Positions 1 through 38,548 of a DNA stretch of 38,548 bases are shown here, one piece after another. This stretch comes from a virus. The translations under genes and the position numbers were made by a program. Each line of letters starts with the position of its first letter. Positions within the stretch are counted from its first letter, which is position 1. The notes below the pieces were generated by a model. It searched no databases, was not told where the DNA came from, and saw only the letters and a program-made list of their open reading frames with translations. The stretch covers positions 1 to 38,548 of the IMG/VR virus record IMGVR_UViG_3300010370_000088; one strand, given 5' to 3'.

Positions 1-344
1 GAGAATTGCTCTCGTGCCTCAATATAACTACACTCTGCCTTGGTTTTACAAAAATAAAGTATGTCTCTGCGAAATTTATCTGTGCCTAACTTTGCTACGT
101 CTGACGACAATTGATCGTTGGATCCATAATAATCCTTCCAATCACTTTCTACTTTGCCTCTAATACGTTTTTTTCTCTTGTTGCCATTTTTTAACTTCAC
201 TACTCGCACAGTGGTCTTGGCAAACTTAGCCAGTTTTTTGCCTATGTATTTTCTGTTGTTGGTAAGATTGGTTATGATATAAACAAAGCCTATATATTCT
301 TCTGCTATTTCTTCTACTAGTTCGTTGTTATAATACCAAGACAT
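1..344 (-). CDS. SegE-like GIY-YIG endonuclease, truncated by the left edge
   Basis: Reading leftward from the ATG at 344 gives 114 uninterrupted codons that run off the window. The start is MSWYYNNELVEEIAEEYIGF; the segment GFVYIITNLTNN followed by KYIGKK is the GIY-YIG pattern. Further on come a W..YYGSN segment, FRRDILYFC and a SYIEA segment, the order seen in phage SegE-type GIY-YIG proteins. Such enzymes cut DNA at specific sites and may act as free-standing homing endonucleases or as resident nucleases. The ATG lies 3 nt beyond the stop of the upstream gene and has no obvious Shine-Dalgarno, so translational coupling is likely. The C-terminus is outside the window, so completeness cannot be judged. 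Family assignment is by motif memory, not a search. Confidence 0.8.
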   Translation of the reverse strand, partial: MSWYYNNELVEEIAEEYIGFVYIITNLTNNRKYIGKKLAKFAKTTVRVVKLKNGNKRKKRIRGKVESDWKDYYGSNDQLSSDVAKLGTDKFRRDILYFCKTKAECSYIEAREQF

Positions 345-347
345 CTA

Positions 348-605
348 CTATGTAGCAGAATCTTGGTCAGGTGCCTTGGGTTTTTGGGGTTGTCCTCTGG
401 GTTTATAGTTTTCGCTTGCTCTTCTTTGCCTAAATTTATAACTGTGTAATAATTCTTTTTTCATTTGATACGTAAGTTGTTTTATATTCTCCAAATTTAT
501 TCTACATCTGCGAGCACTAGCCATAGTTCGTTCAACTGCAAACTGTTGATAGTTTGTAAAATATATCCTAAACTCACGCATTAATTTTTCGTGCAGGTCC
601 TCCAT
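348..605 (-). CDS. Small basic protein, possibly histone H1 (Hc1)-like
   Basis: This 85-aa protein starts with MEDLHEKLMREFRIYFTN, has a helical centre with a SARRCRINLENIKQL segment, and ends in a basic, proline-rich tail (PRGQPQKPKAP). Short proteins of this plan, with an acidic/helical N-terminus and an A-R-x-x-L-x-x-I/L-K-x-L helix, are often annotated as phage histone H1-like proteins in marine T4-like phages; I infer membership from pattern only. The ATG overlaps the gp46 stop by one base (TAATG on the coding strand), so it is cotranslated with gp46. A role in DNA binding would fit the basic tail but is not shown. It could equally be an unrelated small phage protein. Confidence 0.6.
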   Translation of the reverse strand: MEDLHEKLMREFRIYFTNYQQFAVERTMASARRCRINLENIKQLTYQMKKELLHSYKFRQRRASENYKPRGQPQKPKAPDQDSAT

Positions 606-2386
606 TACTCTGCAAACTCCAAATCATTTGCATAACTGGTAAAGCCATTTTCTTTTACAACTTTAAGAACGTTATTAACACGACCTACAAGTTCATCTTT
701 ATGACTGATCAAGTAGATATTTTTATTTCTTTCTCTACCCATTTTTTTCAATAAGGCTAGCGCATTTTCTACACCAGCAGCATCTAGACCATTGTCGATG
801 AGTTCATCAATAAACAAGAGATTAATATTTTGATAAAGGCTTTCCCACACGTCTCGGAAACTCCAACTTAAACCAAGTATTAATCTATTACGTTCACCAC
901 GACTTAGGTTGTCAAAGTCCAGTTCTTGTCCTAGTTGCATAATCTCTACGTTAAGATCATTTAAGAAACTAACCTGATGCGGTAATCCTAGCCTATCTAG
1001 ATAGTAGGTCAATCTGTTATTAAGGTAAGCAAGGTTCTGATCAATGATCTTTTTACGGATAAAACTGTCCTTGTTGGTTAGTAGTTTAAGTAAAAACTCC
1101 TGGTGATCCTTGGTTAGGGTGAGTTCATTAACCGTGTCCCAACTGATTTCTTGTAGAGCAGTGCTGCGAAGTTCATCTATTTGTTCTTGGTAAGGGTCGA
1201 TTTCTTCACTGCGTTTGATTAAGGCTGCTTCTAATATATTAAGATTGTTTTGATGTTTGAGTGCCTCTTCAAGAGTGTCATAATATGTAATAGGTCTGCC
1301 ATTAATGTCGCCTATCTCATCTAATTCAGCAACTACTCGTGATAATTTTTCATCTACACTATCTAGATAACGTGCTGCTTCACTGAGGTTACGCTGGGCT
1401 TCTGCTTTCATTTCACTGTGCATATGATCATCGTGAAGTCCTCTTTTACATTCAGGGCATTTATGCGCAGCCAGTTGTTCTAAACTTTTAACAAACTGTT
1501 TATGATTTTTCTCGGCCTGTCCCACCGCAGTTTCTAAAGTAGCACGTTCTTTGTTAAGACTTGTAATACGTGCTGACAATGTGATATAGGATTCTAGTTT
1601 GCTGTGCTGAACTAGTTCGTTATCAATGTCAACATTCTTTAATTCTAGTATGCTGGCAGCAATTTTTTCTAGATCTATGTCCTGCTGTCTACGCCAAGCA
1701 CTTTGTTTTGTGGTAAGCCCTGCGATACTTACTTCAATTTTTTCATTGCTACGTTTGATAGCCTCAATGTTAGCAGTTTCTTGTTGTATGTTGTCTTTGG
1801 TTAGACGAATTTGTTCTTTAAGACTTTCTGCTTTTTCACTTAGTATGGTAATACCTAACAGTTGTTCAATGATTTCTCGTTGTTCGTTGGCTCTAAGGCT
1901 AAGAAAAGGCTGTGTATAGGTGTTCAGTGCCACAACATGTTGAAACATTGTATGGCTCATACCTAGTAATTCATCAATGTCTTTTTGGGTTTCACGCATA
2001 TCACCTTGAGCATCATCGGTTTCTTCTATGCTCTTTTCAGTGTCATTGACGAAAAATCTCATCACTGTAGGCTTGCGACCACGTTCTACTCTATATTTGT
2101 TACCTGACTTTTCAAAAGTTAGTGTAACTAACATATTTTTGTTATTAATTTTATTGATAAGGTTATCTTTTTTGATACTAGTGAGGGCTTGGCCGTAGAG
2201 CGCATAACTTAGAGCATTGACGATTGTGGTTTTTCCTGTGCCATTACGGCTACCTGAATCATCACCTCCCTGGTCTAAATTTTCGCCTAATACTAAAGTT
2301 AATTGCTCTCGGCCAAAATCGACAGCCTGGGTTTGATTACCCACGCTCATAAAATTTTTAACAGTTAATTCTTTTAAACGAATCAT
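605..2386 (-). CDS. 46: gp46 recombination endonuclease subunit (Rad50/SbcC-like ATPase)
   Basis: This 593-aa SMC-type ATPase pairs with gp47 to resect DNA ends for recombination-dependent replication. Visible elements: P-loop ending RNGTGKTT (about residues 47-54), two long coiled-coil arms, zinc hook CPEC at 310-313, ABC signature LSRGE at 494-498, Walker B INLLFIDE at 521-528, D-loop NGLD at 532-535, and the H-loop histidine in ISHKDE near 562. The length is close to T4 gp46. Between the first strand and the P-loop there are about ten extra residues rich in G, D and S (37-46), unlike the compact T4 P-loop. The start codon overlaps the gp47 stop (ATGA), with no separate Shine-Dalgarno, so it is probably translated by coupling from gp47. 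Confidence 0.95.
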   Translation of the reverse strand: MIRLKELTVKNFMSVGNQTQAVDFGREQLTLVLGENLDQGGDDSGSRNGTGKTTIVNALSYALYGQALTSIKKDNLINKINNKNMLVTLTFEKSGNKYRVERGRKPTVMRFFVNDTEKSIEETDDAQGDMRETQKDIDELLGMSHTMFQHVVALNTYTQPFLSLRANEQREIIEQLLGITILSEKAESLKEQIRLTKDNIQQETANIEAIKRSNEKIEVSIAGLTTKQSAWRRQQDIDLEKIAASILELKNVDIDNELVQHSKLESYITLSARITSLNKERATLETAVGQAEKNHKQFVKSLEQLAAHKCPECKRGLHDDHMHSEMKAEAQRNLSEAARYLDSVDEKLSRVVAELDEIGDINGRPITYYDTLEEALKHQNNLNILEAALIKRSEEIDPYQEQIDELRSTALQEISWDTVNELTLTKDHQEFLLKLLTNKDSFIRKKIIDQNLAYLNNRLTYYLDRLGLPHQVSFLNDLNVEIMQLGQELDFDNLSRGERNRLILGLSWSFRDVWESLYQNINLLFIDELIDNGLDAAGVENALALLKKMGRERNKNIYLISHKDELVGRVNNVLKVVKENGFTSYANDLEFAE

Positions 2387-3396
2387 AAGTTGTTGTATAT
2401 TTCTAGTAATCTCTTTTTATCAATATTATTACTTTCAATTCCAAGTAATTGATTGATAACAATTTCATCAACACTTTCAAAAGCCTTAATGTCAATGTTG
2501 GTTTCTATTTCTAATTCTTTCTTTTCTGGGATTAGTGTAAGTTCTCTAATTTCATAGTTAGAGTAAAAGTTTTCTTTGATAAAGTTTGCTTCCTCGTAAC
2601 TGATATCGATGTCAATGGATACTCTTAGATGCATTTTAGGTCGGATAATTTTATCAGCATCGTCAATAAGTTGGCTTAGTTTCACAGTTCTGAATGTAGG
2701 TTGGTCCATCCAAGCAATATGCCAAGGATCTTCTCCCCATGTCATTACTGTCATTCCTCGCTCATCGTCCCAACTGTCCGAGTAGTTATGGGGGAATGCG
2801 TTTCCAATGTACATCATATTTTGTTTGTTTTGTCGTTTATGGAAGTGTCCACTAAAGCCACGTTCGTATTGTTTAAAATGTTCTAATTGTATTTCTCCAT
2901 GATCAGGCATTTGAACCATGGCATTCATATAGAACAAAGGCAGTTCGAAGTGCCCAAAGATGTATTGTGCTTTATTGTTTTGTATTTTACGCCACTCATC
3001 ACCTACTAGCCAAGGACACATAGTTACATTATCTATGGTCATAGGCTTGTCTACAATGGTTATACCTGGTACATACTTACCAAACTCTACGCTATGAATG
3101 TCTCGTTTGTCTTTATAGTATAAATCGTGATTGCCTGGAAAAAAGAAAAACTGATCAAATGCTTTTCCGAGTTTTTCTAACGCTCTAAGGCTATAATCCA
3201 TAGTAGTAATATTAAGGCTATTACGATTATGATGCCAATCACCAAGAAACATTCCAGTATCACATCCATGAAATTTCGCCTGTTCAATGTACCAATCAAC
3301 AAAATCTAGGCAATCCTGATTATGTGTATGACTGTTTGATTTTAAACCAAAATGTATGTCTGTAAATAGTGCTACTTTATCGAATAGATTACTCAT
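2383..3396 (-). CDS. 47: gp47 recombination nuclease subunit (Mre11/SbcD-like)
   Basis: This 337-aa calcineurin-like metallophosphoesterase is the nuclease partner of gp46. All expected metal-binding motifs are present: FTDIHFG (D13, H15), LGDWHH (D53), PGNHD (N89, H90, D91), FGHFE (H149) and GHFH (183-186). These ligate two Mn ions in the Mre11 family. Its length is near that of T4 gp47 and no motif is lost, so it should be active. The start at 3396 is supported by GGAGG just upstream (3401-3405). It is the first gene of a leftward unit 47-46-small basic protein-SegE, driven by the promoter at 3414-3442, and overlaps gp46 by 4 nt. Confidence 0.95.
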   Translation of the reverse strand: MSNLFDKVALFTDIHFGLKSNSHTHNQDCLDFVDWYIEQAKFHGCDTGMFLGDWHHNRNSLNITTMDYSLRALEKLGKAFDQFFFFPGNHDLYYKDKRDIHSVEFGKYVPGITIVDKPMTIDNVTMCPWLVGDEWRKIQNNKAQYIFGHFELPLFYMNAMVQMPDHGEIQLEHFKQYERGFSGHFHKRQNKQNMMYIGNAFPHNYSDSWDDERGMTVMTWGEDPWHIAWMDQPTFRTVKLSQLIDDADKIIRPKMHLRVSIDIDISYEEANFIKENFYSNYEIRELTLIPEKKELEIETNIDIKAFESVDEIVINQLLGIESNNIDKKRLLEIYNNL

Positions 3397-3400
3397 CTAG

Positions 3401-3405
3401 CCTCC
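3401..3405 (-). promoter_or_regulatory. Ribosome binding site of gene 47
   Basis: The coding strand reads GGAGG four bases before the ATG at 3396. It fixes the gp47 start. Confidence 0.7.
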
Positions 3406-3413
3406 GTTGACCT

Positions 3414-3442
3414 ATTATAACTGATATAAATTTTAAGGTCAA
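3414..3442 (-). promoter_or_regulatory. sigma70-type promoter for the 47-46 operon
   Basis: On the minus strand, TTGACC (3442-3437) and TATAAT (3419-3414) are separated by exactly 17 nt. This is 5/6 at -35, 6/6 at -10 and optimal spacing. It points at gene 47, whose ATG is about 18 nt beyond the -10 box. The -35 overlaps the last codon and stop of gp55. It is expected to be read by unmodified host RNA polymerase, consistent with early or middle expression of the recombination genes. Confidence 0.8.
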
Positions 3443-4263
3443 TCTTCATTATACTCATATCGTTTCAATGCTGCTGCGTGTTCACCTTCACTAGTTCTGC
3501 TATAACTTGGGTTCATGCCGTTCATTTCTAGTAGGTCATCACGTATAACTTGGTTACGTTTTTCTATATTGATAATTCTTACAAAGCTATTAGTCACAGC
3601 CGCTGTAAAGTAAGCAAACGGATTATTTGACTTGCTTTCATCGAACTGTAGACCAATTTGTGTAAGTTGAAGTATAGCCTGGCCTTTCATTTCATCGTTA
3701 TAAGTATATCCTCTTACATTACCACGAGTAGCATAACGTTCACATAATTTGATGTACATTCGAGCTAGGTTGTTAGTGATTTGACCATGCTCTTTGTTAA
3801 ATTTTCCTTTTTCAACACTTCCCTTCCAGTGACTTTTTCCAACACAGGTCAGAATATCCTCGTCGTTAAATTTCCAGTGCTGGAACGGAGGAAAGTTAAC
3901 TTTGTCTCGTCCATCTGCTTCTGTTTTAGGATTCTTTTTTCTAGTAGCGTTAACCGGAATATGTTCGTATGTCATAATCCTAAATACTAAATCTGTTTTG
4001 GGAATTTTTTTGTAATCAACTTCGCAGTCGGCCTGTTTTATTTTCTCTCCAGCCATTTTACGTTGTTCAAATTCAAGTTGACCTAATCTTTTAGCACGAT
4101 TTCGTTTGGCTTCTGCAATTGTTCTGATGTTTATGCGATCTATTGTAGGAAGTATTATATCGTATTGATGATATTCTTTTTGAGTAAATGAGCAGTAAGT
4201 ATTTTTGCTTTTATGGATTTCATCAAGTAAATCTTTATTATTAAGATAGTTAATTTTTGTCAT
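3439..4263 (-). CDS. 55: gp55 late-transcription sigma factor
   Basis: This 274-aa protein matches T4 gp55 at both ends. The N-terminus (KINYLNNKDLLDEI, about residues 3-16) resembles the T4 YNYVNNKELL start. Residues about 155-245 carry the gp55 core, including YTYNDEMKGQAILQL, FDESKSNNPFAYFT and a following IEKRN segment. gp55 is a minimal sigma subunit that places host RNA polymerase on TATAAATA late promoters, with the sliding clamp and gp33 as coactivators. Between these parts lies an extra, highly charged stretch (about 25-145) not present in T4 gp55, making the protein roughly 90 aa longer. The gene has its own consensus promoter (4280-4308) and an AAAGGA ribosome site before the ATG. 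Boxes matching its likely target precede the virion units of this window. Confidence 0.88.
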   Translation of the reverse strand: MTKINYLNNKDLLDEIHKSKNTYCSFTQKEYHQYDIILPTIDRINIRTIAEAKRNRAKRLGQLEFEQRKMAGEKIKQADCEVDYKKIPKTDLVFRIMTYEHIPVNATRKKNPKTEADGRDKVNFPPFQHWKFNDEDILTCVGKSHWKGSVEKGKFNKEHGQITNNLARMYIKLCERYATRGNVRGYTYNDEMKGQAILQLTQIGLQFDESKSNNPFAYFTAAVTNSFVRIINIEKRNQVIRDDLLEMNGMNPSYSRTSEGEHAAALKRYEYNED

Positions 4264-4279
4264 ATAAATCCTTTCTCTT

Positions 4280-4308
4280 ATTATAAACTACGCAGTTAAT
4301 TTTGTCAA
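4280..4308 (-). promoter_or_regulatory. Perfect-consensus sigma70 promoter for gene 55
   Basis: The minus strand reads TTGACA (4308-4303), 17 nt, TATAAT (4285-4280): 12/12 to the bacterial housekeeping consensus with ideal spacing. Transcription would run leftward into gp55, whose ATG is at 4263. It lies in the 68-nt divergent gap and its -35 box abuts the rightward late box at 4308-4315. Confidence 0.88.
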
Positions 4309-4315
4309 CTAAATA
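4308..4315 (+). promoter_or_regulatory. Candidate gp55-dependent late promoter (ACTAAATA)
   Basis: ACTAAATA lies 16 nt upstream of the ATG at 4332, at the head of the baseplate unit. It differs from the T4 late box TATAAATA at two positions and matches the other boxes found at 10750, 27528, 31566 and 35084. No -35 element is needed for gp55 promoters. Confidence 0.6.
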
Positions 4316-4319
4316 ATTT

Positions 4320-4325
4320 AAGGAG
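4320..4325 (+). promoter_or_regulatory. Ribosome binding site of the tube-cap gene
   Basis: AAGGAG sits 6 nt before the ATG at 4332, a near-ideal Shine-Dalgarno, and supports that start. Confidence 0.75.
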
Positions 4326-4331
4326 TTTTTT

Positions 4332-5387
4332 ATGGGTTTGTTCGATAAAGTAGGCAGTGTTTTGAACACTGTAGGTACTGTAGCCAATACTCTAGGATCT
4401 GGGTTTGGAGGACAAAACAGTACTTTAGGCAAATTAGCAGGGGCACTTAATAATTTATCTAATCCTGTAGGTATGATTAGTGCATTACGAAGTATGAATG
4501 TGCCAAATGCTGCCAATCCAAGTTATAAAAGTTCAGTTGGTAATGTACAAATGGGCGGCGATGCAGAGGAAAATGATTGGAGAGTAAGGTTAAGCATTCC
4601 GCAAAACTATGATTTTAGACAAAGTCCAGTGCTACAGCCTTTGGTTAATGCAGGCGGATTAGTTTTTCCTTATACACCAACAATTGCAATATCCGGTACC
4701 GCTTCTTATGATACTACCCCTATTACTCATCAGAATTATGCCTATTTTAACTATGTAAATTCGACTGCTAGCAGTATTTCTATAACAGGTCCGTTTAATG
4801 TAGAGGATGCTATACAAGCACAATATTGGATTGCTGTTATTCATTACCTCAGAAGTGTAACAAAAATGTTTACAGGTGATAGCATTGATGCAGGAAATCC
4901 TCCACCTATGGTTTATCTTAATGCTTATGGAGATTATGTTTTTAAAAATGTGCCTGTTATTATAACTAGTTTTCAATGTGAATTGCCCCAAGATGTTGCT
5001 TATATTGCAACAACAGTAGGAACTAGTGGTCCAACATCAGGATTTGGAGCAGCCAGCGGAGGAAAAGGACAAACCGTTGAAAATGCTGCAAATATGATGG
5101 GGGCTCTGGGGGGCGTAGCAGGATTCTTAGGAAAAAGTAAAGCGGCTGGATCACTTGGTGCAGCATCTGGAGCACTTAATTTAGTAAATGGTGTTAGTAA
5201 TATGTTACAAGGATCTACTGGTGGTGGCAGTGCTCCTTTTAGCACAGGAGGTAAAACTCATGTTCCAGTTAAAAGTCAAATTACTGTAGCCTGTCAACCA
5301 GTTTGGAGTAGACAAAAAGTTCGCAGATTTAATTTAGACGAGTTTGTTCAAGGCAAGTATGTTGACAGTAAACCAGGATATCTATAA
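4332..5387 (+). CDS. Baseplate tail-tube cap/initiator-like protein (gp48/gp54 type)
   Basis: This 351-aa protein opens with a small-residue N-terminal segment and then a beta-rich domain (about 75-235) containing VFPYTPTIAISGTASYD, a QAQYWIAVIHYLRSVTKMF helix, GNPPP and AYGDYVFKNVPV. I associate this pattern with proteins annotated as the baseplate tube cap of marine T4-like phages (gp48/gp54-like), which link the hub to the tail tube. Residues about 230-310 are Gly/Ala/Ser-rich and probably flexible. It is the first gene of the rightward baseplate unit, overlaps gp53 by one base (TAATG), and has a strong ribosome site. The choice between gp48 and gp54 cannot be made by eye. Confidence 0.65.
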   Translation: MGLFDKVGSVLNTVGTVANTLGSGFGGQNSTLGKLAGALNNLSNPVGMISALRSMNVPNAANPSYKSSVGNVQMGGDAEENDWRVRLSIPQNYDFRQSPVLQPLVNAGGLVFPYTPTIAISGTASYDTTPITHQNYAYFNYVNSTASSISITGPFNVEDAIQAQYWIAVIHYLRSVTKMFTGDSIDAGNPPPMVYLNAYGDYVFKNVPVIITSFQCELPQDVAYIATTVGTSGPTSGFGAASGGKGQTVENAANMMGALGGVAGFLGKSKAAGSLGAASGALNLVNGVSNMLQGSTGGGSAPFSTGGKTHVPVKSQITVACQPVWSRQKVRRFNLDEFVQGKYVDSKPGYL

Positions 5388-5686
5388 TGGCAGAATATAA
5401 AGATAATAGCCCGTGGCATAGAACCCCTATTGTTAATAACTATCTTAGTTATTTTAGAATTAGGCCAATTAAAGCAGAGGCCGACGATCCTGTTTATAAA
5501 ATTGAAGCACAGTATACACATAGACCCGATCTTTTGGCCTATGATATCTATCATGATGCTAAATTATGGTGGGTATTTGCGCAACGCAATATGGATGTTA
5601 TCACAGATCCTATATATGATTTTATTCCAGGTGTTGAAATATATTTGCCTAAAAAAGTTAATATAAAAGAAAGTTTAGGAATATAA
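5387..5686 (+). CDS. 53: gp53 baseplate wedge subunit
   Basis: This 99-aa protein carries the typical gp53 core: YTHRPDLLAYDIYHDAKLWW, then FAQRNMDVITDPIYDF and PGVEIYLPK. gp53 joins adjacent wedges around the hub during baseplate assembly and has a LysM-like fold. It is about half the length of T4 gp53, as in marine relatives, and the N-terminal extension is short. It starts on the last base of the preceding stop and its own stop overlaps the next ATG by one base (TAATG), so the three genes are tightly coupled. Confidence 0.88.
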   Translation: MAEYKDNSPWHRTPIVNNYLSYFRIRPIKAEADDPVYKIEAQYTHRPDLLAYDIYHDAKLWWVFAQRNMDVITDPIYDFIPGVEIYLPKKVNIKESLGI

Positions 5687-8034
5687 TGAGTCTTCTTAAT
5701 ACTGCTCTTAATGTTGCCAATACATTAAACTCTAGTAACAGAAATGTTTTATCAAATGTTACGCAGGTTACTAGTGGATTTACTGCGGTTGCTAACAACA
5801 TGGCTAACAATCTTAAACAAATGGCACAATTAGGACAAACAAATTTAGGGTTATCTAATGCGCTTAAAGCAGGTTTTGATCCAAAGACTGGAGCGGGAGA
5901 GTTTGGTAGTAAACTTTTTCCTGGTCTAAATCGTAATTCTTCTCAAGGCTTTACACTACCAGAAGTAAAAGCGTCTGACAAAGGTATTTTAGAAAATGAA
6001 TTATTTGATTATAGTATCTATAATTACCATTTTACGTTGAGCGTTTTAAGTAAAGGTCAGTATAATAATTATACTTATGTAGGAGGAGATCTTGGACAAG
6101 TTATACTATCTAGTGCAGGAGCAGTAAAAGAAGATGAGTTAGTACAAACTGCTTCCGGGAAATTAGACTATCATATTGAAAATTTAAGAATTACTAGTGT
6201 GGCAGGGTTAAATGAAAGCACTGGTAATACTAATGCTTTAAATTTAAGTTTTCAAATTATTGAGCCATACAGTATGGGATTATTTTTCCAAGCGTTGCAG
6301 GTCGCAGCCTTAAAACAAGGATATATGAACTATGCAGATGTTCCTATTTTATTAACAATAAAATTTACAGGGCATCATGACCCAGATAATCTAAACATTG
6401 AATCTAGAATTAGTAGAAAATATATACCATTGAAGATTCGCGAAATACAAATGAATGTTAGTAACAAAGGATGTACCTACGATGTAGAAGCATATCCTTA
6501 TAACGAAGTTGGATTTAGTGATGCTTATGTTCAAGTTAAAACAGATACACAAATTATTTGTGATGAAAATGTTCCTAAAACAGTGGAACAATTATTAAGA
6601 AAAAGTGAAAAAAGTCTAAAGCATGTTATTAACCAATGGTACAAAGAACGAGTTAAACAGAATACTACAAAATTTTATGATGAAATAGATATTGTGTTTC
6701 CAGACGAGTCAAGAAATGACGAAAGTCTTAATAAAATGGGTGCAAGTAATCTTGGATTTAGTAATTATAACACAGGGAGCAATGGTTTTGCAGAAGATAA
6801 TTTTGTCTATGAAAATGGAGTCTATAAACGAGGCAAAATGAAAATAAATCCTAGCAACGGTGTATTCACATTTGATCAAGGTCAACTAGTAACTGATATT
6901 ATTAATCAAGTTATTTTAACCAGTGAATATCCTAAGTATGCTTTAAAAAATTGGACTCCACAAGGACAAATTAGATGGTGGAGGATTGATGTAAAACATT
7001 ATTTTAAAGGAACCGAAGATCCTGTAACTGGTTATTGTCCAAAGAAAACTGTATACAGAATAGAAGAATATCTTGTAGATGCTCAAAAATTTACTAATGT
7101 TAACACAAAAAATCCAGGTGTAGAAAATAAGTGGAGGGAAGTAGTAAAACAATATTTTTACATTTATACAGGGCAGAATTTGGATGTTTTAGATTTAAGA
7201 TTAGAATTTAAAACAGGTTTTTATAAAGCATTGACAGCAGATCAAGGAAAACTTAGCGAAGGTCAGCAAACGGCTCAAGCATATGGCGGAAGCAATCAAG
7301 AGCACATAGGCAAAGAAGATGCTAAAACTCCAGAAGGTACAACTAAGGTAGAAAAAGTTCCTAGTCAAGCAGGGCTTAATGTACTTAAAACAAGAACGGC
7401 AGGAAAAGGTAGTGCATTTCAGCAAGATGATCCTGTTACACTTGCAGCAAGACAGTTTCATGACTTAGTAACTACAGGATATGACATGTTAAATTTAAAC
7501 ATGACCATATTAGGTGATCCTTTTTACATTGTAAGCAGTGGCACAGGAAATTATAGATCCAGTCATACTGCTAGGCAAAGTGTAAATGGTGATAGAGAAA
7601 TGGATTATGAAAGTGGAGAAGTATATATTGCTGTGTATTTCAGAACACCGGTTGATCAAAATCCAAGTAATAGGACTAACGCTAATTGGGATGGTATGTA
7701 TGATTTTGGACCTCCTGATAGCCAATTTCAGTTTAGCGGTTTGTTTAGAGTATTAAACATTAATAGTATATTTTCCAAAGGTAAATTTACACAAGAACTT
7801 ACACTAATTAGAGTACCCGATCAAGATAACAAAGGTGCAGAAGGAAAATTACTTCAGTCTAAGAATGATGCTCCTGGTGATGATCAACAAGGTCCAGAGC
7901 AATTAACTGAACTAGAGGAAGCAGATTTATCGGAAATTGGATTAAGTGAAGGTGCTCCAGAATGGCAAGGATCATTAGAGGCAACGTATGAACAAGAAGA
8001 ATATGCAAGTGAATTAGGAGATACAGATCTATGA
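5686..8034 (+). CDS. Large baseplate hub protein (likely gp27-position component)
   Basis: This 782-aa virion protein lies immediately before the gp5 spike gene and overlaps it by 4 nt (ATGA). The first ~90 residues are low-complexity and N/A/S-rich. Residues about 105-310 form a beta-rich block with FTLSVLSKGQYNNYTYVGGD, ITSVAGLNE, FQIIEPYSMGLFFQAL and YIPLKIREI, which looks like a tail-tube/hub fold. A second block near 420-510 contains WWRIDVKHYF and a DAQKFTNVNTKNPG segment. The C-terminus is acidic. Position and fold style suggest it supplies the hub ring that T4 makes from gp27, but it is about twice the length of gp27 and I cannot confirm homology. No enzymatic motif is seen. Confidence 0.6.
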   Translation: MSLLNTALNVANTLNSSNRNVLSNVTQVTSGFTAVANNMANNLKQMAQLGQTNLGLSNALKAGFDPKTGAGEFGSKLFPGLNRNSSQGFTLPEVKASDKGILENELFDYSIYNYHFTLSVLSKGQYNNYTYVGGDLGQVILSSAGAVKEDELVQTASGKLDYHIENLRITSVAGLNESTGNTNALNLSFQIIEPYSMGLFFQALQVAALKQGYMNYADVPILLTIKFTGHHDPDNLNIESRISRKYIPLKIREIQMNVSNKGCTYDVEAYPYNEVGFSDAYVQVKTDTQIICDENVPKTVEQLLRKSEKSLKHVINQWYKERVKQNTTKFYDEIDIVFPDESRNDESLNKMGASNLGFSNYNTGSNGFAEDNFVYENGVYKRGKMKINPSNGVFTFDQGQLVTDIINQVILTSEYPKYALKNWTPQGQIRWWRIDVKHYFKGTEDPVTGYCPKKTVYRIEEYLVDAQKFTNVNTKNPGVENKWREVVKQYFYIYTGQNLDVLDLRLEFKTGFYKALTADQGKLSEGQQTAQAYGGSNQEHIGKEDAKTPEGTTKVEKVPSQAGLNVLKTRTAGKGSAFQQDDPVTLAARQFHDLVTTGYDMLNLNMTILGDPFYIVSSGTGNYRSSHTARQSVNGDREMDYESGEVYIAVYFRTPVDQNPSNRTNANWDGMYDFGPPDSQFQFSGLFRVLNINSIFSKGKFTQELTLIRVPDQDNKGAEGKLLQSKNDAPGDDQQGPEQLTELEEADLSEIGLSEGAPEWQGSLEATYEQEEYASELGDTDL

Positions 8035-10286
8035 GTGAAGATAATAGAAGTAGTCCTAATGCACAAGTGTCAGACGGCTCTCCCTGCTTAGCCAGGGTAG
8101 TCAGTGTAGTAGATCAGACTTATAACGGAATTTTAGAAGTACAGTTAATGCGTGAAGTAGGAGGAAACGAGAAAAGTGGTGCGCAAATAAGACAAGTAAA
8201 ATATTTAAGTCCATTTTACGGAGTCACAAAATATGACTTTATGGGAAATAGTCCGGATACTCATAATGAAACACAAAAGAGTTATGGCTTTTGGATGATT
8301 CCTCCAGATGTAGGGTCTTATGTCGTTGTAATTTTTTTAAATGGCGATGAAAAGAAAGGTTACTGGATAGGTGCTCCTGTTATGGAGCAAAATATGAATT
8401 TTAGCACACCGGGTTTCGCTGCCACTGAATATATTGTAGATGAGAGTCGAGAAACTGACAGAGAAAAAACTAGAGTTCCAGGTACTGAATATAACAAAAA
8501 AATTCACGAAGGCAATGAAGATGGAACTAAAAAACTTAAGCCAGAGCATCCTTTTGCAAAGTTTTTAGAAAAGCAAGGGCTATTAAAAGATGATACTAGA
8601 GGTATCACTACAAGTAGTGCTCGTAGAGAAGTTCCTAGCATGGTATTTGGAATTAGCACTCCAGGACCTACAGATAAATCAGGTAAGACAGGCAAAGTTG
8701 GCAAAGCAGAAAGTGAGATTAATAATGCCTTTGTCAGTAGATTAGGTGGAAGTAGTTTTGTCATGGACGACGGAGATGATAAATGGGAACGTGCTGTTCA
8801 TCCATCTGAAGGTCCGCCTGACTATAAAAATGTAGAAGAAGGGGAAACGGGTTTAAGGGATAGACCACATAATGAGTTGTTTAGGTTAAGAACAAGAACC
8901 GGCCATCAGATTTTGATGCATAACAGTGAGGATTTAATTTACATTTGTAACAGTAGGGGTACTGCTTGGATCGAATTGACCAGTGATGGCAAGATAGACG
9001 TTTTTGCAGAAGATAGCATAAGCATAAGAACTAAACAAGATTTTAATTTTATTTGTGATAGAGATTTTAATTTAGAAGTTTTTCAAAACTTTAATATCAA
9101 AGTACATGGCGAAATGCATACACATGTCTTAAAAGATCAAGTTTTAATTGTAGATAAAGATCAAAAAATTCATATTCGTGCCAGAAAAGATGAAACAATC
9201 GAAGAAGAGTATCGTCAAACTGTTAATGATCATGTAAAAAAATATTATGCCACAGATTACACTCATAATATTGATGGAAGAATGGACTGGCGTGTGGCCA
9301 AAGGCGTAAGTTTTACAGCAGGGCAAGGAGCATCTGGGGCTCAGTTTGCTCCTTTTACTCCTAGAGAAGATGATCCGGGTAATCCAGTAGCTAATGATGG
9401 AGATATTACTACTCCTGTGGAAGATGTTAACGGGGCAACACCTGATAGAGTTGATGTAATTATTAATAAAGATATGCGTATATGGCATATTAATGGCCAC
9501 AATGTTGATCACCATATTACAGGATATGTTAAAACACAAGTAGATGGAGATTATGATCTAAAGACAGAAAGCACATACGAGCACACTAATCAAGGAGGTA
9601 TGGACATTAGGGTTGAAGGTGGACATTATCAGCTGTTCAGTCAAAGCGAAATGAACATTCATACAAACAGCACTCTTAAGGTTCATTCTGATAGCAATAT
9701 GGATGTTCATACTCCTGCTAACTATACACTATTTTCTGGTGCTAACATGGATATGAAAGCCGGTGGACATGTTTATACAACTAGCGGTGGCACGAACGAA
9801 ACAAAAGCTGGCGGTAATATAATTGAAACTGCTCCGCAAATTCATATGAATGGCCCAGGGGCAGCTACTGCTGCCACTGCCGCAGAAGCACCTGAAGCAA
9901 CACCAGCAGAGCCACCAGAGCACCCTGAAGAAGCAAGAATTAGTGCTAAAGGAACTTTGTTTTGCGAACTTAAAACTATATCGATGCCTGAGATACCAAG
10001 CCAAGATGCCTGGGAGAGTTTAACTACGAGAGATGTGATTATGCGTCGTATGCCTACTCCTGAGCCATATCCTCATCATGAGCATCTTGATCCTGAACTT
10101 GTTAAGCCAGAACCTACACAGCGTGATCATTATGATCCTAGGGGAACTTCTGCCCCATTTAGGTACAAAGGCGCTGATGAAAAAGAAGTTGCTAGCCATT
10201 GGAGAAAATATACAACAAGTATTGATACTTTTAAACGTAATCCTCCAGTTGAAGCAGCCTCTGATGATGAAGGGAGTTGGGGTTAA
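8031..10286 (+). CDS. 5: gp5 baseplate hub and cell-puncturing spike (no lysozyme domain)
   Basis: This 751-aa protein begins with a gp5-type OB-fold (about 16-135: CLARVVSVVDQTYNG, then FWMIPPDVGSYVVVIF and YWIGAPV). A charged linker (about 137-235) follows where T4 gp5 carries its lysozyme; no lysozyme motif is seen. From GGSSFVMDDGDD (239-250) it continues into a VgrG/gp5-like beta-helix: RTRTGHQILMHNSEDLIYI near 286-304, then short repeats such as GDYDLKTES and NSTLKVHSDSNMDVH up to about 605. An Ala/Pro/Glu linker (611-635) leads to a C-terminal part with PTPEPYPHHEHLDP. It should trimerise as the membrane-piercing needle. Its stop directly abuts the gp25 start. Confidence 0.87.
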   Translation: MSEDNRSSPNAQVSDGSPCLARVVSVVDQTYNGILEVQLMREVGGNEKSGAQIRQVKYLSPFYGVTKYDFMGNSPDTHNETQKSYGFWMIPPDVGSYVVVIFLNGDEKKGYWIGAPVMEQNMNFSTPGFAATEYIVDESRETDREKTRVPGTEYNKKIHEGNEDGTKKLKPEHPFAKFLEKQGLLKDDTRGITTSSARREVPSMVFGISTPGPTDKSGKTGKVGKAESEINNAFVSRLGGSSFVMDDGDDKWERAVHPSEGPPDYKNVEEGETGLRDRPHNELFRLRTRTGHQILMHNSEDLIYICNSRGTAWIELTSDGKIDVFAEDSISIRTKQDFNFICDRDFNLEVFQNFNIKVHGEMHTHVLKDQVLIVDKDQKIHIRARKDETIEEEYRQTVNDHVKKYYATDYTHNIDGRMDWRVAKGVSFTAGQGASGAQFAPFTPREDDPGNPVANDGDITTPVEDVNGATPDRVDVIINKDMRIWHINGHNVDHHITGYVKTQVDGDYDLKTESTYEHTNQGGMDIRVEGGHYQLFSQSEMNIHTNSTLKVHSDSNMDVHTPANYTLFSGANMDMKAGGHVYTTSGGTNETKAGGNIIETAPQIHMNGPGAATAATAAEAPEATPAEPPEHPEEARISAKGTLFCELKTISMPEIPSQDAWESLTTRDVIMRRMPTPEPYPHHEHLDPELVKPEPTQRDHYDPRGTSAPFRYKGADEKEVASHWRKYTTSIDTFKRNPPVEAASDDEGSWG

Positions 10287-10730
10287 ATGACAGCCAGTAA
10301 TAAACTTTATGATAAGATAGTATTGACAAATGCTAAGACAAAAAGTCTTCCTGGAAGTAAAACTTATAGAGGATTTAGCACAGTAAGTGAAGATGCTGCT
10401 AGTTTTAGTCTATATGACCTTCAGCTGATCAAACAGGACTTAATTAATAATTTTCATATTCGAATGGGCGAAAGGTTAGAACGTCCTGATTTTGGAACGA
10501 TTATTTGGGATATTTTATTTGAACCTTTAACAGATGGGCTTAAGGATGTAATTGTTAAAAATGTTGAAAGTATTATTAATTATGATCCTAGAACACGAGC
10601 CGAGCAAGTCATTGTAACAAGTTATGAATATGGTATACAGATTGAATGTGTTCTTACGTATTATCCATATAATATACAAGAAGCATTACAGTTAAGATTT
10701 GATCAAAATAATGGTATTGTTATAGGTTAA
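10287..10730 (+). CDS. 25: gp25 baseplate wedge subunit
   Basis: This 147-aa protein has the conserved gp25-family core: LYDLQLIKQDLINNF, the MGERLERPDFGTIIWD segment, then LFEPLTDGLKDVI. It belongs to the gp25/GpW family of baseplate proteins, which connect the wedge to the sheath and start sheath assembly. The family was once thought to be a lysozyme but acts structurally. The start follows the gp5 stop with no gap (TAAATG), and GGAG in the gp5 tail can serve as ribosome site. It closes the first baseplate unit; a 45-nt gap with a late-promoter box follows. Confidence 0.93.
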   Translation: MTASNKLYDKIVLTNAKTKSLPGSKTYRGFSTVSEDAASFSLYDLQLIKQDLINNFHIRMGERLERPDFGTIIWDILFEPLTDGLKDVIVKNVESIINYDPRTRAEQVIVTSYEYGIQIECVLTYYPYNIQEALQLRFDQNNGIVIG

Positions 10731-10749
10731 CTGTGTAGTTTATACTTAA

Positions 10750-10757
10750 AATAAATA
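10750..10757 (+). promoter_or_regulatory. Candidate late promoter (AATAAATA)
   Basis: AATAAATA ends 18 nt before the gp6 ATG at 10776, in the short gap between gp25 and gp6. Box and spacing match those before 27554 exactly. Confidence 0.6.
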
Positions 10758-10775
10758 TAAAAAACTGGAATAAAC

Positions 10776-13700
10776 ATGTCAATAACTGATAGACAAAATA
10801 GATTATTAGTGGCCGAAGATTGGCGTAGAATATATCAAAGTTTCCGAAATGCAGATTTCCAAAGCTATGATTTTGAGAACCTGCGTCGGGTAATGATAGC
10901 CTATATAAGGGAAAATTTTCCTGAAGATTTTAATGATTACATAGAAAGTAGTGAATATCTAGCACTTATAGACCTTATCGCTTTTTTAGGACAAAGTATA
11001 GCCTATAGAGTGGATCTTAACAGTAGAGATAATTTTTTAGAATTAGCAGAGCGAAGAGAAAGTGTTTTAAGACTTGCAAGATTATTGAGTTATAACGTAA
11101 AAAGAAATATTCCTGGTAGCGGAGTATTAAAAATTACAAGTGTTCAAACTAGTCAAAATATTTTAGATAGCAATAATCGTAATTTAGTAGGGCAAGTAAT
11201 TACTTGGAATGACCCAAGTAATTTAAATTGGTATGACCAGTTTATCAAAGTTATTAACGCTGCCTTACCTGCTACTAGGCAATTTGGTAGCCCAGAAGAT
11301 AAAAAAACAGTTTATGGTATCCCTACAGAGCAGTATAGATTTCAAAGCACAAATCTAGATGTTCCTATTTTTAGTTTCGATAAAAACATAGATGGAAGAT
11401 CTATGAGTTTTGAAATTGTTAGTTCTTCTTTTAAAGACTCGGATGAAATCTATGAAGAGCCTCCTTCTTTAGGTAATCGATTCGCATTTTTGTATAGGAA
11501 TGATGGCAAAGGAAACGCAAGCTCAAATACTGGATTTTTTATGTTGTTTAAGCAAGGGCAACTTAACCAAGGCACATTTACATTTAGCCAACCTGCTCCT
11601 AATGAAACTTTAGATATAGATGCTAACAACATTAATGATACTGATGTATGGTTGTATAAATTAGCTCAAAATGGCGCCGAAGTAGAATATTGGAAAAAGT
11701 TAAGTAGCCTAGAAGGTAATAATGTTATCTATAATAGTTTAGAAAAATCAATTAGAAATTTCTATAGTGTGCTTACTCGAGTTGGAGATAGAGTCACTTT
11801 ACAATTTAGTGACGGTGTTTTCGGAAACATTCCATTGGGAACTTTTAGAGTTTATTATAGAACTAGTGAGGGTGTTTCTTATATTATTAATCCTAGGGAT
11901 ATGAGAAATATCAGTATCGAGATTCCTTATATTAGCAATTTTAACAAACCAGAAACAATTATCTTAAGTTTAAGCCTTGTTACAAGTGTTAACAATAGTA
12001 CTGAAACAGAGAGTTCTAATGATGTAAAGCAAAAAGCACCTAGCACGTATTATACTCAAAATAGAATGATTACTGCTGAGGATTATAATATTAGTCCCTT
12101 TAGTGTAAGTCAGCAGGTCATGAAGGTTAAAGCTGTTAATAGATCTAGTAGTGGAATTAGTAGATATTTTGACTTAGTTGATCCTACTGGAAAATATAGT
12201 AAGACAAATTTGTTTGCTGATGATGGAGTTTTGTATAAAGAAGAATACGTAGATAATTTTCAATTTAAGTTTGATACTAAAACAGATATAGAGTCTGTAA
12301 TATATAATCAGTTATATGACTTTATGAGTAAAACTTCTTTAAGAGATTATTATTATAGTAAGTTCACAAAAATATTAACAGATGATTTAAATGTATCTTG
12401 GAGATCAGTTACATCTGAAACTAATTTGTCTACTGGGTTTTTAAGAAATAACGCAACACCATTAATTGCTAGTAAATTGGGGACTTATACAACAACTCTT
12501 TTAAAATCAGTTTTGCCCGGAAGTATTCTTAAATTTACTGCTCCTGATGGATATTATTTTAATACTAAAGAGAATAATTCTCTTATCAGTTCAAATGGTT
12601 ATGGTACAACAAAAAATATTTACTGTAAAGTAATACATGTTATGGGAGATGGAACTAATGGAGGTACAGGGTTATTGTCTGACGGAACGGGAACAGTTAA
12701 GTTAAATGATATCGTTCCTACGAATAGTATCCTATCATCAATAGTAGCACCATTTAAAAAGACACTGAATCAAAATGTTATTAGTTCTATTATAGAACTA
12801 ATATACGCTCATAAGCCATTCGGGTTAAGATTTGATTTACTTACAAATAGTTGGCAAATAATATATGAAGTGAATTTAAATTTAGCAGATAAGTTTAGTT
12901 TAGGCCAAACAGGGGATACTACAAATCAAAAATTAGATAGTAGTTGGTTAATTAGTTTTTTAACAGATACCGAATATTATACTGTTAGTTTTAGATTGTT
13001 AAGATATATTTTTGAAAGTGACAAGCAGATAAGATTTTATTTTGACAGTAGTGATAAGATTTATGATACTAGAACTAATACCGTTGAAAAAGATAAAATT
13101 AAAGTTTTAAATGTAAATCTAAATTATGCAGATACATTTGAAACTACTACAAATGTCTACGAGAGTTTAAAATATTTTACCATTGATTATGATTGGGAAA
13201 TAGTAGAAGAGTATCGGGGATTAGATGGTTATGTAGATACTAAAAAAATACAGGTAAGTTTTGCTGATTCCGATGATGACAGTGTAGTTGATAATCCAGA
13301 GATCTTTGACGTACTTACATCTTATTATCAAAGTACAATGCAAGATCTTTATGTAATACAGGAATTATATCAAATAGATGATCAGCAAGAAGATTATAGA
13401 TATGTTGATAATACAAATGAATTGGTATTAATAAAAAGCTCGGAGTCGGTCTTGACAGATTTGAGTATATTTGACGATGGTCAATATTTTTATTTTATAG
13501 ATAAGGATGTTGTTAAAAAATTTAATAAATCTACTTCAGACTTAATTGTGAGTTTAGATTATAGATGTTTTTTAGGTAGGGATAAGATAAAATTTCAATA
13601 CATCCATAATGCAGATTATGAATCGAGAATTGATCCAGGATTGACTAATTTAATTGATATTTTTGTTTTAACCAAACAATATGACAAACAGTTTAGAGAA

Positions 13701-14261
13701 TTTTTAGACGGTACAAGAACTATTATGCCTTTACCACCTAGCACTGATAGTTTGTATAATTTATTGTCTACAGAGTTAAACAAGATTAAAACAATCAGCG
13801 ATGAAATAATTTATCACCCAGCAAGATACAAAATTTTGTTTGGCGCAAGTGCAAGTATAGATCTTCAGGCTACCTTTAAAGTAGTAAAAAATTCTGAAAT
13901 TGTTATAAGTGATAATGATGTTAAAAGTAAAGTTGTAAGTGCTATTAATGAATTTTTTGCTATTGATAACTGGGATTTCGGAGATAATTTTTATTTTACA
14001 GAATTGTCTACATATGTGATGAATAAATTAGCAACCAATATAGTTAACTTCTTGATAGTTCCCAAGAAGCCAGGTTTAAGTTTTGGAAGTTTGTTAGAAA
14101 TTAGAGCCGAAAAAGATCAAATTTTTGTCAATGGTGCTACTATTGATGATATTGAAATAATAAGTTCTGTAACTGCTAGTAGAATTAAATCCATAGGAAA
14201 TATTTCTTATACACCAGGTTATACAGTCCAACAAACAATTATTAGCGCAGGAAATGAATAA
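10776..14261 (+). CDS. 6: gp6 baseplate wedge subunit, enlarged
   Basis: This 1161-aa protein has the gp6 N-terminus: ENLRRVMIAYIRENFPEDF, YLALIDLIAFLGQSIAYRVD and LNSRDNFLELAERRESVLR (about 37-100). A baseplate-J-like middle part follows (FSDGVFGNIPLGTFRVYYR near 344, a TYYTQNRMITAEDYN segment near 430). The C-terminal part has NEFFAIDNWDFGDNFYFTEL near 1057-1076 and DQIFVNGATIDDI. gp6 forms the inner iris ring that opens during contraction. It is close to twice T4 gp6 (about 660 aa), the extra sequence lying mainly between about 500 and 1020. A late-promoter box precedes it. The ribosome site is weak (CTGGAA). Its stop overlaps the next ATG by one base. Confidence 0.87.
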   Translation: MSITDRQNRLLVAEDWRRIYQSFRNADFQSYDFENLRRVMIAYIRENFPEDFNDYIESSEYLALIDLIAFLGQSIAYRVDLNSRDNFLELAERRESVLRLARLLSYNVKRNIPGSGVLKITSVQTSQNILDSNNRNLVGQVITWNDPSNLNWYDQFIKVINAALPATRQFGSPEDKKTVYGIPTEQYRFQSTNLDVPIFSFDKNIDGRSMSFEIVSSSFKDSDEIYEEPPSLGNRFAFLYRNDGKGNASSNTGFFMLFKQGQLNQGTFTFSQPAPNETLDIDANNINDTDVWLYKLAQNGAEVEYWKKLSSLEGNNVIYNSLEKSIRNFYSVLTRVGDRVTLQFSDGVFGNIPLGTFRVYYRTSEGVSYIINPRDMRNISIEIPYISNFNKPETIILSLSLVTSVNNSTETESSNDVKQKAPSTYYTQNRMITAEDYNISPFSVSQQVMKVKAVNRSSSGISRYFDLVDPTGKYSKTNLFADDGVLYKEEYVDNFQFKFDTKTDIESVIYNQLYDFMSKTSLRDYYYSKFTKILTDDLNVSWRSVTSETNLSTGFLRNNATPLIASKLGTYTTTLLKSVLPGSILKFTAPDGYYFNTKENNSLISSNGYGTTKNIYCKVIHVMGDGTNGGTGLLSDGTGTVKLNDIVPTNSILSSIVAPFKKTLNQNVISSIIELIYAHKPFGLRFDLLTNSWQIIYEVNLNLADKFSLGQTGDTTNQKLDSSWLISFLTDTEYYTVSFRLLRYIFESDKQIRFYFDSSDKIYDTRTNTVEKDKIKVLNVNLNYADTFETTTNVYESLKYFTIDYDWEIVEEYRGLDGYVDTKKIQVSFADSDDDSVVDNPEIFDVLTSYYQSTMQDLYVIQELYQIDDQQEDYRYVDNTNELVLIKSSESVLTDLSIFDDGQYFYFIDKDVVKKFNKSTSDLIVSLDYRCFLGRDKIKFQYIHNADYESRIDPGLTNLIDIFVLTKQYDKQFREFLDGTRTIMPLPPSTDSLYNLLSTELNKIKTISDEIIYHPARYKILFGASASIDLQATFKVVKNSEIVISDNDVKSKVVSAINEFFAIDNWDFGDNFYFTELSTYVMNKLATNIVNFLIVPKKPGLSFGSLLEIRAEKDQIFVNGATIDDIEIISSVTASRIKSIGNISYTPGYTVQQTIISAGNE

Positions 14262-17200
14262 TGTCATTAGATAATGAGTCACCAATTCCTATTTCAAATT
14301 CTACTAATAGAAAAAGTGCAGATTTGCTTCCTAGATTTTATAGAACTGATGCAAACAAGAAGTTTTTGTTTTCTACTTTAGATCAATTAATTCGTCCTGG
14401 AACAGTCAAAAAAGTAAGCGGCTACATTGGAAGAAATAATGCAAAAAGTGTACAACCTGATGATATTTTTATAAATGCTGCTAATAAAATAAGACAAGAT
14501 TATCAACTGGAGCCTGCTGCCGTTATACAGGATAGATTTGGAAATATAGATTTTTTCAAGGATTATATTGACCATATAGGACACATTAATGTACTAAATG
14601 GAAATACAGATAATCATTCTAGATTGAATAGACAAGAATTTTATAGTTGGAATCCTCACATTAACTGGGATAAGTTTGTTAATTTCCAGCAATATTATTG
14701 GCTTCCTTATGGACCCGACCCTATTGATATTGCAGGGCAACAACTTGCTATTGATAGCACTTACACTGTGATATTAGAAGACCAAGGTGATAGTTTTGCA
14801 TATCTTTTTACTCCTGATGGTTTAACTAGGAATCCTACAATAACTTTGTATAGAGGGCAAACTTATAGGTTTGATATTAACAGCCCTGAGCATCCTTTTA
14901 GTATTAAGAATTTGCGTAGTTTAGGATTTTTAGACAGATATACAAATAATACTAATATTGTTAATCAAAATGCAGTAACTAGCGGCCAGGTAATTTTTAA
15001 TGTTCCTCCTAATGCTCCGGATGTATTATATTACGTTAGCGAGGTAGATCCTAATGTAGGAGGATCAATTGTTATTAAAGATATCGAAGAAAATACTTTT
15101 TTAGATGTAGAAAAAGACATTATAGGTAAGAAGAATTATGTATTACCTAACGGGCTAAGTTTATCCAATGGTATGAAACTTAATTTTATCGGTAATACTA
15201 GTCCTTCAATGTACAAAGATGGTTTTTGGTTGGTTGAAGGTGTAGGAGAAGCCATAAGTTTAATAAATGCAAATGATTTAGAAATAGTTGGGACTTATAC
15301 TCAGGAAGATGCTTTGCTATTTGATGATGATCCATTTGATGCAGTTCCTTTTAGTACACGTACCACTTATCCAAAAAATAAAGATTATATTGTTGTTAAT
15401 AGATCAAGCAAAGATAAAAATCCATGGAGTAGAGTAAATCGTTGGTTTCATCAAGACGTGGTTAGAAAAACAGCAGAACTTAGGGGAGACGACTTTAGTT
15501 TAGATCAAAATTTAAGAGCAACAAGACCGATTATAGAGTTTAACGCCAATTTAAAATTATATAATTTTGGTCATGTTAATAAAAAAAATGTTGATGTAAT
15601 TGACAATTATACAACTGATGTATTCAGTACTATTGAAGGAAGTTTAGGTTATAATATCGATGGAATTGATCTTGCAGATGGTATGCGTGTTTTATTTACA
15701 GCAGACCCTGATAGGTTAGTTAACGGTAAGATTTTTCAAGTTAAATTCCTAAATTTAACAGTTCCAGGTCGTAAATTAAATTTTAGTGCCTTAGCACCGA
15801 GTGATTCTGCTGGCAGTGTAAACATTGCGACAGATACTATTAAATGTGATACTGATCATAGATTAATAAATGGTGATAGAGTTATATACCTAAGTAATGG
15901 TAACATTCAATTGCAAGGTCTAATTCATAGACAAATCTATTATGTGAAAATTATAGATCAACAAACCTTGCAACTTTATACAGATAGTCTCTTACAAAAT
16001 GTGGTAGATATTTTAGCCACTGGTGACAGTATCCATAGTTTAGAAGTTTTTAGCGGTTATCGTCGTCAGATTAATCTTGTTGAAACAGAAGATAGTGTTC
16101 CTTTATTGAATGAAACTGTTTTAGTGAATAAAGGAATGAAAGAGTCTATAAAGTTTATTCAAAACGGTAAAAGTTATTCGGTTACCGGAAATCAAGGATT
16201 GATGTATTGGTACAACGGATCCAACTGGCTGTTGGGCCAAGTAAAATTTGATGTGAATCAACCACTTTATTTTGATGTATTTGATAAAGATGAAAATAGT
16301 TACGGAGATTCCTCAATATATGATGGTTCTAGCTTTAAAGGAACCAAGTTGTTTTCGTATAAGGTAGGCACAGGGTCAGCTGATTCGGAATTAGGATTTA
16401 GTTTAAGTTATAGAAATATTAATAATGTTGGCGACATTGTTTTCAATTTTGATTTATTAAACGATACATTTAGTTATAAAAATATTACAAATGTTATAAA
16501 CAAAAAATTAAATGTAGGGTATTTAAAAATTATAAAATCGTTAGATACCTACGAGTATGTAAATGGGTGGGTTAAAAGTAAAGTATTTGATAGTCAGCCT
16601 GTAGTTAGAGTTTTTAAGAATGAATTTACTGAACAAGTGTTAAATGGTGTTAAAACACAAGTTCGTATAGTTAACAATTTCCCCATAGATACCTTTGATG
16701 AAAATATTGACTTGTCTGATTTAAAGGTTAAGGTTTATATAAATGGTAAAAAAGTTTTATCTTCAGAATTTTCAGTCATAGATGGTGTGGTTAGAAAAGA
16801 GGTAGTGTTAAAAAACGATGCGAAAATTACTGATGTTGTAACCTTAAAATTATTTTCTAAGCAACCTAAAAATCAAAATGGTCATTATGAAATACCATTG
16901 AATTTACAAAATAATCCATTAAACAACGATCTAACTTCATTTACTTTAGGTGAAGTTATTGATCATGCAAACAGTATTGTTGACAATGTTGATACCATGG
17001 TGGGATTATTTCCTGGAGAAAGTAATTTAAGGGACTTGGGAGATTTAACTGCTTTTGGAACTAGATTTGTCCAGCATAGTGGCCCTTTAAACTTGGCCTT
17101 GTATGCATTAGGATCTAAAGATTTTAATGTTGTGAGTGCGTTAGAAAAAGCCAGGAATGATTATGGTCGATTTAAAACTGCATTCCTTGTTTTGGCTTCT

Positions 17201-20200
17201 GAGATAGGAGTGCAGACAGAACCAAAGCAATTAGTGGACATAATTTTATCAGAATTGAACAAAGATAAGCCTAAAACTGATTCATATTTTTTAAGTGACA
17301 TGTTTGCTTATACTGCTAATAAAAGATTTGAGTATAAAGTTTTAGATGAAAGAACAAAGATTTATCCTTTAAATTCTTCTTTTAGTTTAGATGAATTATC
17401 TAACAAAGCAGTCTTAATTTATAAAAATAATGTGCAACTTGTGCATGGGAAAGATTATCAATTTAATAATAGTTTTTTTACTATATTGTCCGATTTACAA
17501 GAAGATGATTTGTTAGAAGTTTACGAATACGAAACTACCGATGGAAGTTTTTGCCCTCCTACGCCCACTAAGTTAGGCATTTACCCTGCTTTTGAGCCTA
17601 AGGTTTATATAGATGATACCTATCTTACACCTACTACAGTTATTCAAGGACATGATGGTAGTATTACTATAGGGTTCAATGATTATAGAGACCAAGTTCT
17701 GTTAGAGTTAGAGAAAAGAATCTTTAATAATATTAAAATAAAATATGATCCAAGCATTTTTGATATATTCGATTATATTCCAGGACATAATAGACAACTA
17801 TCATATTCTAAAGAAGAGCAAGAAAAAATCCTAAGTCAATACTTCTTTCAATGGTCTAATTTTATACAGAATGATTATACAAAGCAAAACAATGATTTGT
17901 GGGATTATTTAAATCCGTGGACATACAACTATAGAGGATTTAGTCTTCCTGATAATACTACACTTCCTGCTTTTTGGAGGGGCATATATAAATGGATTTT
18001 AGACACTGATCGTCCGCATACTCATCCTTGGGAATGTTTAGGTTTTAGTATTGAGCCAAGATGGTGGACAGAAGTGTATGGTCCTGCGCCCTACACCAGC
18101 GATAATTATTTCTTATGGGACGATATTAGGGATGGTATAATTAGAGAGCCAGGAAAGTCAGTAAAGATAGTTCCAAAATATGCTAAATCAATTTTAAATT
18201 TTGGAAAGCCCGTAAATAGTAATGGTCAGTTGATTAACCCTATCGCAGCAGGTTATGTAAAAGGTTTAATTAATCCTACTCAAAGCGGATATTATACTTT
18301 TGGAGATCAAGGGCCTGTTGAAACTGCTTGGAGAAGAAGTAGTTATTATCCTTTTTCATTACTACAGTCTGCAATATTAATGGAGCCTGCCAAAGTTATT
18401 TCTTTATGTTATGATAGAAGCAGGATAGTTAGAAATCGTAATGATCAGTTAGTTTATTCTGATACAAGTTTAAGATTAAGATTACAAGATATTGTTTTTC
18501 CTAGCATAGTCTCTGACAATGAAAGACTGTATAGTTCAGGTTTAATTAACTATATTGTTAATAATTTTAGCATAGAATTGTCTCAGCCCATTAATAAATT
18601 TCGAAATGAATTGTCAAGCCTAACAAATAAAATTTCATCTAGGTTGGGTGGGTTTACAAGCAAAGAAAAGTTAAAGATTATTTTAGACAGTAAAAATCCA
18701 AGTAGTACCACTGGAATTTTTGTTCCGGATGAGAATTATAAAATTTTTCTTAATAAAGGAAGCCCAATACAGGAGTTAATTTACAGCGGTATTGTATTAA
18801 CAAAGTACAATGATGGTTATGAAGTGAGGGGATACAATAAGGATCAACCTTACTTTAAGTATTATAATTATACCAGTCCCGGAAAAGAAATTAATATCGG
18901 CGGAATTTCCGAAAGTTTTATAAATTGGGATTCCGGCCAGCGTTACATCTCCGGCCAAATTGTAAATTATAATAATGTATATTATAGGGTGAAAATCAGC
19001 CATACTTCATCTGAAAATTTTGATTCTAGTTTTTATACAAAACTTAATAAACTTCCTTTAATCGGTGGAAGAGATATTTTTATAAGAAAAGATTTTGATG
19101 ATAGAACCGAATACACTGTAAGTTATGGAACTAAATTTTATACTATTCAAGAAGTAGTAGACTTTATACTTGGATATGGAAAGTATTTAGAAAATCAAGG
19201 ATTTATTTTTGATGATTATAACACTAACCTAAAGGCAGTGGAAAATTGGGAAACCAGTGCTAAAGAGTTTACCTTCTGGACTACTCAAAACTGGACAGAG
19301 GGCAGTGCATTAAGTGTAAGCCCTGCTGCTAATAATCTAAATTTTAAGGCTGCTGCTGCTGTTATTGATAATATTAATGATGGTTTTTATGGATATAAAG
19401 TTTTTAGAGTAGACGGAGAACTTCTGTCTGATAGTTTTACTTCGACATTTAGAGAAGATAATGCCTTTAATTTAAAACCGAAAAATACTAATCATGGAAT
19501 ATATGGAGCAGTATTACGCCTTGTGCAAAAAGAACATGTGCTACTACTTGATAATACAACCTTATTCAATGATGTAATTTATGACATAGAACCAGGTTAT
19601 AAACAAGATAAGGTAAAAATACAAGGGTATTTGACAACTAATTGGAACGGAGCCCTTAATATTCCTGGTTTCATTTATGATGAAGCACGAGTAGTAGACT
19701 GGGAACCATGGACAGATTATAACTTAGGTGATATAGTTTTTTATAAAGACTTTTATTATACAGCATCGAAGTTTCTTCCGGGAACAGAGTTGCTTAATGA
19801 GGAAGATTGGTTTATATTAGACGAAAAGCCTGAAAGTAAGTTATTACCTAATTGGGACTATAAGGCCGAGCAGTTTACAGATTATTATGATTTAGACAGT
19901 GATAATTTTGATATAGAACAACAAAGGTTAGCACAACATCTGATCGGATATCAAAAACGTCAATACCTAGAAAATATTATAAATGATGATATCAGTCAAT
20001 ATAAGTTTTATCAAGGCATGATATCGGAAAAAGGAACACAAAATGTTCTTAATAAATTATTTGATGTATTAAGTTCTGATAATCAAGAAAGTTTAACCTT
20101 TAGTGAAGAATGGGCAATTAGGGTCGGAACTTATGGTGCGAGCGCAATTTTCGATGAAATTGAATTTAACCTAAATGAAGGCAAAATTAAGTTAAATCCT

Positions 20201-23200
20201 CAACCAATAGAATTAACTGAAGAAATAAACTATGATCCTGATTTTACTTATAGAATTAAAACATCAGATATAGTAATAAAACCGATTGGATATACACATA
20301 ATATTTGGCCCACAGGCAATGAACCTCAGTTTTTGAGAACTCCAGGCTATGTACGATATACTGATGTGTTAGCCAATGTTGATACTTTAGATGAAATATT
20401 AACTAGAGATATTTCTACATTTAGTGAAGGCGACTATGTTTGGGCTGCATTTTTATCTCCTCCTAAATTATGGACAGTGTATAGATTCACTAAAACTAAC
20501 ATAAGATTAGAATTAATAGAATATAAGAATGGAAGTCTAATTCTTACAGCAGATTCGATTCCTGAATTATCAATCGGAGAAATAGTAGGTTTAGATAATA
20601 TTAGTTTAATTAAAGGTTTTTACAAGATAGTAGATATTATCGGTAGAAAAATTTATATTACAACCAAGATAGATAAATGGGAAAAAGATCTTAATAGTGA
20701 TAGTAGTATTTGTTTAGTTTATAAGTTTATTGAATCAAGAGTTGATACAGTAGATAATCTTAATTCATTTATACCTAATTATATTAAGAAAAATGAGTTA
20801 TTATGGGTCGACAATGATGGAACTAATAAGCATACTGTATACGAGCACAGTAAGGTATATACCCGAAGTTATGTGTCGACTTTAAATTTAAAAGAAAATA
20901 ACCTGTTATTTGGAAAGTCTACTTCAACAAGCAAAGACGGTTTAACTGCTGTTATATCTGATGAAAAGCAAGTCACAGTATTCTACAGAGGAATAGATTC
21001 GTCGTCTTGGAAGCAGCAGCACACTATATCAAGTTTCAGTGTGAATAAATTAACATTTGCAGACAAGGTATGTTTAAGCGATGATGCATCTTGGTTAGCA
21101 ATTACAGAAACTTTATCAACATTGGCCGAAAAGGTACATTTCTTTAAGAAAAATGCTGTATTAGGCGAATATTTGTTTTATCAAACAATAAGCAGTCCCT
21201 TAGTTACCGGAAAGAATTTTGGCAGAGTAATGACAATTCTTAAAGAAGATGGAGAGTATATTGCTGCTTTTGGTATTCCTTTAGATAATAAAGTTTTGAT
21301 TTATTCTATAACAGATGAAAATAATGCTTTATGGAATTTAGCACAAGATATAACTTCTCCTAGTTCGTCATCCACGGCCAAGTTTGGTATTAGTCTTGAC
21401 TTAGCCCAAGGAGCCTTGTTAGTAGGATCTCCAGGAGTAAGCACTGCTTATCTATATACTAAAGTTAGCAGTGGATACGACCTTGATGAAACAATTACAG
21501 ACTCCGGATATCCACAGAATAATATTAATTTAGGTTACAGTGTGGCCTTAAGATATGATGCTAAAGTAATTGCTTTAGGAGCACCTGAGGATGATACTTT
21601 GTCAGTTAATAGCGGACGGGTTGACATATTTGAAAAAGGTCTTGGCAATTTTTATAGTTTAAAGCAATCTATAAAAAGTCACTACAAGAAATCGTACGAA
21701 AAATTTGGTCATCAAGTTTTCTTTATGGGAGCAGATGCCGATACACTTGTAGTACTTTCAGTTAATGGAAATGTTAATAATTACAGCGTCTTTGATAATG
21801 ATACAACAACTTTTGATAATAATTCATTAAAATTTAATGACATAAAGTTTAGTTCAGGAAGAATAGATATCTATGACAAATATAATGAAAATTATATATT
21901 TGGTGAAAGTTTAATAACAGATAGCGGTACAGACTTAACTGATGATTATGCTTACAGTGTATCTGTAGGAAATAATGTTGTATTGGCAAGTAGTATCAGG
22001 GAAGATTTATCGAGTTTTATTAATCTTGGACAAGTCTTTAATTATACTAAGAGTGTGGGATCTTTTAGTTGGACTAAGAAATATCAGCAGAGCGAAAAAG
22101 TTTTTGCAAGTAAATTCAAGCGGGCCTATTTGTACGATACTGATTTTAACCAGTTATTAAAGTATTTAGATATTGTTGATGTTGGCCAAGGTAAGATTCC
22201 CGGAATAGCAGATCAGGAAATAAGATATAAAACTTATTACGACCCTGCCTTTTATGATATAGGAACGATAAATCAAAATGTAGATGAGGGCCAGTCTTGG
22301 AATAAACAACACGTTGGTATGTTATGGTGGGACTTAACTCGTGCAAAATTTATTGAAAATAATTTAGGCAATAATGTTTATAGGTCAACGAATTGGAATA
22401 AGTTGTATGAAACTGCAAGTGTTGATGTCTATGAATGGATAGAGTCAAAATTCAAGCCTTCGGAATGGGACAGCCTTAGTGGCACAGAAAAAGGCGATGC
22501 CTTAGGTATTAGCGGAACTTCGAAATATGGAAATGCTGTTTATAGCCTACGAAAAACCTATGATAATGTAAGCCAGTCCTTTAAAAATTTATATTATTAC
22601 TGGGTTAAGAATCCGACTATTATTCCTAATGTAGCAGATAGGAAATTAAGTGCCAATGATGTTTCTAAACTAATATCGGATCCTACTGCCCAAGGTTATA
22701 GTTGTTTAGGTTTTACCGGCTCTAATAGTTTTATACTTGTGAATTTAGTAAGATTTTTAAAGGGAGACAAAACTAATCTTAATATTGAATATTGGACAGT
22801 TGAAGATCACTTGACAAAATCTAATAAACATAGTCAATGGAAATTATTAAGCAATCATGAAAAAACTATTATTCCTGTTGAAATTGAAACTAAATGGTTT
22901 GACAGTTTATTAGGTAAAGACAATAACGATAGAGTAGTCCCCAATGTTAAATTACCTATTAAAAAGCGATATGGTATTAATAATCGTCCTCGACAAGGTA
23001 TGTTTGTTAATAGGCTTGAGGCTTTAAAGCAGTTTATTGAGCACACTAATAGCATTTTATTAAAGCGTTTAATTGTAGATGATTATGACATTTCAGATTT
23101 ATTTTTAAAAGATCCTGAGCCAAGTGCTTCAACTGGACTATGGGATTATACAGTTGAGACCGATGACGAAATTAGGTTTGTTGATACCTCATTGGTTACA

Positions 23201-26200
23201 CAGGCAAAATTTTCTCCTGTAATAGAAGATGGTAGAATAGTTGATGTTAATATTGTAAATTCTGGATATGGTTATAAGAATAGACCTTATTTGTCGATTA
23301 GTGGAAAAGGTAAGGATGCCCTTATAAGGACAAAAATAAATGCAGCGGGCCAAGTTATAAGCGTAGAAATTTTAAATCAAGGGCAGGGTTATCTTAGTGA
23401 TACACAGATTACTTCGAGATCATTTAGCGTTTTAGTAAAGTATGATTCTGCAATTTTTGGTGTTTGGAGTATTAAAGAGTATAATAGTTTAGATAATAAA
23501 TTTTATAAAATAAAAAGCCAAGGGTATGATACTACAAAATATTGGAAATATGTGGACTGGTATGGTGTAGGGTATAATCAGTTTACTAAGATTGACCATT
23601 TAGTAGAAAATACTTACAAGTTAGCAACACTATCGGCTAATATTGGACAGATAGTAAAAGTTGAAAATGTAGGCGCGGGTGGCTGGCTATTGTTGTATAA
23701 AAAGAATAATCTTAGCACATTGGACTACACAGAAAACTTTGATGTGATAGGTAGGAAAAATGGCACTATTCAGTTTTTAAACAACATTTACGACTTTTCG
23801 GTGGACATTATTGGTTATGATAGTAATCTGTATGACAGCCAATATTATGATAATTTGCCTGTTAAAGAACTAAGAATTATTTTAAATGTACTTAAAAATC
23901 AAATTCTAGTTGATGAATTATATGTTGAATATTTAAATCTATTCTTCAACTCTTTAAGATACATTTTATATGAACAGCCATTTGTTGACTGGGTATCTAA
24001 AACAAGCTTTGTCAAAAGTAAACATAATTTAGGTGAATTAAAACAAAAAGTAACTTATAAAAATGATAGTTTAGAAAACTTTGAAGATTATATTAAAGAA
24101 GTTAAACCTTATAGAACTAAGATAAGAGAATATATAAGTTCTTATAATAGACTTGAACAAAGTTCTTTAACGGTAACTGATTTTGATATTCCTCCTTATA
24201 TTGATGAATACGGCAATATTAAAACTTTAGAATTTAATATTAATGATGATTCAACGGATAATCCTAATTTATCGACTTACCCGTGGAAGCATTATAAGGA
24301 TAATGTAGGATTTAAGATATTAGATATTAAAATTATCGACGGAGGTTCAGGATATATTGCCAATCCAATTGTTAAAGTAATTGGTAATTGTAAAGTTCCT
24401 GCTAGAGTTTTGGCTTATACAACTCTTGGAAAAGTCAATAGATTACAAATCTTGAATCCAGGCTCGGGATATTTAACATGTCCTAAGATTATTATAGACG
24501 GAGGGTTGGATGTTTCCGGAGTTCAGGCTAAGGTAATGGCGGTAATCGAATCCGAGGTTGTAAGGGCTAATAAGATTACAATGAAGTTTGATAGAACAAG
24601 TCGTTCTAATAATTTTGCTGATATCGATATGCAAGAAACCTTGTCAGGCACCGGAAGTCAGTTACAGTTCGTCCTTCGTTACGCAGCCAGAACTGATAGA
24701 AATACCTATTCGGTTACAGTTAATGGTTTAGATATTCTTAAAGATGATTACGTTATCACTGTAAAAGAGTCTACATCAAGAGGTTATACAAGTTATTACG
24801 GTGTACTAACATTTGAAACTGCTCCTGTCAGAAATGCTGTAATTGTGGTTGATTATAAGGTTGGTTTTCAGCACTTAAATGCTTTGGATAGAATCACACA
24901 TTATTATGGTCCTAGCCAAGGAATGATAGGCAATGATTTTGCACAGTTGATGTCTGGGATAGATTATGGCGGTGTTGATATTCAAGGTTTAGTTAATTTT
25001 GTTGGCACTGGAGGGTGGGATAGCGACAATTGGGGAGATGGTATCTGGGGAGAAGAAAATGATAATTTTGAAGATCAAATTTTCGAAATTGATGAATCTA
25101 GTTCTTACGGACCATTTAGATTTAATTATATACCTGCACTTGGTCAACAAATTAATGTTTATTTAAAACGTCCAGTACTTGGAGAGGTTAATGAATACGT
25201 TGAAACTAGATTAGATGATCCTAATTTTGGAACCTTGTCGCCACTAACAAATCTTAGCGCAGTTATGCAGACAATTGTAGGTGATGGCACAACTTCTGAG
25301 TATATGTTACCTAATTTAACTGATACTCCTCCTTTAGATTTAGAACCTAATGATATAATTATTTTTAGGAAAATTACAAGTGATGGAAGTATTAGTCCTA
25401 AGCCTCAGGATTTCGATACACAATTGCAAGGTGGAAATTTAGCCTACACTACTGCTACAGGTTTAAGCCCTTCAGATATAAATGTCGATGGCGATGGACT
25501 AGTAACACCTTTAACCAGTTATGCTCCTGAAGAAATAGTTCCAGGGCAAGTTGTGGATGCTGTAGGTATTAAGGTTTTCCAATTGCCGTCTAGTGCTAGT
25601 ACCAAGATAATGTTTAAGAATTTTATTGGAGATGGAGTCAGTCGTAATTTTGCAATACAACAAATTCCACAAAATGCCAGCGGAGTTATTGTTAAAGTTG
25701 CCTCTCAAGTTAAAAAACGAAATGTTGATTACACTTTTGAATGGCATACCAGAAGTGTTCATTTTACGTCTGCACCGCCTTTAGGGTCTGTGATAAGTGT
25801 TATTAGCATTGGATATACATCAGACAAAATTCTTGATTTGGATTACTTTGTTGCAGATGGATCTACTGTTGAGTTCATTACATCTGCTGTATTCACAGAG
25901 AATTTAGGACACATTGTACTAGTTGACGGTGAACTTTTTGATTATGAAGTGTTTGAAACAGATTCTGAATATTCAGCTATCTATCGGGTCGGAATAAGAT
26001 TTGGAATAGCTCCTCCTGTTGATAGCATAATAAGTTATATTATCACCGATGATCAGAATTTTAGTGCGTCTGTGGTTAAGTCCGAACAAATTCCAACCGA
26101 CGGAAGTACTTCTCAGTTTGCATTAACAAACACAATTGGCATCAAAGATCCGTTAGCATCTAATGTTTTAGTTATTAAAAACGGACAGATATTAAATCCT

Positions 26201-27529
26201 TCTTTAAATGAATATTTTACTTTGTCAAACAATATCTTAACTTATACTATGAGTAAGTATGAACAAGTTCCAGGAACTATCGATCCTAGTAAAATTGAAG
26301 TTTTTCTGAATGGTGAAATATTACAGATAGGCATTGATTACACACTTGATTTAACTGGTTTTAGTGTAATTTTAAATTCAACTGCCTATGTGAATGACGG
26401 TATTTTAATTGTGTCTAATTTAATTGACTCTCAATACAAGATTGAAAATTCAAGTTCTAGCACTAGCATTATTTTTAGTTCTACTCCTTTATCCACAGAT
26501 TATATTGAAATTATAAGTTTTTACAATCACGATATTTTGGACATTGCTAGGACGCAAGAATCTATAAGCACTAGTTCAGCTCTCCAGCCAGATACTCCAG
26601 ATTACTATAGATATAGAAATTTACAAGGAGGAAAGTTTAAACTCTTTAAACAAGTAAGGATAGATGATTTTGTTTGGATTATTAAAAATAATGTGTTATT
26701 AAGTCATAGTATAGATTATTATTTAGACAGTGATTTAGAGCAGATAATTTTGGCTAATCCGTTAATAAGTACAGATATTTTAGATGTTATTATCTTTAGT
26801 TCGGGAGAGACAACTCAAGGATATGGTTTCATGCAGTTTAAAGATATGCTAAACCGTGTTCATTATAAGCGTTTAAATAAAACAAAAACTACACGTTTAT
26901 CACAGAATTTAAATCAGTTTGATTTAGAAATTCATGTGTACGATGCCAGTAATTTGGATCTACCAGATGTTTCTTTAACACTGCCAGGGATTATAGAAAT
27001 TAATGGAGAGCGTATTGAGTATTTTGAAAAATCAGGAAATGTTTTAAGCAAATTGCGTAGAGGGACTTTAGGAACAGGTGTTCCTTTAGTTCATAAACAA
27101 GATACAATGGTAGTATGCCTTGGATCATCGGAGACTATACCATATTCAGATGTTCAGAAGATTGTAAGAGATGTTTCGAATACGGTAAGGAATTCCATTA
27201 GTGTGACTGATTTTCATCTTGATAAAGATCAAATAGAAGTGTTTGTGGGAGGTCAGCGCCTAAGAAAATCTAATTATTCGTTGTTTAAATATACAAATAA
27301 TTACCCTTACAGCCCAGAAGGCGACGAAATAGTAGTGGCAGATTTTAGTGTTTCAGGAACTACTATTAATTTTGTCACTTCTGTTCCTGAGAACGTTGAA
27401 GTTTTAGTAATTAAGCGTACATTGTCATTGTGGGAAGATTCGGAAACTGCGACTATACAGGAATCTAGCACTGCACCTGCTAAATTCATAGTAAAAGCAT
27501 TACCATTTTACCCAGAATATCCCAAATAA
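14261..27529 (+). CDS. Giant 4422-aa virion structural protein, probably baseplate periphery
   Basis: One uninterrupted frame of 13.3 kb directly follows gp6, the place where T4 has genes 7-8. The start (ADLLPRFYRTDANKKFLFST, a SGYIGRN segment, RQEFYSWNPHINWDKFVNFQ, QYYWLPYGP) is a pattern I recall from large structural proteins of marine T4-like phages. In order: a cupredoxin-like domain (192-274); a long middle part with many Trp-rich stretches such as FFQWSNFIQND and NPWTYNYRGFSLPD; a probable seven-bladed FG-GAP-like propeller (2216-2597); two GSGY-type repeat blocks (about 2991-3053 and 3351-3416); and C-terminal beta repeats (about 3674-4100), ending near 4400 in further fibre-like modules. 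No enzyme motif or signal peptide is seen. It likely forms an extended arm of the baseplate carrying fibres. The start overlaps the gp6 stop by one base. Confidence 0.8.
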   Translation: MSLDNESPIPISNSTNRKSADLLPRFYRTDANKKFLFSTLDQLIRPGTVKKVSGYIGRNNAKSVQPDDIFINAANKIRQDYQLEPAAVIQDRFGNIDFFKDYIDHIGHINVLNGNTDNHSRLNRQEFYSWNPHINWDKFVNFQQYYWLPYGPDPIDIAGQQLAIDSTYTVILEDQGDSFAYLFTPDGLTRNPTITLYRGQTYRFDINSPEHPFSIKNLRSLGFLDRYTNNTNIVNQNAVTSGQVIFNVPPNAPDVLYYVSEVDPNVGGSIVIKDIEENTFLDVEKDIIGKKNYVLPNGLSLSNGMKLNFIGNTSPSMYKDGFWLVEGVGEAISLINANDLEIVGTYTQEDALLFDDDPFDAVPFSTRTTYPKNKDYIVVNRSSKDKNPWSRVNRWFHQDVVRKTAELRGDDFSLDQNLRATRPIIEFNANLKLYNFGHVNKKNVDVIDNYTTDVFSTIEGSLGYNIDGIDLADGMRVLFTADPDRLVNGKIFQVKFLNLTVPGRKLNFSALAPSDSAGSVNIATDTIKCDTDHRLINGDRVIYLSNGNIQLQGLIHRQIYYVKIIDQQTLQLYTDSLLQNVVDILATGDSIHSLEVFSGYRRQINLVETEDSVPLLNETVLVNKGMKESIKFIQNGKSYSVTGNQGLMYWYNGSNWLLGQVKFDVNQPLYFDVFDKDENSYGDSSIYDGSSFKGTKLFSYKVGTGSADSELGFSLSYRNINNVGDIVFNFDLLNDTFSYKNITNVINKKLNVGYLKIIKSLDTYEYVNGWVKSKVFDSQPVVRVFKNEFTEQVLNGVKTQVRIVNNFPIDTFDENIDLSDLKVKVYINGKKVLSSEFSVIDGVVRKEVVLKNDAKITDVVTLKLFSKQPKNQNGHYEIPLNLQNNPLNNDLTSFTLGEVIDHANSIVDNVDTMVGLFPGESNLRDLGDLTAFGTRFVQHSGPLNLALYALGSKDFNVVSALEKARNDYGRFKTAFLVLASEIGVQTEPKQLVDIILSELNKDKPKTDSYFLSDMFAYTANKRFEYKVLDERTKIYPLNSSFSLDELSNKAVLIYKNNVQLVHGKDYQFNNSFFTILSDLQEDDLLEVYEYETTDGSFCPPTPTKLGIYPAFEPKVYIDDTYLTPTTVIQGHDGSITIGFNDYRDQVLLELEKRIFNNIKIKYDPSIFDIFDYIPGHNRQLSYSKEEQEKILSQYFFQWSNFIQNDYTKQNNDLWDYLNPWTYNYRGFSLPDNTTLPAFWRGIYKWILDTDRPHTHPWECLGFSIEPRWWTEVYGPAPYTSDNYFLWDDIRDGIIREPGKSVKIVPKYAKSILNFGKPVNSNGQLINPIAAGYVKGLINPTQSGYYTFGDQGPVETAWRRSSYYPFSLLQSAILMEPAKVISLCYDRSRIVRNRNDQLVYSDTSLRLRLQDIVFPSIVSDNERLYSSGLINYIVNNFSIELSQPINKFRNELSSLTNKISSRLGGFTSKEKLKIILDSKNPSSTTGIFVPDENYKIFLNKGSPIQELIYSGIVLTKYNDGYEVRGYNKDQPYFKYYNYTSPGKEINIGGISESFINWDSGQRYISGQIVNYNNVYYRVKISHTSSENFDSSFYTKLNKLPLIGGRDIFIRKDFDDRTEYTVSYGTKFYTIQEVVDFILGYGKYLENQGFIFDDYNTNLKAVENWETSAKEFTFWTTQNWTEGSALSVSPAANNLNFKAAAAVIDNINDGFYGYKVFRVDGELLSDSFTSTFREDNAFNLKPKNTNHGIYGAVLRLVQKEHVLLLDNTTLFNDVIYDIEPGYKQDKVKIQGYLTTNWNGALNIPGFIYDEARVVDWEPWTDYNLGDIVFYKDFYYTASKFLPGTELLNEEDWFILDEKPESKLLPNWDYKAEQFTDYYDLDSDNFDIEQQRLAQHLIGYQKRQYLENIINDDISQYKFYQGMISEKGTQNVLNKLFDVLSSDNQESLTFSEEWAIRVGTYGASAIFDEIEFNLNEGKIKLNPQPIELTEEINYDPDFTYRIKTSDIVIKPIGYTHNIWPTGNEPQFLRTPGYVRYTDVLANVDTLDEILTRDISTFSEGDYVWAAFLSPPKLWTVYRFTKTNIRLELIEYKNGSLILTADSIPELSIGEIVGLDNISLIKGFYKIVDIIGRKIYITTKIDKWEKDLNSDSSICLVYKFIESRVDTVDNLNSFIPNYIKKNELLWVDNDGTNKHTVYEHSKVYTRSYVSTLNLKENNLLFGKSTSTSKDGLTAVISDEKQVTVFYRGIDSSSWKQQHTISSFSVNKLTFADKVCLSDDASWLAITETLSTLAEKVHFFKKNAVLGEYLFYQTISSPLVTGKNFGRVMTILKEDGEYIAAFGIPLDNKVLIYSITDENNALWNLAQDITSPSSSSTAKFGISLDLAQGALLVGSPGVSTAYLYTKVSSGYDLDETITDSGYPQNNINLGYSVALRYDAKVIALGAPEDDTLSVNSGRVDIFEKGLGNFYSLKQSIKSHYKKSYEKFGHQVFFMGADADTLVVLSVNGNVNNYSVFDNDTTTFDNNSLKFNDIKFSSGRIDIYDKYNENYIFGESLITDSGTDLTDDYAYSVSVGNNVVLASSIREDLSSFINLGQVFNYTKSVGSFSWTKKYQQSEKVFASKFKRAYLYDTDFNQLLKYLDIVDVGQGKIPGIADQEIRYKTYYDPAFYDIGTINQNVDEGQSWNKQHVGMLWWDLTRAKFIENNLGNNVYRSTNWNKLYETASVDVYEWIESKFKPSEWDSLSGTEKGDALGISGTSKYGNAVYSLRKTYDNVSQSFKNLYYYWVKNPTIIPNVADRKLSANDVSKLISDPTAQGYSCLGFTGSNSFILVNLVRFLKGDKTNLNIEYWTVEDHLTKSNKHSQWKLLSNHEKTIIPVEIETKWFDSLLGKDNNDRVVPNVKLPIKKRYGINNRPRQGMFVNRLEALKQFIEHTNSILLKRLIVDDYDISDLFLKDPEPSASTGLWDYTVETDDEIRFVDTSLVTQAKFSPVIEDGRIVDVNIVNSGYGYKNRPYLSISGKGKDALIRTKINAAGQVISVEILNQGQGYLSDTQITSRSFSVLVKYDSAIFGVWSIKEYNSLDNKFYKIKSQGYDTTKYWKYVDWYGVGYNQFTKIDHLVENTYKLATLSANIGQIVKVENVGAGGWLLLYKKNNLSTLDYTENFDVIGRKNGTIQFLNNIYDFSVDIIGYDSNLYDSQYYDNLPVKELRIILNVLKNQILVDELYVEYLNLFFNSLRYILYEQPFVDWVSKTSFVKSKHNLGELKQKVTYKNDSLENFEDYIKEVKPYRTKIREYISSYNRLEQSSLTVTDFDIPPYIDEYGNIKTLEFNINDDSTDNPNLSTYPWKHYKDNVGFKILDIKIIDGGSGYIANPIVKVIGNCKVPARVLAYTTLGKVNRLQILNPGSGYLTCPKIIIDGGLDVSGVQAKVMAVIESEVVRANKITMKFDRTSRSNNFADIDMQETLSGTGSQLQFVLRYAARTDRNTYSVTVNGLDILKDDYVITVKESTSRGYTSYYGVLTFETAPVRNAVIVVDYKVGFQHLNALDRITHYYGPSQGMIGNDFAQLMSGIDYGGVDIQGLVNFVGTGGWDSDNWGDGIWGEENDNFEDQIFEIDESSSYGPFRFNYIPALGQQINVYLKRPVLGEVNEYVETRLDDPNFGTLSPLTNLSAVMQTIVGDGTTSEYMLPNLTDTPPLDLEPNDIIIFRKITSDGSISPKPQDFDTQLQGGNLAYTTATGLSPSDINVDGDGLVTPLTSYAPEEIVPGQVVDAVGIKVFQLPSSASTKIMFKNFIGDGVSRNFAIQQIPQNASGVIVKVASQVKKRNVDYTFEWHTRSVHFTSAPPLGSVISVISIGYTSDKILDLDYFVADGSTVEFITSAVFTENLGHIVLVDGELFDYEVFETDSEYSAIYRVGIRFGIAPPVDSIISYIITDDQNFSASVVKSEQIPTDGSTSQFALTNTIGIKDPLASNVLVIKNGQILNPSLNEYFTLSNNILTYTMSKYEQVPGTIDPSKIEVFLNGEILQIGIDYTLDLTGFSVILNSTAYVNDGILIVSNLIDSQYKIENSSSSTSIIFSSTPLSTDYIEIISFYNHDILDIARTQESISTSSALQPDTPDYYRYRNLQGGKFKLFKQVRIDDFVWIIKNNVLLSHSIDYYLDSDLEQIILANPLISTDILDVIIFSSGETTQGYGFMQFKDMLNRVHYKRLNKTKTTRLSQNLNQFDLEIHVYDASNLDLPDVSLTLPGIIEINGERIEYFEKSGNVLSKLRRGTLGTGVPLVHKQDTMVVCLGSSETIPYSDVQKIVRDVSNTVRNSISVTDFHLDKDQIEVFVGGQRLRKSNYSLFKYTNNYPYSPEGDEIVVADFSVSGTTINFVTSVPENVEVLVIKRTLSLWEDSETATIQESSTAPAKFIVKALPFYPEYPK
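14834..15082 (+). other. Cupredoxin-like domain with most copper ligands lost
   Basis: Residues about 192-274 of the giant protein read TITLYRGQTYRFDINSPEHP, then a VPPNAPDVLYYVSEVDP segment and VGGSIVI. This is the strand order of small blue-copper domains, where the last loop is usually C-x-x-H-x-x-M. Here those positions are S260, D263 and V266, while H211 remains. The fold is inferred from pattern; metal binding is unlikely. Confidence 0.55.
20906..22051 (+). repeat. Seven FG-GAP-like repeats (probable beta-propeller) in the giant protein
   Basis: Residues about 2216-2597 hold seven units of about 50 residues. Each has an [FY]G/A-x-S/V-like entry, a hydrophobic strand ending in a small-residue turn, then a V-x-V/I-F/Y strand. 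Examples: FGKSTSTSKDGLTAVIS; FGISLDLAQGALLVGSPG; LGYSVALRYDAKVIALGAPE; then SGRVDIFEKG; YAYSVSVGNNVVLASS. This is the integrin-alpha/FG-GAP pattern, although the calcium-binding D-x-D-x-D-G loops are largely missing. Confidence 0.6.
23231..23420 (+). repeat. GSGY-type repeat block 1 in the giant protein
   Basis: Residues about 2991-3053 contain two copies of V-x-x-V-x-I-x-N-x-G-x-G-Y (IVDVNIVNSGYGY; VISVEILNQGQGY) about 45 residues apart. The same unit recurs at 24311. Confidence 0.6.
24311..24508 (+). repeat. GSGY-type repeat block 2 in the giant protein
   Basis: Residues about 3351-3416 contain ILDIKIIDGGSGY and VNRLQILNPGSGY, each followed by a P-x-[IV]-x-[IV] strand. They match the block at 23231 and probably form paired beta hairpin modules. 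Confidence 0.6.
25280..26550 (+). repeat. C-terminal D-G-x-T/S fibre-type beta repeats in the giant protein
   Basis: Residues about 3674-4097 hold a series of diverged units beginning GDGTTSEYML, GDGVSRNFAI, ADGSTVEFIT and TDGSTSQFAL. Each is followed by a strand like V-L-V-I-K-N-G or V-F-L-N-G-E, a D-Y-T/F turn and an I-x-F/L-x-x-x-P-P hairpin. This layout is common in phage fibre and adhesin shafts. Confidence 0.6.
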
Positions 27530-27535
27530 TAAATA
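27528..27535 (+). promoter_or_regulatory. Candidate late promoter (AATAAATA)
   Basis: AATAAATA overlaps the stop codon of the giant gene and ends 18 nt before the ATG at 27554, the same box and spacing as before gp6. Confidence 0.6.
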
Positions 27536-27553
27536 TTACAGTGAGAAAAAGAC

Positions 27554-28162
27554 ATGCAAGGAAAAGATCTAACAGGTTTACATATTGAAGGACACATCAA
27601 AATTTTTGACCCAGAATCTGGTGATGTCTATATTAATAAAAGAAATGCTATTCATTATGAGAATATGAGTATAGCGTTGGCTGAAAGTATAGCCAACGCT
27701 GGACAAGGTTTTATATACAAACTGTCCTTTGGTAACGGAGGAACCACTGTAGATCCTACCGGGATAATAACGTATCTTACGCCTAATAGTACAGGAACTA
27801 ATGCCAGTCTGTATAATAAAACTTATAGTAAGGTAGTGGATGATAGAGCAGTTGTAAACAATGACCCAATAAGAAATAAAATTGAAACACGTCACGTTAC
27901 AGGAAGAAACTACACAGATGTATTTGTTACCTGCTTATTAGATTATGGTGAGCCTTCAGATCAGGAAGCCTTTGACAATACAAGTAATAATAGTGGAACC
28001 TATGTGTTTGATGAACTAGGATTAGAGAGTTACGACCCAGACGGAGACGGAAAACTTCTAACCCATGTTATATTTCATCCTGTTCAAAAAAGTTTAAATC
28101 GATTGATACAAATTGATTATACAGTAAGGATACAAAGTTTAACAGGATTGACAGAGGGATAA
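27554..28162 (+). CDS. Virion structural protein of unknown role
   Basis: This 202-aa protein, MQGKDLTGLHIEGHIKIFDP at its start, sits between the giant baseplate gene and the fibre genes and is cotranscribed with the fibres from the late box at 27528. It contains IHYENMSIALAESIAN, a GFIYKLSFGNGGTTVD segment, and ends with LIQIDYTVRIQSLTG. The beta-rich composition and position suggest a connector between baseplate arm and fibre, a role T4 gives to gp9 or gp10, but I see no recognisable similarity to either. The ribosome site is poor (GAGAAAAAG). A perfect 10-bp inverted repeat lies within the coding region at 27673-27700. Confidence 0.7.
   Translation: MQGKDLTGLHIEGHIKIFDPESGDVYINKRNAIHYENMSIALAESIANAGQGFIYKLSFGNGGTTVDPTGIITYLTPNSTGTNASLYNKTYSKVVDDRAVVNNDPIRNKIETRHVTGRNYTDVFVTCLLDYGEPSDQEAFDNTSNNSGTYVFDELGLESYDPDGDGKLLTHVIFHPVQKSLNRLIQIDYTVRIQSLTGLTEG
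27673..27700 (+). other. Perfect 10-bp inverted repeat inside a virion gene
   Basis: AGCGTTGGCT, an 8-nt spacer (GAAAGTAT), then AGCCAACGCT. It is GC-rich for this genome and would fold as a strong RNA hairpin about 120 nt after the ATG. No T-run follows, so it is not a typical intrinsic terminator. Confidence 0.75.
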
Positions 28163-28163
28163 C

Positions 28164-30512
28164 ATGCCATATACCATACCATTTACTAACCCATTAAATC
28201 CGAGAGGCAGTAGTCTAACTATCCCCGATGGGTACTTCAATGATAGTACTAGTCTTAAGTTATTAGGTAAAAATTATCCTGGGTACGGTTCTGCTATAGC
28301 AGAAAATTTTTTACACCTACTTGAAAACTTTGCCAGTCCGACCCAACCTTTAACAGGTAAATCAGTGGTTGGTCAGTTATGGTATGATACTGGTAGCACA
28401 CAGTTAAAGGTTTTTGATGGACAAAATTATGTGGCTGCTGGAAGTGTAATCAAATCCTACACTCAGCCAGTTAATAAAGTTATTGGAGATGTTTGGATTG
28501 ACTTGACAAACAAGCAATTGTACTTTTGGTCTGGAGCAACATGGATTTTAGTAGGCCCACAGTTTAGCGAAGGACTTAATAGTGGCCCTGTCATTCAGCA
28601 AGTAGTAGACACAAATAATGTTAATAGAACAATTATTAGGTTGGTGGTTGATGGAGAATCGGTCCTTATACTTAGTAAAGATAAGTTTATCCCTAAATTG
28701 ACTATAGAAGGTTTTACAGAAATTAATCCTGGTGCAAATATAAGTTCAAAAGTGTTTGTTTCCAGTACAACGAATAAATTATGGGGTACAGCAGAAAAAG
28801 CCAGTGCTCTTGTTGTTGGTAATAATACTGTTGACAGTTCTAAGTTTTTAAGATCCGATACTTCAAGTTACACAGATTTTGGGTTAGCCATTAGAAATGA
28901 TGCCGGGTTAACTATCGGTAGTAATAATAGTTCATCATTAACAACCACAACAACTGGTGGCCTTGTAATCTATAATAATACTGATGGATCAAGTATTACT
29001 TTTAAAACATTTTCAAGTCCTAACGCAAACGATGTTTTAACTTTAAAAGGTAATACAGTTGGAGTCAATAATGTTGCACCGACTGAAACTTTAGATGTAA
29101 TTGGAACTATAAAGTCTACAGGAGATTTAAAAGTTGCATCATCTACTGATGTAGCATCTAATGTTAGTGTAACTAATTTATCAGGAAGCATTACTTCTCA
29201 AGGAGGAGCAAGCGTAGCCAAAAAACTTTTTGTTGGATCTACTGCAACGTTTAATGATACAGTCAATTCAAAATCTATAATACCATCTACAACTGCTACA
29301 TTTAATTTAGGTGATACAAATAAATCATTTAATAGGGTTTACGCTGATGTGGTAGGAAATCAAGCAGGTACGACTCAGTTTATTGGAAATTTTACAGGTG
29401 TTTATACTGGAAGTATAAGTGGATCGGCTACACAGTTAGCCAGTCAAACTACGTTTACTATTACAGGTGATGTAAAAACAACTACTGGAGGTTCAGTTCA
29501 ATTTGACGGTGCTACAGGTGGTACTAATAAGGTATTTACAGTAGAGATCGATCCAGAGTTTTTATATAATAAATCAGAGATTACCGGATTAACTCAGCAA
29601 CCCGATGATTTATTTTTAGTTTATCAGTCTAATACGTTAAAGAAAACTACTCGTACACAATTATTTTCTCAAGTTGCAACGGTTCCCATAGGGTCGATAA
29701 TAACATTTGCAGGAAGTAATGCTCCTTCTGGGTATTTGTTATGTGATGGTGCAGAAATTTTACGTTCAGATTATCCTGAGTTGTTTTCTATAATTGGAAA
29801 TACTTATGTAAACGGACCACTTCAAGGAGCAGGAACATTTAAGTTACCAGACTTGCGAGGAAGATTTGCATTAGGTCGAGATACTATGAATAATGGTATT
29901 GAAGTTCCGCAGGCAGCAACACAAATTTCAAACTTAACAGGAGTTATAAGTTCGACTGCAACTACAACATTTATCACGGGAATGAACACAACAGTTGGTT
30001 TAATTGTTGGAATGAGATTGTTTAGAGTTTCAGGAACAGGAGCGTTTGGAGGGATAACAACAATTACTGCAATCAATTCTGCTACCCAGATAACGATTAC
30101 TACATCTTCTGCAAACACTGTAGGCAGTGTTAATTTTAATGCAGTTTCGGTGACTGCTTTTGTTCCAACTGTAGGATCATCTGCGAATAGGATTACATCT
30201 GCTACAGGAGACACAGTAGGAGGCGAAGGCGGAACAGAAGCCAAAATATTAGACATAACTAATTTGCCAAATCACAGTCATGATTTACAGTCTCCTAATA
30301 ACACACAATTCGCTGCTGTAATAAATCCGTCTACTGCTGTGTCAGGTGGTCAAAGTGGTGTGCTTTACAGTCAAAATGTGCCTCCTTTCACAAGTACTGG
30401 TGCGCTTTTAACAGATTCTGGCGGTGTAGTTTCAGCAAGTCTTAATCAGCCTCTCAATGTTATGAATCCATATTTGACAATTAATTATATTATTTTTACT
30501 GGAAGATTTTAA
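28164..30512 (+). CDS. Tail fibre protein with phage tail-collar domain
   Basis: This 782-aa fibre begins with a module (about 1-195) shared with the next two fibres: LKLLGKNYPGYGSAIAENFL, then GQLWYDTGSTQLKVFDG and GDVWIDLTNKQLYFWSG. A long Ser/Thr/Asn-rich shaft follows (about 200-500), including NVAPTETLDVIGTIKSTG. From about 508 comes a tail-collar domain as in T4 gp12: PIGSIITFAGSNAPSGYLLC, the FKLPDLRGRFALGRD segment, LPNHSH and the terminal LTINYIIFTGRF. About 95 residues (577-672) interrupt the collar between GRDTMN and SSANRITS. Start is supported by AGAGGG upstream; the gap from the previous stop is one base. Confidence 0.85.
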   Translation: MPYTIPFTNPLNPRGSSLTIPDGYFNDSTSLKLLGKNYPGYGSAIAENFLHLLENFASPTQPLTGKSVVGQLWYDTGSTQLKVFDGQNYVAAGSVIKSYTQPVNKVIGDVWIDLTNKQLYFWSGATWILVGPQFSEGLNSGPVIQQVVDTNNVNRTIIRLVVDGESVLILSKDKFIPKLTIEGFTEINPGANISSKVFVSSTTNKLWGTAEKASALVVGNNTVDSSKFLRSDTSSYTDFGLAIRNDAGLTIGSNNSSSLTTTTTGGLVIYNNTDGSSITFKTFSSPNANDVLTLKGNTVGVNNVAPTETLDVIGTIKSTGDLKVASSTDVASNVSVTNLSGSITSQGGASVAKKLFVGSTATFNDTVNSKSIIPSTTATFNLGDTNKSFNRVYADVVGNQAGTTQFIGNFTGVYTGSISGSATQLASQTTFTITGDVKTTTGGSVQFDGATGGTNKVFTVEIDPEFLYNKSEITGLTQQPDDLFLVYQSNTLKKTTRTQLFSQVATVPIGSIITFAGSNAPSGYLLCDGAEILRSDYPELFSIIGNTYVNGPLQGAGTFKLPDLRGRFALGRDTMNNGIEVPQAATQISNLTGVISSTATTTFITGMNTTVGLIVGMRLFRVSGTGAFGGITTITAINSATQITITTSSANTVGSVNFNAVSVTAFVPTVGSSANRITSATGDTVGGEGGTEAKILDITNLPNHSHDLQSPNNTQFAAVINPSTAVSGGQSGVLYSQNVPPFTSTGALLTDSGGVVSASLNQPLNVMNPYLTINYIIFTGRF

Positions 30513-30514
30513 TA

Positions 30515-31564
30515 ATGACTTATAAAATTAACAAAACTGATGGTTCTTTACTTGCTGAAGTTATCGATAGTACCATTGATCAAACAGCCACCGATATTAC
30601 ACTGATAGGTAAGAATACATCTAATTTTGGTGAATTTTTAAATGAAAATTTTGTACATATTTTAGAAAATTTTGCTTCTACTAGTTCTCCTAATCGTCCA
30701 ATTACTGGACAATTATGGTTTGACACAAACGAATTAAGATTAAAAGTATATAATGGACAGCAATGGAAGCAAGGCAGTGGTCCTATTGTGTCTGGTACTG
30801 CTCCTCTTACTTCAAGTCTAACACAGGGAGATTTCTGGATTGATAGCGCAGAAAATCAATTGTATTTCTATGACGGTGAAGAAGGGTTAAAATTAGCCGG
30901 CCCAATTTATAAGCAAAGCCAGGGAGTAAGTGGATTCGAAGTTAAGACGATTCGAGATGCTGATAATATAGAACGAGTAATATTGGTATTGTGGTTAGGA
31001 GGTACAGTTTTAGGAATTTTTAGTAAGAATACAGTCAATTTTGAAATTCCTAACGGAATTTTTAGCACAGGAGTTGTTAATAATCCTATCAAGCCTGGCT
31101 TTAATGTTTGCAATGTTCCAACTACTGGAACAAATGTTTTAAAGTTTAATGTAACTGCTTCTAATGCAGATACAATTAATGTTGCTACGGGAATGGCTGT
31201 AGGAGGCTCGTCTTTTTTAAGAAATGATATTGATAATAGTGCTGTAGGACCTATACGAATCGCGAGTGAAACGCCATTGTACCTAGGACTTGCTGGTCAG
31301 GTGAAAATAAATGTTACAAATGCAGGATTAATAATAGCAGATAATGGTGCTGTTAATAAGCGTGTAGGGATATTTAATAATGCACCGCAATATAGTTTAG
31401 ATGTAACAGGAACCTTCAGGGCTAGTTCTAAAATAAAATTGCCAGTTTATACAACTGTAGAAAGAGATGCTAGAACAGATCAAGAAAATGGCGAAATAAT
31501 TTATAATTCTACATCGAACAAAGTAGAAGCATATGCTAACGGTTCTTGGGTTCCTTTGCATTAA
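30515..31564 (+). CDS. Fibre protein sharing the N-terminal module, short form
   Basis: This 349-aa protein repeats the module of the preceding fibre: LIGKNTSNFGEFLNENFVHI, GQLWFDTNELRLKVYNG (about 65-81), GDFWIDSAENQLYFYDG (105-121). The C-terminal 60 residues contain NNAPQYSLDVTGTF and end with an EIIYNSTSNKVEAYANG segment and SWVPLH, a form common at the ends of phage fibres with a 'SLDVTG' strand. It has no collar or enzyme domain. It lies 2 nt after the preceding gene and is followed by a late-promoter box. Probably a second fibre or a fibre-base component; the N-terminal module presumably attaches it to the virion. Confidence 0.78.
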   Translation: MTYKINKTDGSLLAEVIDSTIDQTATDITLIGKNTSNFGEFLNENFVHILENFASTSSPNRPITGQLWFDTNELRLKVYNGQQWKQGSGPIVSGTAPLTSSLTQGDFWIDSAENQLYFYDGEEGLKLAGPIYKQSQGVSGFEVKTIRDADNIERVILVLWLGGTVLGIFSKNTVNFEIPNGIFSTGVVNNPIKPGFNVCNVPTTGTNVLKFNVTASNADTINVATGMAVGGSSFLRNDIDNSAVGPIRIASETPLYLGLAGQVKINVTNAGLIIADNGAVNKRVGIFNNAPQYSLDVTGTFRASSKIKLPVYTTVERDARTDQENGEIIYNSTSNKVEAYANGSWVPLH

Positions 31565-31565
31565 T

Positions 31566-31573
31566 AATAAATA
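31566..31573 (+). promoter_or_regulatory. Candidate late promoter (AATAAATA)
   Basis: AATAAATA lies 22 nt before the ATG at 31596 in the 31-nt gap between two fibre genes. An AAGGGG ribosome site follows at 31582-31587. Confidence 0.58.
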
Positions 31574-31595
31574 CATAGAATAAGGGGTTAGAGTA

Positions 31596-33113
31596 ATGCC
31601 ATACAGCATTGACAGATATAATGGAACACAACTAACCGTAGTTGAAGATGGTACTATTGATAGTACGTTGGACATCAAGCTAATTGGTAAGAATTATGCT
31701 GGCTATGGTGAGGCACAAAATGAAAATTTCGTACATTTACTAGAAAATTTTAGTAATCCTACTGCTCCGCCTAGGCCGCTAAGTGGGCAACTTTGGTATA
31801 ATAGTAGTTCAAAACGACTATCTTATTACAATGGAACAGCATGGAAGATAGCAGGCGGTGCAGAAGTTAAGTCATCTCCACCTTCTAATCTCGCTAAAGG
31901 TGATTTTTGGTTAAAAGAAAGCACCAATCAGGTGTATGTTCATAACGGAGTTGACTATACACTTGTGGGCCCTGATGCCGTGGAAGGATCTGGAATTACA
32001 CAATTTAGATCTAGGTCTGTTTTAGATACATTAGGAGGTAATCACCCAATAATCGAGTGTGTTATCAATGATGAAACAGTTTATATCATAAGCAGAACAG
32101 AGTTTACAATTGCTTCTGGACAAATAGCAAGTGGCGGCTTTACTAAGATTAAAGAAGGACTAACCTTAGCTTACACTACAGAAACAACAACTTCGGCATC
32201 TAATTATGGATGTACCGATATAAACATTGCAGATAGCGAGCCAAAGTTTAGCTTTTGGGGGACTGCTAGCAATAGTTTAAGGTTAAATGGCAAAAAAGAT
32301 ATTGACTTTATTAGCGCCATTAATCCGATCTTTACTGGTGTTGTACGTTTTTATGACCCAGGATTTACAGTAGGCAATGATAACGACTTAGCAGTTTTTG
32401 TTCAAGATGGAACTATACCAGTTATTAAAAATAGTTTAAGCTCTTTAATACGTTTTCAAACCTATTCAGGAACAAATAAATTTCCTTTAGAGATTGATGG
32501 ATCGAATTTATTGCCAGGGTATGACCCAGCAGGAAGCCCGACTACTGGCGTAAATGACATTGGTTCTGTAAGTAGAAAATTTAATATTGTTTATGCAAAT
32601 AGTTTTAGTGGAAATTCGGAAGGTGCTAATACCTTACTTGTAAACACTACCTATAGATCTGCCTCTGTATCATCTGCGGCCAACACTATAGTTGCTAGAG
32701 ATTCTAATGGAGATGTTTTTGGTGGTGTATTTAATGGCGTAGCAACAAGTGCTCGTTATGCTGACTTAGCAGAAAAATACTTACCTGATGCTGACTATGA
32801 TATCGGCACAGTTTTAGTTGTAGGTGGAGAGCAAGAAGTTACTGCCAGTAAGATTGGTCAGCGTGCTATCGGAGTAGTTAGTAGTCATCCTGCATATATA
32901 ATGAATAGTGATTTAGAGAATGGAATACTTGTAGCTTTAAAGGGTCGTGTTCCATGTAAAGTTTTAGGACCGGTAAAGAAAGGTGACAGACTAGTTGCAG
33001 GAAATAATGGCGTAGCAACTGTAAGTATGACAAGTTCTTCTGATGTCTTTGGAATAGCCTTGGCAAGTTCTGACGATCATGCAGAAAAAATAGTCGAAGT
33101 AGTAATATTATAA
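31596..33113 (+). CDS. Fibre protein sharing the N-terminal module, with a distinct C-terminal tip domain
   Basis: This 505-aa protein is the third copy of the module: LIGKNYAGYGEAQNENFVHL, GQLWYNSSSKRLSYYNG, GDFWLKESTNQVYVHNG. The centre has FWGTASNSLRLNGKKD and an SVSRKFNIVYANSF strand. From about residue 389 there is a different ending: YADLAEKYLPDADYDIGTVL, RAIGVVSSHPAYIMNS, ALKGRVPCKVLGPVKKGD, EKIVEVVIL. I have seen this kind of C-terminal domain on other phage fibres; it may be related to auto-cleaving or chaperone tip domains such as Peptidase_G2, but no catalytic residues can be assigned. Own late box and ribosome site suggest separate control from the upstream fibre. Confidence 0.8.
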   Translation: MPYSIDRYNGTQLTVVEDGTIDSTLDIKLIGKNYAGYGEAQNENFVHLLENFSNPTAPPRPLSGQLWYNSSSKRLSYYNGTAWKIAGGAEVKSSPPSNLAKGDFWLKESTNQVYVHNGVDYTLVGPDAVEGSGITQFRSRSVLDTLGGNHPIIECVINDETVYIISRTEFTIASGQIASGGFTKIKEGLTLAYTTETTTSASNYGCTDINIADSEPKFSFWGTASNSLRLNGKKDIDFISAINPIFTGVVRFYDPGFTVGNDNDLAVFVQDGTIPVIKNSLSSLIRFQTYSGTNKFPLEIDGSNLLPGYDPAGSPTTGVNDIGSVSRKFNIVYANSFSGNSEGANTLLVNTTYRSASVSSAANTIVARDSNGDVFGGVFNGVATSARYADLAEKYLPDADYDIGTVLVVGGEQEVTASKIGQRAIGVVSSHPAYIMNSDLENGILVALKGRVPCKVLGPVKKGDRLVAGNNGVATVSMTSSSDVFGIALASSDDHAEKIVEVVIL

Positions 33114-33122
33114 GGGCAAGCA

Positions 33123-34079
33123 ATGGGGTTCGGCGTAGGGCAATTAGTTGAAGATGTAGATTATACAACCGTATACAACAAAATACTTGCAGTTTACGGC
33201 AGAAATGACACCGGTTATGGGCAAGTTATGACATCAAACCCTGTGGCAAATAATGCTTTAATATTAGCTGCGCATTGGGATGAACTAAGAACTTACGTAG
33301 TTAATTCTAGAATTCATCAAGTAGGAACTGCTAGCTTAACAGACGTTGCACCAACAAATACTATTCAGTATAGTCATTTAAGTAGTTATAACACAATGGC
33401 AGATAACTGTGTAGCAGATAACAGAGTTATCGCAAGTGGACAGTTTACTCCTGATGAGTCTAAGTCCTCTGGAAGTAGAACATCGGCCTGGGGACAACAA
33501 AGTGCAAATAACCATGTTCTCACTGCTACCTGCACTGTAACCGGTGCAGATATGAACGGTGATGGGGCCCGTCGAGGATTAAGATACTTTTTTAATGCTG
33601 GTGGAAAAATTAAAATTAATTGTGAATTATCAGGGTTTACCACAGCATCTGATCCTGCCGGACAAGGTAAAGGACAAAAATGGTCTGACGCTTTTAGTAG
33701 TGCCGGAACTATTGTAATGGATTACACTCAAACTACAGCTAGTTCAGGAACAGGAAGCAGCGTTGGTGGGCTAGATTTGTCTACTTCGGATCAGCAAATT
33801 TATACCAAATCTTTAACTGGTGTAGTTTATTCAGAGAATTATTTTAGAATATGGGCTCGTTATTCTGATGCCTCAGAAACAGCAATTATTTTTACAATTA
33901 AATTTTACGATTTAGATACTGGTGATCAGCGTCCTGGTGTTTTTCCAGGACCTGCTGTGGATGAAGCAGTTGATGGTACGCTGACTGTGGCTTTTAAGCA
34001 AGACAGACCATCTGGGAGTTATGTGTCTGTAACTTCACCTAGCTATAGTAGCATTAGTTTTAGCGCGGGAACTTCATAA
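33123..34079 (+). CDS. Virion protein, first copy of a tandem paralogous pair
   Basis: This 318-aa protein is of a type seen near fibres in marine T4-like phages. The start is EDVDYTTVYNKILAVYGRND; NSRIHQVG follows; the best-conserved block is HVLTATCTVTGADMNGDG, then RRGLRYFFNAGGKIKI (about 131-165); the end has DEAVDGTLTVAFKQDRPSGS. The next gene repeats all of these in the same order. The Y-G-x-x-M and N-A-G-G-K pattern suggests a beta-rich tip or decoration protein. No enzyme motif is seen. An AAGGG ribosome site precedes the ATG, 9 nt after the third fibre gene, so it is cotranscribed with it. Confidence 0.72.
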   Translation: MGFGVGQLVEDVDYTTVYNKILAVYGRNDTGYGQVMTSNPVANNALILAAHWDELRTYVVNSRIHQVGTASLTDVAPTNTIQYSHLSSYNTMADNCVADNRVIASGQFTPDESKSSGSRTSAWGQQSANNHVLTATCTVTGADMNGDGARRGLRYFFNAGGKIKINCELSGFTTASDPAGQGKGQKWSDAFSSAGTIVMDYTQTTASSGTGSSVGGLDLSTSDQQIYTKSLTGVVYSENYFRIWARYSDASETAIIFTIKFYDLDTGDQRPGVFPGPAVDEAVDGTLTVAFKQDRPSGSYVSVTSPSYSSISFSAGTS

Positions 34080-34086
34080 TTAAATA

Positions 34087-35088
34087 ATGAGTCTTGGACA
34101 ATATCAAGTAACAGAAGATGTAGATTACACTACAGTTTATGACAAGATTGCGGTTGTATACGGACGCAATGATAATGGTTACGGCCAAACAATGGCTAAT
34201 AATCCAGCAGTAGATCCAGCAACAACTAACCCAGTTATTACAGCTACACAATGGGATACTTTAAGAGTATATATAACTAACACAAGAATTCATCAAGCTG
34301 GTAGTGCTAGTTTAATAGATGTAAGCTCAGGAGATGTTATAACCTACACTCAACTGAGCGGTTATAATACACTAGCAGATACTTGCACTACAGATAATAG
34401 GATAATAGCAGCTGGTCAGTTTACCCCAGATGAAGCCAAGGCCTCGGCAACTAGGCAAAGTAGTGTTAGCGGAACATGGGGACAACAAAGTGCAAGTAAT
34501 CATGTTCTTACTGCTACCTGTACTGTTACAGGTGCTAACATGAATGGTGACGGAAGTCGCAGGGGTTTACGCTATTTTTTTAATGCTGGTGGAAAAATTA
34601 AGATTGCGTTAAGTTTAGCATCATTTACTGGAGGTGTTTCAGGAAAAGGGCAAATTTGGGCTGATTTATTCAGTGGTGCAGGCACAATTTATATGGACTA
34701 TACTCAAACACTATGCACAGGATCAGGAACTACTTCAACTGTTGGTGGACTAGACCTAACCACAACAGACCAACAGATTTTTAGGAAAGATGTAAGCGGT
34801 GGAGTATATTCTGAGAATTATTTTATAATTTATGCTCGATTTACTGACGTTAATCAAACAGCTATCCTTTTTACAGTAAAATGTTATGACCTAGATGCAG
34901 TTATTATTGGCGGTGGAGCTGCACCTGCTCCAGGGTCCACACCAGGAACACCGTCAGGTAACACTATTGATGAAGCAGTTGATGGTAATTTAACCGTTTC
35001 GTTTGCACAAGATCGTCCATCTGGAAGTTATGTTAGTATAACAACTCCAACCTATAGTTCAGTCTCTATCAGTACAGGCACTTCATAA
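34087..35088 (+). CDS. Virion protein, second copy of a tandem paralogous pair
   Basis: This 333-aa paralogue of the preceding gene has the start VTEDVDYTTVYDKIAVVYGR, HVLTATCTVTGANMNGDG, RRGLRYFFNAGGKIKI, and the end DEAVDGNLTVSFAQDRPSGS. It carries small insertions relative to its twin, including a Pro/Gly/Ala-rich linker (GGGAAPAPGSTPGTPSG) just before the C-terminal unit. DNA identity is visible in the conserved block (for example a shared stretch around TTTTTTAATGCTGGTGGAAA), so duplication is not ancient or is constrained. The start at 34087 lacks a Shine-Dalgarno and lies 7 nt after the previous stop; reinitiation is likely. Confidence 0.72.
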   Translation: MSLGQYQVTEDVDYTTVYDKIAVVYGRNDNGYGQTMANNPAVDPATTNPVITATQWDTLRVYITNTRIHQAGSASLIDVSSGDVITYTQLSGYNTLADTCTTDNRIIAAGQFTPDEAKASATRQSSVSGTWGQQSASNHVLTATCTVTGANMNGDGSRRGLRYFFNAGGKIKIALSLASFTGGVSGKGQIWADLFSGAGTIYMDYTQTLCTGSGTTSTVGGLDLTTTDQQIFRKDVSGGVYSENYFIIYARFTDVNQTAILFTVKCYDLDAVIIGGGAAPAPGSTPGTPSGNTIDEAVDGNLTVSFAQDRPSGSYVSITTPTYSSVSISTGTS

Positions 35089-35091
35089 ATA
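35084..35091 (+). promoter_or_regulatory. Candidate late promoter (CATAAATA)
   Basis: CATAAATA overlaps the stop codon of the preceding virion gene and lies 58 nt before the ATG at 35150. It is the closest of the set to T4 TATAAATA but sits farther from its gene. Confidence 0.45.
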
Positions 35092-35097
35092 AACTTC

Positions 35098-35126
35098 TTG
35101 ACTTTTTCTTTAGATAATTATAAAAT
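35098..35126 (+). promoter_or_regulatory. sigma70-like promoter for the glycosyltransferase operon
   Basis: TTGACT (35098-35103), 17 nt, TAAAAT (35121-35126): 5/6 at each box with ideal spacing. It lies in the 61-nt gap before 35150, and a ribosome site (GGAG, 35141-35144) follows. A second TATAAT at 35132-35137 is too close to the gene start to be the better choice. Confidence 0.6.
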
Positions 35127-35149
35127 ACTCTTATAATTACGGAGATTTT

Positions 35150-35497
35150 ATGGATTCTAAAATTGAAAAAGCTTTCGAAGCAGCCAGTTTAATGGCTACT
35201 TTTAACAGTCAAAAGCGTCTTTTAGAAGAAGAGTTTGCTCAAACATTATTGTATTATTATAAAGGCGGAACTTTTGTAGCCAGTGAACAAAGACTTTCAT
35301 TTTTAAGTGCTTTAAAAAATGAGAAAGTTGAATCGATAGTTTTATTAGATGATAATAATGCACCGATAGCAGTTGAGAATATAAGTGAATTTTTTGATAA
35401 TTTATTTTCTCATTATAAAGAAGCTACTAACCTTTTTTATTACAAGTATAAAAAGATTACATCTAGCAAAACTATAGAAAGTATTTTAAATGACTAA
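35150..35497 (+). CDS. Small protein of unknown function, first gene of the glycosyltransferase operon
   Basis: This 115-aa protein has the start KIEKAFEAASLMATFNSQKR and contains FAQTLLYYYKGGTF and a VLLDDNNAPIAVENI strand, then a helical C-terminus with YYKYKK. It looks like a helix-rich soluble protein and resembles, in plan, small proteins I recall next to fibre and glycosyltransferase genes in marine T4-like phages; I do not know a function. The GGAG at 35141-35144 fixes the start. Its last 8 nt overlap the next gene (ATGACTAA), indicating coupled translation with the glycosyltransferase. Confidence 0.65.
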   Translation: MDSKIEKAFEAASLMATFNSQKRLLEEEFAQTLLYYYKGGTFVASEQRLSFLSALKNEKVESIVLLDDNNAPIAVENISEFFDNLFSHYKEATNLFYYKYKKITSSKTIESILND

Positions 35498-36305
35498 AGG
35501 TGTTTTGCTCTTTGCTCTTAATGGAGAGTTTAAGTATACTGATCTGGCTGAATTGACGGCTAAACGAATTAAGAAATTTTTAAAATTACCTGTTACTGTA
35601 GTTGTTAATAACAAATATAAAAATAAAGGTAAATTGTTCGATAAAATTATTAATATAAAGGATGATCAAGTTCAGTATCGTTTACTGAAAGACGGTGGTG
35701 ATTCGTCGCAAAGAGTAAAATGGTTGAATTTTACAAGAGCAGACTGTTATGAGTTATCTCCATATGACGAAACTTTAGTTCTTGATGTTGATTATCTTAT
35801 TAATTCTGACCATTTAAGCGTATGCTTTGATTTAGGTAAAGATTTTTTAATTTTTAAAGATAGTTTTGATTTATCTGATATAAGAAAATTAGATGAGTTT
35901 GATTATATAAATCCTTTCTCAGTGAAGTTTTATTGGGCCACAGTTTTTTACTTTAAGAAAACCGAGTTAAATAAGATCTTTTTTGAATTTACAAGATATG
36001 TAAAAGATAATTGGCACTACTATTGTAGTCTTTATCAGATAAAAGATAAAAAATTCCGTAATGATTTTGCTTTCAGCATTGCAATCCATTCAATTTTTAA
36101 TCATGCGGTTTCAGATAGGTTTGGGTTTATACCAGGAAAGAAGTTTTACAGTATCGATAAGGATTTCTTAATTAAAGATGTTAAAGGAACATTAACCTTT
36201 CTTCTGTCAAACGAGTCAAATGATAAGTTGCAACCTGCATCGATAAGCAATACTGATGTGCATGTTATGAATAAATTTAGTATGTTAAGGGTTTATAATG
36301 AGTAA
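35490..36305 (+). CDS. Probable GT-A glycosyltransferase (first of three)
   Basis: This 271-aa protein starts MTKGVLLFALNGEFKYTDLA, giving a Rossmann-like first strand, then VTVVVNNKYKNKGKLFDKI. A D-x-D motif is seen in ETLVLDVDYLINSD (DVD at 99-101), expected to bind the metal and the nucleotide sugar. A later FYWATVFYFKKTELN segment matches the acceptor side of GT8-like folds. It is related to the next gene, which starts with a similar KG-x-x-x-FA-x-N strand. The start overlaps the upstream gene by 8 nt and the end overlaps the downstream gene by 8 nt. Sugar donor and acceptor are unknown. Confidence 0.62.
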   Translation: MTKGVLLFALNGEFKYTDLAELTAKRIKKFLKLPVTVVVNNKYKNKGKLFDKIINIKDDQVQYRLLKDGGDSSQRVKWLNFTRADCYELSPYDETLVLDVDYLINSDHLSVCFDLGKDFLIFKDSFDLSDIRKLDEFDYINPFSVKFYWATVFYFKKTELNKIFFEFTRYVKDNWHYYCSLYQIKDKKFRNDFAFSIAIHSIFNHAVSDRFGFIPGKKFYSIDKDFLIKDVKGTLTFLLSNESNDKLQPASISNTDVHVMNKFSMLRVYNE

Positions 36306-37125
36306 AGGCCATGTTATATTCGCTCAGAATTCAGATATAGATTATATTAGACAAGCATATGCACTAGCATTAAGTATTAAAAAATTTAATACAATAAATG
36401 AAGTTTGTTTAATAACAAATGACTCTGTTCCTATCGATTATATAAATGTTTTTGATCATATTGTTAAATTTCCCTGGGGGGACATGGCCGAAAAGTCCCA
36501 ATGGAAAGTTGAAAACAGATGGAAAATAATTCATGCTACTCCATTTAAAGAGAATCTAGTATACGATTCAGATATGCTATTGTTAGAAAGCAATGACTAC
36601 TTATGGCAATACTTGCAGTTTGAGGATGTGCAATTAACAAATAGAGTTTATAATTATAAAGGAGATAGGGTTCTTAAAACATTTAATCCTTATAGAAAAG
36701 TTTTCGATCAAAATAATCTTCCAGATGTGTATTGTGGGCTATTTTATTTTAAAAAGAACAAAAAAAGCTTTGAGTTTTTTCGATGGGTTGAGCTAATTAT
36801 GAAAGATTATGAACGAATTTACAAAAAGTTTACCCCAAACGCGACGCAAAAATTCTGTAGTATGGATGTATCAGCAGCTATTGCATCAGACATAATGGGG
36901 TTGTGTGGAAATCAAGTTTTATCTTTTACACATATGAAACCTGGAGTTCAAGGGTGGAATGTAAATAATCTCGAAAGTTGGCAAAATTATGTTTTAAGTT
37001 ATTTTAATTCCGAGTTAGAGTTGATGATAGGCAATTATCGACAGTCTGGACTATTCCATTACGTGGAAGATTCCTTTTTAACAAATACAGTAATTAAAAA
37101 ATTAGAGGAAGCAAATGAGATATAG
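36298..37125 (+). CDS. Probable GT-A glycosyltransferase (second of three)
   Basis: This 275-aa protein has the start MSKGHVIFAQNSDIDYIRQA and a first Rossmann part with EVCLITNDSVPIDYINVF. The D-x-D motif is in ENLVYDSDMLLLES (DSD at 90-92). Downstream, DVYCGLFYFKKNKKSFEFF and a CSMDVSAAIASDIMG segment resemble the sugar-binding and acceptor parts of GT8-like enzymes. The motif is clearer here than in the preceding gene. Overlaps are 8 nt upstream (ATGAGTAA) and 11 nt downstream. Possible targets are virion fibres, host surface glycans or modified DNA; no DNA-modification gene is in the window, so the last is only a possibility. Confidence 0.7.
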   Translation: MSKGHVIFAQNSDIDYIRQAYALALSIKKFNTINEVCLITNDSVPIDYINVFDHIVKFPWGDMAEKSQWKVENRWKIIHATPFKENLVYDSDMLLLESNDYLWQYLQFEDVQLTNRVYNYKGDRVLKTFNPYRKVFDQNNLPDVYCGLFYFKKNKKSFEFFRWVELIMKDYERIYKKFTPNATQKFCSMDVSAAIASDIMGLCGNQVLSFTHMKPGVQGWNVNNLESWQNYVLSYFNSELELMIGNYRQSGLFHYVEDSFLTNTVIKKLEEANEI

Positions 37126-37672
37126 GACAATTGAGCTTCCTCCTTTAATTTTATCTCCTAATAACTTTTATCTATATTATAATGATGAAGGAGATATTTT
37201 AGCATTAACTAATGAGAAATTAGATGATGGTAATTTTATTGAGGTGTCTGAGAAATTTGTTATTGATTTTGTAGAAAGTAAAAAAGAAATCAAAAATTTC
37301 AAAGTAAAAATATCGGATCGCGTGAGGCTTGAACAAAAGAAGGTGCTAGTTCGAAATTCGTATGATGTTTTGGTTGTTAATCCTATACATGACCCCTCTA
37401 GTGTTAAATTACTTATAACTGTTACAGGTACTTGTTTACATTTAAAACTAAACAACTTTGAAGACTCTTTCATTGTAAACGAGTCAAAAGTATTTGTATT
37501 TTATGTAGCTAGTTGTAAAAATTTAAATTTTTTAAAATTTACATTTAAGGCCACGCTCAGAGAGTTATTAGATGGTATAGAAATTGTATATAATTTTGAT
37601 ATGAGTAACGAGGTTATTGTTACTCTTAATGAATTTGAAAGTTACGGGCTTGTATATGACAAAAAAGATTAA
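37115..37672 (+). CDS. Protein of unknown function in the glycosyltransferase operon
   Basis: This 185-aa protein, with RYRTIELPPLILSPNNFYLY at the start, lies wholly inside the operon, overlapping the gene before by 11 nt and the gene after by 17 nt. It contains VEVSEKF-like and KVKISDRVRLEQKKVLV segments and LKLLITVTGTCLHL-type strands, so it seems beta-rich. The composition is high in K, E, N, F and V. No family recognised. Placement between glycosyltransferases suggests it works with them, for example as acceptor-binding or scaffold protein, but there is no direct evidence. Confidence 0.6.
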   Translation: MRYRTIELPPLILSPNNFYLYYNDEGDILALTNEKLDDGNFIEVSEKFVIDFVESKKEIKNFKVKISDRVRLEQKKVLVRNSYDVLVVNPIHDPSSVKLLITVTGTCLHLKLNNFEDSFIVNESKVFVFYVASCKNLNFLKFTFKATLRELLDGIEIVYNFDMSNEVIVTLNEFESYGLVYDKKD

Positions 37673-38548
37673 ACTTATTAATTATGATCTAATTTTCCTT
37701 AGTTATGATGAGCCTAATAAAGAACGTAATTATGCTGATTTAAAGAAAAAATTTCCTTGGGCTAAACGAGTAGATGGCGTGCATGGCAGCGATAGTGCTC
37801 ATAAGGCATGTGCAAGGCTGGCAGAAACTGAGCGTGTTACTATCATCGATGGCGATAACATTGTTAAACCTGAGCTCATGGATCAGGTTATAGAGCTGAA
37901 CGATCATGCAGATTTGACAACATGTGTGTTATCTTATCCTGCTTATAATATTATTAATGGACTAGTTTATGGAAATGGCAGTATAAAGAATTGGGATACA
38001 CAACTAATTCTTAATATGAAAACTCACGAAAATGCTGATACTGATAACGGAAGAACTCAAGTTGACTTTTGTTGGGAAATAAAATATCTGCAAATGAAAA
38101 ATTGGATGAGTTATGTGCATAATAATGCTAATGCACGGCAAGCATGGCGAGCAGGATTTCGAGAAGGTGTTAAAATGTGCTTATTAGAAGGCACTAAACC
38201 TGTTCTAGAAAAACCATTTGATCAGCAAGTTCATTGGAAAAACTATCATAGATTAGTGACATGGATGAATGTTGGCAGCGATGTTGAAAATGGTTTATGG
38301 GCAATATATGGCGCACGGTTAGGCTGTTATATGACAATGCTTACAGAGTGGGATTACCTGAATGTAAGAACTTTTAGTTATCTTAATGAGTTATTTGAAA
38401 AAGTAGCACCAACTAATGACGACGATTTGTTAAAAGAGATTAACAGGTTAGGCAAGGAGTTAAAAGAAGAGTTAAAGATTTTAGTAGGTCCTCAAGTGTT
38501 GGATCTAGATCAAAGTAAATTTTTTAAAGCTCTTTACACTAACCCGCC
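37656..38548 (+). CDS. Probable GT-A glycosyltransferase-like protein, truncated by the right edge
   Basis: From the ATG at 37656 the frame stays open for 297 codons to the window end. The start is MTKKIKLINYDLIFLSYDEP, then ERNYADLKKKFPWAKRV, GVHGSDSAHKACARLAET and RVTIIDGDNIVKPEL, with a D-x-D type DGD at 65-67. This N-terminal plan (a strand ending FLSYDEPN, an A-K-R-V-x-G-V strand, an A-H-K-A-x-A helix, a DGD motif) is one I recall from glycosyltransferase-like proteins of marine T4-like phages. Later parts with NWDTQLILNMKTHENAD and GLWAIYGARLGCYMT look like conserved active-site surroundings. The C-terminus lies beyond the window. It overlaps the preceding gene by 17 nt. Confidence 0.72.
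   Translation, partial: MTKKIKLINYDLIFLSYDEPNKERNYADLKKKFPWAKRVDGVHGSDSAHKACARLAETERVTIIDGDNIVKPELMDQVIELNDHADLTTCVLSYPAYNIINGLVYGNGSIKNWDTQLILNMKTHENADTDNGRTQVDFCWEIKYLQMKNWMSYVHNNANARQAWRAGFREGVKMCLLEGTKPVLEKPFDQQVHWKNYHRLVTWMNVGSDVENGLWAIYGARLGCYMTMLTEWDYLNVRTFSYLNELFEKVAPTNDDDLLKEINRLGKELKEELKILVGPQVLDLDQSKFFKALYTNP

Follow-up and report, generated by a model that had tools for sequence, protein, structure and literature searches.

Five overlapping genes at the 3' end of the window, the whole 38,548-nt stretch of viral DNA analysed here, form a conserved module (A-E) and not a local oddity, and the assignment of three of their products (B, C and E) to the glycosyltransferase type is well supported. 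In an abundant and uncultured group of aquatic jumbo phages of the T4 superfamily it ranks among the best-conserved gene clusters. We propose, with a probability of roughly 0.55, that it acts as the obligate core of an island for virion decoration, through which these phages glycosylate and further modify their own fibre proteins.

Architecture of the five-gene block

Re-computation of the open reading frames and coordinates reproduced exactly the five-gene layout of the original prediction and its overlaps of 8 nt between A and B (ATGACTAA), 8 nt between B and C (ATGAGTAA), 11 nt between C and D and 17 nt between D and E (Table 1), the last presuming that E starts at the ATG at 37656. E is incomplete in the window, with 297 residues against about 309 in its homologues. 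Among 117 relatives the reading frames overlap in 117 cases for A/B, 116 for B/C, 104 for C/D and 113 for D/E, most commonly by 4 or 8 nt; these lengths are upper bounds, as the start was taken as the first possible codon. The overlaps exceed chance, yet their lengths are unremarkable, and the stoichiometric pathway once read from such tight packing is not implied. The overlap form ATGANTAA was also considered as a special signal and rejected, 4- and 8-nt overlaps being simply the most frequent in the family.

The genes are real: all five are under purifying selection in comparison with close relatives (dN/dS about 0.05-0.25 where dS was measurable), D evolving fastest. The 61-nt gap before A contains two promoter-like sites on the plus strand (35098..35137; TTGACT-17-TAAAAT and TTTAGA-17-TATAAT), which are weak, the total of such matches being no higher than in shuffled sequence, and the T4-type late promoter TATAAATA has no occurrence in the window.

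Table 1. Genes of the block and of the fibre region preceding it.
Gene	Coordinates	Strand	Description
F0	31596..33113	+	fibre-type virion protein, family f5; upstream neighbour; Phosso homologue at 1e-92
F1	33123..34079	+	family f3, about 300 aa, in fibre gene block; 60% identical to F2
F2	34087..35088	+	family f3; directly upstream of A
A	35150..35497	+	115 aa, conserved, soluble; families 11 and 6
B	35490..36305	+	predicted GT8-like glycosyltransferase, DVD; D99 and D101 invariant across the family; paralogue of C (hhalign 99.8%)
C	36298..37125	+	predicted GT8-like (glycogenin fold) glycosyltransferase, DSD; invariant H212-M-K214; AF2 pLDDT 94.8
D	37115..37672	+	185 aa, evolving fast; only about 115 aa long in other clades
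E	37656..38546	+	predicted GT-A-like glycosyltransferase, DGD; best conserved of the five genes; truncated at its 3' end where the contig stops

Predicted folds of B, C and E

Predicted folds, profile matches and invariant aspartates in the DxD motifs uphold the claim that the block encodes three glycosyltransferase-type proteins. The translations place the three motifs at residues 99-101 of B, 90-92 of C and 65-67 of E; in E, D65 and D67 are invariant in 35 sequences, and in C, D92 is invariant and position 90 is D or E. Structure prediction, which had been suggested as a check, gave a GT-type fold for C and a model with weaker resemblance to glycosyltransferases for E. The model of C matches glycogenin in Foldseek (E-value ~1e-6, probability 1.00) and a profile match to glycogenin is found at 5e-4, while B receives its fold through homology to C only. 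The two proteins are paralogues that share a glycogenin-like (GT8-type) fold, as modelled for C and as judged from sequence for B. Late in the chain C has the invariant H212-M-K214 and also W228, and B has H258 and K262, with a spacing unlike that of the C-terminal HxxGxxKPW metal-binding motif of GT8. No above-cut-off match to PF01501 (GT8) was obtained for B, C or their relatives, and we therefore call the two proteins GT8-like and do not file them as GT8 members.

E is predicted to be a separate, GT-A-like enzyme, and homology to B or C was looked for and not found. Its model has a pLDDT of 90.7 and its leading structural matches are all glycosyltransferases, at E-values of ~1e-3 and low TM-scores; among solved structures it comes nearest to RmlT, SunS and the glycosyltransferase for the major capsid protein of PBCV-1, and the matches among viral models include a glycosyltransferase of mycobacteriophage Che8, among many others. 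No glycosyltransferase profile scored over its cut-off for E, with only Glyco_tranf_2_3 registering below it (E-value 0.073). The alignment of E contains 53 invariant columns.

Conservation of the block across phages

The linkage of the genes is unbroken across the phages that carry them. A-B-C-D is present in 104 of 110 distinct viral loci that were found through E and had upstream room; C is followed by E in all 105 loci compared, and A and B stand ahead of C in 111 of 112. Among jumbo-phage contigs that bear the baseplate wedge gene, all 20 that reach at least 27 kb beyond it contain E, 21.8-27.5 kb downstream, and the 23 wedge-bearing contigs that lack E stop short, with at most 24.3 kb of room past the wedge gene. 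Each of two IMG/VR scans gave at least about 600 stretches of this phage group, more than 580 of them confirmed, and in comparisons with close relatives E is conserved as well as, or better than, the adjoining fibre genes.

The suggestion that the system is undescribed still stands, as the block corresponds to no Pfam family and at most to PHROGs of unknown function, and no paper on it was found. Searches of 50,697 phage records by tblastn with B, C and E of the window, together with E2 and f3, returned no match, the wedge protein serving as positive control. A distant member of the C family gave only matches at an E-value of ~0.9, to cyanophage ACG-2014f, which fits with phrog_1903 being the family that most relatives of C match. 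Scanning A, B and E against Pfam and PHROG gave nothing usable, and E and C, searched as profiles against six phage genomes without an internal positive control, found nothing.

A fixed position between fibre genes and a variable downstream region

The block was originally noted to lie behind Ser/Thr/Asn-rich fibre genes. The position holds far beyond the window, the gene directly ahead of A belonging to family f3 in 100 of 108 loci and the order f5-f3 occurring in 77; the richness is moderate only, at 25-32% in the fibre-type genes before A against 11-25% in the other open reading frames preceding the operon. Relatives of F0 carry a Peptidase_G2/intramolecular-chaperone domain (over the Pfam cut-off in relative L028), and F2, a putative virion protein, is a candidate acceptor. 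The Ser/Thr-rich C-terminus of F1 and F2 appears, in the tails compared, to be clade-specific as opposed to a conserved acceptor signal.

The region downstream of E is known from relatives, where it contains a set of twitch radical SAM enzymes, methyltransferases and other transferases that varies from phage to phage. A twitch radical SAM gene is found there in 79 of 95 loci, and all 11 large records contain such genes (1-16 matches per record); a member of family f0 matches NF033640 (NCBIfam) at 402.7 bits against a threshold score of >170 bits. TM-like segments occur in only 3 of 775 downstream open reading frames of relatives, and in none of the five proteins of the block.

At the equivalent site the cultured phages Phosso (of Sinorhizobium) and Atu_ph07 (of Agrobacterium) have radical-SAM/cupin genes and, encoded between radical SAM genes, a Cys-His-Ser-tailed protein (CHxSCHxSCHxSR; 190414-191334 in Phosso), which hints at a general site of fibre modification. 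In cyanophage ACG-2014f a tail fibre gene is flanked by a glycosyltransferase gene and 2OG oxygenase genes. Bacterial relatives of E adjoin GT4/GT2 genes. Relatives of E are present in bacterial chromosomes that lack fibre genes, including an E-E2-twitch radical SAM trio in Bdellovibrionia, so that at least part of the pathway is able to serve another purpose.

Virion decoration and competing explanations

From these arrangements we infer a protein acceptor, a sugar, an order of steps and a benefit. B, C and E would act as cytoplasmic glycosyltransferases that assemble a short glycan on proteins of the fibre region, namely the f5/f3 products encoded just upstream; A and D, as small soluble helpers, might be adaptors; the twitch radical SAM enzymes of the downstream region, along with its methyltransferases and other transferases, would diversify the decoration phage by phage, and the gain could be altered adsorption or shielding. 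Glycosylation of the phage's own fibres is the best-supported option because the block has no membrane partners, because T4 DNA alpha-glucosyltransferase was not found over the cut-off in the 11 large records and because its position is locked to virion genes. The protein-modifying-type enzymes of cultured relatives at the equivalent site, the fibre neighbours in cyanophage ACG-2014f and the GT4/GT2 neighbours of bacterial E relatives also count in its favour. Closeness to the fibre genes may, on the other hand, reflect only late expression.

The same GT4/GT2 neighbours would also suit a block that, in the infected cell, produces or alters a glycan of the host surface (LPS or capsule), for serotype conversion or superinfection exclusion, and LPS and capsule genes have been described in marine phages, together with a 'lock-out' idea (PMC5332604). 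We regard this as unlikely: the block is tied to fibre genes, and there is no sign of a flippase, GtrA, GtrB, a polymerase, the membrane glycosyltransferase of Gtr-type serotype conversion or any other membrane partner, given that TM-like segments are absent from A-E and confined to 3 of the 775 downstream open reading frames of relatives.

Peptides are frequent substrates of twitch/SPASM-type radical SAM enzymes, and A, D or an f3 protein could be the precursor of a small modified non-structural product (RiPP- or small-molecule-like), with the glycosyltransferases and radical SAM enzymes as tailoring enzymes. The constant place of A as first gene, the tailed protein of Phosso and Atu_ph07 and the fibre-less trio of Bdellovibrionia fit such a pathway, which nevertheless seems improbable, as A and D have no conserved Cys- or Ser-rich core, Cys/His-rich tails are absent from all module-bearing loci, and no membrane exporter appears among the downstream open reading frames.

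Modification of phage DNA to give hypermodified bases is more doubtful still. DNA-glycosylating phage enzymes are well known (cited in PMC12619734), and 8 of 11 large records contain a thymidylate-synthase-family gene that is a possible hydroxymethylase, a PF00303 match that cannot separate it from thymidylate synthase. T4 alpha-glucosyltransferase (AGT, PF11440), however, exceeds the cut-off in none of the 11, the genes lie with fibres and not with replication genes, and the fold of B and C is nearest to glycogenin. That the GT-fold proteins are mainly non-catalytic assembly factors or fibre chaperones, as obligate fibre-gene linkage and poor sequence matches to known glycosyltransferases might suggest, is very improbable given the signs of an active site, namely the DxD aspartate pair invariant in B and E, the invariant HMK of C and the 53 invariant columns of E.

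Relation to known systems

Glycosyltransferase genes linked to virion genes, as in phage virion glycosylation systems, are found in A-E. In mycobacteriophages, the C-termini of capsid and tail-tube proteins have been shown to carry sugar (Freeman 2023, cited in PMC12619734); the likeness is the phage-encoded glycosylation of virion proteins, here proposed, and the match of E to the Che8 model, whereas A-E form a fixed five-gene block behind fibres, accompanied by twitch radical SAM genes, in unrelated jumbo phages. With GT8 glycogenin the fold of C, and of its paralogue B, is shared along with DxD and a late His..Lys motif, but B and C fall below the Pfam cut-off and lack the full HxxGxxKPW. 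The PBCV-1 enzyme (2p6w/2p72), involved in major capsid protein glycosylation, is among the top solved folds for E, yet at an E-value of ~1e-3 and only 9% identity, and belongs to a giant algal virus with another gene context. Moraphages are likewise jumbo phages from aquatic samples that are uncultured, and their core genes include four putative glycosyltransferases for which DNA, serotype and virion targets are discussed (PMC12619734); from their description they belong to a different lineage, and the passages concerned give neither a gene order nor a radical SAM link. In Vibrio phage K566 (OZ196521.1, complete genome) twitch-type radical SAM genes surround the genes for a GT8 protein (Pfam) and for one that is GT4-like, but profile searches did not detect the A-E block, and in the annotation the cluster does not adjoin recognised fibre genes.

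A 183-kb T4-like marine viral genome has 12 radical SAM genes (PMC5332604), comparable to the numbers of twitch radical SAM matches per record here; there the genes were interpreted as part of Fe-S metabolism, with no link to fibre genes or a glycosyltransferase block in the passages concerned. In the literature searched, no paper was found that joins radical SAM enzymes to tail fibres or to jumbo-phage glycosyltransferases. A wider and tentative reading treats the fixed site behind the fibre genes as a virion-chemistry locus, at which A-E would attach a glycan to the fibre proteins. Twitch radical SAM enzymes, up to 16 of them in a tandem array particular to each phage, would then rewrite this glycan, and in related phages the site would possibly serve peptide chemistry, with radical-SAM/cupin enzymes acting on a protein that has a Cys-His-Ser tail. 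The block also offers a concrete hypothesis for the expansion of radical SAM genes in marine T4-like phages. If the fibres are decorated, the adhesins of these phages would be chemically modified proteins, which would bear on receptor binding, on the prediction of host range and on recognition by defence systems.

Block ORFs and source phage

Recomputing the ORF coordinates reproduced the five ORFs (A to E) at the 3' end of the window and their overlaps of 8, 8, 11 and 17 nt, in the forms given in the original prediction; the DVD, DSD and DGD motifs reported there are likewise present. The window is a complete IMG/VR record (38,548 b), and the reading frame of E is cut by the contig end; its relatives are ~309 aa long. 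Against close relatives, dN/dS is ~0.05-0.25 for A-C and E; D is the fastest-evolving of the five, with dS or dN/dS unreliable in two of four comparisons, and has 185 aa in the window versus ~115 aa in other clades.

The record also encodes SbcC/SbcD, a late sigma factor, baseplate hub and wedge genes and a 4,422-aa ORF. The wedge protein is 31-35% identical, across most of its length, to proteins of jumbo phages such as Atu_ph07, Phosso and GAP32, which points most probably to a jumbo phage of the T4 superfamily as the source; a 399-kb contig contains a close relative of E. The 4,422-aa ORF (14261-27529) comes after the wedge gene, and at the corresponding place in Atu_ph07 and Phosso a gene of >13 kb is annotated as coding for a structural protein.

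Locations of motifs, fibre-region genes and related loci
Feature	Protein, locus or phage	Position	Context
f3 family member	F1	33123-34079	window
f3 family member	F2	34087-35088	window
DVD motif	B	residues 99-101	window
DSD motif	C	residues 90-92	window
DGD motif	E	residues 65-67	window
E and E paralogue	L089, L090, L093, L104		Bdellovibrionia and relatives; apart from fibre genes
Cys-His-Ser-tailed ~300-aa protein	Phosso, L292 (172000-195700)	record 190414-191334	between radical SAM genes, behind fibre genes
Cys-His-Ser-tailed ~300-aa protein	Atu_ph07, L291	record 121118-122008	between radical SAM genes, behind fibre genes

B, C and E resemble glycosyltransferases

B and C are paralogous (hhalign, 99.8%), and their profiles match glycogenin at 0.04 and 5e-4, respectively; the predicted model of C (pLDDT 94.8) matches glycogenin structurally with an E-value of ~1e-6. 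Both Asp residues of the DxD motif in B are invariant, as are D92 and H212-M-K214 in C. Profile comparison of E with C found no relation. The top structural matches of the E model (pLDDT 90.7) are all glycosyltransferases (GTs), though weak: RmlT, the PBCV-1 capsid glycosyltransferase and SunS. The model also weakly matches viral GT models, including one of Che8, and matches two uncultured Caudovirales proteins at 1e-14. Since B, C and E all stay below the curated GT profile cut-offs, we describe B and C as GT8-like and E as GT-A-like, and not as family members. Structure prediction, one of the checks originally proposed, gave a glycogenin-type fold for C and a probable GT-like fold, on weak matches, for E; the claim of three GT-type proteins is supported by these predictions, the homology of B to C and the DxD motifs, and falls short at the curated cut-offs. 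A and D are small proteins with no TM-like segment and no usable database match.

The block is conserved and fixed in position

Relatives of E were taken from a profile-based IMG/VR scan; the matches listed comprise 128 distinct viral loci, 110 with upstream room. Among these, A, B, C and D are all present at 104 of the 110; of the remaining six, D alone could not be recognised in five and A alone in one. The reverse test from C, again among the matches listed, found E in 105/105 and A and B in 111/112, the single exception having an unlabelled 134-aa ORF where A would be. ORFs overlap at almost all block junctions among relatives. Twenty of 43 wedge-relative contigs carry E, 21.8-27.5 kb downstream of the wedge gene, and all of these reach 27 kb or more past it; the other 23 lack E and run no further than 24.3 kb. 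Given these linkage counts and distances, from tests that share some contigs and are not fully independent, the block looks universal and position-fixed in this clade.

Flanking genes

Family f3 lies directly upstream of the block in 100 of 108 loci, mostly preceded by family f5; different genes occupy this place in the others. One f5 relative exceeds the Pfam cut-off for Peptidase_G2, an intramolecular-chaperone domain. No recognised domain was found in f3, a putative virion protein by gene position. The tandem genes F1 and F2 are paralogues with 60% identity, and f3 is duplicated at several other loci.

Downstream, 95 loci offered enough sequence for a census; the window itself ends before this region. 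Of these loci, 79 encode twitch radical SAM proteins, a family matching NF033640 at 402.7 bits; 54 have an E paralogue, 53 a member of a methyltransferase-like family, and up to 49 encode other radical SAM families. Family f13, which on reading its sequence resembles GT10-type enzymes without a database match, is present in 25. Large records have 1-16 twitch matches, often in tandem close to the block. Records L066 (352 kb), L195 (275 kb) and L061 (317 kb) hold 13-16 each, many in tandem near the GT block, an enzyme expansion unusual for a virus.

Bacterial relatives of E

Homologues of E occur in Bdellovibrionia genomes with an E paralogue alongside; at L090 the pair is followed by a twitch-type radical SAM/SPASM gene, and the flanking genes read as MoxR/DUF58-like. 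A Tateyamaria relative lies near a GT4 gene, and a distant Salinispora form between glycosyltransferase genes. Distant E-like proteins also occur in actinobacterial genomes (L107-L126; Micromonospora, Streptomyces, Salinispora and others), the L118 copy among glycosyltransferase genes. The E-bearing MAG contigs L082-L084, L091 and L092 look like phage contigs because the whole block is present. The bacterial relatives argue for a glycan role of E but show that it is not tied to fibres everywhere.

Probable acceptors

Phage-encoded GTs and virion glycosylation are already known. A literature search found no published description of the five-gene block as a conserved unit, of its tie to fibre genes or of its coupling to twitch radical SAM arrays; PMC5332604 describes one T4-like marine genome with many radical SAM genes, reported as Fe-S genes. 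We consider the fibre-region proteins the probable acceptors of the block's putative GTs (probability about 0.55), because the position, the cytoplasmic enzymes and the late gene block are all consistent with this and there are viral precedents: mycobacteriophages glycosylate virion proteins (cited in PMC12619734), and PBCV-1, met among the weak matches of E, encodes a GT for its capsid. Glucosylation of DNA would accord with the thymidylate-synthase-family gene in 8 of 11 large records, but no T4 alpha-GT passes the cut-off in any of the 11. Modification of host-surface glycans requires membrane proteins, yet A-E contain no TM-like segment and only 3 of 775 downstream ORFs have one. With fibre-region proteins as acceptors, the block's GTs would glycosylate them, and the variable downstream radical SAM and methyltransferase set might then diversify the decoration; we only infer this second step, since twitch/SPASM enzymes have both peptide and small-molecule substrates.

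The same site in cultured phages

Homologues of f5 lie at the corresponding genomic place in cultured Phosso (1e-92) and Atu_ph07 (5e-84), as does a homologue of family f7 in Phosso (1e-79). After these genes, Phosso encodes a cupin, a number of radical SAM proteins and a ~300-aa protein with C-terminal CHTSCHASCHSSRSRR; gene order in Atu_ph07 is the same, and the tail there is CHSSCHASCHNSRSRR. Within the phage collection searched, this Cys-His-Ser repeat tail protein turned up in these two phages only. The tail looks like a candidate modification target and resembles a peptide core modified by radical SAM enzymes, carried by what may be a virion protein.

The tail fibre gene of the Synechococcus cyanophage ACG-2014f (L452, 17676-42308) is flanked by glycosyltransferase and 2OG-Fe(II) oxygenase genes. 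A 253-aa protein at this locus is a weak relative of C, and a gene annotated as DNA methyltransferase matches Methyltransf_24. In Vibrio phage K566 (L285, 150829-179779), a Pfam GT8 protein and a GT4-like protein are encoded amid several radical SAM genes, making this phage a practical model. From the gene contents of Phosso, Atu_ph07, ACG-2014f and K566, the site behind the fibres may therefore be a general protein-modification locus whose chemistry is exchangeable.
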